Shown here: positions 1-64,000 of the stretch, in pieces
How the letters are laid out: each line of letters begins with the position of its first letter
Numbering within the stretch: the stretch's first letter is position 1
Assembly (NCBI RefSeq): GCF_026151205.1
Contig: NC_087080.1
Location: forward strand, 15,199,337 to 15,263,336
Reading direction: 5' to 3'
Source: Bolinopsis microptera
Taxonomy: Eukaryota > Ctenophora > Tentaculata > Lobata > Bolinopsidae
Length of the DNA: 64,000 bases
Translations under genes and position numbers: made by a program
The notes under the pieces: model-generated
The model's database searches: none
What the model saw: the letters and a program-made list of their open reading frames with translations, nothing else
What the model was told of the DNA's origin: nothing

Positions 1-2523
1 TGAAATTATAGATAATTGAGGATGTCTAGCCCTTATAAAACAGTAATCTTTTCTTACGAACAGAATCCTACTCTCCTTCCCTCTAACCTCACCACCACCA
101 CCTTAAGATCCTTCATCAACTTTTGCCTCGATGCAACTCCTACCTCCAATTTTATGGCTCCCAATACGAAGGTGGCACCATGGGTTCCCCTTGCCGAGAT
201 AGAGTCCTTAGCCCTCTCCTCGTGTCTTGAGTCCTGACCCCCTAATATCTACTACCACTTCGTTTACGAAGGCCTCGGATCCTTCAGAGACAGACAACAC
301 GCAGAATCCTATTTCACCTTCCTCAACTTCCTCACCGAAGACCTCAAATTCTCCCAAGAACACGAATCTCTAGGCTGCCAAGTTTCAACAAAATAATTAA
401 TATTGCAAGTTTTATATAGTGACCACAGATTTAATGACAGCTGAAACCTTCCTCAATGGCCGGTGCTTGATTCTTTGACTGAAGATATTTCGACCTACGA
501 GTGGCATTTGGATTTCTCTCTGATGAACAAAAGCAAACGAACTGGTACATTAAGTGAGACAGGGAAGATAGTAGGAGTGTGGAATGGGAGAGCCTTGCTC
601 ACAAGATTTGCCTAATCGCTATTGTACTATTTCACTCCAAATCCTTGTAGCCCCTCTTTAACCTTTTACCCATTGTTTTATGAACGATTACGTGATTAAA
701 GGGGAAGCAGAGAATCTGTGCGTGTGTCCCGAACAAGGTGTGTGGCATTGCAACTAGGTAACTTACTTGAGACTGTTCTCCAATGACCCAAACAGTCAGG
801 ATCTGAACTAGTAGACCTGAGGTATATAATAGCCCCTATATATGCCAGGTGCCAAGGATGTATTTAAACCTTAAAAACATATTACCATACTTATCTCACT
901 GCCGGAAACTACCGAGTATCAATTTATTTTACAGTCCGACTATAAACTGCTTAACTGTGTTCATTCCCTATCTCAAGTTTCAACCAATTTTTCGCTCTGC
1001 GAGCAGCAGTCACTGGTTGGTATGTTGTGTGAGCATTGCTGTAGAATCTTCTGCTGGAGTCTGGACAGAATTCCGTTGGAAATATTGAAATTGACTTTAA
1101 AATGGCTCTTCCAGATCCAGTCTTAACCTTAAATTAGGCACAACTTACTTACTTTTGAAACTTTCATTATAAGCTTGTATGGTTGACCTCAAGCTGGCCG
1201 TTTTTGAAACTACGGATAGTAAAGGATATACAGTGGCTGTAAATTAATCTTCTGCTCGACAGAATGCCGCGGTTGGAAATGTTAAAATTGGCCCTAAAAC
1301 TCAAAAATAGCTCTTCCAGATCCAGTCTTAACCTTAAAGTTAAAGTTAAACTTGATAGTGTTCACGACAGGCTGAGCGCCGCCCAGTAACCATCAAGGAT
1401 CACAGTTCCCCTTTAGTTCCCCTTTACAGATTGTTCCATTCTTTCGTTAGTATATATAAGCTATAATAGGGCTTCTTCGGTCGGCCTCTTTGTGCTGACT
1501 TTTTTTCTTCTTTTTAAAAGACAGGCTCGACAGATGCTTAAATGGTCCACGAAAGGTTAGCATTAAATAGTATAGTTATACTATTTTGAACGGTGTGAAT
1601 TTGTCTTGTTACAAAATATATAGTAACATAGATACAAATTCACTGGACCTGTTTCATCACTCAAAGTAAAATGATGTTATTGATATTGTGATGTTTAAAA
1701 CAACAGCTTTTATTAAACCTGTTCATTCCTCGCAAAAATAGCTCTCATAGGGAAGTGACAACACGTGAACTTGTTTTCTTGTATAATTATAAGCTTTACA
1801 TGGAATTATGGGACCATAAAAAGATTATCCGGCTCCAAGCGCAGTCATTAACGAATTATAGCGGAGAGCACTTTCTACTCTCTAGGCAGGAAAAGCTGCT
1901 CTGGAAATATCATTTATTACAAGAGCTGCAGCTATATTTGATAATGGAGAATTAATTGTACTCATGCACTGTTCGGCGGACAGTGTCCGCGCGGTATCTA
2001 CTAGATTATATTTATATATTATACATCTATATATATAATCTAGAAGATACTGCACGAACACTGCTTTATATATATTTCATGGTCTACTGAGCTACTGCCA
2101 TGCACTGCTTTTGTTGGTACAGTTTATGTGAAATTAGCATTTGCACTGTATAAGTGTATAGTATTAGTAATAGTATTATATATCTCTCAGTAGGATTAGT
2201 AATGTAATACCTAAAATTTACTTCATTACTTCTAAGAGACGGTATAAAAAATAAGGGGCGGCGTTATTTTAATCCTGTTTGTTTCCGCTTGATAAATGAT
2301 CCATGCTCAATAATTCCTGCTCATTCACTTGACCCCGTTCGGTTTGTTGAGTGATTTTTCGTCTCTGACTCAGTTTAGTCTTAATTTTCCCACGATAAAC
2401 TATCGGCCGGGCGCTGGTCTAATTATACTAATATGTTAAGTGTTCTGATGACGCGTTTCACAGTATCATGTAATTTTACTCAGGAACTATAAATCTGCTT
2501 GGCACGTACGAGAGTTCCATTCG
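1..2523. other. No gene recognised
   Basis: Only short open frames without domain character are seen on either strand. A diverged pair of about 55 bp (around 1077-1137 and 1273-1340, both holding the words cttccagatccagtcttaac) shows an old local duplication or dispersed repeat. Nothing else can be supported. Confidence 0.6.
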
Positions 2524-2582
2524 CTGGCAAAGTTCCAGCAAGCTTCTTATTATTGGCAAAGTTCCAGCAAGCTTCTTATTAT
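2524..2582. repeat. Two-copy 30-bp tandem repeat
   Basis: The words ggcaaagttccagcaagctt and cttattatt occur twice back to back with a 30-bp step and no visible difference. This is a small recent tandem duplication in otherwise unannotated sequence. Confidence 0.85.
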
Positions 2583-2701
2583 TGAATCTCTCGGACCAGT
2601 TCCACACTGCAAAACTTGTTTTCACGGTTACACTTACCCGGTTTAAAAATAATGAATTAATGATAACCCTAGCAGCATCCCACAAAATTTTATAACACAA
2701 A

Positions 2702-3947
2702 AGGATGATGATTAATCACTCTACACTCGACTGTCACGTGACTTTTTCAACCCGTTCTCTAGCTGGTTCTGTAAGACTTTTCGAAACCCTAACCCTCTAA
2801 TTTGATCCCAACCCTAACCCTAATAGTAAAGGCTCTTACGGGCAAAAATACGTGTATTCTGCTACGAGTTTAGAGACCTAACCGCTAATTAGACACAATA
2901 GTATGATGTCTAAGGATCGATAATATGTTAAGAAGTATAAATTTGGCTTTATTAGTCACGTGCTATACCAATGCGCGTTTTAAACTTTGACAGTCTATTA
3001 CTCTAAGGCAAATAGAGTAATCATATTCATATTTTGCCAGCAATAAGATCACATTATTTTCTATTTGGTGTGAAAATATGAGCTAGAACGGACATAATCT
3101 CGCTGAGTTATAGCTGTTTGAAATTTATGATGAACGCGCGGGTGCCAATTGATAACAACTAAATGCTTTTGCGCGTAGTGCGCGTCTAAAATTTGGCAAA
3201 AACGCTTGCGGAGTGACAATATTCAAACTTCGATAAAGTATATGAAGTGGGTACTTCTCAGAAAGGAAACATTTAGGCAAACACGATGTGACTATTTTTG
3301 GGTCGATTTAATACAACTGCAAAAAATTATTCAAACTTCAAGCAAAAAAGTCAAAATTTTTACCACTTTTTTGGATTTTTACCTGCGCTAAAATAAAGGG
3401 ATTTGTTTTATTTTTATACCATCTTGTGCGGCTGTCTTTTAGCTATCTTTGTGCAAATTTTGCCGACATGCCAACAAAATTAACTTGCTCAAAATATCAA
3501 AAAACATGGTTTTTTGGCCTTTTTTTGGCCCAAAAATCGGTTTTTTGCGATTTTGACCGCACTAACTCAGTCCAATCATCTTGAAACCACTTTTAATCGA
3601 TTCTACGGTCAAAAATACGTCTAGTAAGGTGTATCTGGGGTCCCTAGCGTATCATGCAGACAATGCCCGTAAGAGCCTCTACTATAAGTATAACCCAATC
3701 TTTAACAAAAACATATGCTGAAACCCTAACCCTAACGAGAAATAAGACTAACTTCCTTATACGGTCATATCACGTGATCGAGACAGTTTTTCGCCAATAT
3801 CTCGTCAGGGGAGCATTTTAACCCTATGTCATGGGGGGTGATTCGGAATCAGCGTCCGAAAATACATCGATTAAAGTTGGTTACAACCGTCGGGGGCCCT
3901 TTTAGAACAATCTCGAAGATCGACTGTAGAGTGATTTAGCACGCTCG
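2702..3947. mobile_element. Non-autonomous TIR element, copy 1 (interrupted)
   Basis: Both ends carry an inverted motif slightly inside the border: aatcactctaca near 2713 and its reverse complement near 3930. An identical 8-bp direct repeat aacacaaa flanks the unit at 2694-2701 and 3948-3955, as expected for an 8-bp target-site duplication such as hAT elements make. A second copy lies at 22644-23019. Copy 1 is longer because another transposon (2824-3684) is inserted in it. No transposase reading frame is present. The interior carries several ccctaa hexamers and tcacgtga palindromes. The hAT assignment is inferred from duplication length only. Confidence 0.75.
2824..3684. mobile_element. Nested TIR transposon with TAA duplication
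   Basis: The left end reads TAGTAAAGGCTCTTACGGGC and the right end is its reverse complement apart from one base, giving a TIR of about 21 bp. TAA flanks both sides (2821-2823 and 3685-3687), the size and kind of target duplication made by PIF/Harbinger elements (TWA). The copy at 22644-23019 lacks this insert and serves as a near-exact empty site. No transposase is visible in its 861 bp; the 61-codon frame at 3206-3391 has no recognisable domain. Family assignment is tentative. Confidence 0.75.
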
Positions 3948-3955
3948 AACACAAA

Positions 3956-4492
3956 TAAAAACGCATCACGCTTAAACAGTTATATTCAAATAATAACCCC
4001 TCGTGCCACGCACTCTGGATACTCGTCAATCAATCAACATCAAAATTTTAGTTTTACATTTGACCTTTATGTCAAAAAATTTTTGAATTTTCAATCGGTG
4101 GTCGATGTTACCTGAGGACCTCAGGCTTCGTCCTTACTTCGTCACAGGACGATCGGAGCTCGAAGAGCGTAGAGAGTGCTGGCGTCGTCCTGTAATGGTC
4201 GACGTATTTTTGCTTGCTGGGATCCGGCAGAATGACGCCACATGCAACGTGTAGGGTAAAACTAAAAACGCTTCCCTATATGAGATAATATGACAAAAAT
4301 TGTTCTGGTCACGTGACCAGTCAATGACATTGATATTTCGCTGCTGACGGTTTGGTGGAGGGTTAGGGTCAACGTTTATACATTATACTTATAGGGTCAA
4401 AGTTAGGACTAGAGTTGTACACTATTGACATTGTGAGGGTAATGGTTAAGCCTAAGGTTTATCACCTTTTCATCTGACCACAATATCGCAAA
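3956..4492. other. No gene; contains a 16-bp palindrome
   Basis: No coding signal is seen. At 4305-4320 the sequence CTGGTCACGTGACCAG is a perfect 16-bp palindrome centred on a CACGTG E-box. Telomere-like gttaggg words occur around 4362-4410. Confidence 0.5.
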
Positions 4493-4509
4493 ATGCTATG
4501 TTGTATGTC

Positions 4510-4925
4510 ACGTGACAAATTAAGCCGAGGGTCGGAAGTCGGAAGTCTGAAGTCAGTGGACTTTGTTGGAAGCCGGCGGACTCCGAGCGGACTCCACCGA
4601 GCCCGGTGGACTCCGCCGAGCTCCGCCGGATTCAAGTCCGGCGGAGAGGTCCGCTCGGAGTCCGCCGACCACTCCGCCGGAGTCCGCGGCGGGCCGGAGT
4701 CCGCTTAGTCAGTTAGTGGCTTAGTCCGCGGCGGACACTCCACCGACCCGCCGCGGAGCCGCTCGGAGTCCGCGGCGGACTTTAAAGTCCGCTCGGAGTC
4801 CGCTCGGGTCCGCTCGGAGTCCGCCAGAATAGTTTCGAGTCCAAACGAAATACATTTTGGCGGAGCTCCGCCGGAGTCCGCTCGGAGTCCGGCGGCGCCG
4901 CCGCGGACTCTACTCCACGACGGAT
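4510..4925. repeat. GC-rich palindromic CGGAGTCCGC array
   Basis: About 400 bp are built from variants of cggagtccgc and ctccgccgga, strongly self-complementary and far richer in G+C and CpG than the flanks. Frames open on both strands because stop codons are rare in this composition. They show only Arg, Pro, Ser and Gly runs, so I do not call genes. Confidence 0.85.
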
Positions 4926-5162
4926 AGTGCCAAAAGTTCGAGTAAAGTCATGTGTTCGTATACCGTTTTCTTTCATATAACTAGTACAAACGTCAAACAA
5001 TTCAGTTTAGGAGCAAAAAACAGTAAAGAGTGCCCGGGCAAGTAATAGAGAGTGGCGGTAAATAAAAATAAAAAGGAGTAGGAGGATATTTGGCAGTGAA
5101 ATAACGCCAACTCATAGTAGTAATGTAAACAGCGTTTGGTGTAATTATACTTCAAAATTAGA

Positions 5163-5290
5163 TTTAAAAAATCCCGGCCCCGGCATATTTTAGCAAATCC
5201 CGGCCTTGGCAAAATTTCAAAATCCCGGTTAATCCCGGCCCCGGCTGATTCAACTTGGTCCCGGCCCCGGCCCCGGCTAAATTTCGTCCC
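5163..5290. repeat. CCCGGCCCCGGC short repeat
   Basis: The core aaatcccggccccggc recurs about six times with small A/T-rich spacers and then abuts the 5' truncation of a LINE fragment. It may be a decayed mobile-element end; the sequence shows only the repetition. Confidence 0.7.
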
Positions 5291-5310
5291 CAGTCGATCC
5301 CTGAACGAGG

Positions 5311-5712
5311 GTCAGCCAGACCCTCGCAAAACGTATTGATGGATGTTATACGAGAATGCTGAGGATGGCGCTTAACATAGACTGGAAAGAGCGGCAGACT
5401 AACGCCAAGGTATATGGACACCTCATCAAAGCATCTGATAAGATAGCTGAACGGAGGATGAGACTGGCAGGTCATCTAGCCAGACATGAAGAACTTCTGA
5501 GTCATCAACTTCTCGACTTCTGGGAACCCCTTCAAGGACATCGTCGAAGGGGAAGACCACACCTCACATATATTGACATCCTTCGGAAGGACACGGGGCT
5601 TGACGACAGCAAGGAGATTAACAAACTCATGCTGGATAGACAGATTTGGAAAAAAACTATCTCTGTTCGGACGTTGAAGCCGCCCTTAGTCGTAAGTCGA
5701 GTAATTATTATA
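5311..5712 (+). pseudogene. LINE 3' fragment (C-terminal region), copy A
   Basis: This is the end of a non-LTR retrotransposon reverse-transcriptase ORF, truncated at its 5' side. The frame from 5356 reads RMALNIDWKERQTNAKVYGH, then RRMRLAGHLARHEE and GRRRRGRP-like basic patches, then DILRKDTGLD and LMLDRQIWKK. This is the conserved tail after the RT domain in many animal LINEs. The same segment, nearly identical, closes the LINE at 30259-31376. No RT motifs are present here. The ORF runs without a stop into the minisatellite at 5713-6190, so its tracked C-terminus is not real. Confidence 0.85.
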
Positions 5713-6190
5713 ACTAGTGTAATTAATGCAATTAGTATAATTAATACAATAAGTATAATTATTATAATTAGTATGATCAGTATGATTAGTATAATTAACA
5801 AAATTAGTATAATTGGTATAATTAGTTAATTTAGCATTATTAATATAATTAGCATATTTAGTTAAATTATCAGAATTAGTATAATTATCAAAATCAACAT
5901 AATTAGCAGAATTAGTTTAATTAGCAAAATTAGTTGATTAGCAAAATTAGTATAATTAGCAAAATTATTATAATTAGCAAAATTAGTGCAATTAGAAAAA
6001 TCAGTGTAATTAGCAAAATTAGTGTAATTAACGAAATCAGTATAATTAGCAAACTTAGTGTAAGTAAGGAAATTAGTGTAATTAGCAAAATTAGTGTAAT
6101 TAGCAAAATTAGTATAACTAACAAAATCCTTATAATTAGCAAAATTATAATGATTAGCGAAATTAGTAAATTAAACATAATTAGCATAAT
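5713..6190. repeat. AATTAGNNN minisatellite from a LINE tail
   Basis: About 480 bp consist of a roughly 9-bp motif aattagyan with many variants (aattagtat, aattagcaa, aattagtgt). The first units match the 3' tail of the LINE at 31360-31376 and 31675-31700, so the array appears to be an expansion of a LINE tail. Frames on both strands (Ile/Ser/Lys or Leu/Ile/Thr rich) are repeat translations and not genes. Confidence 0.85.
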
Positions 6191-6566
6191 AATCTAAATA
6201 GTACCTCGTTGAGATTATCAAATAGTAAATTACGCAATATTGTGGTCGATTTCTGCCATGAATGATTTATAAACAGAATATTTTGAATTTTCTCACTCTT
6301 TAATTTTGGCCAATAAGTTCATGTCGTGAGCCACTAATTTTGGGTCTTATAGTGGCATTTTGTTTAAATGGTGAGTTTAGAAGCACTTACAGTACCTTGT
6401 TCAATTATTTATTTGTTTATTATATGTATATGATGTATTATTTTATGGCCTTGCTGAAATGTTTTATTCGAAAGTAAAGAGTTGTGAGATTACACATTTA
6501 ATTATTGCACCTGTTTGAAAGAAATCATAGTCATTACTAACGAAGTTTAATGTAAAACTGAAAAGT
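6191..6566. other. No gene recognised
   Basis: AT-rich sequence with no domain-bearing frame and no clear repeat. Confidence 0.5.
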
Positions 6567-6627
6567 CAAAAGTAATACAACTATGTGCTTTTAAATTAGT
6601 ACTTTAAAAAAGTAATGTAAATTTTAA
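6567..6627. repeat. 61-bp direct repeat, left copy
   Basis: It begins caaaagtaatacaac and ends gtaaattttaa and is matched at 7073-7133 with two mismatches. It may be an unusually long target-site duplication of the LINE end between the copies. Confidence 0.8.
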
Positions 6628-7072
6628 TGAAATGAAATGAGGTATTTATATCCCGCTCATATGATTAACCAACAACACAAGGAAGGTGGTTAACCATGTC
6701 AGAGCGGCTGACTGTGAGTGATGTGAGCAAATGTGTAAAAATGAACAAGAGTATAACGTAATATTAGTATAAGACCAAGACAAAATTAAAACATCTTTTA
6801 TTTTAAACCACACTAAACTAAAAAGAAGCAGAGACCATACAATACATGTAGGTATAATAAAGGTTAGTACAGTGACATAGAAAGGTAGAGAACTTAGACA
6901 TAAAATGGAGTGCGGTAAGAAATAAAAGCCAAGGTGTCTTGCAAAAAGAAGACAAATGGAAAGAAAAAACATCAAAACTGATTATATAAATGGTTCTTTA
7001 ACATTCGCTTGAAGCAGTTGGTATCAGTAATACATCTCAACATCAGTGGAAGAGAGTTCCATGCAATCGGTG
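6628..7072 (-). mobile_element. 5'-truncated L2/CR1-type LINE end
   Basis: Read on the minus strand from 7072, the frame gives AWNSLPLMLRCITDTNCFKR, the typical last residues of L2/CR1-like LINE ORF2 proteins (x-LWNSLP...FK..L). About 390 bp of 3' UTR follow, ending in a ttcatttcatttca tail at 6630-6640. The piece is flanked by a 61-bp direct repeat (6567-6627 and 7073-7133) with two differences. No RT domain remains. Confidence 0.65.
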
Positions 7073-7133
7073 CAAAAGTAATACAACGATGTGCTTTTAA
7101 ATTAGTACTTTAAAAAAGTAATGTGAATTTTAA
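7073..7133. repeat. 61-bp direct repeat, right copy
   Basis: Partner of 6567-6627. Part of it can also be read on the minus strand as an in-frame extension of the LINE ORF (KAHRCITFAP), so an origin from LINE sequence is an alternative to target-site duplication. Confidence 0.8.
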
Positions 7134-7298
7134 AATAAAATTTCTTTTAATTTCTTATTTTAAAAATCATCAGTTAAAAATATACACCTTAAATAATAAT
7201 ATCAGTAATAATATACACCTTAAAGAAAATAATCACACTCCACACAACATTTATTTTTTAAATTTCAAAATAAATCTCTAAATTTCTCGGTGAATGCC

Positions 7299-8990
7299 GA
7301 TTTATAAAAACGTTCAAAATGATTTAAAGTTATCTCTCAAAAAAATCCGATTCCATTTATCAATCGGTTGCATTTCTTAAAATTTCAAAAGGGATACCGG
7401 TTCTGCTGTTCGGTACGGTGTACAATGTTTACCATCTTCAGTGGTAGGTTGATACTATTACTAGTCAAATTGTTCATTAAGATAGCTTGAAATGTCTGGT
7501 TACAGCAGTATCTCAAAGTGGTGGAGGTCCGTGTCTTTTCTCGTGATCTTCATTTCTATATCATGAGGCTCGTTCCTGGATTCTGAAATGGTAGAGTGAC
7601 AAAAATCTGTTATCATGTAGTTTTTGGTAAACACCACATTTCGTGTTCGGAACGTAAAAGTAGAAATGATCACATTTCATGAAATAATAATTATTGAACA
7701 GTTTGTAGAAAATTTAAACGAGAAGAATATTTTTCACTTCTTGTACTTACTATTTACAGCTGCCTAAAGAGGTTTACAAAGGGTCCACATTTTGTTTTGT
7801 CAGTTGAAAGGTTCGTTCCTGCTGAGTAAGGGTCTGAAATAAATTGTTATAATATGATATAATAGCAATACATGCAGATTTATGAAAACGTTTAAAATGA
7901 TTAATCCGATTCCATTTATCAATCGGTTGCATTTCTTAAAATGTTAAAAGGGATACCGGTTCTACTGTTCGGTACGTGTACAATGTTTACCATCTTAGGT
8001 GGTAGGTTGATACTATTACTAGTCAAATTGTTCATTAAGATAGCTTGAAATGTCTGGTTACAGCAGTATCTCACAGTGGCGGAGGTCTGTGTCTTTTCTC
8101 GTGATCTTTATTTCTATATCATGAGGCTCGTTCCTGGATTCTGAAATGGTAGAGTGACAAAAATCTGTTATTATGTAGTTTTTGGTAAACACCACATTTC
8201 GTGTTCGGAACGTAAAAGTAGAAATGATCACATTTCATGAAATGATAATTATTGAACAGTTTGTAGAAAATTTAAACGAGAAGAATATTTTTCACTTCTT
8301 GTACTTACTATTTACAGCTGCCTAAAGAGGTTTACAAAGGGTCCACATTTTGTTTTGTCAGTTGAAAGGTTCGTTCCTGCTGAGTAAGGGTCTGAAATAA
8401 ATTGTTATAATATGATATAATAGCAATACATGCAGATTTATGAAAACGTTTAAAATGATTAATCCGATTCCATTTATCAATCGGTTGCATTTCTTAAAAT
8501 GTTAAAAGGGACACTGGTTCTACTGTTCGGTACGTGTACAATGTTTACCATCTTAGGTGGTAGGTTGATACTATTACTAGTCAAATTGTTCATTAAGATA
8601 GCTTGAAATGTCTGGTTACAGCAGTATCTCACAGTGGCGGAGGTCTGTGTCTTTTCTCGTGATCTTTATTTCTATATCATGAGGCTCGTTCCTGGATTCT
8701 GAAATGGTAGAGTGACAAAAATCTGTTATTATGTAGTTTTTGGTAAACACCACATTTCGTGTTCGGAACGTAAAAGTAGAAATGATCACATTTCATGAAA
8801 TGATAATTATTGAACAGTTTGTAGAAAAATTTAACCGAGAAGAATATTTTCACTTCTTGTACTTACTATTCACAGCTGCCTAAAAAGGTTTACAAAGGGT
8901 TCACATTTTTTTGAATCAGTTGAAAGGTTCGTTCCTACTGAGTAAGGGTCTGAAATAAATTGTTATTAAATATGATGTAATAGCAAAACA
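7299..8990. repeat. Three tandem 558-578 bp units
   Basis: Units start near 7299, 7877 and 8435. Units 2 and 3 are almost identical at a 558-bp period, while unit 1 is slightly longer and more diverged. Each unit holds two copies of the word tcgttcctg (minus strand cag|gaacga), each preceded on the minus strand by an acceptor-like tttcag. The units could be a plain satellite or an array of alternative minus-strand exons of the gene at 11428-14181. Confidence 0.9.
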
Positions 8991-9680
8991 TCAAAACTTT
9001 GGTAAATCTTTGAATAGATTTTGAATTGTGTTTAATGTTAAATACATATTTACAAATAATATGTATTTAACATTGAATAATGTTAATAAATATTTATAAA
9101 CACAAATATGTCTCACAGTGATGGAGTTTTGTGTCTTTTTCAGGGTATTCATCACTTATCAATGCCACGAAGCTCGTTTCTGTAATCTGTATTCTGAAAT
9201 GGTGATTTTATTGCCGATCAGTGACACATTATTTCTGGCATTGTACATGTAATTTCTGGTGATCAGCACAGTTCATGTTCAAAATTTGATCACAGTCAAG
9301 TTCAAAATAAGATAGATAATCAAAATGTGTGTATTAAACAGCAATTGAATTTTAGGAATTCAGCACAATAGAAGTGTTGCCGTAAATCACGAAAAAGCAC
9401 TTAAAAAAGGTAATTTTTTACTAACCTTCAATTCTCATTAATTGGTTGAAGCTGATATCCTATCTTTCTTCCTGTTGAACATTCGTATAGTATTTATACA
9501 GCATCGTCTTCGTTCCTGGAGTTGGTTATTAATAACTTAAAATAAAAGTAAATTATCATTAATTTACGATATAAAGATCTTCTCGCTTTTGCCATTTGAA
9601 ATGGAAAGCACCGGATTCCCAGTCAGTTTCTAATATTTGCTAGACAATATTACCAAGCTATCAATGGTGTATGTTATTAC
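8880..9680. repeat. About 0.8-kb duplicated segment, copy 1
   Basis: Matches 10090-10910 along its length, offset by about 1.21-1.24 kb. It shares taaatcattgaatagattttg-like stretches, atgtatttaacattgaataa, and three gttcct cores (8929, 9174, 9510). Its left end overlaps the last 558-bp unit, so both repeat types share an origin. No plus-strand gene is seen. Confidence 0.85.
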
Positions 9681-10089
9681 AAATTACAATTAACTAGATT
9701 CTACGTATTAAGTATAGGTACGTACCGTAATTTTAGCTGCTGATAAAAACTGAAAGTAGGTGTTTTTTAAACGAAGGCAAATAAGTTTGCTTTTCTAAGG
9801 TTGTTATATATTAGGGCTGGATAAACTTCAGCAGTTCAAAACTAATTACAACACTACAAATCTATTACATTTATTGAGTATTATGTAACGCGATGGAAAT
9901 ATTTTAAGCGGGTAATAATATCCTGTCCAAACCCAGGATACACAACATGAAGACTTTGTTGTAACTTTGTATGAGAAGTATTAATATAAGCCTAATAATG
10001 TTACAATTTTTTGGACATTGATTGAGCAGTTTTTTTGAAAGATTTCGACGAATAGAGTAATCCCCCGCTTTTTGCACTTACTGCTCACA
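9681..10089. other. No gene recognised
   Basis: Spacer between the two duplicated segments; AT-rich with no supported feature. Confidence 0.5.
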
Positions 10090-10910
10090 GCTCATAAAAT
10101 GGTCAACAAAGGATTCACATTTTGTCTTTTTAGTTGAAAGGTTCGTTCCTACTGAGTAAGGGTCTGAAACAAATTATTATAATATGATATAATAGCAATA
10201 CATCAAACCTTTGTTAAATCTTTGAATAGATTTTGAATTTAATTTAATGTTAAATACATATTTATAAATAATATGTATTTAACATTGAATAATTTTTATA
10301 AATGTTTAAAAACACAAATATGTCTCACAGTGATGGAGTTATGTGTCTTTTTTCAAGGTATTCATCACTTATCAATGCCATGAAGCTCGTTCCTATAATC
10401 TGTATTCTGAAATGGTGATTTTATTGCCGAGTGACACTTTATTTCTGGTATTGTACATGTGATTTCTGGTAATCAACACGGTTCATGTTTAAAATGTAAA
10501 ATTTGGCCACAGTTAAATTGGAAAATAATTTAAATAATAGCAATGTGTTTTAAATAGCAATTGAATTTTAGGAATTCAGCACAATAGAAGTGTTGCAGTA
10601 TATGACGAAAAAAAACAAACACTTTAAGTGGACATTTTACTTACTAACCTTGAATTCTCATAGATTAATTGGAGCTGATATTCTCTCACTTTCTTTCTGT
10701 TCATCTCTATTCTGTCGACATTCGTATAGACTTTATACATCATCGTCTTTGTTCCTGGGGTTGTTAATTAATAACTTGAGATAGGAATAGATTATCATTA
10801 GACCTTATTAAGATCTTCTGGTTTTTGTCATTTGAAATGGAAATCACCGGATTTGCGGTTAGTTTCTAATATTTGATAAACTATATCATCAAGGGTTTAT
10901 GTTGTAACAT
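10090..10910. repeat. About 0.8-kb duplicated segment, copy 2
   Basis: Partner of 8880-9680. On the minus strand it contains a possible phase-1 exon beginning after ccccag at 10758. That exon runs GTKTMMYKVYTNVDRIEMNR and further to a GTTAGT donor. A possible terminal exon lies around 10320-10395 (GTSFMALISDEYLEKR, then stop). These are splice-signal inferences only. Confidence 0.8.
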
Positions 10911-11039
10911 TGAGCTGGATTCTACGTACATCTCACGATTGTATTAAGTGTTTTAGTTTAAATTTAATATATTTATGAAACAAAGCGTTTTACTGTGTTA
11001 TAATGAAAATGCATTCTTTGTTAAATTTTTGAATTTAAA

Positions 11040-11185
11040 TTGATTTAACATTTTGCTTTGTCAAATGCTGTTGTGTTGAGATCTCAGAGCAGGTTACCTC
11101 GATAACTTTTCTGGGGACTTATGGGTACTGGGTTTCTGCTGTCATACTTTTCCAACCGGAAAACTCAATCATACATTTTCTTATT
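11040..11185 (-). pseudogene. Degenerate Sushi-like exon
   Basis: On the minus strand the frame reads CMIEFSGWKSMTAETQYP, a stop, then VPRKVIEVTCSEIS. This lines up with the intact exon at 11428-11622 (SCTGLNAEW...TQFPVVPGTVVEVNC) through the C, W, TQ-P, VP and EV-C positions. The in-frame stop and the loss of the second half indicate a decayed tandem copy of the domain exon. Confidence 0.55.
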
Positions 11186-11427
11186 TAGAATTTAGATATC
11201 TAAGTTAGATTTCAGTATCATCTGAGCTATTTGTCATAGTCCATCAACTGTAAGATTAGATTAAATCAGTTTTCTATAGTAATATAACCATTAACCAACT
11301 CTCCCCCTTACGACATTATTTTACCCCCTTTCGTCGGTTACGCTGATACTACCCTGGTTGTATGAAGAGTTTAGTTATCCTTTTGTAGTGATGCTATGGT
11401 CATTTAGCATATCTGCTTCTGCAATAC

Positions 11428-11622
11428 CTGTATTTATACACTCGGGTTCATTTAAATCGAAAATAAATTCCGTTCCTGAGGTGCAGGTCACCTCGCTGCT
11501 CCCTTTATTGAGAGCTTTGGATTCAATACAATTTACTTCCACCACGGTTCCTGGGACTACTGGGAACTGTGTTGTTGTTCTGATCGCAGTTCTCCACTCA
11601 GCATTCAGTCCCGTACAGCTCA
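11428..11622 (-). CDS. Sushi/CCP-like domain exon (195 bp, phase 1-1)
   Basis: This predicted internal exon encodes 65 residues of an extracellular Sushi-like (CCP) module. Four cysteines are visible: SCTG, VEVNC, SEVTC and EPEC. The region PVVPGTVVEVNC and the GTEF...EPEC end are typical of the fold, but the usual Trp before the last Cys is Phe. The acceptor is cgacag before 11622 and the donor is CAG|GTATTG after 11428. Both ends are phase 1, the usual symmetrical state for a shuffled extracellular module. It fits in phase after the exon at 11866-12332 (Q-P-V-S-C junction). No start, signal peptide or membrane segment was found, so this is part of a larger minus-strand gene. Function is unknown; adhesion or recognition is a guess. 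Confidence 0.7.
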
Positions 11623-11865
11623 CTGTCGATATGTCATATTAAATCACGTTAAACTGATTAATAAGGGTTATTTTGACGGTTTCTTATGATCACTTTATTA
11701 AGTTATAAATAACAATATGTACTAACTATCCTATATCCCATATCCTATAATATATGTGTTTATGTTAAATAACTAAATGGCATACTTGAAATTTAGACAG
11801 AAAACTTATTTGTAAATTAAAGTTATTGTTACTTTGTTAAACCAATGCTTGTTTTTATTAGTCAC

Positions 11866-12332
11866 CTGGTTGTGATCCGTAGTAATCAGATGCTGTGTCG
11901 GAGGAATGGAACTGTATTTTTGTCACGTATCCGGTCCAGTACGTGCTCCAGTACGGAATAGGACACGTCGATTGAGAGATCAGTTTGTTGAACACCCCTA
12001 CCTCGTTACAGTGTATCACTAATCTAACACCTGCAGTTCTGGTTAGAGTGATCCGCCACACCTTGTCAGCAGTAGAGGGGGGTTTAACAGGGAAGTTAGT
12101 GAAGGTTGAGCTGCAGTAGGGGAGCCAGTATTGTGGAGTAAAGCCGAAGCGGAGGACGACTCCTCCTGAAAGCTGTCCCTCAGCTGAGTAGAAGAACACA
12201 TACACCTGATCGTTACTCCCCAGCACACTATTAGTTTTAATTTCTAAAGGTGTCGACTCAGAATCCCACTCTATTTCCACCCCACGTTCGACTGGTAACC
12301 AACCTGTTAATTGTATGTTTAACTCATGACTA
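11866..12332 (-). CDS. Extracellular-domain exon A (unknown family)
   Basis: A 467-bp minus-strand exon bounded by acceptor gttgctcag and donor CAG|GTGACT. It encodes about 155 residues beginning SSHELNIQLTGWLPVE, with EWDSESTPLEIKTNSVLGSN, VYVFFYSAEG, VWRITLTRT and VIHCNEV, ending SSDTASDYYGSQP. Beta-rich alternation and three cysteines suggest a secreted or extracellular domain. I do not recognise the family; a remote likeness to the Methyltransf_FA/FAMeT-type beta domain is possible but unverified. It enters in phase 2 and leaves in phase 1, joining the Sushi-like exon in frame. A near-identical paralogous exon lies at 13706-14181. A TTAA element is inserted 11 bp beyond its acceptor. Confidence 0.7.
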
Positions 12333-12347
12333 CTGAGCAACGATTAA

Positions 12348-13638
12348 AGGATGAGGGGACCTTAGAATTTACTTCCAAATATTCGCGTTTAAGTCCTGTG
12401 AAAGTGTGTAGAATCAAAAAATACGCCGGACTGTGAAATCGATAATTCGTGCAATATCACGCCGCGCTCCTATTGGCTGATAGCAATTTTGGGCTGTGAC
12501 GTCACTTATGTGTTAAGACCAACGTGCGCGCGCACCCTTTGCTCGTGTCAACATTTTGTTCTGTTCTGTTTTAATTACGTCGTGTTACCTTTTGCGTTTG
12601 CGAGAGCGGTATCTTTGGTTGCAATGAATTAGTCTAAGTTACGAATAATTCTCTTTAATAATAATGGTTAAATGTAACTCAGAAAGGCTTTCTTGTAGTT
12701 GTAGTAGGTATTTCTATTGATAAATAGCAAAGATAAGTAACATCCGCTAACTAAACCACAAACTGCTATTTTGTTTTGACTTGTTTGAAACCCGATATGG
12801 ACAGTGGACACAATTAAAAAGAATGTATGATGTAGTAGAAGACATTTTACTACTAGCCATGGCCCTTGGCGCCTCTAGTCCTATTTGAGTACGCACGTGC
12901 GGTTTGACACTGCGCGTGTACCGGCCTTTAGTTGTACACTCATTTATAATTTACCGTTTTAGTTTGCTGTGACTTGAGTGTAAAGCGTAACGAATGTGGA
13001 TGTGTTCGTCTGCTATGCTTGGTATAATATTGCTTGGTGTAATAGTTGCAAATCTTGCTTACGTTATAAGTAGTGTCACATAGTGAGTTAGAACTTAAAA
13101 GCTTGGTGCTTGTCCAACTGGAATGAAGACATGCATTTCATACCTACCCGATCCATTTTTATTAGGACCGTGTTGTGTTGATATGACAGGTTGATATATC
13201 AACTGTGGTACGAAACAGGGAGTTGCTAGGTGTTACGTTGGGAGCTATAAATATACATAATTTACATGCCTTTCTGTGTGACTTCAATCTTATTCCAGGT
13301 GTATCTCGGCTCATGGTTATCGTAGGGTGATAATTCTTTTTTCAACCGGTCATAAAAAGTCTCCTCTCCATTGGTTATAGGCTCGTTAGTATCGTAAATT
13401 ATTAATTTATTCTTAATTAGTAATTTAGTCGGCCCGCACGCTCATTTTACCTGTATTTCTATATGCGCGGATCAGAGCAACTCACATAATTGACGTCACA
13501 GGTTCAAATTGTTTTGGCTGGATATCTCGGCGCGCGAATGAAATACAACTTTGCGGATTTCACTAAAGTGGTTTATACGATTACTGTAATAAAAGGATTT
13601 GCACGAGAAAAAAACTTTTTCTAAGGTCCCCTCATCCT
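12348..13638. mobile_element. TTAA-flanked TIR element (piggyBac-like target)
   Basis: Perfect 20-bp TIRs, AGGATGAGGGGACCTTAGAA at 12348 and its reverse complement ending at 13638, are flanked by TTAA on both sides (12344-12347 and 13639-13642). The exon B copy ends in cgattaatgaatatc with a single TTAA, so it is a direct empty site. Subterminal inverted segments both hold tgtgacgtca (around 12496 and 13490). No transposase frame is present, so it is non-autonomous. TTAA targeting is the signature of piggyBac-type transposases; the family is inferred from the target only. Confidence 0.9.
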
Positions 13639-13705
13639 TTAATGAATATCATGAATTTAAAGTTATTGTTACTTTGTTAAACCAATGCTTGTTGTTATTA
13701 GTCAC

Positions 13706-14181
13706 CTGGTTGTGGACCTTGTGGTATATAGTAATCAGATGCTGTGTCGGAGGAATGGAACTGTATCTTTGCTACGTCATCGCTCCAGTACGTGCTCCAG
13801 TACGGAGTAGGACACGTTGATTGAGAGAGCAGTTTGTTGAACACCTCTACCTCGTTACAGTGTATCACTACTCTGACACCTGTAGTTCTGGTTAGAGTGA
13901 TACGCCAAACCTTGTCAGCAGTAGAGGGGGGTTTAACAGGGAAGTTAGTGAAGGTTGAGCTGCAGTAATGGAGCCAGTATTGTGAAGTAGAGCCGAAGCG
14001 GAAGACGACTCCTCCTGAAAGCAGTCCCTCAGCTGAGTAGAAGAACACATACACCTGATCGTTACTCCCCAGCACACTATTAGTTTTAATTTCTAAAGGT
14101 GTCGACTCAGGATCCCACTCTATTTTCACCTCACGTTCGACTGGTAACCAACCTGTTAATTGTATGTTTAACTCATGACTA
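13706..14181 (-). CDS. Extracellular-domain exon B (paralogue of exon A)
   Basis: A 476-bp minus-strand exon with acceptor gttgctcag and donor CAG|GTGACT, highly similar to exon A over its whole length. Differences include EVKIEWDPES for GVEIEWDSES, SDDVAKIQF for TGYVTKIQF, and three extra residues before the C-terminal QP (DYYIPQGPQP). The reading frame is fully open, so it is under constraint or recently duplicated. It enters in phase 2 and leaves in phase 1, so it cannot splice to exon A in frame. That makes A and B candidates for mutually exclusive use, or B an orphan duplicate. No exon to its 5' side could be identified. Confidence 0.65.
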
Positions 14182-14189
14182 CTGAGCAA

Positions 14190-15159
14190 CGATTAATGAA
14201 TATCATGAATTTAAAGAAGAGGTGTTCTAGCAAAATTGTAAAGGAATTGTATAAATTTTGCCCATAGTTTATTCTCAGAATTTAAGGGCCCAACCATACT
14301 ATGACTGTTGTCACCATGACTGTTGTCACCATGACTGTTGTCACCATGACTGTTGTCACCATGACTGTTGTCATGGTGCGGTCAGATGTAATGACCAATG
14401 ACCATATGTACGTATAAGTGTGTTTAATGTTTATAGGGCGTGCCAAGGATACGTGAGAACTCCTCAGGCACCCGGCTTTTCAAAAGCCTTACCTAGCTGA
14501 TAATCCGTGCCTGACGTGACTGCGGGCAGTCTATTCAGTACTTGTGCCAACTGTCATGGATAACGTTACGTCACGATTACCTAATAAGGTCAATATTTTG
14601 CGTGATATGGTCATTTGCAGTGCAGAGTGCAAAGATAGTACATACTATAGTACAGACAGATCTGTCTGAAAAAATCGATCTACTGACAGAAGAAGCTTCC
14701 AAAGGATTTATGACGTTTTTAGGTTCAATTTTAAGTTTCATTCGGGTGGCCAACTTTTCCAAAATTGTCCACATGTCTTAAGGCCACTTTTTTACACTTT
14801 TGCCACTTTTTACCTCCTTTCTTGTTTGTCAAATATCTTCAGCTGTGAACATCGTAGAAGGATACGAATTAATAGAGGGTAATTATCATATCGACGAGAA
14901 AAACTTTTGTAAGACAAATGTTCTTGTCAGACAATTAGATAATTGGATAGTTACTAATTAGCAAGTAAGCAAGTAAAAATCATAAAAATGTTTATTGGCT
15001 CAGAATGATCGGAATTTCTTGAAACACTGGGAAAGGTAGGTAGTTTTTGAAAAAACTTTCGAAAATTTAAAATTTTTTTCCGCCAAAAGTTTTTTCGAAT
15101 AGAAGTTCTACTGAAAGCATCAAACCATGGTTTGGTGGCCGAACTGCATCCGACCGAAT
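14190..15159. other. No gene; short 15-bp repeat
   Basis: At 14300-14376 the unit accatgactgttgtc is repeated five times in tandem. The rest, including open frames at 14542-14781 and 14954-15169, shows no domain or splice context. Confidence 0.6.
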
Positions 15160-15236
15160 TGGTCCCCACTGGTTATCGAACCCCAGTCGTCCGTGTGGGA
15201 AGCAAATGTATTAAAACCACTAAACCACCCGGCCGA
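15160..15236 (-). mobile_element. tRNA-derived SINE head
   Basis: On the minus strand, gggtggtttagtggttttaa resembles a tRNA A box. Downstream, gactggggttcgataacc resembles a B box, with a gcttcccacacg loop-like segment between. The flanks do not form a clean acceptor stem by eye, so a SINE promoter head or tRNA pseudogene is more likely than a working tRNA. Confidence 0.55.
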
Positions 15237-16096
15237 CGTGACAGCACTCACATTTTACTATTTTCATCCCAATTATCAAAGTATGTTTAGAGATCGAGCC
15301 TAAAATCATGACAAATGGCACAGTGTGTTAAGAGGCCGTGCCTTTACTCGTGACAACAGTCATAGTATGGCTCTTACTTCCTTTTCCCATAGGTAGTATA
15401 CAAATTTGCGAAATTTGTGACTAAAATTATGGTATTACCAAAATGTTTGTAACCAAATTTATTGTGAACCAAATTTATTGGATACTTTTATGCCATAGTT
15501 GTTACGGACGTCCTGGACGAACTTTAAAAAGGTGCCGAACTGGACGAATTTTTTAACGAAATAGACGAACTTTAACCGAATTTTTAATGACCTCCCAAAA
15601 TTCAGATCACTGGACAATTGAAATACCAATTTTCTAAATTTTGCTCACCACAAATTGTACACGGCGTACACGCTATACAATATTGTATACAGCGCACTTG
15701 TTTACAAGTGTAATAGTGATCGCACCTAAGCCATTCATTATAAAATCAAAACATATGCCAAGAAAATTTACGCAACGAATTTTCACGAATTTTCACGAAT
15801 TTTTAAAAGGTGCCGAACTGGACGAACTTTTCGCATTTCTTCGACGAACTTAACAACTATGTTTTATGCGATACATTGCATGAATAACATTATGGTAAAC
15901 TTTTAATCAGTATATCATGTAATCATTTGATTTAACCTGTTATCCGGTTTGCAGAGCCATGTAATTCAAATTTTTCCCGATTACTTCTTTTCCCGATTAC
16001 TTGGCTGCCTGTTAGGTGCCTTGCCGTCACTCGATAGGCAGCAGTATTTATGCGACCAAAAATTTTTTCTTACAACGACATATTATGCTATCTTTC
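15237..16096. other. No gene; small dispersed repeat words
   Basis: The phrase aaaaggtgccgaactggacg occurs twice (about 15525 and 15806) with related gacgaactt words between, indicating a small local repeat family. No coding feature is supported. Confidence 0.5.
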
Positions 16097-16720
16097 ATAA
16101 TCCAATATTTTAGAACTTTACACCTTGTTGTATTTGCGAAAGCAAACTTTTTTTCCTAGAGCGTTAATTGTATAATGTATATCCCTAGTAGGTCACTAGT
16201 ATCAAGATCTTAGTTTTAAGTTATATTTAAACAAAACACTTATTTAACAATTGATGTATCTCCAATGAGATAATGTAACTACACAAGCCACAGCAAATAA
16301 GTCTATGATATGTAGGCTGAGACATCTAGAAAATGCCGTTTTGAGTATAAGTTGTTAACTCAGAGTCAGACCCTTGTTTGTTTCAGCTGTTAGATTTAGC
16401 ATGAAGCAAACAGAGGAGTGAATTACCGAGAATTAAACAATTTGAACTTATATAGTGACACCAGATGGATTTTTAATATTTTCATTTAGGTCTTGATTCT
16501 TTTTTGTTTGATCCCTGTCACCCTGTGGTCAATTCAAAGATAATACTTTCGATACTTGCACTTCTACTGGATAAACTTCACCTCATTGGACACACTACCT
16601 ACAGCTCTTATCCCGCGCGCAGACGTACACTAAGTATCAGCCCGAAAGCAGCTCAAAAATAGTTCTACTGAGCTTGATTAATGTAGTAAACCTAAATTCG
16701 TTACAATTTGCAGGCCGTGA
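16097..16720. repeat. Long direct repeat, left copy
   Basis: Runs from ataatccaatattttagaac to caggccgtga and matches 18071-18737 almost base for base, apart from a 37-bp segment present only in the right copy. The pair brackets about 1.35 kb that contains a LINE end. The ends are not TG...CA, so LTRs are unlikely; a tandem duplication with a later internal deletion fits better. Confidence 0.9.
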
Positions 16721-17756
16721 ATGAATGGGGAAAACGAGCGACCGATTACATTCCCGGTATCATTTGCATAAATTTGAGAACGGTAACTTAAATTGATTTA
16801 CATTTTACTTCCTTTGTGTCTGGAAAAAGGAGATACGGTCGATAGTCCAATCTACCCAATTTTTGGTTTTTGGTGAAAAATATTCAATACTATAATTATC
16901 TCATTTCACCGGGTATAAGTGGCACTACTACTATTTTCTATAACGATAAATTATTGATATATTTTTGATCAATGATAAGTAATATAGCAGCTCATGCACA
17001 TGTCACGTAGCTTACCACAGAGAGATAGCGAGATGATTTGTAAGAATATTAACGTCGTTTGAAGATTCCGCATGTCTGCCATTCTACATATTTGTTAGAA
17101 AAATCGATGTTTAACTTTAAACGAAATATCAACAACTGAAGATTGAGGAAAGTACATAATACAAGTTTACTAATTAACTCGCCAGAGTGCTATCACGTGA
17201 ATTAAATGAATTTGTGGATTTGCAGCCGAACGAAACGGTTTTATAAACCCTAATCCTATCCAGTAACCATGACCCTAAAGCTGAATAGAGTAAGTATTGT
17301 TGCAATATGGCTAGACTGACGTTTTAAAATACCCAACAGCTGTCAGCTACTACACATAATGAAAGGAAATTGAAGGATCAACTTATAATAAAAGCGCTCC
17401 AATTACTCTTCAAGTGAACAAAACAGAACCTCTAGTATCAAAGCAACTAGACAAGGCGTGATGGAGCCTTGGTAACTAAATAACAATTAAAACACTAATT
17501 AGACGTGAACTCGGCGGCATAGCAAGTGATAATTATAATAATTGTGAATAAGCCAATTCACGATGCTTACCCGCACATGCTGTTCCATATAATAAGCTTT
17601 AATGTCAATAAATCCGCTCATGATAGAATACATGTTAGCTAATGATGCGTCCTATTGTAATCAGCTAACACCAGCTTTGACTCACAGGTGCAATTCCATC
17701 TGCTTTTAATTAAAATATTCATTTCGGGCACAACCCCCAAAAAACCTTCTCAATTT
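16721..17756. other. No gene recognised
   Basis: Unique sequence between the long direct repeats; no domain-bearing frame. Confidence 0.5.
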
Positions 17757-18044
17757 ATGATGATAACGGAAGACGCGCCCTAAACCATAACTACAACACA
17801 AGACTACATCACCTTGACTAGTGCTGAGAGGTGTAACCTGTATATCCCCAAATCTAGAACACATAAAAGCTTTTCGTATTTGGGTGCAGAATGCTGGAAT
17901 TCAACTCCAGTGAACAATAATGTAGAATGTACTGCCAAATTTACACATTGTATGAAATCCTCATTTATGCTGGACGTCATTAATAGTGTCTCATCTTATG
18001 AAATTAACAATAGCTTTGACTATTTTTACACTCCAGCTCTGTGA
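17757..18044 (+). pseudogene. L2/CR1-type LINE C-terminal fragment
   Basis: The last frame reads CNLYIPKSRTHKSFSYLGAE, CWNSTPVNNN and CTAKFTHCMKSSF, ending PAL and stop. It follows the common pattern of LINE ORF2 ends (R...L.IP..RT....SF.Y.GA..WN.LP...K....F). Upstream, about 17757-17815, Tyr-Asp-Asp-Asn-Gly-like codons lie in another frame, so the ORF is also frameshifted. The RT domain is absent. Confidence 0.7.
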
Positions 18045-18070
18045 TAACTATAAGCTGTTTCGGAGTTTTT

Positions 18071-18737
18071 ATAATCCAATATTTTAGAACTTTACACCTT
18101 GTTGTATTTGCGAAAGATCAAAGCATACAGACTGTTACAATGCTGAAAAACAGCAAACTTTTTTCCCTAGAACGTTAATTGTATATCCCTAGGAGGTCAC
18201 TAGTATCAAGATCTTAGTTTTAAGTTATATTTAAACAAAACACTTATTTAACAATTGATGTATCTCCAATCAGATAATGTAACTACACAAGCCACAGCAA
18301 ATAAGTCTATGATATGTAGGCTGAGACATCTAGAAAATGCCGTTTTGAGTATAAGTTGTTAACTCAGAGTCAGACCCTTGTTTGTTTCAGCTGTTAGATT
18401 TAGCATGAAGCAAACAGAGGAGTGAATTACCGAGAATTAAACAATTTGAACTTATATAGTGACACCAGATGGATTTTTAATATTATCATTTAGGTCTTGA
18501 TTCTTTTCTGTTTGATCCCTGTCACCCTGTGGTCAATTCAAAGATAATACTTTCGACACTTGCACTTCTACTGGATAAACTTCACATCATTCATCATTGG
18601 ACACACTACCTACAGCTCTTATACCGCGCGCAGACGTACACTAAGTAATAGTATCAGCCCGAAAGCAGCTCAAAAAGATTTCTACTGAGCTTGATTAATG
18701 TAGTAAACCTAAATTCGTTACAATTTGCAGGCCGTGA
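18071..18737. repeat. Long direct repeat, right copy
   Basis: Partner of 16097-16720. After its end, tttacactccagctctgtga (18738 on) repeats the words at 18027-18046. Copy 2 therefore jumps from the start of the duplicated unit to its end, which defines an internal deletion of the second unit. Confidence 0.9.
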
Positions 18738-18794
18738 TTTACACTCCAGCTCTGTGATAACTATAAGATGGAGTTTTTGTTAAGTAGCGGGGTC

Positions 18795-18985
18795 CCTGTG
18801 TTTTAGTGACCAATTAAGCTGTGTTTTAGTGACCAATTAAGCTGTGTTTTAGTGACCAATTAAGCTGTGTTTTAGTGACCATATAAGCTGTGTTTTAGTG
18901 ACCAATTAAGGGGGGTCCCTGTGTTTTAGTGACCAATTAAGCTGTGTTTTAGTGACCAATTAATTAGTGACCAATTAAGCTGCAA
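18795..18985. repeat. 23-bp minisatellite
   Basis: The unit ctgtgttttagtgaccaatt plus aag is repeated about eight times, with a few variants (ggggtccctg insertions). Confidence 0.9.
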
Positions 18986-19378
18986 GACACGTCTACATCT
19001 TGTTAGCTTATTTGAAGAAGTATAGATTTGTATGACGCCTGTTTCTTAATTTATCCACTTACCTTGTCTGACTGTTGCCATTTTTCAATCTGAGGTCTAT
19101 ACTTCTCTGTATACAAATTTACATATTTCTGACAACAAATGTCAAAGTGGGTATCTATGTGATTTTCGTACTACTTTAATGATTACCTTCATGCCCACAG
19201 TTTAATGTTAAATCTCACTGTACCATATTCATTAACTTATAATTTATTACCTACTATGTATGTTTTGATTCTATGTCCTTAGAAGGGTGTTCTTCTAACA
19301 GTTTTTGACTTACTTGAATGTACAGCATCTTGAAGCTTCTTTGAATTATTTGTATCCTTTTTGTATTGCTGTGTAAAT
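18986..19378. other. No gene; probable LINE 3' UTR remnant
   Basis: AT-rich sequence that leads into an aattct repeat tail, as seen at the 3' ends of many L2/CR1-like LINEs. No coding motif remains. Confidence 0.4.
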
Positions 19379-19402
19379 TTAATTCTAATTCTAATTCTAA
19401 TA
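19379..19402. repeat. AATTCT hexamer tail
   Basis: Three to four copies of aattct followed by aataaa, typical of a LINE or SINE 3' tail. Confidence 0.7.
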
Positions 19403-19483
19403 AATCATGCAGATCACTGAAACTAATCCTAGGCAGTAAGGTAGTACGTTTTCGTGAAAAGTCAGGGTAAGATGTGCAGAGAG

Positions 19484-19546
19484 CGGGAATTGAACCCACG
19501 ACCTCCCGATGAACGCTCGGATGCTATAACCACTAAGCAGGCCGTG
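19484..19546 (-). mobile_element. tRNA-derived SINE head
   Basis: Minus-strand tgcttagtggttatagcatc matches an A-box region and gtgggttcaattcccgctct a B box, separated by a tRNA-like distance. The adjacent aattct tail on the downstream side (19379-19402) fits a tRNA-derived SINE reading leftwards. A genuine tRNA was considered; no complete cloverleaf was confirmed. Confidence 0.6.
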
Positions 19547-19568
19547 AATGAATGGGCCTGAATACGAC

Positions 19569-19642
19569 AGTCACTACGTCACTCACTACGCCACTCACTA
19601 CGTCACTCACTACGTCACTCACTACGTCACTCACTACGTCAC
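19569..19642. repeat. 12-bp tandem repeat
   Basis: Six copies of cactcactacgt, one carrying a G-to-C change, translate as TyrValThrHis repeats. The frame at 19548-19784 contains it but has no other gene evidence. Confidence 0.85.
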
Positions 19643-19784
19643 CAGGTACAAGCTGAAGAGCGGTAACTTTGATTTCGGAGTGAAGAAAATCTACTTCTAC
19701 TGGCTGTGTTTCGACGCTTCTGTATTTGGCTGGTTCACTTCTGTTATATCCGATGTGGTCACTAGTATGGGGACTACATGTTGA

Positions 19785-21154
19785 GCAGAAGTGCGATAAA
19801 GCGGGTCAACATTAACAGGCGCGTATCAGAGCAATAGGCAAAAAATATTTGCCTCTACACTCCTACAGGAACGAGATACATTTATAACCAAATAATTCTC
19901 CCAACGCTAGGTTATGTCACCTTTGTGTGGTAGCATCGGATTGACAAAGCCCAGTACAAAAAATAAAAGGATGCAAGCGGTACGAAGACATGCATCATGA
20001 TAATCAGATCTCAAAAGCACGGCTCTGATAATCTGAAGAATATGATAAGGATCAACCCCATTTATTTCAAGAAAATGTCCATACTAACAGCCAGGAAGTT
20101 ACAAAAATAGGGAAATTTTCAGGAGCAAGATACTATGTGATTCGAGATATATAAACAATAAACATATATGCAAGGACCAGAGACAAAATTTTCACACCGA
20201 GGCAACTGCAGTGTATTAACGTTTTGACGAACACAGAATTAGAATAATTCTATAATAAGACAAAAAGATCGTAGGGAATAAGTAATCGGGTTTGGATGGG
20301 CGATGGCCCTGCGTTGTCGACAAAAGTCTGCTCCTTCGCAATATGGACCACTCCCCTATAATTATGTGTATAAAAAGAGTATATTTTACGCGCTTAACGC
20401 TATAAGCCATGTGTTAATTAATTACAGGCATATCAACCAGTTTTTGGTGCTTGACGACTGTTACACACGGATCAATCATTAATTTAAATGTAATTTTGGT
20501 GACACAAGCTTAATAAATTACCGAGTGATAAAATCCAGCAATTCAAAACAAATAAAATCATGTTATCAGCTGATAGACCATAGACTCGTGGCTGATAATT
20601 TCTTCATTTAAAACAATTAATCGACACTGAACGGTAAAAAGCGAATACAAAGTTGAGAACAGATGTTATTTTACATTTACATTCAAGAAGCAACTTATAT
20701 CGAGATTGCGGTATGCTTTTAAGGAATCCTACATCAAATAAAAGGCTCGAAAGTCGATGGTGCTGTAGATGTGTCGAGTAAGCATAAAAATGTATTAGTT
20801 TATCATTATGTTAGATACAAATAATAACTAAGACGATCGACAGAATATTTTATTACAGTCAATAAAGACAAAGTTGGCATACGATGCAGTAATATGACGT
20901 GAAATGATACGCATCGTTATTTTTAACACGAGTCAAAACCGCGCAAAGTATGAAATGATTGACAATCAATTCACATACACTTACAGATCGACGGCGACAC
21001 GTATACCTCAGATGCCCGCAGGATTTTTCAAGTTCTGCACGCCTAATATAATATGAACGATTATTAAATGCACGCCAAACACCACTCTGGGCCGGATACA
21101 ATAAAGTAAAACAATTACATTGTATGCGGTAGGGAAATTTGATCGTGAGTGGTG
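19785..21154. other. No gene recognised
   Basis: Short frames such as 20216-20410 and 20859-21101 on the minus strand lack domains, splice context or repeats that would support a call. Confidence 0.5.
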
Positions 21155-21197
21155 TTACTGTTACCGCGGCGAAATTCTTTCGCCGCGGTAACAGTAA
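21155..21197. other. Perfect 20-bp hairpin
   Basis: TTACTGTTACCGCGGCGAAA is followed by a 3-nt loop and its exact reverse complement. It is GC-rich at the centre and contains CCGCGG. It could be a cruciform, a fold-back remnant or an RNA hairpin if transcribed. Confidence 0.9.
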
Positions 21198-21559
21198 GTG
21201 TAACAGCTTAAATTAAGGCGAGCGATTTAGTAGGAGCGCTCACTAGCAGCAGCAGTTAGGACGCATTAGACTAAAAATCAGTTTTTATACCAAAATCGTT
21301 TGTTATCGAATTTACCCTAGGGAAATTAACGTCCGCGGTAAATTTAGATTTCCAGAGAGCGGGAGTTAAAACCAAACGTCAGGCACAACTCTAACTCTCT
21401 AAATGAACTCTGTCCAGGTTTGTGTCCGGACATTGGGAGAGGGACAAATCTTAATATGCTAAACTAATCATGGTAAGCACCCATTAAAATAGAATAAACA
21501 ATGATCATCCACGTGGGACTCCTTGTCTAACGGACGGTTAACTTTAATTAAGAGCTGCT

Positions 21560-21703
21560 TTACTAAGGAACTTGGTACCTTGAATTATTGAAGTGGTGGA
21601 ATTGCCGGCCCAGTTTACAAGACGCAGCTAACTTTACTAAGAAACTTGGTACCTTGAATTATTGAAGTGGTGAAATTGCCGGCCCAGTCTACAAGACGCA
21701 GCT
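21560..21703. repeat. 74-bp tandem duplication
   Basis: Two copies of a unit starting ttactaaggaacttggtacc and ending gacgcagct, differing at only a few bases. Confidence 0.9.
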
Positions 21704-21769
21704 TATTGTACTAAATCCTTGATCTGGAAGATAATTGTGTCCTTTAAGAGTTCGGGTGATCCTGTAGAA

Positions 21770-22557
21770 CAGGCTTGTCCGCCGCCGCCGGGTGATTTTG
21801 CCACGCCGAACGCCGCCGATACACCCCGGCGTACATCGGCGTACGGCGTGCATTTTCTGACTTCAAAATAATTTTGTCTTCATTTGAAGATTATCAGTGT
21901 TACTGATAGCGATTAGCGGCTAGGGGCGACACACACATGATACACACCTTTAGCTAACTTAACAATCTTGATTATCAGAAGAACTGAGCAGATACCTACT
22001 CATAAGTTTGACTGAAGAAGAAATTTTACAATTCGAACTTTTAAGATTTTGGGCCGATAGGCAAAAAACTTTCCCAGTACTCTCAAACATAGTAAGAATA
22101 GTGCATTGTATACCTGCCAGTAGTGCGAAAATTGAAAGAACCTGTTCGGCTGCAGGTTTAATTCTTTCTAGTCAGCGATCTAGGATGAATGTTAAAAATT
22201 TCAAATATACACTGTTTTGTTCTAAAAACTATGATTTTGTTTCCAACAAAAAATATTGAGAGATCCATTGATTTCAGCAATAATTTATTGTTTATGTATT
22301 TTACCTTATATAAAATAATTGTATCAATTTGTCTCAACTTTTATTTGATAGCAGATAATACCATAACAATATACCAACATCATTTGTTGAAGTTAAGTCT
22401 AAATTACCCAAATTAAGTACATGATCATATTCATATTTCATAGACCTCAATTTAGTTGGCCTTGATTTCACGGCTCACGCCGGCGTACGCCGCCGCCGCC
22501 GGTGTAATTTTAGTGAAACGCCGCCGCCGATCCATTTAGCCACGGCGGACAAGCCTG
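21770..22557 (+). mobile_element. hAT transposon, internally deleted copy
   Basis: Ends are CAGGCTTGTCCGCCG at the left and its exact reverse complement at the right. A perfect 8-bp duplication ctgtagaa flanks them (21762-21769 and 22558-22565), which is diagnostic for hAT transposition. GC-rich gccgccgcc words lie just inside both ends. Only the transposase C-terminus remains (22008-22256), so the 788-bp copy is a deletion derivative that would need a transposase made elsewhere. Confidence 0.95.
22008..22256 (+). pseudogene. hAT transposase dimerisation domain remnant
   Basis: Encodes about 80 residues of the hAT C-terminal dimerisation domain (hATC). It reads LRFWADRQKTFPVLSNIVRI, then IPASSAKIERTCSAAGLILS and SQRSRM. 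The motif order FW....FP.L....I..IPASSA..ER..S.AG.....R..M is the family hallmark. The catalytic RNase H-like region and BED zinc finger are missing. It lies between the TIRs of its own element and in the element's orientation. The ATG is internal to the original protein, so it is not a true start. Confidence 0.9.
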
Positions 22558-22643
22558 CTGTAGAATTGCAGGTCACTTTAATTGACGATGTCAATTCATC
22601 TCAGCTCGGCGCGGCACAGTAGTGCATATCGCTACATGCAACA

Positions 22644-23019
22644 GGGATGATAATTAATCACTCTACACTTGACTGTCACGTGACTTTTTCAACCCGTTCT
22701 CTAGCTGGTCCTGAACGACTATTCGAAACCCTAACCCTCTTATCTGATCCCAACCCTAACCCTAACCCACTCCTTAACAAAAGCATATGCTGAAACCCTA
22801 ACCCTAACGAGAAATTAGACTAACTTCCTTATACGGTCATATTACGTGATCGAGACAGTTTTTCGCCTATACCTTGTCAGGGGATCATTTTAACCCTATG
22901 TCATGGGGGGTGATTCGGAATCAGCGTCCGAAAATACATCTATTGAGGTTGGTTTCAACTGTCGGGGGCCCTTTTAGAACAATCTCGAAGATCGACTGTA
23001 GAGTGATTTAGTACGCTCG
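22644..23019. mobile_element. TIR element, copy 2 (uninterrupted)
   Basis: Second copy of the 2702-3947 element without the nested insert, showing the same subterminal inverted aatcactctaca motif at both ends. Possible target duplication is imperfect (atgcaaca and ctacaaca). The two copies share all landmarks, including ccctaaccctaac, the tcatggggggtgattcggaa segment and gtcgggggcccttttagaac. Confidence 0.8.
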
Positions 23020-23563
23020 CTACAACAGGTCACTCTATAATATGCAGAGACCACAGTCTAGACGGTATATATTTAACTATGGTCCAGTTATAAGGGTTAT
23101 TTTGATTGTTGATTGGGACTGGCCAAAAAGCGCTAACCAATGTTAACGGAATAAAAATTTAATGCACAATAATTATGTGAGTTGTGAAATTTCTGGAATC
23201 CTACACACCTAATAATATTTATTCATTATCTTTTCTTAATCTTATTATTGTATTTGTAAGAACAGATAATGAAAAAATGATGATATACCTACAATTCTAC
23301 GTGCTTATTGTCACAAAATCTTAATTTCTCTCTTAAATTAAAAGAAAATAATCTGAACATTAAGATTCTAACGAGCCAGTTAGTAAAGAAAGGAAAGGTG
23401 TGCAATGGGAGAGCCAAGCTCGCAAGATTCGTCGAATTATTATATGTTATACTTATAGGTACTCATTTTGTGTCATTTCCTTGTAGCCCAATGCGATTAT
23501 TTAACTTTAACTTTAAATTTATGAAGAATTATGTAATTACAGATAATGTCATTTCCTTGTCAT
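23020..23563. other. No gene recognised
   Basis: AT-rich spacer. The words gtcatttccttgt occur at about 23470 and again at 23548, right at the 5' edge of the LINE, perhaps part of its insertion junction. Confidence 0.4.
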
Positions 23564-24221
23564 GGTAAGCAGTGGACACACTTCTCAGATGGAATACTAA
23601 CTAGGAGCCAGATTGACTATGTCCTGGTACGGAAGAAGTGGAGGAGCTCAATAAAGAACACCGAGCCATGCAACTCTTCCAATTCCCTGGGCTCTGACCA
23701 TCGGGCAGTACTCTCAAATGTAAAGCTCAGTCTTCGAAAGAGCATAAGTCCACCACGGCTCACACGTTACGACTTCAGTCGTCTCAAAACTGATCAAGAG
23801 TTACAGATCAAGTATGGAGTTGAAGTTAGAAATAGGTATAGTGCACTCTTGAGTGAGGAACAACTAGATCTAGGTCCTACTAATGACGTCACCACTAAGT
23901 ATGGAAAGTTTATTAAAGCAGTGAAGTATGCAAATAGAAAGCATCTTCCACATAAACCTAAAAAGCGGTATGACGATCCTGCGAACGACCCAAGAGTAGA
24001 GGAAGCCAGAAACAAGTTGTTTGCTGCCAAAGAGACCTACCATCTGGATCCTTGTGAAGACAACAGACAGACAGTTGCCGAGGAGAAAGACACTCTCTCT
24101 GCATGCTACCGTACTGTGGAGGAAGAGCTACTTGAACAAAAAATAAGAAAAGCTGAAAACGCAGCCGATATATGCAAGAACAAGGAGAGCTGTTAATGAG
24201 GTCAGTGGGAGAAAGAAGAAG
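23564..24221 (+). pseudogene. LINE copy B, 5' part (endonuclease end and linker)
   Basis: This is the left half of a non-LTR retrotransposon split by the LTR element at 24222. The frame reads GKQWTHFSDGILTRSQIDYV, then SLGSDHRAVLSNVKLSLRK. It carries the QIDYVLV and SDHRAV motifs that close the apurinic-type endonuclease (EEP) domain, followed by the charged linker to the RT domain. The N-terminal endonuclease half is missing (5' truncation). A frameshift near 24180 precedes the VNEVSGRKK stretch that leads into the RT-containing half at 30259. Confidence 0.85.
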
Positions 24222-24361
24222 TGTTGTGAATTGTAATATTATGCAATATAATGATTATTAACCATTTCTATCCTTAGCCTAGGATTCAAGTCCAAGTTAT
24301 AACAAGTGTATCAATTCTCTGAAGAACTCACGAATTATAGATAGAATATCAAATCATAACA
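24222..24361 (+). repeat. 5' LTR (140 bp)
   Basis: Starts TGTTGTGAATTG and ends CATAACA; preceded by the target duplication agaag. It is followed at once by ATGGCGACGCGG, where TGGCGACG is the likely tRNA primer-binding start. Confidence 0.95.
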
Positions 24362-25448
24362 ATGGCGACGCGGATGTATGACCAGAAATTGACCACCACA
24401 ATAGGATCCAACATCAGGTTGTGGTTCACCCAATTCGAAGTGTTCGTTAAGCATCAACAAGCAATCGTAGAGCCAGTGATTGAAGTTGTACCGGAGAACC
24501 TGAACGCAGATGTAGAGGCAAGAACCGCCTGGACTACAGAGCGAGACAGGAGAAACGACCGGAATGTACAGCTACAGTGGACCCAGATGTTGATAGTATC
24601 AATGGACGCAGCAATGTTCAAAAAAGCGTATCACTTCGCAAAACCAGAGGATATAACCACAACGGAGTACAAAGTGATAAAACAGAAACTTTGTAATCAT
24701 TACTCACCAAAACCAACTAAATTCGCTCAAAGATACGCCTTCACCCGAATCTTTCAAGTGAAAGGAGAGCGTGTGGCAGAATACGTCGAAAGACTAACCG
24801 AAACTGCCATGGACTGTGAATTTGAGGTTGAGTTGGAATCGAGAATGCTGGACCAATTCATAGCTGGACTGAGTGATGAAAGCGTGAAAGCGAAACTCCT
24901 GAAGAAAACAGATTTAACATTAGCAACAGCGAGAGAGCATGTAGCAACTTTAGAGAAATCTGTGGAAGAAGCTCAATATAATATATATGTCGAAAAATAG
25001 TGTTACTGTCAGAAACAGTGGAACTTCTGGAACTGTGAATAAGGTTTCGGATAGGAAATCAAAGCATTTCAGAAAAGAAAGTAGTTTAAAACCAAGAGGA
25101 GAAATGTACTGTGAAAAGTGTACATCGCGCAGTCATAACACAAGGGACTGTAGAACAGTATGCAGGAAGTGCAAAGAGAAGTACCACATTGCTAGAAACT
25201 GCACGGGTACTAAGAAGAACTATAAGTACAGAAAAGGTGATAAATCTCACCATGTTGAAGAATCTTCCGAGACCGATGAGAATGACGAGAGCGACGTCGA
25301 GATAGCTTTTGTTTGTGTTGAGGAGAAATCAGTAGATATGTTTAGAGTGAGAGAAAGTGAAAACGAATTGATTGAAATTGACAAATTTGATTATTCGAAG
25401 TTATTACCCTCTGATGATTATTCTGAATTTGACACAGTTATTGAGTAT
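24362..25448 (+). CDS. gag: capsid and zinc-knuckle region (frameshifted)
   Basis: Frame 1 (24362-25000) encodes a retrotransposon Gag/capsid-like helical protein. Landmarks are WFTQFEVFVKHQQA, LCNHYSPKPTKFAQRYAF and FIAGLSDESVKAKLL. The second frame (from about 24987) continues with a basic stretch and two CCHC knuckles, CEKCTSRSHNTRDC and CRKCKEKYHIARNC, then an acidic tail. Knuckles of this C-x2-C-x4-H-x4-C form bind genomic RNA during particle assembly. The frame changes at a run of five A's near 24991, one base longer than the frame needs. The ORF then reaches TAT at 25446-25448, where a LINE end is inserted. The same frame resumes at 25862 in the protease region, so Gag and Pol were one ORF. 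Confidence 0.85.
24363..24380 (+). promoter_or_regulatory. Putative primer-binding site overlapping gag start
   Basis: TGGCGACGCGGATG follows the LTR by one base. Primer-binding sites begin TGG to pair with a tRNA 3' CCA. The gag ATG at 24362 overlaps it, so the element has essentially no untranslated leader unless the in-frame ATG at 24374 is used. Primer tRNA identity is not determined. Confidence 0.6.
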
Positions 25449-25853
25449 TATTATTATTATTATTATAAAACAGGATCTTACCGACAAAAATGATTCCTAA
25501 AAATACCTTAATGCGGTAAACTGTACCCTTGAAAAAGATTTTCCCAACATCTTTTGCATGCAGCTATATCTCTAATTTCGTTCAATTCATGCAAGTTGTC
25601 CATTTGCAAATTTCTACTACTTAAATCACTTCTTAAAACCGATAACAAGTTCATTCTAGGTCTCCCCAATCTACCAATGAATAAATTATCTGATTCAATA
25701 GCAAAAGAGAGAGCCGTTTGGGCTGGGGTGTTCTCCATACTCCTGAGAATGTGTCCAAACATCTTCCACCGCTGGTGTTCAATACGCTTGGATAACTTTT
25801 CAACTTTGCACCTTTCATACAATGCTTTGTTGCTTATCATACCTTTAGGCCAT
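25449..25853 (-). mobile_element. 5'-truncated LINE inserted in the LTR element
   Basis: Reverse-oriented LINE end flanked by a perfect 8-bp duplication ttgagtat (25441-25448 and 25854-25861). Its 3' tail is an ATA trinucleotide repeat (plus strand tattattat at 25449-25466). The minus frame 25508-25840 reads HQRWKMFGHILRSMENTPAQ and GRPRMNLLSVLRSDL, then CWENLF, the post-RT C-terminal region of a LINE related to but distinct from LINE B. Removing the 405-bp insert and one target copy leaves the host ORF in frame. Confidence 0.9.
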
Positions 25854-25861
25854 TTGAGTAT

Positions 25862-27913
25862 GATGATTCAAATTTAGATGCTTGTGATGACTCTTCTTCT
25901 ATAGAATTGATTGACAATCAAGAGATTGTTGAATTCAATTGTAACCATACTTCCTCAGAAAAACTGTTAGTGCCAGTGAAACTAAATGGACGAGATTTGA
26001 ACATGGAATTTGACTCCGGATCAAGCGTAAGTATTGTTAGTTGTAATGTGTTGTCTAAGGTAGGATTAGATTTACTTCCTCTTATACCTTCGGCAAAAAG
26101 ACTGAGAGCAGCGAACAATGAGAGACTACCAGTGATGGCGAAAGCACAAGTCGACGTAGAATTCAATGGAAAGATGATTCCAAAACTAGACTTATTCATT
26201 GTGGAAGGAAAATGTCCATCATTAATGGGACAATCTTGGATAACCAGATTTTTAGGAGATGACTGGTTGGAGACAACACTGAAGAGATCAAAGACTGCTA
26301 TTTCTTCTTGTTTTGATTTTTCCCCATGTGTAAGTAAGTCTGTGAATGTTAGTAATGTCCATGTTAGTCCTGTCGAAGTCCAGTCCTGTGTGTCCCTTTT
26401 ACCTCTTAGTCAGAGACCCTCAGAGAGGGGTGAACAAAGACCCTCAGAGAGGGGTGATCAAAGAACCATGGACAGGGGAACAGTCACACAGAAGAAAGAA
26501 GTTCAGAAACCTTTGAGAAGTTTAGACGAGCTGAAAATCAGTCCTATTTTTGAAGAAGGACTGGGGCTCATCAAAGGTGCAATGGCAAAACTAGTGCTGA
26601 AAGAAGATGCTCAACCAAAATCGTTGGGTGTGAGACCTTTGCCGTACGCGAAAAAGGATCAAGTAGGGAAAGAGCTGACAAGAATGTTGAACGAGGGAAC
26701 ACTAACCAAGATAGAGGGAGCAAGTCCTTGGGGAACACCTATAGTCCCCGTGTTCAAAGGAGAAAAGACTCGTTTATGTGGTTCGTATAACCTTACTTTG
26801 AATCCTGCTATGGCAGCACAGCAGTACCCACTGCCGTCCATAGAAGAGTGCCTGAACAAAGTAACGGGAGGACAGCAGTTTACAAAACTAGACGTTAGAG
26901 CTGCATACAATAACATCCCAATCAGGAAAGAAGACAGGATACTGACAACGATTAACACCCATTTAGGACAGTTATTGTGGAATCGTTTACCCTACGGTAT
27001 TTCTCCAGCAGCAGCCATTTTTCAAGAGACCATAGATCAAACATTGGCAGGGATACCAATGTGTTGTTGCAGAGTGGACGACATCCTCGTTTCCGGAAAG
27101 GACAGAGAGGAACACCTGAGAATACTCAACGAAGTTATTGGCCGATTGGAAAACCAAGGATACAGATGCAAGATGGAAAAGTCAGAATTCTTGAAAGACT
27201 CTGTGATTTACCTAGGACATGAGGTAAACAAAGACGGGATCAGACCCGTTAAGTCGAAAGTGGAAGATATGCTAAACATGAGAGCACCACGATCAGTAGA
27301 AGAATTAGTATCATTCTTGTCAGGAGTGAACTACTACAGGAGGTATCTACCAAACATGTCACAGATTGTTGCTCCATTAGATGAACTCAGAAAGAAAGGA
27401 GTAGAATGGAAGTGGACAAAGAGACAACAAGAAGCTTGGAAGAATTTAAAGAAACTACTTAGCTCGGATGTAGTGCTGACTTTGTACGATCCTAAGAAAC
27501 CGCTGAAACTTGACACCGACGCCTCTCCGACCGGATTGGGTGCAGTACTGTCACATACAATGCCTGATGGATCGGAACGTCCAATCGAATATATTTCAAG
27601 GACTTTAACTGCAGCGGAAAAGAACTACGCACAAATCGACCGTGAAGCAGAAGCGATTGTGTGGGCTGTTAAACGTTTCCATTTGTACCTGTATGGAAGG
27701 AAGTTTAAACTGATAACCGACAACCAGCCACTAGTACACATCTTCAGCAAAAACAAGCAACTGTCAGTCATGACCGCAGCAAGATTAACCAGATGGTCAT
27801 TATTTCTCATGGATTACGACTACGATATCTGCTACAGGTCAACCAAAGCCCATGGGAACGCAGACATGTTACCGAGAGTCGAGACTACCAAGACCACACA
27901 CCCCAGAAGATGA
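25862..27913 (+). CDS. pol: protease, reverse transcriptase, RNase H
   Basis: Polyprotein segment of the LTR element. Protease: MEFDSGSSVSIVS near residues 35-47 of the frame starting 25907, with the D-S-G catalytic triplet of retroviral-type aspartic proteases. RT: FTKLDVRAAYNNIPI, LPYGISPAAAIFQETID and the active-site line CCCRVDDILVSG. The usual YxDD is RVDD here, a substitution at the first position that could impair catalysis. Thumb and connection: YLGHEVNKDGIRP and FLSGVNYYRRYLP. RNase H: LDTDASPTGLGAVL, YAQIDREAEAIVW and ITDNQPLV supply the D-E-D acids. The frame breaks near 27895 at a run of four C's, and the integrase segment follows one frame over. Confidence 0.92.
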   Translation, partial: DDSNLDACDDSSSIELIDNQEIVEFNCNHTSSEKLLVPVKLNGRDLNMEFDSGSSVSIVSCNVLSKVGLDLLPLIPSAKRLRAANNERLPVMAKAQVDVEFNGKMIPKLDLFIVEGKCPSLMGQSWITRFLGDDWLETTLKRSKTAISSCFDFSPCVSKSVNVSNVHVSPVEVQSCVSLLPLSQRPSERGEQRPSERGDQRTMDRGTVTQKKEVQKPLRSLDELKISPIFEEGLGLIKGAMAKLVLKEDAQPKSLGVRPLPYAKKDQVGKELTRMLNEGTLTKIEGASPWGTPIVPVFKGEKTRLCGSYNLTLNPAMAAQQYPLPSIEECLNKVTGGQQFTKLDVRAAYNNIPIRKEDRILTTINTHLGQLLWNRLPYGISPAAAIFQETIDQTLAGIPMCCCRVDDILVSGKDREEHLRILNEVIGRLENQGYRCKMEKSEFLKDSVIYLGHEVNKDGIRPVKSKVEDMLNMRAPRSVEELVSFLSGVNYYRRYLPNMSQIVAPLDELRKKGVEWKWTKRQQEAWKNLKKLLSSDVVLTLYDPKKPLKLDTDASPTGLGAVLSHTMPDGSERPIEYISRTLTAAEKNYAQIDREAEAIVWAVKRFHLYLYGRKFKLITDNQPLVHIFSKNKQLSVMTAARLTRWSLFLMDYDYDICYRSTKAHGNADMLPRVETTKTTHPRR

Positions 27914-28689
27914 AAAGGAAACAGAAAACGATTGGGTACAGAGTGTGGATATAGAAAATACAGGATTAACGGCTAAAAACATCGAATCACATACCAGGAA
28001 GGACCCTGTCTTATCGAAAGTTCTACACTACGTGAAGAATGGATGGTCAGATAGAGAAACAAATTTCACAGATGAAATGACCGCTTATTGGAATCGGAAA
28101 AAATGACATTTCAATAGAAAACGGATGTTTGACATGGGGTTGCAGAGTTATCATTCCAGTTAAGTTAAGGACTACGGTATTGGAGATGTTACACGCAACA
28201 CACCTAGGTATCAGCAGGATGAAAACATTAGCACGATCTTACGTATATTGGCCGTTAATAAACTCAGAGATCGAGCAAATAGCTAACACGTGCACAACAT
28301 GTGGGAAACATGGGAAGAGTTTACCAAGTTTGATTGAACACCCATGGACCAGACCATCAATGCCTTGGCAAAGAGTCCACATTGATTACGCTGGACCATT
28401 TCTCAACAGCATGTGGTTATTAGTTTATGACGCTCATTCACGTTGGTAAAGATGAACAATAACACCACATCATCAGCAACGATCAGAGCTTTGAGAACCA
28501 TTTTCAGTAGATTCGGACTACCGTTTGTTATAGTGAGTGACAACGGAACAAACTTTACTTCACAGGAATTCGAAGATTTCTTGCAGAGGAACAACATACA
28601 CCACTTAAAGACAGGAACGTATCACCCAAAAAGTAATGGATGCTGTGAGAGATTTGTAGGAACATTCAAAGACGCGATGAAAAAGATGT
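27896..28689 (+). CDS. pol: integrase (zinc and DDE core), split by frame changes
   Basis: Integrase of the LTR element, which inserts the cDNA into the genome. Linker frame 27896-28106 (NDWVQSVDIENTGLTA). Zinc-binding HHCC motif in 28129-28449: HATHLGISRMKTL, then CTTCGKHGKSLP. Catalytic acids: D in VHIDYAGPF, D in VSDNGTNFTSQEF and E in NGCCERFVG, giving the D,D-35-E triad with typical spacing. Frame shifts occur near 28101 (run of six A's), 28446 (run of G's) and at the insertion site near 28685 (run of A's). Each neighbouring frame continues the domain with no residues lost. Confidence 0.9.
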
Positions 28690-29120
28690 ATTAAACAGGA
28701 TTAAACAGGATTAAACATAAATTTGTCAATGAGAGCCCTAACACTCACGTCTTGACTATACATCAATATAATAGAAATAAATAAATAAATAATGTGCAAG
28801 AGTTTTCTTAAAATAAAAATTTAAAAATCATAAAAATTTAACTTCGTAACATCTTTTGTTGAAAGAGAAACAAGTGCAAATAAAATAATTTAATTCCCAT
28901 GAACAAGTTCCAAAATGATATGATATGTTGATCGTGATATGAAATGAAATGAAGCTCGACTTGACCGTCACGTGTCCGCAGAGGAGTTCCGTTGAGGTGT
29001 AGCGGGGACTTTACAGCTGGACTTCAGCAGATCCTTCTTAGTGACTTCCTTCTTCGGGAAACGCCTGTTGTTTGCTCTCACCAAGAACCTCGCTGTCTCT
29101 CTTATGAGGCTGGAAATTGT
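28690..29120. mobile_element. 431-bp insertion in the integrase gene
   Basis: Flanked by an 8-bp duplication aaagatgt (28682-28689 and 29121-29128). The left end carries a short repeat attaaacagg, which on the minus strand looks like a LINE or SINE 3' tail. The middle contains aaataaataaataa. No recognisable protein remains on either strand. A truncated minus-strand LINE or a SINE is the best guess. Confidence 0.75.
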
Positions 29121-29753
29121 AAAGATGTCGACAAGAATCTAGCAAATTTCTTAGTTAACTACAGAATCACTCCGCACAGCGTTACTGGGATACCACCGTC
29201 TGAAGCACTATTTAAGAAGCTCTATGTAAGAACAAGGTTGAATCACGTATTTCCAGCAGATCGTGAAACGTCTGAAAGATTGAACGTGGATAAAGAACAG
29301 GAAATACTGAATGCCAGCAGAATCAGAAACCGCCAGTTTGAAGACAAGCAGAAAGTATATGTGCAACCACAGAACAAAGACACTTGGAGTCAAGGAGAAA
29401 TTCAACGAAGAATCGGGAACTCTACTATGTACGAAGTTATGTTTGACGGAAGAAACGTGATTAAACACGCAGACCATATCAAGCAAAGATCAGTTCCGGT
29501 AATACAACAAGCAGAGACGTCGGAAAAGGACAATTCTCCAGAGACTGAATGTTTTACTTTACCTAATTCTAGTACGGTTGTGTCGTCAGAACAATTAACT
29601 GAAGTTGATTTACCTAACACACCTCTCAGAACGAACGAACCAGAGTTAACTAACAATAACCCCAGTTCAGGTGAAGCACAAGAAACTAACCAAACTCACA
29701 GGTCAGAGCGATTAGCTCTAAAACCTAAACGATCTTATGAAATATATCGTTAA
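29121..29753 (+). CDS. pol: integrase C-terminus
   Basis: Continues the integrase after the insertion: KDVDKNLANFLVNYRITPHS, then TGIPPSEALFKK, the conserved Y-R-x-TPH...G-x-x-P-x-E segment after the DDE core. A basic region (NRQFEDKQKVYV, QRRIGNSTMYEVMFDG) and a Ser/Thr/Asn-rich tail end at TAA 29751-29753. The apparent ATG at 28992 belongs to the inserted sequence and is not a real start. Confidence 0.85.
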   Translation, partial: KDVDKNLANFLVNYRITPHSVTGIPPSEALFKKLYVRTRLNHVFPADRETSERLNVDKEQEILNASRIRNRQFEDKQKVYVQPQNKDTWSQGEIQRRIGNSTMYEVMFDGRNVIKHADHIKQRSVPVIQQAETSEKDNSPETECFTLPNSSTVVSSEQLTEVDLPNTPLRTNEPELTNNNPSSGEAQETNQTHRSERLALKPKRSYEIYR

Positions 29754-30101
29754 GATCGAAGTTAAGATTTTATACACAATTGTTATTGAGTATTACACGA
29801 ATATTATACGGTGAATTTTTTACACAATATGTACAGTTAACTGAATATTGACAAGGAGTAAGAAATCCGAGAAGGATGTTGTTTTTTTAATAATTTTGTT
29901 TCGTATAATTAAAGCATCGTGCATTTTTAAACCAGAATTGATTGATTATTTCGGGATCAAAAGCTTTGAATGTTCACGTATTTGAATGACAGAAGAGAGA
30001 GGAAGGATTTTATGGAACGCGCAGAACGTTTTAAATTTTATAAAGTAATTTATGTCCAGTACTTTTGTATGCGCGCTGTTTTTATCCTAACACGAGGTAT
30101 T
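29754..30101. other. LTR element 3' untranslated region
   Basis: Non-coding stretch between the integrase stop and the polypurine tract; no envelope or extra ORF is seen. Confidence 0.7.
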
Positions 30102-30118
30102 GAAAGATGAAGGAGGAA
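30102..30118 (+). promoter_or_regulatory. Polypurine tract
   Basis: gaaagatgaaggaggaa directly precedes the 3' LTR, where plus-strand DNA synthesis is primed in Ty3/gypsy elements. One T interrupts the purine run. Confidence 0.8.
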
Positions 30119-30258
30119 TGTTGTGAATTGTAATATTATGCAATATAATGATTATTAACCATTTCTATCCTTAGCCTAGGATTCAAGTCCAAGTTATAAC
30201 AAGTGTATCAATTCTCTGAAGAACTCACGAATTATAGATAGAATATCAAATCATAACA
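30119..30258 (+). repeat. 3' LTR (140 bp)
   Basis: No difference from the 5' LTR was seen over 140 bp, indicating a recent insertion. Followed by the target duplication agaag and then by the resumed LINE B sequence. Confidence 0.95.
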
Positions 30259-31376
30259 AGAAGCCATGTGGTCTTGAAGAAGGCTAGGTAGTAAAGAGGG
30301 TAGATTGAGAGCCTGGAAAGACCACTTTACCAAGCTACTTGGACAACCTCCAGTAGTTCCAAACGAAGAAGTGGACATACCAGTCGTACATCCACCACAA
30401 AACATCAGTGTGGATAAGTTCACCAAGAAGGAAATGGAGGAGGCTACGAAATCGATCAAAGAAGGTAAAGCATTTGGAAAGGATGGAGTTGCCCCTGAAG
30501 TGCTGAAGAGGGTAGATGTTGATGATTTGATCCTCGACTTCTGCAATAAAGCACTGGTTGATGGTGATGTTCCTGACCAATGGAAGCACCTAAACATCGT
30601 GCCTGTTCCAAAGAAAGGGAATTTGACCAAAGTAGATAACTACAAAGGTATTGCACTGACATCTTTAGTGAGTAAGACTCTCAATAAAATGATGCTGAAC
30701 AGGATCAAACCTGCCATGGAGGACATCTTAAGGATCAATCAGAACGGATTTAGAGAGAGTAGGTCAACAACTAGTCATATTCTTGGCCTAAGAAGGGTAT
30801 TCGAGGGAGCTCGGGATAAAGATCTGACCGCGGTAATGCTCTTCATTGATTTCAAGAAGGCATTCGACAGCGTACACCAGATGAAGCTTGCATGGAAGTC
30901 GGATATGCGTATCTCAAGATACGACTGTTCCTGGCTACAGTTGAGTCCATCCTACTGTATGGCTCTGAAACATGGACTGTTAGCCAGACCCTCGCAAAAC
31001 GTATTGATGGATGTTATAGGAGAATGCTGAGGATGGCGCTTAACATAGACTGGAAAGAGCGGCAGACTAACGCCAAGGTATATGGACACCTCAATCTCAT
31101 CAGAGCATCTGATAAGATAGCTGAACAGAGGATGAGACTGACAGGTCATCTAGCCAGACATGAAGAACTTCTTAGTCATCAACTTCTCTTCTGGGAACCC
31201 CTTCAAGGACATAGTCGAAGGGGAAGACCACACCTCACATATATTGACATCCTTCGGAAGGACACAGGGCTTGATTAACAAACTCATGCTGGATAGACAG
31301 ATTTGGAAAAAAACTATCTCTCATGTTCGGACGTTGAAGCCGCCCTAAGTCGTAAGTCGCTAGTAATTATTATAAT
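30259..31376 (+). pseudogene. LINE copy B, 3' part (RT with internal deletion)
   Basis: Right half of the LINE split by the LTR element. Frame 30305-31030 begins AWKDHFTKLLGQPP. It has RT block 1 (GKAFGKDGVAPEVLK), NIVPVPKKGN, NYKGIALTSLVSKTL, RINQNGFRESRSTT and motif A (FIDFKKAFDSVH). It then jumps directly near 30880 to the post-RT region (LKIRLFLATVESILLYGSET), so the catalytic DD motif and thumb are deleted. From 30892 a different frame continues RMLRMALNIDW to LRKDTGLD, matching copy A at 5311. A 14-bp loss near 31275 relative to copy A shifts the frame. The copy is dead. Confidence 0.88.
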
Positions 31377-32057
31377 CTTAATATATATGTGTTTATCCGT
31401 GCCATTTTACTGACACCACGGCATCAACTTTAACGCGACTTTCCGCAAAAACCGTAAAAGATATACAACTGAAACTTTATTGACCGCGTCAAATGCTTTA
31501 ATGGCTTCTAAATCAGCATGAAAAAATAAAAAATTGGCCAAGAAATAGGAGTTTTAGAACCCAAAATTTGGACCCCCAAGTGGTGTCAAAAACGCGAATT
31601 AAATAGGTAATAATCATTTTACTTTTAGTCTCTTGAGACTGAGTCTTGACACCATTTTTGGGTTATACGGGTTCCTGCTAGTTAGTGTAATTAATGCAAT
31701 TAGTTGTGGAACACAACAAGAAAATTGAGAACAATCTTGTGTGAGGGTAGGGACCCAGATGTCGTTTCTAACCCAAATAAACTTTAAGGAGGCTTCTCAT
31801 CAGTAGCCGCACCTCCTTACTCGGTTTCTGAACTGGAATTCTATGGGCTTCCAGACGGCCAGACCGAGTATTACCATCCCATCCTTCTAGAGTTCATCAC
31901 AAGTAGCACCCACTTTGAAGATCTTTGACACCCAGACTTAACGGGTGATACTCGTAAAATATCTGTTCCATATATTGGAACTCGGCGCGCGTCCTGGTAG
32001 GTTATAAACCTACAACACCCAGACACACCCCATTGTATATTGGAACTCGGCGCGTGT
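31377..32057. other. LINE tail, probable insertion and repeat words
   Basis: Copy A of the LINE reads straight from gtaattattataa to ctagtgtaattaatgcaatt. Here those words are separated by about 300 bp (31377-31675), so another piece seems inserted in the tail. Further right, atattggaactcggcgcg occurs twice (about 31973 and 32037). No gene is seen. Confidence 0.5.
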
Positions 32058-32730
32058 CCCCAGGAAACCCTACCGGCTGGGGTATATCTCCAAAAGTAAA
32101 ATAAATAGAACCTTCCGGTTTTTAACAAAATGTCCGTCTCGTAAATTTAAAGTTGGCTCCCAGGAGCACAATTTGGGACAACTTAGATTTTGAATTAAAC
32201 CAAAAAGTTTGATTTTGGGCTAAATAAAATATCACAGCTTTTAAACTTTGCGAAGTAATGTCGTTGTCATGACTACTAGGCTCAATGCAGCGTGCGAAAG
32301 GTAAACTTGATGTGACGCGCGACGCCAAACGTGCTGTTGAAAATCTATCACCTCTAGCAAGCCCAGCAGGCGGTAAGGTTTTCTGGGTGTGTGATAGAGC
32401 TGAGAGTTTATAGTTCAGCTGCAGAAGAAAGCAGCAGGAAGGGGGGGGGGGTGAGAAGGGAGGGGGAGGTGCAGGGAAGTAGGGGATGTTTTGCGATATA
32501 AGAATTATAATTTCGACGGAAAATGTATGAAGTTTTAAAAGTAGATTTTGAGGCTGAAGATCGCGTTTTTACCTACCCATCCAGGATGCCCCTTTCATGT
32601 TGGCGAAATTCTCTACTTTCTTTTGATATTTTAAAATTGAAATTTGACTTGATTGGTGGAGAGTTATGGTTTGTCAAAGTGAACGTTTTAAAATGAAAGC
32701 GCAAATTATTTTGAACGCGCGTAGGTTCGG
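32058..32730. repeat. 673-bp tandem duplication, unit 1
   Basis: Begins cccaggaaaccctaccggct and ends cgtaggttcgg; repeated immediately at 32731 with few changes. It includes a ggggggggggtgagaaggga purine-rich patch with G-quadruplex potential around 32441-32490. Confidence 0.95.
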
Positions 32731-33402
32731 CCCAGGAAACCCTACCGGCTGGGGTATATCTCCAAAAGTAAAATAGATAGAACCTTCCGGTTTTCAACAA
32801 AATGTCCGTCTCGTAAATTTAAAGTTGGCTCCCCAGGAGCACAATTTGGGACAACTTAGATTTTGAATTAAACCAAAAAGTTTGATTTTGGGCTAAACAA
32901 AATATCACAGCTTTTAAACTTTGCGAAGTAATGTCGTTGTCATGACTACTAGGCTCAATGCAGCGTGCGAAAGGTAAACTTGATGTGACGCGCGACGCCA
33001 AACGTGCTGTTGAAAATCTATCACCTCTAGCAAGCCCAGCAGGCGGTAAGGTTTTCTGGGTGTGTGATAGAGCTGAGAGTTTATAGTTCAGCTGCAAAAG
33101 AAAGCAGCAGGAAGGGGGGTGAGAAGGGAGGGGGAGGTGCAGGGAGGTAGGGGGATGTTTTGCGATATAAGAATTATAATTTCGGCGGAAAATGTATGAA
33201 GTTTTAAAAGTAGATTTTGAGGCTGAAGATCGCGTTTTTACCTACCCATCCAGGATGCCCCTTTCATGTTGGTGAAATTCTCTACTTTCTTTTGATATTT
33301 TAAAATTGAAATTTGACTTGATTGGTGGAGAGTTATGGTTTGTCAAAGTGAACGTTTTAAAATGAAAGCGCAAATTATTTTAAACGCGCGTAGGTTCGGC
33401 CG
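32731..33402. repeat. 673-bp tandem duplication, unit 2
   Basis: Second unit with the same landmarks and a shorter G run near 33113. A 31-bp piece of the unit (gtgtgatagagctgagagtt) recurs once more just after its end, so the array may once have been longer. Confidence 0.95.
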
Positions 33403-35818
<2,416 letters not shown>

Positions 35819-37175
35819 GAGAGCTGAGAAAGTGAGAGGGTCACAGGTGACGGATCTAAGTGTTTTGCTTTGTAACAAGTCGTACAGGTTATCCTGATAT
35901 CTTTACTGTGTAATTTCACCCTTCTGCTACGCTTGACCTGTACTCAATTTTACTTGTTATAATTGTGATATAACCACTCACTATGAATGCCATTGTGCTG
36001 TGTTACCAATATTAAACCAATAGTTGGTGACAAGTGCTATAAGATACGTAAAATACTGCTGGTTCAATGGTTCAGTCAACTAGTCAACCTCTAATATCCT
36101 AAATCTTCAGTCTTTAAGCACTATGGCATGTTTTATAGTTGTAGCTCTAACTTCCGAGTATTAATCGTGACTATAACTTATAATCATATGACATCACAAC
36201 TTTTTATAAATAATAAGAAAGATAACAAAATGGTTTACTCAAAGCTAATGTAATGCTTGTAATTCTAGTGCTAGTTCAGCTTATCCCGATTTCATTAGTT
36301 TTGAGTCATATGTGGTTAAATTGGGTTAGATGTTGCAACTCCCATAAGTTAATAAACTATTACATATTATAGACAAATAGTCGTATATAAGCTCTAAACC
36401 GCGGTTGAAGAGCAGCTTTGGTTTTTGTGTCTTTGATTCCTCCCCTGACGTCGGAGTCTGTGTTGCGAATAATATTTCAGTTTGAAGCTATTTGTTCGTG
36501 ATTTCCCGTTTGTATGGTGATTTGTCCCTTAGCTTTGCATACTGTAAGCAAACTCTTATCAGCACAAGCTTTATTAAGACTCTTTTAATATGTTAAAGTT
36601 ACAGGGCGTTTCAAGTTTCCAAGCAGTATCTGACACATACAAGAAGATAATGTCGCGTTGTGTCAGTATAGGGTTGAATTTCACACACAATATCTTATTA
36701 ACCTTTACTACATTCTAGATATTTTGTTCGAGTTTACGGTTTCATAAACACCTTCAATACCGCATTTAAAATGACGTTCATTATTTGTAATTGAAGCTGC
36801 ACGTGTCGTCGTAGTTTAAACTGCTGTCTAAATTATGGTTTTACAGTTTGACTCATCTCGACTACTCACGTTTCAAATGGGGACTGGGATGGCAATGTTG
36901 AATTACGTTTTCAGCTCGGTTTGATCGGATAACTTTAGACGTTTCCTAGCAAAATGTTAACGAGTTAAATCTCAGACATGACATTTCCTGGACGAGTTTA
37001 TAATAAGTTATACTTATCATACTTCATTATAGTTATCATGGTTATGGTACGTTGAAGTTTGAGGTTTGTAAGCCTCACTATACAAGAGTACAGACTAATT
37101 ATCCCATCTTTGATCAGGAAACATTTGAATTTGGCGGATCTCTCGTTCTCCGTGCACCTGTCACACGACAACGTT
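35819..37175. other. No gene recognised
   Basis: AT-rich unique-looking sequence lying just upstream of the promoter-like cluster; no domain-bearing frame. Confidence 0.5.
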
Positions 37176-37625
37176 TAGTCACGTGATTTAAACATTACAA
37201 TACACGACGTCCAACGAGCGCGCGTAAAACCTAGCACGTGCAAGTAATTAGCAGTCACGTGACGCATCAACTCTCACTCGGTGACAAAAGCGTCCCCTGA
37301 GGGGGCAGTAAGTGACTCTCTCTTCAACGCAATCTCTATTTAACATAATATACACGCGGTAGTACAATTATATCTACATCTTGATCTGTTACGCTGTATT
37401 GACCGCTCACGGAGAAATGACCTTCCGCAAATCCCCGCATTAATCAGTAAAAAGCACGTGGGTGACCTTGGTCACGTGATCATTACTGCGCTCTGATTGG
37501 TCGGGGTAAGTCACGTGGCTCGTCCAACACTTGCTACTCCTCGACCAGAACGCGTCCTCATTGGCCACCACCGGGGGCCCTCAATTTATAATATGGGGGT
37601 TAAAACCAGTTGAGTAAGTTACTCA
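37176..37625 (+). promoter_or_regulatory. Promoter-like CACGTG/CCAAT cluster
   Basis: Six CACGTG E-boxes lie in 338 bp: 37180, 37235, 37256, 37455, 37473 and 37512. The one at 37254-37263 is GTCACGTGAC, the exact ten-base CLEAR-type element bound by TFEB/MITF-class bHLH-ZIP proteins. Two inverted CCAAT boxes (ATTGG at 37496 and 37560) and a TATA-like tttataatat at 37585 follow in the order expected for plus-strand transcription starting near 37615-37625. CpG and G+C are raised compared with the flanks. The gene it would serve is not visible nearby; a non-coding first exon of the gene at 50203 is possible, as that gene's ATG exon is preceded by an acceptor. Regulation is inferred from motifs. 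Confidence 0.55.
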
Positions 37626-38866
37626 CAGAGTACACCACAGTGTACACTGAACAGTCTAGCAAGCCCTTCCCTTCCGCCTTTCTGAGTTTCTCAGTTATTG
37701 TTGCTCATTATCTTCGACATCAGAACTAGTATGGTTGTCCGCTGTTAACTTAAATCTTTATAATTGTGAATTCAGGCACAGTTTATAAAATTGAAGTATA
37801 TTCTAAGCTTTCTGTTGTTCTGCTGTTTTAGGCGAATGATCCGGATCTAAATTTACCCTTGTGATGACATTTTTTGACGGAAGATGTCAGATTAATCAGT
37901 TTCCTCGATGGCACAATCAGGATTTTCAGTTACCTCGTTATTTGTGACGACTAAAAGAACATCGGAGACTAACTTAAGAAAACGGAATAAGTTGGGCTGT
38001 GCTGCCCGTTTTAATCTGACTGTTTGAGCAGTTTACCATTGAGCAGTTTACCAGAGTTATATAGCTTTTATTTTAATATTCATACATATGCTAATAGTGT
38101 AGTTATATTTATAGTAACAGTAATTAGTATTCTTATCGATCGTTAAGACTCTCTAATCAGTATCATTATGTCAGATGCCCTGATATATCGTTAAATATAA
38201 ACGTTATATAAAATAAGCCTGCTTCAAGTCCGTGATTATATAACTTGAATTTACTCTCACAATGCTCTGAGCTATCTCTTATCCAATTCAAATCGACTTA
38301 CCATTTTGTACCTACCCATTGGCAACATTAGAAACTTTACAGCATTCGTTTATACTATTTTGTATTTTGAATCAAACTTGATGAACTGCAAAAGCCTAAA
38401 TGACTGTTGGGAATCTTGGTACGTCCACACTTAGTAAATTTCGTATCGACCAGTTCATTCTGATTTTATTGATCGCTATAATTTACTATCTTGAGACAAT
38501 AATGTCTGGTAGAAATACTGGTTAAACAGATCAAGCAGAACATTGTCGATCACAGATGTTTTATACTCAGTGATCAAAATCACAGAGCAGAAAGAGTGGT
38601 AATTTTCTCTGAGAATTGTGCAACCTGTTACCGATTAACTGTCGATTGATCCTTATACTTCTTACAAATATCGTAAAGGATAAGGTGATTAAACTACTCC
38701 AATTAAATGGAAATTAGATAGTAATACTATTATATCTGTATACAGATTACAGCGCTCCCCGGACTATTTCTAGTCCGGACTAATATTTAGATATCTGTCA
38801 CAGGAGCTTCACTTATAGTCACGGAGATAGTAGAACCGACAAAGGGAAATTGCTCTTTTCAAATAT
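37626..38866. other. No gene recognised; possible 5' UTR
   Basis: Follows the promoter-like cluster. No coding frame and no convincing splice donor were found in the first few hundred bases. Confidence 0.4.
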
Positions 38867-38870
38867 TTAA

Positions 38871-40916
38871 AGGACCAGTTAACTGAAAAAAAAGTTATCC
38901 TCATATTTTGACAGATTGTGACAAATAGCAAACTGAGCAACGAGTCGAAATTCCTAAATCTCTAACTGCTCTCTAACGCGTGTAATTAGCGTTTGTATTA
39001 TTTTGGCGATGACGTCATAAAGTCCCTTGCGCGCACAGAGCAGCTCGTGAGACTGTATTTTACAGGTAAAAATGGACATAATACAATGTTTCTCCCCCAA
39101 ATAACTCGAAAAGTAAGTGTTTTAGGGTACATGTTGCTTCATAAGTTGTATATAAACATGGCCATTCTGCACAATTTGCATCCATTCAAAAATCTGTAGG
39201 GCCTTCATAGCCCAATTTACGAGATACCCATATTTTTGCATGATTTCTGGAACCGGAAATCAGTTTTTCGCCAATAACTGAAAAAGTAAGCACTTTAAGG
39301 CATCTGTTTCTTCGTAAGTCATATATTAATATGCTAAATGCGGTTCTTTTGCACCCTGTTTAAAGACTCTATCACGATCCTATCGAAAATGGGCTCAGCA
39401 CCACGCCCAAAATGGTTTTTGGCGAATTTCTCGAAAAGTAAGGATTTTAGGCCATGTGTTGCTGAATAACTCCTATATAAACTTGCATATGCGGCTTCGT
39501 TTAAGCCTATTTTGAAGTCTCCACGACCTTCAGAAGCAAAGGGTCGGTTACGTTATTGGGTCAATATCGGCGTGGTCAATATGTCTCCAACCGAAAATCG
39601 TTTATTCATACTTTTGGGAAGGTCTTTGCAAAATTTCGGGAGTATACGAAAATTTGCAGGTTCAATTCCATAAATGTCCATAAATGACTAGACTACACAA
39701 GTTTAGAGTTAACTTTAGAGAAACTCATAAATCATTATTATCTAAAATTAAGCTGTCAGTGTCCATGATCAACCTATGGCTACAATGTTTTACGTGAAAA
39801 TTGAAATGTAAAAATCAGTAGTAATATAAAAAGTGTATTTTTAGATTAAAGTGCTATCTCATAGTTTAAGAATTGTATAGATTAACGTTTGTCGTTTAGC
39901 CATCTAAGAATCGATCGTGCCGTAATATATATGGCCAAAGAATAATAGGGTCTTGGAAATTCTATAGTTGTTCAGTGGGTCGATTGACTGAACACGTTTG
40001 CACTTGGTATTTAATTTTATGATCATACAAGTAGGACGATAACTAGGTAAGTCAAATTCAAAACACTCCGCACACTATACAGTCCAATCAGTATTTAGTA
40101 GACCGGGTATTTTTCGGTTCCCACGGCACCGTTCTGATAGGAGCTACTTCTACTAATTAAATGGTCCCATGGGAACGGCCGTAAAATAGCCAGACTTCTT
40201 GTCTCCTGTACTGTCTGGCACGTGTGGATTAAAGTATAGTAAGAAATTTCGCTATGCTAAAAATATAATTGCTCTCGGAACTATGTCTTTTAGGACAGCG
40301 AACCATTCGACTGCTCGCATTCTTCCGAACAACTGTAATATTATATTACAGAGTTACACTCTTATCAGCTATATTTAATATATAGCACATTGTTTTGTGT
40401 ATTAGTTTCATGTACTGGGGAAAAATAATCGGTACAGTCTCCCTTCGTTTGTAATGAAGCAATGAAAACAATCCAAAATTATCACATATGACATAACTTG
40501 TAATAGCAGAGACTTTCTAACCGTACATTCACCCGCCACTGTTCAAGAACTTATGTCACTGTTTAAAATCCTGACGTGAGCACTGTACATCCAATCAGCT
40601 ATTCATATAGTTAGGGTGATAGCCAAAACTATAAGGATTTTGTAGAACTAGGGAAATAGTCATAACTCTAAAATTTGAGTGAGTAACACGTGTTTTATTG
40701 ACGATGATAAACATTTGTGCATTGTATTACGCTATGCAAGCGCGCACTGAGGGACTTTATGACGTCACGCGGCCACAGCTTATTATTGCAATAACACGCG
40801 TTACACGTACGCTAGAGAGTTGGTTCTTTCGGCGATACGATTCTTTACCAGTTTGTCACAGCTGATTTAAATCTTAGCCAAATTGGAGACTACAAATTTT
40901 TCAGTTAACTGGTCCT
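38871..40916. mobile_element. 2-kb TTAA-flanked TIR element
   Basis: The left end AGGACCAGTTAACTGAAAAA and the right end (its reverse complement) are flanked by TTAA at 38867-38870 and 40917-40920. Inverted similarity continues inward for about 170 bp and includes atgacgtcataaagtccct at about 39009 and its inverse near 40760. Between them, three diverged units of about 150-190 bp (39090-39530) start with aactcgaaaagtaag-like words. There is no transposase. Like the element at 12348, it starts AGGA, uses TTAA and carries TGACGTCA in its subterminal arms. Confidence 0.88.
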
Positions 40917-40920
40917 TTAA

Positions 40921-42125
40921 AATATCTAAAATTTAAAATAGTTAAACATTTTAAATTAACTGTTTTGGTATCGGATCGGCAGGCTGAGGGGCAACGTCAA
41001 TGCCATACAGCCTACAGGCTAGCTCATCAATCTTTTATGTGAACTATGGGCGTTGGTTACATGAACTTTACAGGAGCAGTACGGTGGAGGTCATAATATT
41101 GTAGGGTCATGAGCACCTTTTAGTAACTACATTAAGCTTTCAAGTGACCATAAATAGCTCGTAAAGACACCTTGTAGTTGTACTGATCCGCTGCACTCAG
41201 GTCCGCGAAATATTTCTCAAAAAGTATACTTTATGCAGCAAATATTTCTCGTATCTCTTATTCGTAGGGATCACACAATATTTTTCCCACTTTGTAGGTC
41301 TTTTTTAGTTAGTTCCCAAAAATAACGATCATATAAACTTTCACCAAGTTTAAATCTCCGCTGCTAAACCAACACGCCGGCCCGGTTCCTAGGAATCCGA
41401 ATATATTTTTGGGCAAGGAGCAAATCTTTGTATAACTCGATACAACTTTGGTGTTTATAATTCAGATTTGCCGCAGATGTCGCTAAATGCAACAAATTAT
41501 GCGTCTATAACTATAACTTTGAGCGACCGTAAATTGTTCGTAATTTATACTCCCTGGTATGGCAGCAAACCTGATATTGAATTAACCTCTCAGGCACTTG
41601 GGAGATTTTCTCGGTCCTTGATTTTATGGTTTTGAGTGTAGTTTAAAGCCTGCTTGGAAAATTGGATTAATTTCTAAATCATCCTATGGATACTATACCA
41701 ATGAAATTGGTAGACTACTTACTCTAATATTCTCAGCGACCTGTGTCATTTTAAAACCGACCTCCTCGCCTCTCAGAGATCCCTCCTTCATGCTTTCTTG
41801 ACATACCGTATAATGTTTTAATGTGTTACACTCGGTTTAAAAAATTAAAACAATTGTTTTTGTCTCACTTAACCGAAATCCTTTTTAACTAATATAAGCG
41901 ATATCTAGATCGATTTATTATAGTCGTTTACCAGTAAAAGCCGGGAACTCAAATCTCAAAAAGGCAAAATGCACCTGGCACCTGCATGCAATAAACAATG
42001 TTTCGTCATCAATATGTCCTTACAGAACATAATTACAATATCTCATCAGTCAACATGTAAGATGGGACAAACAAACATATCAACTCTGTAGAAATTTATC
42101 TTTCTCTCGTGGTGTGATAATGTGA
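40921..42125. other. No gene recognised
   Basis: No domain-bearing frame or repeat is seen. Confidence 0.5.
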
Positions 42126-43965
42126 CACACACACACACATACACACACACACACACACTGACTCACTGACTCACTGACTCACTGACTCACACTCACTGAC
42201 TCACACTCACTGACTCACTGACTCACACTCACTGACTCACACTCACTGACTCACTGACTCACTGACTCACTGACTCACTGACTCACTGACTCACTGACTC
42301 ACTGACTCACTGACTCACACTCACTGACTCACTGACTCACTGACTCACTGACTCACTGACTCACTGACTCACTGACTCACTGACTCACTGACTCACTGAC
42401 TCACTGACTCACTGACTCACACTCACTGACTCACACTCACTGACTCACACTCACTGACTCACACTCACTGACTCACACTCACTGACTCACACTCACTGAC
42501 TCACACTCACGGACTCACACTCACTGACTCACACTCACTGACTCACACTCACTGACTCACTGACTCACTGACTCACACTCACTGACTCACACTCACTGAC
42601 TCACACTCACTGACTCACTGACTCACTAACTCACTGACTCACTGACTCACACTCACTGACTCACACTCACTGACTCACACTCACTGACTCACACTCACTG
42701 ACTCACACTCACTGACTCACACTCACTGACTCACACTCACTGACTCACACTCACTGACTCACACTCACTGACTCACACTCACACTCACACTCACACTCAC
42801 TGACTCACTGACTCACACTCACTGACTCACACTCACTGACTCACACTCACTGACTCACACTCACTGACTCACACTCACTGACTCACTGACTCACTGACTC
42901 ACTGACTCACTGACTCACTGACTCACTGACTCACTGACTCACTGACTCACTGACTCACTGACTCACTGACTCACTGACTCACTGACTCACTGACTCACTG
43001 ACTCACTGACTCACTGACTCACTGACTCACTGACTCACTGACTCACACTCACTGACTCACACTCACACGTCTTCACAGTCTCACAGTCACACTCACTGAC
43101 TCACACTCACTGACTCACACTCACTGACTCACACTCACTGACTCACTGACTCACTGACTCACTGACTCACTAACTCACTGACTCACTGACTCACTGACTC
43201 ACTGACTCACTGACTCACTGACTCACTGACTCACTGACTCACTGACTCACTGACTCACTGACTCACTGACTCACTGACTCACTGACTCACTGACTCACTG
43301 ACTCACTGACTCACTGACTCACACTCACTGACTCACACTCACTGACTCACACTCACTGACTCACACTCACTGACTTACACTCACACTCACTGACTCACTG
43401 ACTCACTGACTCACTGACTCACTGACTCACTGACTCACTGACTCACTGACTCACTGACTCACTGACTCACTGACTCACTGACTCACTGACTCACTGACTC
43501 ACTGACTCACTGACTCACTGACTCACTGACTCACTGACTCACTGACTCACTGACTCACTGACTCACTGACTCACTGACTCACACTCACTGACTCACACTC
43601 ACTGACTCACACTCACTGACTCACACTCACTGACTCACACTCACACTCACTGACTCACTGACTCACTGACTCACTGACTCACTGACTCACTGACTCACTG
43701 ACTCACTGACTCACTGACTCACTGACTCACTGACTCACTGACTCACTGACTCACTGACTCACTGACTCACTGACTCACAGACTCACTGACTCACTGACTC
43801 ACTGACTCACTGACTCACTGACTCACTGACTCACTGGCTCACTGGCTCACTGACTCACTGACTCACTGACTCACTGACTCACTGACTCACTGACTCACAG
43901 ACTCACTGACTCACTGACTCACTGACTCACTGACTCACTGACTCACACTCACTGACTCACAGCGT
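42126..43965. repeat. ACTGACTC satellite (8-bp and 14-bp units)
   Basis: A CA-dinucleotide start (42126-42157) leads into about 1.8 kb of the octamer ctgactca mixed with a 14-bp variant actgactcacactc. Each unit contains TGACTCA, the AP-1/bZIP consensus. Rare variants (ggctca, cacagact, a cttcacagtctcacagtc interruption at 43070-43090) show blockwise amplification. Confidence 0.97.
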
Positions 43966-46847
43966 ACTCAGTATCAGACTTCAGAGTATCAGTATCATAG
44001 TTGGTGCCTTCTCTCGCCACACTAAGTGAAGTCATCAACCTTTCTATCTGGACGTGTCATGCAGGTGTGCCTCTGTAGATCTTGAGCACGGCTGATCTCC
44101 GTCCGCTCTTTCTCTCTCCCACCGAGTGTAAAATATAGCAATAACAAGCAATTTCTACTGTTTCGAACATGAGTGATGTAAGATTACTTTTCTCTTTCAA
44201 CGGCCAGGTTTGTTGCTTAACTGCGAGATTTAACTTGTTCTCTAAGTGGTCAATGTTGCTTTTACAAACGTTTTGATTGGTTAATGTTCATGTCGTAAGG
44301 ATTATAACTAAATTATGAGGCTTTTATGATTGAGCAGCTAGTTATGATTCGTTTTGATTTTGCTTTTTTGTTCGAATTGATTGGACAATGTGACTTATTT
44401 GTTTACTTGTTTCCAATTTTTGTACAAGCATACATTATGCTGTGACGGATTGAACTGCAAAACAATATGCAATATGTATACATCTGTTTAACATGCACGT
44501 GAAACATAAATATAGCTCAATAATCTATAACATTAGTGATTCACTGTATTTCTTGAGTCAGTACATTGCGCAGAGCACAAATATTGCAGGATACCTTAAT
44601 TCGATGGAATTTACTAAACGGTATTTTGGGACATAACTTGGGAAGCCGGCAAGCCCTTTTAGTGATATAAAGCTAACAGTTGACGCACTTAGTAGTGTAG
44701 TAGTATTCGTTTCTTGGAGAAAGCTAGCCTGGATACATAGATGCAGGGCCTGATTATGTAAATATTCCTGCATCCAGTCTAATTAGATCCGTATAGTACA
44801 CGCTTCAAAGTACAAAGTGGGTACTTTTCAGTATAACAAAGAAGTGTGATTCGTAAAGGGTATAAACTGCAAGAAGGACACATCAGTGCCCTCTGTAGGG
44901 CGGTGGATAAATCACACTTAGGAGGCCTGTTACTCAGCTATAGTCCCTAAGAGTTCGTGGACTGCATTCTTGCTGAATAATATGGCTGTAGGGCACTGGA
45001 TAAATCGGACATCCCTTCATCCGAACATCAAATTAGAGTTTCTTTGTAATTGTGTGCTCCGCAGTTCGGCTCCCCGCAATATATTAGTACGTAATATATA
45101 GTACTTGCTATTTCGTGTTGCCCCCATTGTTTGCTCGTCAGATGTTTCCTTTCTCCTAATATAGGGATATCACTCATCCCCCGTGGCTGATATTTAGCTT
45201 GCAGCATTGTTTTGCTTCTACCAACTCCATTTTATCCTTTTTCGCTTTTGTCATGATATTATAATGCTTGAGTGCTCGTTTGGTGGTGGATTCATGGTAG
45301 TGATAGAAGAAAGTTTTAACCCATTAACTTATTTTGACGTAAATGGGTTAAATAATTTTGCGACATATTATTAAAATCGTGGCAGAAGCCGCTCATGAAC
45401 GCTGACATGAACTCGTTTCTTATTTAATATTTTTCCAGCTGTGTCAAGTTCTCACGGACTTTAAAACCTGTTTCTCAGACTAGCAGCTATTAATAATGAT
45501 GGTTAAACCCTTAAAAGGACGGGTAATTGCAGTCGACAGTAGTTATAAAATATCACAAGATAGAGTTCCAATTCTGCTCTTTGCTGTGCAGTATATATAT
45601 GTGTAAACTAGACCTGCATAAGCCAGGGGAACGGCCCATAGCAAGGTAACTAGGATGGCCCGGCACCCAAAAACCTGTGCAGTGTTTGGTATTTTAGCAG
45701 TGTTTGAAGAAGCACTTTAAGAAGCAATGCAAAAACGTAGCAGCTCATTATTGCCGGCTCAATTCATTTTTGTAATTTTTGCTAAACACAGTAAAAGTTT
45801 AGTCCTCATAATCGAACATCCCTCAAATATATTGCAAACGTGAACTGCATCTCGTTGATATGTAAGATCAGATCTCTCCACTAAGATGATTAATTGGATT
45901 CCAGTTGGCCGGTTTCATGGGATAGTAATAAAACTAAGCTAATATCCATCTTCCTGATAAAACCCTGGGTATATTACGCTCACTAGATACTTCAAACCAC
46001 CAGAGCACTGAGCAGCCGAATACTTTAAGTTTAATATAATTATAAATAGCAGAAGCAATCCCAAATCACCTCGGCCGAATCACTTCCAGACTTTAATACT
46101 TTAATAGTGATATCAAATTCTGTTCTCCTAATTAGGGTGTTGCAACTTCCTACTAGCAATCTACTTGCAGCTGAACGTGCCGGTGATGTAATAAAAAGGA
46201 AATTGGTCGATAATGTAGTCCTTTTCCCTAGCTGGGTTAAACTTTGCAGAACCATCGAAACCATTCATGTCTAGACTAAAGGTTGGTAATCGATTTCGAA
46301 TTTTGGAGCAATCGTTTATATCAGGTACATTTCATGTTAATTGTATTTAAAACAAACCTGAAAGTAAAATATTACTTTTACATTATACTGAACCACGTTC
46401 ATATCAAAAAACAATGCCAGGCTGCCAGCATGGTTATTGGATTTATTAGTAACACTAAACAATAGACATGTTACGATTTTATTATGATGTTTACATATTG
46501 TTTCTCACTCCAGCTGCAGTCTGGTAGTGTTGAGTCTCAGGAATATTTTTCTAGCTCTCACTTTCCATGTTTTTGCCTCACAGGAGCTATTGTGGTCTTT
46601 TCTAAATATAACTGTAATACATTGATGTAAAGTTTATTTGAATTTTGAAATAAAAAAGGTTACGTAATGTTTTAATAAATATGGGCTTATTGTAGCATAT
46701 AATAGTATTTATTATTTAATATTGCTTGGGATGACAAGCTCAGCCTCAGCAATGCTGAGTTAATGCAGCTTGTATTGAATTTAATCAACTTCACACATCA
46801 AATGTTTTAAAGAATCGCACTCGCTTGGCAGACTGCGCGATCATGGA
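43966..46847. other. No gene recognised
   Basis: Immediately after the satellite, 44000-44130 is richer in G+C and might be a regulatory region. An ATG followed two codons later by a GTAAGA donor at 44169-44183 could be a tiny first exon but is unsupported. The minus-strand frame at 46040-46264 has no known domain. Confidence 0.4.
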
Positions 46848-47405
46848 CGATGACTGTGACTGTGACTGTGACTGTGACTGTGACTGCGACTGTGACTGTG
46901 ACTGTGACTGTGACTGTGACTGTGACTGTGACTGTGACTGTGACTGTGACTTGACTGTGACTGTGACTGTGACTGTGACTGTGATTGTGACTGTGATTGT
47001 GACTGTGACTGTGACTGTGACTGTGACTGTGACTGTGACTGTGACTGTGACTGTGACTGTGACTGTGACTGTGACTGTGACTGTGACTGTGACTGTGACT
47101 GTGACTGTGACTGTGACTGTGACTGTGACTGTGACTGTGACTGTGACTGTGACTGTGACTGTGACTGTGACTGTGACTGTGACTGTGACTGTGACTGTGA
47201 CTGTGACTGTGACTGTGACTGTGACTGTGACTGTGACTGTGACTGTGACTGTGACTGTGACTGTGACTGTGACTGTGACTGTGACTGTGACTGTGACTGT
47301 GACTGTGACTGTGACTGTGACTGTGACTGTGACTGTGACTGTGACTGTGACTGTGACTGTGACTGTGACTGTGACTGTGACTGTGACTGTGACTGTGACT
47401 GTGAC
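46848..47405. repeat. TGTGAC hexamer microsatellite
   Basis: About 555 bp of (tgtgac)n with a few substitutions and one indel near 46950. All frames stay open (AspCys, ThrVal, SerHis and SerGln repeats), which explains the roughly 200-codon frames on both strands. None is a gene. Confidence 0.97.
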
Positions 47406-48944
47406 GATGACCAGTTTGCAATGTTAGATTTCAAAACGGCAGGTCCAATGACATCATTGATTTCATCGTCAGCAGTCTTTCAGTTTTCTAAGATGTTTTG
47501 TTAGTAAACATTGTTTTAATCAACACATGATGGTCTCAGTCATCACAACGTTTCATCTTAAACAATTCTAACTTGTGTTTCATCGTCTTAATTGATCCGG
47601 TATTTTGCATTCCAATTAATTAGGCGAAATGTCTCATCTTACTACGTTAATTGATTAGCTCATTACATGGAATCTTACGTTACGACCCACTTAGTGCATT
47701 ATCTTAATCAGATTCGGGATCAAATTAGTTGTCACCTCTGTTGTACAAGAGGGTGGAATTCTCAATTCTCACGCCAATATCTGATAGTCCATTCTGTTAA
47801 GTTGCCGGGATTTTGTAGCTTTTATTCCGATTGTTGAAAGGAAAAATTTCCTAAAATTTCTTTTATTCTAGACTCAGGATATTTAATATAAATGCTCACA
47901 TGTACAGTAAGAAAATTCCAAATCTCAGTATTTTTACGATTTGTTAGTAAATAATATCCTCGTGCTGCTTGCTTGATCTCGTTCTATATTCTTTATCCAC
48001 TATTCTGCTCTTGCTTGATGCTAGTCATTTTTACCTATTGCTGCACTGTCAACTCAGAGACAATTACGTGTTATTCGATGCAATTGAGCTTCAAGAGCAG
48101 TTGCAATGGCATAACCGTTTCGCATAACGAAAGCCTTAGTGACCATCATTTAACTCAATCAACTTTCACCTGAATCTCTAGTTCAAAGGATAGTTAAAAG
48201 CAAAGTAAAAATGGCCAAAAACTTGCTGATGTGAACGCTCGCTTAGAGCAGCTGCAAGACTTCAGGTTGGATAACCGCTTCTCAGCTGCCCACATACAAC
48301 ATAAGAGCATAAGCATTAAGTAATTTGAAGCAACGACAGCATTCTTTTATTTCAACCGCGATGATTTAACAACGGGCGTTTTTAATTATGATATTTTCCG
48401 TCTAATTAGTAATATTTAGTAATAATTAGTAATTACTTTTGGTGTGGAATAAAGTAGCACATTGTTTTAATCTGATCATGTAAGTACATAATTTTTTCTT
48501 TATAACAGTTGATTACTCTTGAGTACTCTTCTTTGTCTATTGGCCATTATGTTTATCGCGTATCTGTATTCCGTTTATAAGGTAATCATTGCTTCTAAGT
48601 TTTAATTCGTGTCTCAGCTTTGATCTGGAACTATTTTTAAACAAAGTTATTGTTTGATTTCTACATGGACATTTGTTTCTACAAATAATTTGTATTTTGT
48701 TGTGGTCTAAAAATGCTCGCTTTGAATCATGAAAAATGAATTAGTCTCACTTAAGTGCTTCAAACAAGTCCTAGTTCTATGTTCTATGTATATATACTAC
48801 GATTGGTATATATAGTACCTAATGCATGTCCAGGACATATACTAGGACATAATGTCATAGTAAGTAGTCCTCTAGAGTCTAGGTCTGTTCTACTACTGTG
48901 CAGTGTGCCGCCGTGTCTTCTGGTGTCTTCTGGTGTCTTTTTAC
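47406..48944. other. No gene recognised
   Basis: AT-rich; short frames without support. Confidence 0.5.
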
Positions 48945-49235
48945 TAAGTTACTAGGCTTTTGCTTAGTTACCAGACTTTTGCTTAGTTACTAGGCTTTTG
49001 CTTAGTTACAAGGCTTTTGTTTAGTTATAAGGCTTTTGCTTAGTTACAAGGCTTTTGCTTAGTTACTAGGCATTTGCTTAGTTAGAAGACTTTTGCTTAG
49101 TTACTAGGCTTTTGCTTAGTTACAAGGCTTTTGTTTAGTTATAAGGCTTTTGCTTAGTTACAAGGCTTTTGCTTAGTTACTAGGCATTTGCTTAGTTATA
49201 AGGCTTTTGCTTAGTTACAAGGCTTTTGTTTGGCT
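48945..49235. repeat. 19-bp minisatellite
   Basis: About fifteen tandem copies of a unit close to cttttgcttagttactagg. Variants acaagg, ataagg and catttg recur in the same order, so blocks of several units were duplicated together. Confidence 0.95.
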
Positions 49236-50196
49236 GCAACAATGTGGCTTTATAAATCTTAATGCCTCCTGCTACAGTTTACACCGGTAATCTTTGGTTG
49301 ACTGTTGACTGCTGACTGTTGACTGTTGTAATGTAAGATTGTACTATTGTACACTCTACACTTTACAATTCTATTCAAACAGGCACTACTACAAATGTAA
49401 GCCCTAATCAAATTTGTGCTAATTAGGTGTCAGGATTTTATTGTAATGACCCATCAACAGAGGGGTAGCCCATTTCCTATTGTCTGCCCCACTGTGACCA
49501 CTGTCATGTGGCTGGTCCCAAGTCTCACACCCAACCAATTTAACCTTTCAACGGCTGATCTTGTGGTTTTCATCACATTTTAATTTTACTACTTTAGGAG
49601 TTGAGCACTTTCTATGATGTTCGTGTGTCAAGAGTTGAATGTCTCTTTAAAACATTTCTTTTTACCTTTTAACCACACTTCTTATAACCACACACGATTT
49701 GTATATTATTTTTCAATTGTTACTTGTACTACTAATAACTACCACTTTACATAATTTCGTCTACTATTCTGCTGCTTGCCTTCTAGGAGATAATTACATC
49801 TCCTCGACCTCTCTAGAGTCAAGAGTACCTCCATTCACATTACTCACCACAATAATCTGCAGATTGTATTTTCTAGCACAGTTGCTGTAGTGTTGCAGTG
49901 TTGTATTGGGTTTGCCTTGTGTAAATAGCGGCCCACTGCCTCCCACATGGTGGTGTTCTTTTAACTTCCAGTGGTACTTCCAATGTTGCACCACCAGCTT
50001 TTTTTTACGTGACCGAATTAGTGTTATTTATTCCGATAATATTCAAATATTTCGTCAGTATAATAAACGATAAAAGATTTAATTATTTGAAGCCGTTCTG
50101 CTTCTAAATTCATCCTATGTCCTCGAGATGAAACATCCCTATAATCTGTATGTTGAATAATACATGTAACCCGCTCTATCTAATCTTGTATCCCAG
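49236..50196. other. Upstream region of the receptor gene
   Basis: No coding exon recognised. The stretch atcttgtatcccag ending at 50196 is acceptor-like, placing a 5' UTR intron immediately before the first coding exon. Confidence 0.4.
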
Positions 50197-50202
50197 CTGG
50201 CA

Positions 50203-50393
50203 ATGCTCAACCCCTGTCAATCTAGACAGCCCTCCTCCATCCTCCTCGTCCTCGTCCTCCTTCTAGACATCAGTATCTCACTCCCTGTCTCCTCCTGCCC
50301 GGTCTCCTGTATATGTTTCAACACCTCTGTGAACTGTACCTCACTGGAACTCTCTGATGTGCCTAGCGGAGTGTCCCTTAACACAACCATACT
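50203..50393 (+). CDS. Receptor exon 1: signal peptide and LRRNT
   Basis: ATG at 50203, hydrophobic core residues 13-21, then the C-x3-C-x-C-x6-C LRRNT cysteines. Donor ACT|GTAAGA; ends phase 2. The preceding tatcccag suggests that an untranslated exon lies upstream. Confidence 0.85.
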
Positions 50394-53300
50394 GTAAGAT
50401 AAAACTGTTATCAAATTGCGAAATTCTCGTAGAATATAAATTATGTAGTATGATATTTTACCATATTATAAAATATTTACAAAGATGACTTACACTTATA
50501 ATATGACTATACATTTATAATGGGCTTAGGTTAGAGCTAATGAGGTTTTTAGATCTTTACTAAGTGCCTTTGCTTTTTAGTTTTTATCTATCCTTTGTGA
50601 ATTGCAGCTATTTTTTGCTCTACTGTTTTACGTCAATACGAGCATAATATCATGATCAAGACCTTAAGCACTTATATATAATATTATATATTATATTATA
50701 TATAATATTGCTCAATAGTCATTGTTTAATACGAGTATTATAAAGTTATAAAGTTAAATACAAGTATTATAACTTCCTGACCCATTAAAATCTTGCAGGG
50801 ACCTCTCTCATAACAGATTAAGAGACCAAAGTTGGAGCAAGCTGATTGCGCTAGCCTCTGATTTAAACAACTTAAAACAGCTGTAAGTTTTTTATTTTAT
50901 TTTTAAAAAATTTTTATTTTTAAAGCTGTAAGTCACATTAATAACAATGTTTCTTCAAATTACGAGTAATTAATGGTGAAGTTACACTTAGTTTTCTGGT
51001 TTTTAAGTCGGAACTAGACTGCGATGTATATCAAATTATTGTAGCTCAGTAGAATTGGGGACTATCATATTATTGCTGTTAAATCGTTATATAATCGAAC
51101 TGATGTCAGATTGTTGAATATATTTGGTTACCGTTATACTTCAAAATTGAATGAAGACCATAAATGGATAAATCATTCCCGCTATTCAACTAGTGACAAA
51201 TTGTCTTTCAGAATTTTGACAGATAACATTTTAACTACTATACCAGACAAGGGAATTACCAACGTCAAGCTGTAAGTACCGCTAAATACTCAATATACGG
51301 GATTCTAGAATATATATTTAATAAAATACGAAGTTAGAGTAAAATAAGTTAAATGTAATAACATCAAAGATACCAATGAAACTGATCTTTCCGTTAAAAT
51401 GTCCCTGATTTAAATTCAAAGTTCAAAATTACTCACTAAGTCACTATACTAAATAAGCTGACTTATAGATATAGATATCGTTAACGAATCCTCAATCGTT
51501 CAGAGATCTATTGGATAACCCAATCCACTGCGACTGTAAGCTACTGGAGCTGCCTCCCTCCCAATTCCTGAACTACGCCAGCACCAGCATCACATGCTCC
51601 TCCACCTCCAACCCTGACCTTCACAATGTCAGATTAGATGAGCTTACTCCTCAGCAGTTAGGATGTGGTCAGTGAACATCATAATTAAAAACTTTCCTTC
51701 CTTTCCAGAACCTTCCAGACGTTTTAAGATCACGCAAACTTCATGCTTAGTTCTTACTACTCAGTACTCATTAACCTCTTTACGTTCCTCTTTATTACCA
51801 AGACAACTTAACATCTAACATTCCAACAGATGAGATGAAGCTGTCAGTCCCAGCAGAGATAACACTCTACAAGATAGGATACGAGCAGGTTATACCCTGT
51901 CACAAGTCCAAACCAGGCACTGTATCCTGGTATCGAAGAGGGGTTCTCAGGTACCAGACTGGAGAGGAGGACTGCTCTCTTGTGCTCAGACACATGACCT
52001 CCAGAGACGAGGGCTTGTATAGGGTCATCTACCAAGCTCCATTACAGAACAGAACAGTCTACATCAATGTTTTGTTGAAAAAAGGTGAGTTCACCGAGCT
52101 GTTAGCTAAATTGTATGAACATTAAGTACAAATTAATATCAGTGTTTGCATTTTCTTCTACTTCGCTATCTTGATTAATTACTCTTTCACCTTAAATTTC
52201 ACTATCAGAAAGTAGTGGACCGAACATAGATGACAGCAACTCGCTGGTGGAGGTACAAAGAAAAGGAACAGCTAAATTGACCTGCAAGTCATTTGGAGCT
52301 CCACCACCAACTGTCGAGTGGTTCTATCGTAACAACAGCGTCAAAAACACCGAACGTAAGACATTTCATATTGATTTCACTTTAATTTTACGAAAAGTGG
52401 AACTTGATAGTTTTAATTACCGGTTATGATAGTTAACTTTGAAATTTTGTCTGAATGCGTAGCGATTTCTAAAAGCTGACAACTTGTTCATAATGGCTCA
52501 ATTGAAACAACCAACAAAGTCCGTAAACTACATTTCTCACCTCCAACTTATATTAACAGTTAACCAGCACGTGTTTAAAACACGTAAAACTAAAACACTG
52601 TTTCACAAGTCTCCAACTTCAGACAGCAACATTGTGATAGTAGACGCAGCGACACTAATAGTAACTGATGTCACGAGTGAGGAAGTGTTTACGTGTCGGG
52701 CTACGAACGTGCTGGGGACGACAGAAGCAAAGTTTGTTGTTAAAACCATTGACAGGTACAACTACAAGCCCTTATAGTTGGTGATTTTACAGTAGCCTTC
52801 ATCTACTTCATCTACTTCATCTACTTTATCTACTTCATCTACTCTAGATCTCTTTAGTTTTCAGACATATTTTTTGAAACAATTTGCAAGTAATATTAGG
52901 TACTCTCTTAATTCATGAAGTATGTTGCAATTTCCCGAGCTTTGTCTCCGACAATTTTCTGTTAAATTCGCCAAAACTCTGCCGACAAGATTTAAGGTAT
53001 TTAAAAAAGCTAAACTGTTGTCTCCTAGGATACGGGGTGCAGTGTTTGAGTGGTTGGCTCCTCTCTCAGTCGCCTTGCTCATAATAACGGGTGCTGGCAG
53101 TGTCGGCTACATATTCTACAGCAAGCAGAAGTTAGCCAGACTCAAACAGCGCTGTTCCAGTCCAGGTGTCAGTGACACTGGTGGTACTATATTCGGTGAG
53201 TAAATTTAACACCCGCGATCATTAAAACAGAGAGAACGAAGTTGTCCGTCACAGCTGATCCCACGAGTTCTCCCCAAAATTATAACTACAGACACCCAAA

Positions 53301-55258
53301 CTTAACATATGATATACTCCTGGTACAATTATCTTCATCACAGTATCTCCTTACACGCTAATTTCCCCAGAGAACTGTGACGCCCTACCCTCTACTATTA
53401 CACATGGTGAAGGCTACAAGATGCTCGCTATCTCCACCTCTTCGCCCCCAAACCAACTCATCTGCCCCATTACCAGGGAATGCATGGTAAGTTAAATAGT
53501 TTAATAAATAGTCTGAATATTTGAAATATAGATCCACGTTTCGGCGGTTATGTGTCCTCCGTCCGTGTCCTGGAAAAGACTTTGCACATGCGTGTGCACA
53601 ACAACTTACAACATACGTGGGCACAACAACATGCGTGTGAGTCTTGACCATACCCTACGTTGGGACAACTTCGTGGGTCTTCACTTGACCATACCTTCGT
53701 GGGTCTTGCTAAACTATATTGTCAAGTTTATGATATAACCATTTTGCTACAAGTTGATAACCCGTTACCCGACCTTCATTACGGTGAGAGCATTAAAGTT
53801 AAACTGAGGGTTAATATAACTTGTCATTACCGCCTCGTGACTAATAGTCTGTATATCAGAGTGACCCACTTATGTTCAAATTACTAGTCCTACTTTCTAA
53901 TATTTAACCTTAATTATGTGTTCCACAATCCACATTTGTTTTGACACGTGAAATTGTTCGTCGCTGCTTGAAACTGGTTAGCCAATTACTGTCGCGTGTC
54001 AGGCCCATTAAAATTATAATATTTGCTGTATGAATCTTGATGCCCTCTCAAGTCTCAAGATTCGACGGCTTTGATCATTCGATTTTAAAGGGTATAGTTT
54101 GACTTTAAATAAACTCCATCATGCCCGGCATGCTCCTACTACTGCAGGGATATGATTAAAAGCTCACCAACATAGTCAAATTTACGGATCGTTAAGTTGG
54201 AAAAGCTTTCACAGACTAATAAAACCAACTCTCCGTAGAAAAACCCAGTGGTGGCGAGTGATGGGTTCTCATACGAGGAGAAAGCAATTCTGGCCTGGTT
54301 TAAGAGAAACGGAACAAGCCCCATGACAAACGGGGAGATCAGTAAACGCCTCATACAGGTAAAATATCTGATAAGCTAATTTATTTATCTATACGTTTTA
54401 TCTTAAAAGTTCAACTTGAACTATATTATGTATGTTTTTGAAACCTAAAAAGGGGTTACAAATTCGGCAAACTCCACAGTGCATTTCCTCATGTGCAGTT
54501 TTAAAATCACGTTTCATTATCGTCTGAAATAAAGAAGAATAAACCAAATCCTTCAGAATCACAACCTACGGACCCTGATACGAGACATTATGGACAAAAA
54601 ATCCATGTCAGATAGTTTCCTGAACCTAGATCACCTTTCCCCGCCCTCCAGCGCCAGAGGGAACACAGCAAACCACCACTTTAGAAGCAATGTGGTGACC
54701 AGTCCTTCCCTCTCACGATTATCTAGGGTGGCTCCAGAAGAAACCATCATTGAGACTAACAATATCCAGCCTTCTCGGTCTTCAGACCAACAAAACAGAG
54801 TACAGGCTTCACCGCCAACTGATAACAATATTGAGACCGCTTCAAGATCTTCTGCTATCAGCAATTCAGGACTATCTGTTTCTGGTGAGTCAGTGCCAAG
54901 TGGCAGTAGAACAGAGCAAACAGGAAGCGAGGGCCGCAGTGGTGGCGGGATTAACCCGGCAGCTGAGCTGTCTAACGTTTCAACCAGGGAACACAGATTC
55001 AGATCTAACAGTTCCATCAACTCTCGAAACAGTATCTCTACTGATCAGGGTATTGGGGTTTCAGTTACAGAGTCTCTTGGCGAACCGTTGAGGGAATCAA
55101 GTGGTAGCTCCGCTTTTGACATCGAAATCTCGGAGGATACCGGAGTAATTTCAAGCGCCTCCAATGAATACGACACGGTCGTGAGTATAGAAACTAATGG
55201 TCAAATTCAGACCGAAATCTTATCTGCAGACGACATCTTATCTGCGGATGACATCTAA
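50203..55258 (+). CDS. LRR-Ig-TM-U-box receptor-type E3 ligase (11 exons)
   Basis: Joined exons give 2,139 nt, 712 residues. Signal peptide about 1-31 (SSILLVLVLLLDIS); LRRNT C32-C45 (CPVSCIC); two LRRs 64-111 (DLSHNRL); LRRCT to 166 (NPIHCDCKL); Ig1 167-251; Ig2 252-344 (LTCKSFG, VEWFY, VFTCRATN); TM about 353-375 (WLAPLSVALLIITGAGSVGY); juxtamembrane basic stop; U-box about 427-505 (CPITRECM, PVVASDGFSYEEKAI, SPMTN, NHNLRTLI); then a 200-residue Ser/Thr/Asn-rich tail ending in a repeated ILSADD. The U-box keeps the hydrophobic, Trp and Pro positions that contact E2 enzymes, so it is predicted to be an active ubiquitin ligase at the inner face of the plasma membrane. The ectodomain order resembles Trk receptors. 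Ligand unknown. Every intron is GT-AG and every phase matches. The 5' start rests on the signal peptide. Confidence 0.88.
50799..50882 (+). CDS. Receptor exon 2: LRR 1
   Basis: 84 bp between tcttgcag and CT|GTAAGT, phase 2 to 2. Encodes DLSHNRLRDQSWSKLIAL and onward, an LxLSxNxL leucine-rich repeat in its own exon, as is common for LRR receptors. Confidence 0.88.
51212..51271 (+). CDS. Receptor exon 3: LRR 2
   Basis: 60 bp between ctttcag and CT|GTAAGT, phase 2 to 2. Encodes ILTDNILTTIPDKGITNVKL, a short leucine-rich repeat of 20 residues. Confidence 0.85.
51504..51667 (+). CDS. Receptor exon 4: LRRCT cap
   Basis: Acceptor cgttcag, donor TGTG|GTCAGT. Encodes DLLDNPIHCDCKLLELP, then ITCSSTS and LGCG, the CxC...C...C pattern of C-terminal LRR caps. 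Phase 2 to 1. Confidence 0.9.
51830..52084 (+). CDS. Receptor exon 5: Ig domain 1
   Basis: 255 bp, phase 1 to 1. VIPCHKSKPGTVSWYRRG holds the first Ig Cys and core Trp. The usual second Cys in D-x-G-x-Y-x-C is Val (SRDEGLYRVIY), so the canonical disulphide is missing. A Cys in GEEDCSLVL may substitute. Confidence 0.88.
52209..52355 (+). CDS. Receptor exon 6: Ig domain 2, first half
   Basis: 147 bp, acceptor ctatcag, donor GAAC|GTAAGA, phase 1 to 1. Encodes GTAKLTCKSFGAPPPTVEWF, with the I-set Cys, the G-x-P hinge and the core Trp. Confidence 0.88.
52623..52755 (+). CDS. Receptor exon 7: Ig domain 2, second half
   Basis: 133 bp, acceptor caacttcag, donor ACAG|GTACAA. Encodes ATLIVTDVTSEEVFTCRATN with the second Ig Cys, then NVLGTTEAKFVV. 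Phase 1 to 2. The following intron holds a short cttcatcta repeat (about 52798-52845). Confidence 0.85.
53029..53195 (+). CDS. Receptor exon 8: transmembrane segment
   Basis: 167 bp, acceptor tctcctag, donor TTCG|GTGAGT, phase 2 to 1. Encodes the single membrane helix WLAPLSVALLIITGAGSVGY followed by KQKLARLKQR, a positive stop-transfer patch that places the C-terminus in the cytoplasm. Confidence 0.88.
53371..53486 (+). CDS. Receptor exon 9: juxtamembrane and U-box start
   Basis: 116 bp, acceptor tttccccag, donor ATG|GTAAGT, phase 1 to 0. Ends SSPPNQLICPITRECM, the first loop of a U-box (CPITxE/D). Confidence 0.88.
54239..54358 (+). CDS. Receptor exon 10: U-box core
   Basis: 120 bp, phase 0 to 0, acceptor ctccgtag and donor CAG|GTAAAA. 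Encodes KNPVVASDGFSYEEKAILAW and onward to SPMTNGEISKRLIQ, with the D-G-x-x-Y-E, Trp and S-P-M-T-N signature. Confidence 0.9.
54557..55258 (+). CDS. Receptor exon 11: U-box end and Ser-rich tail
   Basis: Acceptor tccttcag, phase 0. NHNLRTLIRDIMDKK completes the U-box C-terminal helix. A disordered-looking tail rich in Ser, Asn, Thr and acidic residues follows, with a tandem ILSADD repeat before TAA at 55256-55258. Confidence 0.88.
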   Translation, partial: NHNLRTLIRDIMDKKSMSDSFLNLDHLSPPSSARGNTANHHFRSNVVTSPSLSRLSRVAPEETIIETNNIQPSRSSDQQNRVQASPPTDNNIETASRSSAISNSGLSVSGESVPSGSRTEQTGSEGRSGGGINPAAELSNVSTREHRFRSNSSINSRNSISTDQGIGVSVTESLGEPLRESSGSSAFDIEISEDTGVISSASNEYDTVVSIETNGQIQTEILSADDILSADDI

Positions 55259-55575
55259 CCTTGGGTGTTCAGGGCTAGGTTTGCTGACCAACTTGTCGTC
55301 ATAGTTTGTAATTTCAGTGACGTAAACCAAGACTGTTCGTAGTTATAATAGTTACTTTGTGTTATCAGTAATAATAATAATGCAACGAATTTTTCTAACT
55401 TATCAGTAGCAGCGAAACACTTCATTTTCTTTTATTCTATTTATACAGAACGGTACAGACATTCAAACCGGCTTATCGTTCTATTTATACTCTTTTTATG
55501 ATTGTTTGTAAGTTAATTTTTAAGCAGGAATGCATATTTAATATTTGATTTTTGTTCTTCATTGATGATAAGTAT

Positions 55576-55692
55576 AATAAATGGTTTATTGTTAGGGAAA
55601 GCTGATCAAAGTTTATTTAGCATGAAATCAAAGATATGATTTTGTATCAAGCTTGTTTACTGTTGATTTTGAGTGTTTATGTGACCAATAAA
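55576..55692 (+). terminator. Polyadenylation signals
   Basis: AATAAA at 55576-55581 and again at 55687-55692, about 320 and 430 bp after the receptor stop codon. Either could direct cleavage. Confidence 0.5.
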
Positions 55693-58600
55693 CATATGGT
55701 CAGTTTTCATTTGATTAAACTAAATAGTTTAATTACACATTGGGGCATTTGATTTCTAAAGCCACATATAAAATGTAGTTTTCTTTCTCATTCCCTGTCC
55801 GACCCTCGTCAGCACCTAACTTAACCAGAGCTATCAAATATCAAATCATAAATATTGACGAGCTCATATTATTGACGTATCATTCCTAATATAATTAAGA
55901 GAAGGTCCGACTTTTAATTCACTAATTGCACTTGATAATTTACCACCAGCCGTCTCAGTATCTGAAGGATCCAGAAAATTCAACGTGGGCAGGACTAGCC
56001 GTGTTACTTCCAGACTGGCGCTGACGAAGTAAACTCAACAGTAACTCACCATCTGTCGGCCATGATTTTGATATAAGTGCCGCTCCCGGCGCGAGCATAG
56101 CCTGTCAGTTATAAAACTGATAATTATATTTATATAAAACTTATTATTAATCTAATTGATCCACCATCTGAATATTACTCGGACCACAGACCTAGCAAAG
56201 TCAAATCTTGGCGAGAAAGTGAGTGAATAAATGTCCTGTGAGAATTTAGTTGCATTCAAATGAATCATTAAGCGTGATAATCTTCGATCTTTCTGCCAGT
56301 GCCGCACAAAATAAGTAAATTGGTAGGTAAATAGAAGGGAGTATGCTGAAAAATGGAAATTAGCGATGTCACATGGCTACATCAACTATCAAGCTATCAG
56401 GGCATGGTTTAAAAAGGGATTACAGGGATTTAAACAAGTCTCAGCCATTGGCTTCTTGAGCACTGACTCCGATAATTAGATACAGACCATAATTACGTAA
56501 TTATTATCACAATTACCATAATTATCTGCGTCTAATGAAAATCAGCCGCACTCACCGAGTAAAGTTTCGACCAATTTACAGACGATTTTTGCGTAAATTG
56601 GACGTAAATCTTGGCACACATGGACTAAATACGAAATGGAGATATCTGCCTGGCTCTACCGAGCATGGTAAACTTGGAGCAGCAGGTCATCTCCACCTAC
56701 TGTAACCGAATTCTACCGTCATGGCTGCTTGAGCCATGCCCAGTCAGTGATTTTCATGGTTAATTGATAGGGTCAAGCCTGGGCGGGACTGTTTATTTTT
56801 TCTATATTAATTTACTCAGAGACAGTCTCTCGCAAGCACAAATTAATTTTATATTCGGGGGGTTTATGGGAGGATTTAGTTAGACACATTCTCAGTGCGT
56901 TTAACTTTTCCCTTGATTATATTTTGTTTGCCGTCCATATTTATTATAGTTCGTCCGGTCAGGTCATACTCCAAGACAGAATTACAGAAATAGATTTGTG
57001 AACGATTCATATAAAGTCCTTATTCCCTTTTCCTCCTGAAACACGTATAAGGTAGGTTGATTTTCCTATCCAATGGTGTGCTTTCCTTCATGTTACCAGT
57101 AAGTACCTTAATTAAAAATAGTTTATATTATTATTTATTGACCCTCGGTACTAAGTATGTGTAAATTTTTCGATTCTGAGATTCCGGAAAATCCTACCTA
57201 TGTAAACCATACCATACCTACCTACCTATTTATCATTACGCATTATTTATTATAACTTAATTATCTAGTTTAGAGTCAAGGTAAAACAGCGCTTTATTCT
57301 CAATCGCTTAGTTATAGTATCATAGCTAACGTTTCTTTCTTTACTGGGGCGCTTGTGTAAATTTGCTTTTACAAAATACCTGAATATTCAAAATAATAAA
57401 ATTACATCTGTATCACTGTTCTCAAGGCTATCGTATGATAGTAATAGAGTTAAGGAGATTGGAGGGCAAGCTTTTAATTTATGATATCATAGTTTGAGCT
57501 TTTTCTTGTAAAATGTAATTGTAAGCGTGTTGTTTATTTGTGAATTGTATTTGTATCCGATAAAATCTGCTAAAACTACCAAAAACTAAGGTGCGTTTCA
57601 AGTTTAAATTTGCGTTTATTCAATTTAATTAATGTCCACTAAATAACTATAAGTACAACATTGATTACAATTACATTAAGCGCAAAATGATAAGTTGTCA
57701 CCCGGAATCCTAATCGACCGGTCAATGCTTTCCAAAATATATATTTTTGGAATCTTGCCGGGATTTTAACATTCGCCTTGAACGACCCTCGTCTGAACAG
57801 GAACTGCATCACGATATATTACACCTCGACATTACATTATAATCCTGATCTCCAAAAGACATTGCATTTGTTAATCTCTTCCTTTTCGTCCCTTTGTTCT
57901 AACAGGGGTAGCAACCTTTGGGCCAGGGATGGCTACCGGATGTTACAGCAAACGAGGTTCTTTTCATGAGAACTGAGATGGTATGATAATGATATAATCG
58001 TATATTCAAGTCTTCACAATCGAGGTGGATCACTCTCTATAGACTATACTGTTACCCTCCATTCGGTTATGGTGCTGCAACCATGCCATGGCTGTTAGCG
58101 CTATTGACACCACTCTACTAATAAACTATGGCGTTTGGCTGACTCATGATCGATAGACGAGCTGATTGCCATTGAATTATTGGTGATTTGATGATTCCAT
58201 TGCGGCACCAATGGCGATTTAAAGTTAAAATCTCATGTCATTAAATCGTATCATTGACTCAGACTAGGTATAACTGACTTAGCAGTATCGTTGTGACATA
58301 TCTCGTGTTTACAGATAGTGACTGCTGCTGTTATTAACCGATATAGATAGGTCTATTTTAGATTGATATAGATAGGTCTATTTTAGGTTTTAGCGGCGGT
58401 GGAGAGCCAGAATTAATATCATTATCAAAGAAATAAGATCATTCTTGGACTGATGATTATTTGGCACCGATGACTGGTATTGTTATATCATTATCGTGAA
58501 ACAATTGTTCTCCACTAATTTCGGTTGCTTCCGTTGTTTGTAACTGTAATTAAATTCTAACCACAAAAGCTAGGGCAAAAATCTATGCCCCAATTGACAA

Positions 58601-58935
58601 AGTGACAAGATCTCTTTCGTTCAAATTTCACTTTTCTGCCTAGAATCTTTCACTTACACTTATAAGCTTCGAATAAAGTGAGTACTTGCATTAGCGCTAA
58701 TGTTAATTCAAATTGCATTTTGCATCGCTTTCGCGAAGTACAGCTAGTTTGTGATGATACGGCATGACGACAAGAACGGTATACTCTGTTACTAAAATTC
58801 CCGAAATGCACGTCAAGTACTGTATTTTCACCCAATCCAACAGGGCTTTTGTTTCAAAATTGCATGCCAAATTTTATTGCCTGGACTCATTTATAAAATT
58901 ATTTTTTTGGTAACAAGCGTGGAAATTTGCACTTT
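55693..58935. other. No gene recognised
   Basis: Around 55940-56100 CpG content rises, and 57090-57105 has a good donor-like caGTAAGT. These could belong to a neighbouring gene's non-coding exon, but no coding sequence supports this. Confidence 0.4.
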
Positions 58936-59022
58936 ATTTGAACTAATTACAACATCAGGAAAATACCTAATAGTAAAACTTTTACTATTAGGTATTTTCC
59001 TGATGTTGTAATTAGTTCAAAT
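58936..59022. other. Perfect palindrome, 43-bp arms
   Basis: Two 43-bp arms are exact reverse complements around a single C at 58979. The left arm begins ATTTGAACTAATTACAACAT. I checked pairing base by base. Confidence 0.97.
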
Positions 59023-59118
59023 GCTAAAAGCAATATTATTATTATTGTGAATATGAATCAGAGACATTAGGATTGTCCTTCTTAGTACGTGCTATAAGTA
59101 TAAATATAAATGTTATTC

Positions 59119-59260
59119 GGTTCTTTTGCGATAGTGTAAACGCGATATCTAGCACCATCCAGCGACAACTAGCGCTGGATAGCGCTAGTTGTCGCCATTC
59201 AGCGTTATAGTTGTCGCTGAATGGCGCTAACTATCGCGTTTACACTATCGCAGAAGAACC
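59119..59260. mobile_element. 142-bp MITE (hAT-type target duplication)
   Basis: Ends GGTTCTTTTGCGATAGTGTA and, inverted, GGTTCTTCTGCGATAGTGTA continue to about 30 bp with one mismatch. The 8-bp duplication tgttattc is perfect at 59111-59118 and 59261-59268. The interior holds further nested inverted words (ccagcgacaactagcgctgg, ctagttgtcgcc). It is non-coding and depends on a transposase from elsewhere. Confidence 0.95.
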
Positions 59261-59268
59261 TGTTATTC

Positions 59269-60280
59269 TAACTCCCAAAATTGGGTCGTGGGATGGTATT
59301 TTTGAAGTTGTCTTGCAACTCCAAACCGTGCGACTCCGAACCGTACTAACGACCCTTTACAATAATGTTCATTCTCTAGTGAGAGGTTGTACATGAAGCA
59401 ATAACTCATAGCAACCCTTGATTACATGTTTTTTGTTTGCTGAAAGATAAGCTGCGTTGATGATATTTTCGAATACATACAAGATTCGAAATATTTTATC
59501 GTTTACAGTCAATAATAACTCGTGGTAACCATTATTGTTATTTAGGTCCACTCAATTCGCTAATTTAATAATCGTATCGTGACCTCTAGTCTTCAGTAGA
59601 TTTTTAGCAAGATATCGTACGTTCATGGCGTTTTCCGGATATTTTGTCTCGATGGTTGGCAAGGAAAAACCTCTCAGCGAGCCTACAAAGCCTAAGAATG
59701 GAGGTGAGTAAATTAAAATCGTAATGGTCATACAAAATAGAGGTAAGTGATTCGTGAAATTGTGGTGTACAACATTGTGTATAAGCTGCGATCTTACGGG
59801 TGACTTCCGCCACGGTGAATTAAGGAAAGTAAGTAACGAACAGCTTCTCGTACAATACAAATTATTTTTATCCCGCTCTAACATTGAACTTTAGTAGCCC
59901 AATGTACAATTATTACCCCCTAACTAGACGAGCTATGAAGGAATACAAGTTCGACATCCTAGTATGTGCCGACCGGCGACCTGAATTTTGACCTCTGAAT
60001 ACCATTACATCAGAGTTCATTCTTCCAATTAAGACTGACCAATCTTTTATTTTAATCATGCCATTAAAACTTCAGCGTCGTAGTTACTTAGGCCTATTTT
60101 CACTTAACTATAAACTATTTATGACGTACATTTCGTGTATTGCATTAATCTTGATGTTGAATTGGATGGTTTTTATGACGTTTGGTTGTTTAATTTAATG
60201 TTCCTTGAACATTCGGGAATGGCTTGTACTCAAACAGTATCAGGAAAACTGACGTGTGGGATTTGACCAGCTCTGGAAAA
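59269..60280. other. No gene recognised
   Basis: Short frames only. Confidence 0.5.
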
Positions 60281-60390
60281 CGTAAGTAACCGTAAGTAAT
60301 CGTAAGTAACCGTAAGTAATCGTAAGTAACCGTAAGTAATCGTAAGTAACCGTAAGTAATCGTAAGTAACCGTAAGTAATCGTATGTAAC
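60281..60390. repeat. CGTAAGTAAY decamer array
   Basis: Ten uninterrupted cgtaagtaac/cgtaagtaat units in strict alternation (a 20-bp higher-order unit) plus one variant. Each unit contains GTAAGT. Confidence 0.97.
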
Positions 60391-60664
60391 CGTAGAAGTT
60401 CAAGTAACCGTAGAAGTTCAAGTACCTTAGTCTCCATTAATTATTGAAACTCTGAGTATACACTATGATGTATATCTGAATTCTGAGCCATGTTATCGAA
60501 GGATCCATTTTAGAAAATTCATTGAGGCCAACCTGTAAAACATGCAAACATCATTAGTTCCATCATCGTTGAAATCGATGGTATTTATAGTAATCTAAGC
60601 AGTGTTAGTGTTAATATAATGGTTCGCCGAAATGGTACCCTCGGTTCTTGACGAATATAACGAT
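60391..60664. other. No gene recognised
   Basis: Short spacer between two simple repeats. Confidence 0.5.
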
Positions 60665-60750
60665 GACATGACATGACATGACATGACATGACATGACATG
60701 ACATGACATGACATGACATGACATGACATGACATGACATGACATGACATG
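60665..60750. repeat. CATGA pentamer array
   Basis: About seventeen perfect copies of acatg. The MetSerCysHisVal frame on the minus strand is the repeat translation. Confidence 0.97.
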
Positions 60751-63106
60751 ATTATTCGGAATATCATGCTTACCTACTGTTATCTATCATAACTCAATTA
60801 GGGATTAAGACAGCTGAAGTTAATGCTAGAAAATGTATCTTGATTCTAGAACTCCATCCTCTAATGCAGATAGAGGTGAAGATTAGTAAAAACGATGACT
60901 CTAATAAGCTGTCCATACCAGAAAGCTTCAGAACATTCAAATCTCAAATTTAAAGCCAAGGAAATAATGAAAAAACACATACACCAGCCAACTTTACATG
61001 TAAAGGAAGTCTTTATACTTACCCTGGTGTATTGTATGTACTATTTAATTGATTACATCAAGTAAAACGGGAAATGATATAGTTTATCACTATTACCTAT
61101 AATTATCTAATTATCAACTTGAACTCTGTGGAGGGCCACTCTGCGGAGGGCCACATGCCTAATTAAATACACGTGGCCGGGCTGGGCCCGAGAAAGCCAA
61201 GCCTTACTCTAGATCGATATCTGACCGTTTACATTGCACCATTTTACAGTTCAAAAGGACGTTTTTGGTGAAAAGTATAAACTAAATGACTTTTCAGATT
61301 TAAGTTTAGTATGGCGGGTGATTTGCAAACATCACCCTTTTTTGGAAATAGCTTTGTAAGTTTTTGAGGACAGCTCTACCGTGGGACCTTAGCTCCAGAG
61401 CCTAAAACAGCTGATTTATGTGGGGGATGGTCTCAAATTCCGACCAACACGATAGTAAGTAGTTCACCGATTATAAGTATCTATTAACTGATACATCGTA
61501 CCTTACCTGACATATTTATACTCGACGAAATTCCGGTAACCTGAATGATTTGGGAACGAAAATATGGGATTTTTCGCCGAAAACCAACTCATTTCGTACC
61601 CCAAATTAAATCATGGTATTTGGGGATTTTTTCATTCACAAAAATAAGACCCACTATTTGAGAAAATCAATAAAATAAAATATGAAAAATTACAAGCCAA
61701 TTTCTTCTTGATCTTCTTGATTTTCTGGTCCAGGGACGTTTCTCTCTCCAGTGTAGTCCCAGGCGCAATACTAGTGTTCATTTGTTAGATGAATCATATC
61801 ATATTGATAACTTAATATATTGATAGTAAATCGACAAAGTCGTAATTAAAGAAAATACGTGAAAAATAATTTGGGGGAAAAATGATGGTGGCCTAAATTC
61901 GGGTAGTCCGAAAATATGGTGTTTTCTTCGAAAAAAACCACCGACTCTCGTACCTTTTGTCTCGTAAGGTAATTAAACTTTTATGCCAATCGTTTTCTTT
62001 TTTGAGCTGAAGAAGTGGATATGGGTTTTGGCAGCTGCACCGAAAAAAAACTGAAAATACAGCGTAATTGATTTTTGAACACACGGTAAACACGGTAAAC
62101 CCTTTTTTTACAAAGAGAGATGCATAAATATTGGAATAATCGATTAATTCCTGGACGGCCAGAGTCAAACAGTCCTAGTGGCGTCTTTTTTTGCAATTGC
62201 TTTTCAGATTACAGCAAATCGAACTTCGCTTGCTTTTCTCTTTTCCAGTTTTCAGGCCGGCTGCTAATTGTTCTCGAACAGACTTCATTTTATCGCTCAT
62301 CACTTTGGTTCCAGTTAGTATTGGCCAATTTGGAGGCTCATGATAGGTTTAATTAAATGCTTCTTTGATAAAGCGATTCGTGTTTCACAGGCGAGAGATT
62401 TCTCCCACGGCAGAGATTCACACTGAAATCGCTCTCACCCATGTATGAAAAGATTTGAAGCATACAATGATGCACTTAGAAGGCTTTTCAAAAATGTTTA
62501 CTATTTGCGCTAACATCAAAATCCCAAATACCATGTTTAACTTTGAAAGCTTAAATTGCCAGAAATCCAGAAAATTGCAGCCCAACGGAAATCAGCAATC
62601 ATTTACTGGAAGTCGAAGTATCGATGTATCGTTTCCGTTTAGTGCGACCGCTTCTCCCTGTTTAAATTAACTGCTTAACGATGGATGCTCACTGCTCAAC
62701 CTGCAAAAATCGGATATTTCGTTGCAAAATCCATGGAATCCTTTTAAAAAGAAGCTTTAAAAGAGCTTTTTTATTTTAACTTATTTTGGTTCGATCAAAA
62801 GGACAATTTCTTTTGATACTGGAGGAGGACAGAGAAAGATATAAAAAAGAATCTCCAGCTTTAAGGAATCTTTTAGAATTTCTCTTAAACCCTGACTGGC
62901 AAGGATTCTAATTCCACAAAATGTGATACTCACAATGGAATTTAAGATCCTCAGAAGATCACGTTCAGATGTTACGTAAGCGAGCTTAGGGAAAGGGGTT
63001 TGAAAAAGCATAAGCTATCGTAATTTCTACACAAGAGCTGTGTATGGCTTACAGAAATGAGAAAGGGGAGGAGGGTCTAAAATAAATAAAACCTAGCTAA
63101 CCTAAT
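60751..63106. other. No gene recognised
   Basis: Two diverged stretches around 61560 and 61915 share wording (aatatgg..tttc..cgaaaa.ccaac/accgac..tcgtacc), hinting at an old local repeat. Frames on both strands lack domains. Confidence 0.45.
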
Positions 63107-63128
63107 AGTAATATGTGAACGACCCCTT
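63107..63128. repeat. Dispersed repeat end, copy 1
   Basis: taatatgtgaacgacccctt is matched at 63460-63480 (taatatgtgaacgacccct). Flanking gattacgtaat words in both orientations suggest a MITE family end, but boundaries are not resolved. Confidence 0.5.
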
Positions 63129-63247
63129 ACTAATGCAGGCGTAAGGCATGCATAACCAGTGAAGGATAGTTATATATGTACCAGTACATGTATTACGTAA
63201 TCAGCTGAGGGGGGCTGGGGGGTTTCCAAATGCTTACGGTTGATTAC

Positions 63248-63271
63248 GGGGGGGGGGGGGGGGGGGGGGGG
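63248..63271. repeat. 24-base G homopolymer
   Basis: An uninterrupted run of G embedded in tgattacg...tttggtcgttgattac. Other G runs lie at 63388-63404. Length is probably uncertain in the assembly. Confidence 0.85.
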
Positions 63272-63459
63272 TTTGGTCGTTGATTACGTAATAAAAATTT
63301 ACTTTTTTACTTTTTTACCCTCTAGAATAATAACAATTTGACAATATTTTAATTCAAGGCCATAATTAGGTAATATTGCTGTTAGGAGGGGAGGGGGGGG
63401 GGGGTTGGGTCTGGATTACGGTCGATTACGGAGGGGTAAAAATTGCTAAAATATTGATT

Positions 63460-63480
63460 ACGTAATATGTGAACGACCCC
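63460..63480. repeat. Dispersed repeat end, copy 2
   Basis: Direct-orientation match to 63107-63128, preceded by tgattacgtaa. Confidence 0.5.
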
Positions 63481-64000
63481 TAATATTACGTACGTATTCA
63501 CGATTATGCAGAAACATTTGGATGAGGCGGAGTGAGACTATTATCTTGAGCGAAAACAGGGATTAGCCCATAAAAACTACATAAACGACATAAGTACCGC
63601 AGTTAATCTTGAGTAAGCTGTCATGCATGTCAACAGAACCATGTCAGATCGGACCACCTCACCAATGCTTATAAGACAAATGTTCGATTGTAATGACTAA
63701 AAGTTTTTGAAGACCAGCTCGTTAGCTGGACAGTATGTGACAGAATGAGTTATCTTATTTACCTAGTAAACAAAACGTGAGATGGCATTGACTGTTCAAT
63801 TTGTCTACCTGATCTCCACGACCGAATCGTTCAATTCCGGAAAATATTTCACCAACAAAAATTCTTTGAGAAACCTTTGAGATGCCCTACGAGAATAATT
63901 CACGCCACTTGTATCACATTTAAAATCCATAAATCGAGTACATTGACCATGCCTCCACCGGCCCGGTTTAACAATAATTTGTCTACCGTTGTTTCCAAAT
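63481..64000. other. No gene recognised
   Basis: No supported feature up to the window edge. Confidence 0.5.

Follow-up and report, generated by a model that had tools for sequence, protein, structure and literature searches.

The locus at 50203-55258 raises the question of whether an LRR-Ig ectodomain and a U-box can belong to one animal membrane protein and, if so, what such a protein might do. We analysed it within a 64-kb stretch of the Bolinopsis microptera contig NC_087080.1 (the window).

Gene model and the Mnemiopsis counterpart

A sequence-only reading of this DNA had described eleven exons with GT-AG borders and matching phases. Recomputing the model gave the same result throughout: all eleven exons are present on the plus strand with the borders described, the 10 introns carry GT donors and AG acceptors, and the phases agree at 10/10 junctions (Table 1). 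The joined frame of 2139 bases encodes 712 amino acids without an internal stop, and stays open until the stop codon that ends at 55258. G+C content is 48% in the exons, compared to 33% in the introns. Retention of intron 8, which is 175 bp long, would lead to a stop after two codons, and skipping of exon 8 would shift the frame.

Table 1 Exons of the U-box receptor gene, with the encoded parts and the evidence for each.
Exon	Position	Strand	Encoded part	Evidence
1	50203..50393	+	Start codon, signal peptide (aa about 13-30), LRR N-cap (aa 31-60; Cys 32/36/38/45)	Pfam LRRNT, hydropathy
2	50799..50882	+	First LRR	LRR_4 below cut-off
3	51212..51271	+	Second LRR	LRR_4 below cut-off
4	51504..51667	+	LRR C-cap (Cys 121/123/143/166)	Cysteine pattern, no Pfam match
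5	51830..52084	+	Degenerate Ig domain 1 (Cys190, Cys215)	Weak Ig_3, alignment
6	52209..52355	+	Ig domain 2, first half	Pfam I-set
7	52623..52755	+	Ig domain 2, second half	Pfam I-set
8	53029..53195	+	TM helix (about 53054-53116, aa 354-374), basic juxtamembrane stretch	Hydropathy
9	53371..53486	+	Linker with conserved YKML (aa 416), start of U-box from about 53445	Pfam, alignment
10	54239..54358	+	Middle of U-box, DGFSYE...SPMTN	U-box 22.2 bits, exon alone
11	54557..55258	+	End of U-box (to about 54607), Ser/Thr-rich tail, stop codon	Pfam, alignment

By far the closest protein was a predicted protein of Mnemiopsis leidyi (P0001, 656 aa), whose match covered 87% of the query at 68% identity (E 6e-268). 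The two proteins are collinear from the signal peptide to the tail and are 67-68% identical, and because an annotated Mnemiopsis protein aligns over its whole length, the gene in the window is not a product of chance. Identity differs between the parts, with 198/313 aligned residues in the ectodomain (63%), 30/33 in the TM region (91%), 39/47 aligned residues in the linker (83%), 69/71 in the U-box region (97%) and 95/167 aligned residues in the tail, of its 216. The U-box is the most constrained part, given its 69 identical residues and an unbroken run of 67 (residues 425-491) that is the same in both species.

This comparison bears on whether two adjacent genes might have been wrongly joined, one for an LRR-Ig membrane protein (exons 1-8) and one for a soluble U-box protein (exons 9-11). 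Read-through of intron 8 could yield a truncated receptor, as such a scheme would have it. However, the same join is found in P0001, where the alignment across the exon 8/9 junction shows 28/32 identical residues, and in Bolinopsis intron 8 is short and the exon phases match across it. Since P0001 aligns end to end, with the U-box, linker and TM helix all conserved, it is very improbable that two genes were fused here by chance; we set this explanation aside on account of the conserved junction and consider it scarcely credible. The claim that one membrane protein carries the U-box is instead borne out by the collinear Mnemiopsis protein, the phase-consistent exons and the single TM helix, and the sequence strongly suggests that the product is a 712-residue single-pass membrane protein encoded by one transcript.

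AATAAA signals lie 3' of the gene at 55576 and 55687. Simple repeat arrays occur near the gene, with short ones within its introns, and searches of the 64-kb window for tRNA and Rfam matches returned none. An origin as a chimera derived from transposable elements was also considered and set aside, as the gene has a conserved counterpart in Mnemiopsis and the retroelement pieces found in the window sit elsewhere.

The ectodomain, its topology and its kinship to Trk receptors

The HMM search that had been proposed for the joined protein returned an I-set Ig domain at aa 257-340 (52.0 bits), the U-box PF04564 at aa 427-494 (40.5 bits, cut-off 21.4), LRRNT at aa 32-57 (25.5 bits, just under the cut-off of 25.8) and LRR_4 on the two LRRs (16.8 bits, below cut-off). 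The domain order that had been read from the sequence therefore holds, with the I-set and U-box domains above their Pfam cut-offs, the LRRNT, LRRs and first Ig domain below theirs, and the LRRCT seen by its cysteines. This C-cap had no Pfam match on the joined protein or on exon 4 alone; its pattern, C121-x-C123...C143...C166, is kept in Mnemiopsis. Its visibility by cysteines only agrees with a report, seen in part, that the LRR C-cap Pfam domain went undetected in three ctenophores (PMC11797021). A search of the genome for the LRRCT family gave 0 matches, a result that carries no weight because the controls for LRRCT gave none either. In P0001 the LRRNT scores just 17.9 bits and the precomputed Pfam list holds no LRR family, so that the LRR part of the protein is supported by weak scores together with conserved cysteines. 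The mature ectodomain has 12 cysteines, and every one is kept between the two proteins. The first Ig domain is also weak. Exon 5 alone matched Ig_3 with E 4e-4 and 21.2 bits against a cut-off of 30, the domain on its own had no PDB match below E 0.5, and in neither species is there a cysteine at the usual DxGxYxC site, the cysteines present being Cys190 and Cys215.

In the hydropathy profile the signal peptide forms the most hydrophobic 19-residue stretch, and the next in rank spans the TM helix. Because basic residues come after this helix, the LRR-Ig part is expected outside the cell and the U-box inside, and the protein should be of type I single-pass topology. A run conserved within the helix, GAGSVG, is of the small-xxx-small type and might promote dimer formation. 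Below the membrane, lysines 377, 379 and 384 of the juxtamembrane stretch are kept in Mnemiopsis, and so is YKML at aa 416, a motif of the YxxPhi type, which has a role in sorting. The U-box follows about 50 residues below the membrane, and the Ser/Thr-rich tail of 216 aa contains a kept block at aa 634-659.

Trk receptors combine LRR caps, a few LRRs, two Ig domains and one TM helix. The window protein presents the same order, with the C-cap identified by cysteines, the LRRs below cut-off and a weak first Ig domain, and might thus be a ctenophore offshoot of Trk or other LRR-Ig kinase receptors in which the kinase was swapped for a U-box. Where Trk receptors carry a tyrosine kinase inside, however, the window protein has its U-box, and no kinase family appears among the 14 Pfam families that match it at E up to 10. 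In sequence comparisons, Trk is absent from the best 60 of 163, the best 60 of 115 and the best 60 of 146 PDB matches (the last obtained with a two-sequence profile). Among the matches listed, lamprey VLRs and AMIGO1 are the solved structures that come closest to the LRR part, and together with LRIG and general Ig proteins they make up the nearest overall. In the genome, the best candidates scored included just one further Ig match, an Ig-TM frame without a kinase. The description of the ectodomain as Trk-like therefore holds for the order of its domains, which is as far as the matches listed bear it out, and we consider descent from a Trk-type kinase receptor highly improbable.

Proteins of the LRIG/AMIGO/LINGO group share LRR caps and Ig domains with the window protein and are among the better sequence matches of its ectodomain, but in the LRIG3-like protein recovered in our searches (P0012) the LRRs are far more numerous, there are three Ig domains and a U-box is lacking. 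A receptor of Aplysia, LRR-FGFR, likewise joins LRR and Ig domains in one invertebrate protein and, unlike the window protein, has a tyrosine kinase inside, according to the part of its description covered here (PMC4200351).

The U-box and a putative receptor-ligase

The U-box scores 41.8 bits in P0001, close to its value in the window protein. Its wording had been likened to that of WDSUB1, and its best named relatives are indeed WDSUB1 proteins, the closest of which (P0003) is identical at 41/68 aligned residues; an ankyrin-kinase-U-box protein (P0002) scores as high, with 35/63. In a tree of 20 U-boxes, which left out P0012 because it has no U-box, the receptor pair stands apart from the CHIP-like and UBE4-like U-boxes of its own genome (support 98/91). 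The tree leaves 11/17 inner branches open, its WDSUB1 rows do not all fall together, and the WDSUB1-like loci L003 and L005 form long branches. We assign the receptor U-box, from its sequence, to a probable WDSUB1/ankyrin/VWA type that is distinct from CHIP and UBE4, with its place among these three types left open by the tree.

Solved plant U-boxes to which the receptor U-box can be aligned include 7c96, 7xed and 1t1h. In comparison with plant PUB U-boxes, Ile434 (of CPI) and Pro467 (of SPMTN) are kept; these are the Ile of loop 1 and the Pro of loop 2, presumably the sites of E2 contact. Two further alignments, A2, which set WD40 repeats against the ectodomain, and A3, in which short exons were scattered, were not used for a fold. 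One position departs from the plant pattern, namely Arg436, where plant U-boxes have a hydrophobic residue, the aligned WDSUB1 proteins have His and P0005 has Arg. This substitution would suit a pseudo-E3, whose U-box would serve as a scaffold and lack ligase activity. Such a role is clearly unlikely, however, in view of the 67 consecutive residues that are identical across two species and the retention of Ile434 and Pro467. WDSUB1 proteins also differ from plant U-boxes at the 436 site, yet WDSUB1 reportedly promotes ubiquitination of the membrane protein USH2A in cells, in the part of the source covered (PMC10238197). We thus regard the receptor U-box as intact-looking and as a putative ligase.

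We hypothesize, with a probability of roughly 0.6, that this ctenophore type I single-pass protein would be both a receptor and an E3 ubiquitin ligase, similar in action to ZNRF3/RNF43 and built from different parts. ZNRF3 and RNF43 are likewise single-pass surface proteins that contact a ligand or partner outside and have an E3 domain inside, and the signal peptide, single TM helix and predicted cytoplasmic-side E3 domain of the window protein, as judged from hydropathy and domain order, correspond to this plan. In place of a PA domain and a RING, described for ZNRF3/RNF43 in the parts covered of two papers (PMC7291719, PMC10127277), the window protein has LRR-Ig-Ig and a U-box, and neither PA nor RING is among the 14 Pfam families matching it at E up to 10. 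These ligases are under extracellular control, and R-spondin reportedly inhibits their activity (PMC3905715, seen in part).

In this receptor-ligase, the ectodomain would select a membrane partner, or a partner would gate the receptor. Contact outside may gather receptors into clusters in which U-box and substrate meet, whereupon the U-box would load an E2 and ubiquitinate the receptor itself, membrane partners picked by the ectodomain and bound in cis, or both; the juxtamembrane lysines are candidate self-targets. The outcome might be removal of the partner or the receptor from the surface, which the YKML motif would fit, or the start of ubiquitin-dependent signalling. Clustering is the weakest of these steps, because the data for RNF43 argue against dimerisation of the ectodomain: ligand-enhanced dimers were reported for the ZNRF3 ectodomain and none for RNF43, and the authors take this, in the part of the paper covered, as evidence against a central role of such dimers in ligase activity (PMC3905715). 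We also count against the receptor-ligase reading the degenerate first Ig domain, the short LRR part that falls below cut-offs, more so in Mnemiopsis, Arg436, and the record of the protein in just two species of a single ctenophore family.

The protein might be a signalling receptor and not a surface-clearing ligase. IL-17 receptors recruit ACT1 as an adaptor, and here an ACT1-like step would be built in, the clustered U-box building non-degradative chains that recruit downstream factors. The Ser/Thr-rich tail with its kept block would fit this role, and there is some support in the literature, as far as covered: ACT1 has been described as a ubiquitin ligase whose sequence may include a highly divergent U-box (PMC3087547), and canonical TLRs are reported to be absent in Mnemiopsis (PMC11797021). 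However, no docking motif or partner was identified and the sequence does not separate chain types, and we consider this alternative unlikely.

By analogy with ZNRF3/RNF43, ligand binding outside may gate ubiquitination inside the cell, as the sequence-only reading had proposed. We put forward only tentatively, as a possibility on which we would not yet wager, that in lobate ctenophores LRR-Ig recognition directly switches ubiquitination in a one-protein pathway from ligand to ubiquitin, with neither kinase nor adaptor, through a WDSUB1-type U-box placed behind an LRR-Ig receptor. If this were true, control of protein tagging may lie directly with the cell surface. The gene offers one testable case for what ctenophores use instead of missing pathways such as canonical TLRs.

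Occurrence of the architecture

We searched 5.8 billion protein sequences three times, with E thresholds of 1e-3, 1e-2 and 1e-3, scoring 7996, 7996 and 355 candidates (in the first two sets, those sharing most words) and obtaining 11, 12 and 4 matches. These represent 15 different proteins, and this wider search for LRR, Ig, TM and U-box together found both halves in one of them, P0001, which alone has both Ig and U-box. Thirteen have a U-box and no Ig among the Pfam domains listed (for five of the 13 the domains are listed partly, and their sequences are those of WD40 proteins), and one is the LRIG3-like protein without a U-box. Against NCBIfam, a bacterial and archaeal library, P0001 had no match. 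Orthologues outside Bolinopsidae, the family in which Mnemiopsis and Bolinopsis are both placed (PMC11797021, seen in part), were sought in the protein database only, where a lack of matches does not speak against their existence, and the receptor-U-box architecture is known from two members of this one ctenophore family only.

The literature, so far as it was covered, holds no protein of this architecture. WDSUB1 itself has WD40 and SAM domains (PMC3087547, in part), whereas the window protein has neither of these, but an LRR-Ig ectodomain and a TM helix. A survey of animal U-box proteins (Marin 2010) counts seven main genes plus ACT1, with an additional one in Nematostella, and five in Monosiga. 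The words 'transmembrane' and 'immunoglobulin' are absent from its text; in the parts covered it describes no U-box gene as a receptor, and the groups mentioned there are placozoans, cnidarians, sponges and bilaterians, with no ctenophore among them (PMC3087547). Similarly, 'transmembrane' is absent from the main text, as covered, of a ubiquitin survey with Mnemiopsis in its methods (PMC4327156), and 'U-box' from the parts covered of a Mnemiopsis genome paper on immune receptors, which reports no canonical TLR in the species (PMC11797021). Among the literature matches listed, judged by title and the start of the abstract and including few subscription papers, there was no earlier description of a transmembrane U-box receptor. 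The suggestion that no animal family of this architecture has been described thus stands within these matches; the kind, in which receptor and E3 are one protein, is already known from ZNRF3/RNF43 with their RING (PMC3905715, in part). What is without an earlier description found is the pairing of LRR-Ig with a U-box.

In the host genome, searched as 264.65 Mb in 232 contigs, 9/12 matches to P0001 were the receptor gene itself. The remaining three were the Ig-TM frame mentioned above (L020), which has no U-box or kinase within its frame, and two U-box loci, L021 and L022, which overlap L003 and L005, respectively. The stretches read around these other matches contained no second LRR-Ig-U-box join. 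This search missed the receptor gene's own exons 2 and 3, and at that sensitivity no other locus of this kind came up in the genome.

A search of the genome for the U-box family gave at least 8 matches (0/14 control genomes positive), a count that is a lower bound because introns split the receptor U-box and leave the receptor gene unlisted. On our reading of their sequences, the eight probably comprise two UBE4-like matches, two exons of a CHIP-like locus, the WDSUB1-like L003 and L005, a RING-like match (L008) and L007. The last of these contains a stop.

Features of the receptor-like gene

In the sequence alignment, Ig domain 1 of the LRR-Ig-TM-U-box gene (51830-52084) keeps Cys190 and Cys215 in both Bolinopsis and Mnemiopsis but lacks the usual second cysteine, which suggests that its disulfide is out of the ordinary. 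The C-terminal tail also holds a block conserved with Mnemiopsis, a candidate motif for phosphorylation or docking (aa 634-659, within exon 11, 54557-55258), which reads NSRxSxSTDQGIGxSVTESLxEPLRE. Just before exon 1, the stretch 50173-50202 is pyrimidine-rich and then carries a CAG at 50196, with six bases to the start codon; this could possibly be the acceptor of a 5'UTR intron or a trans-splice acceptor. Spliced leaders occur in ctenophores.

Related Ig and U-box loci in the genome

Among the best candidates scored, the only Ig match in the Bolinopsis genome to P0001, the collinear Mnemiopsis protein, besides the gene itself was an Ig-TM frame, within which we found no U-box and no kinase. 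Two further loci carry WDSUB1-like U-boxes; each of them seems, as the gene does, to have an intron near the DPV/NPV motif, with small differences in the codon it interrupts. A WD40 search of the 9.9-kb stretches around both loci gave no match at E 0.01.

Repeats and mobile-element remains

Features of the window and of other genomic stretches (L numbers)
Feature	Position	Strand	Remark
Paired open frames	11861-12343; 13701-14192	both -	~1.8 kb apart
hAT transposase dimerisation domain	21972-22256	+	domain match
Retroelement pieces	24341-28446	+	gag-like, aspartyl-protease-like, reverse transcriptase/RNase H, integrase zinc-finger frames
RVT_1 reverse-transcriptase fragment	30278-31027	+	domain match
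Long simple array, GA	35603-35823		x110
Long simple array, CACTGACT	42156-43960		x239
Long simple array, TGACTG	46851-47405		x93
Long simple array, 19-bp unit	48939-49228		x15; upstream of the gene
WDSUB1-like U-box locus	L009:5593-5751		contig C9
WDSUB1-like U-box locus	L010:8085-8250		contig C7
Ig-TM frame	L020:1315-2055		contig C12; match to P0001

The paired open frames gave no Pfam matches. Their starts closely resemble each other (SLLSSHELNIQLTGWLPVER...), and the pair looks like a local duplication.
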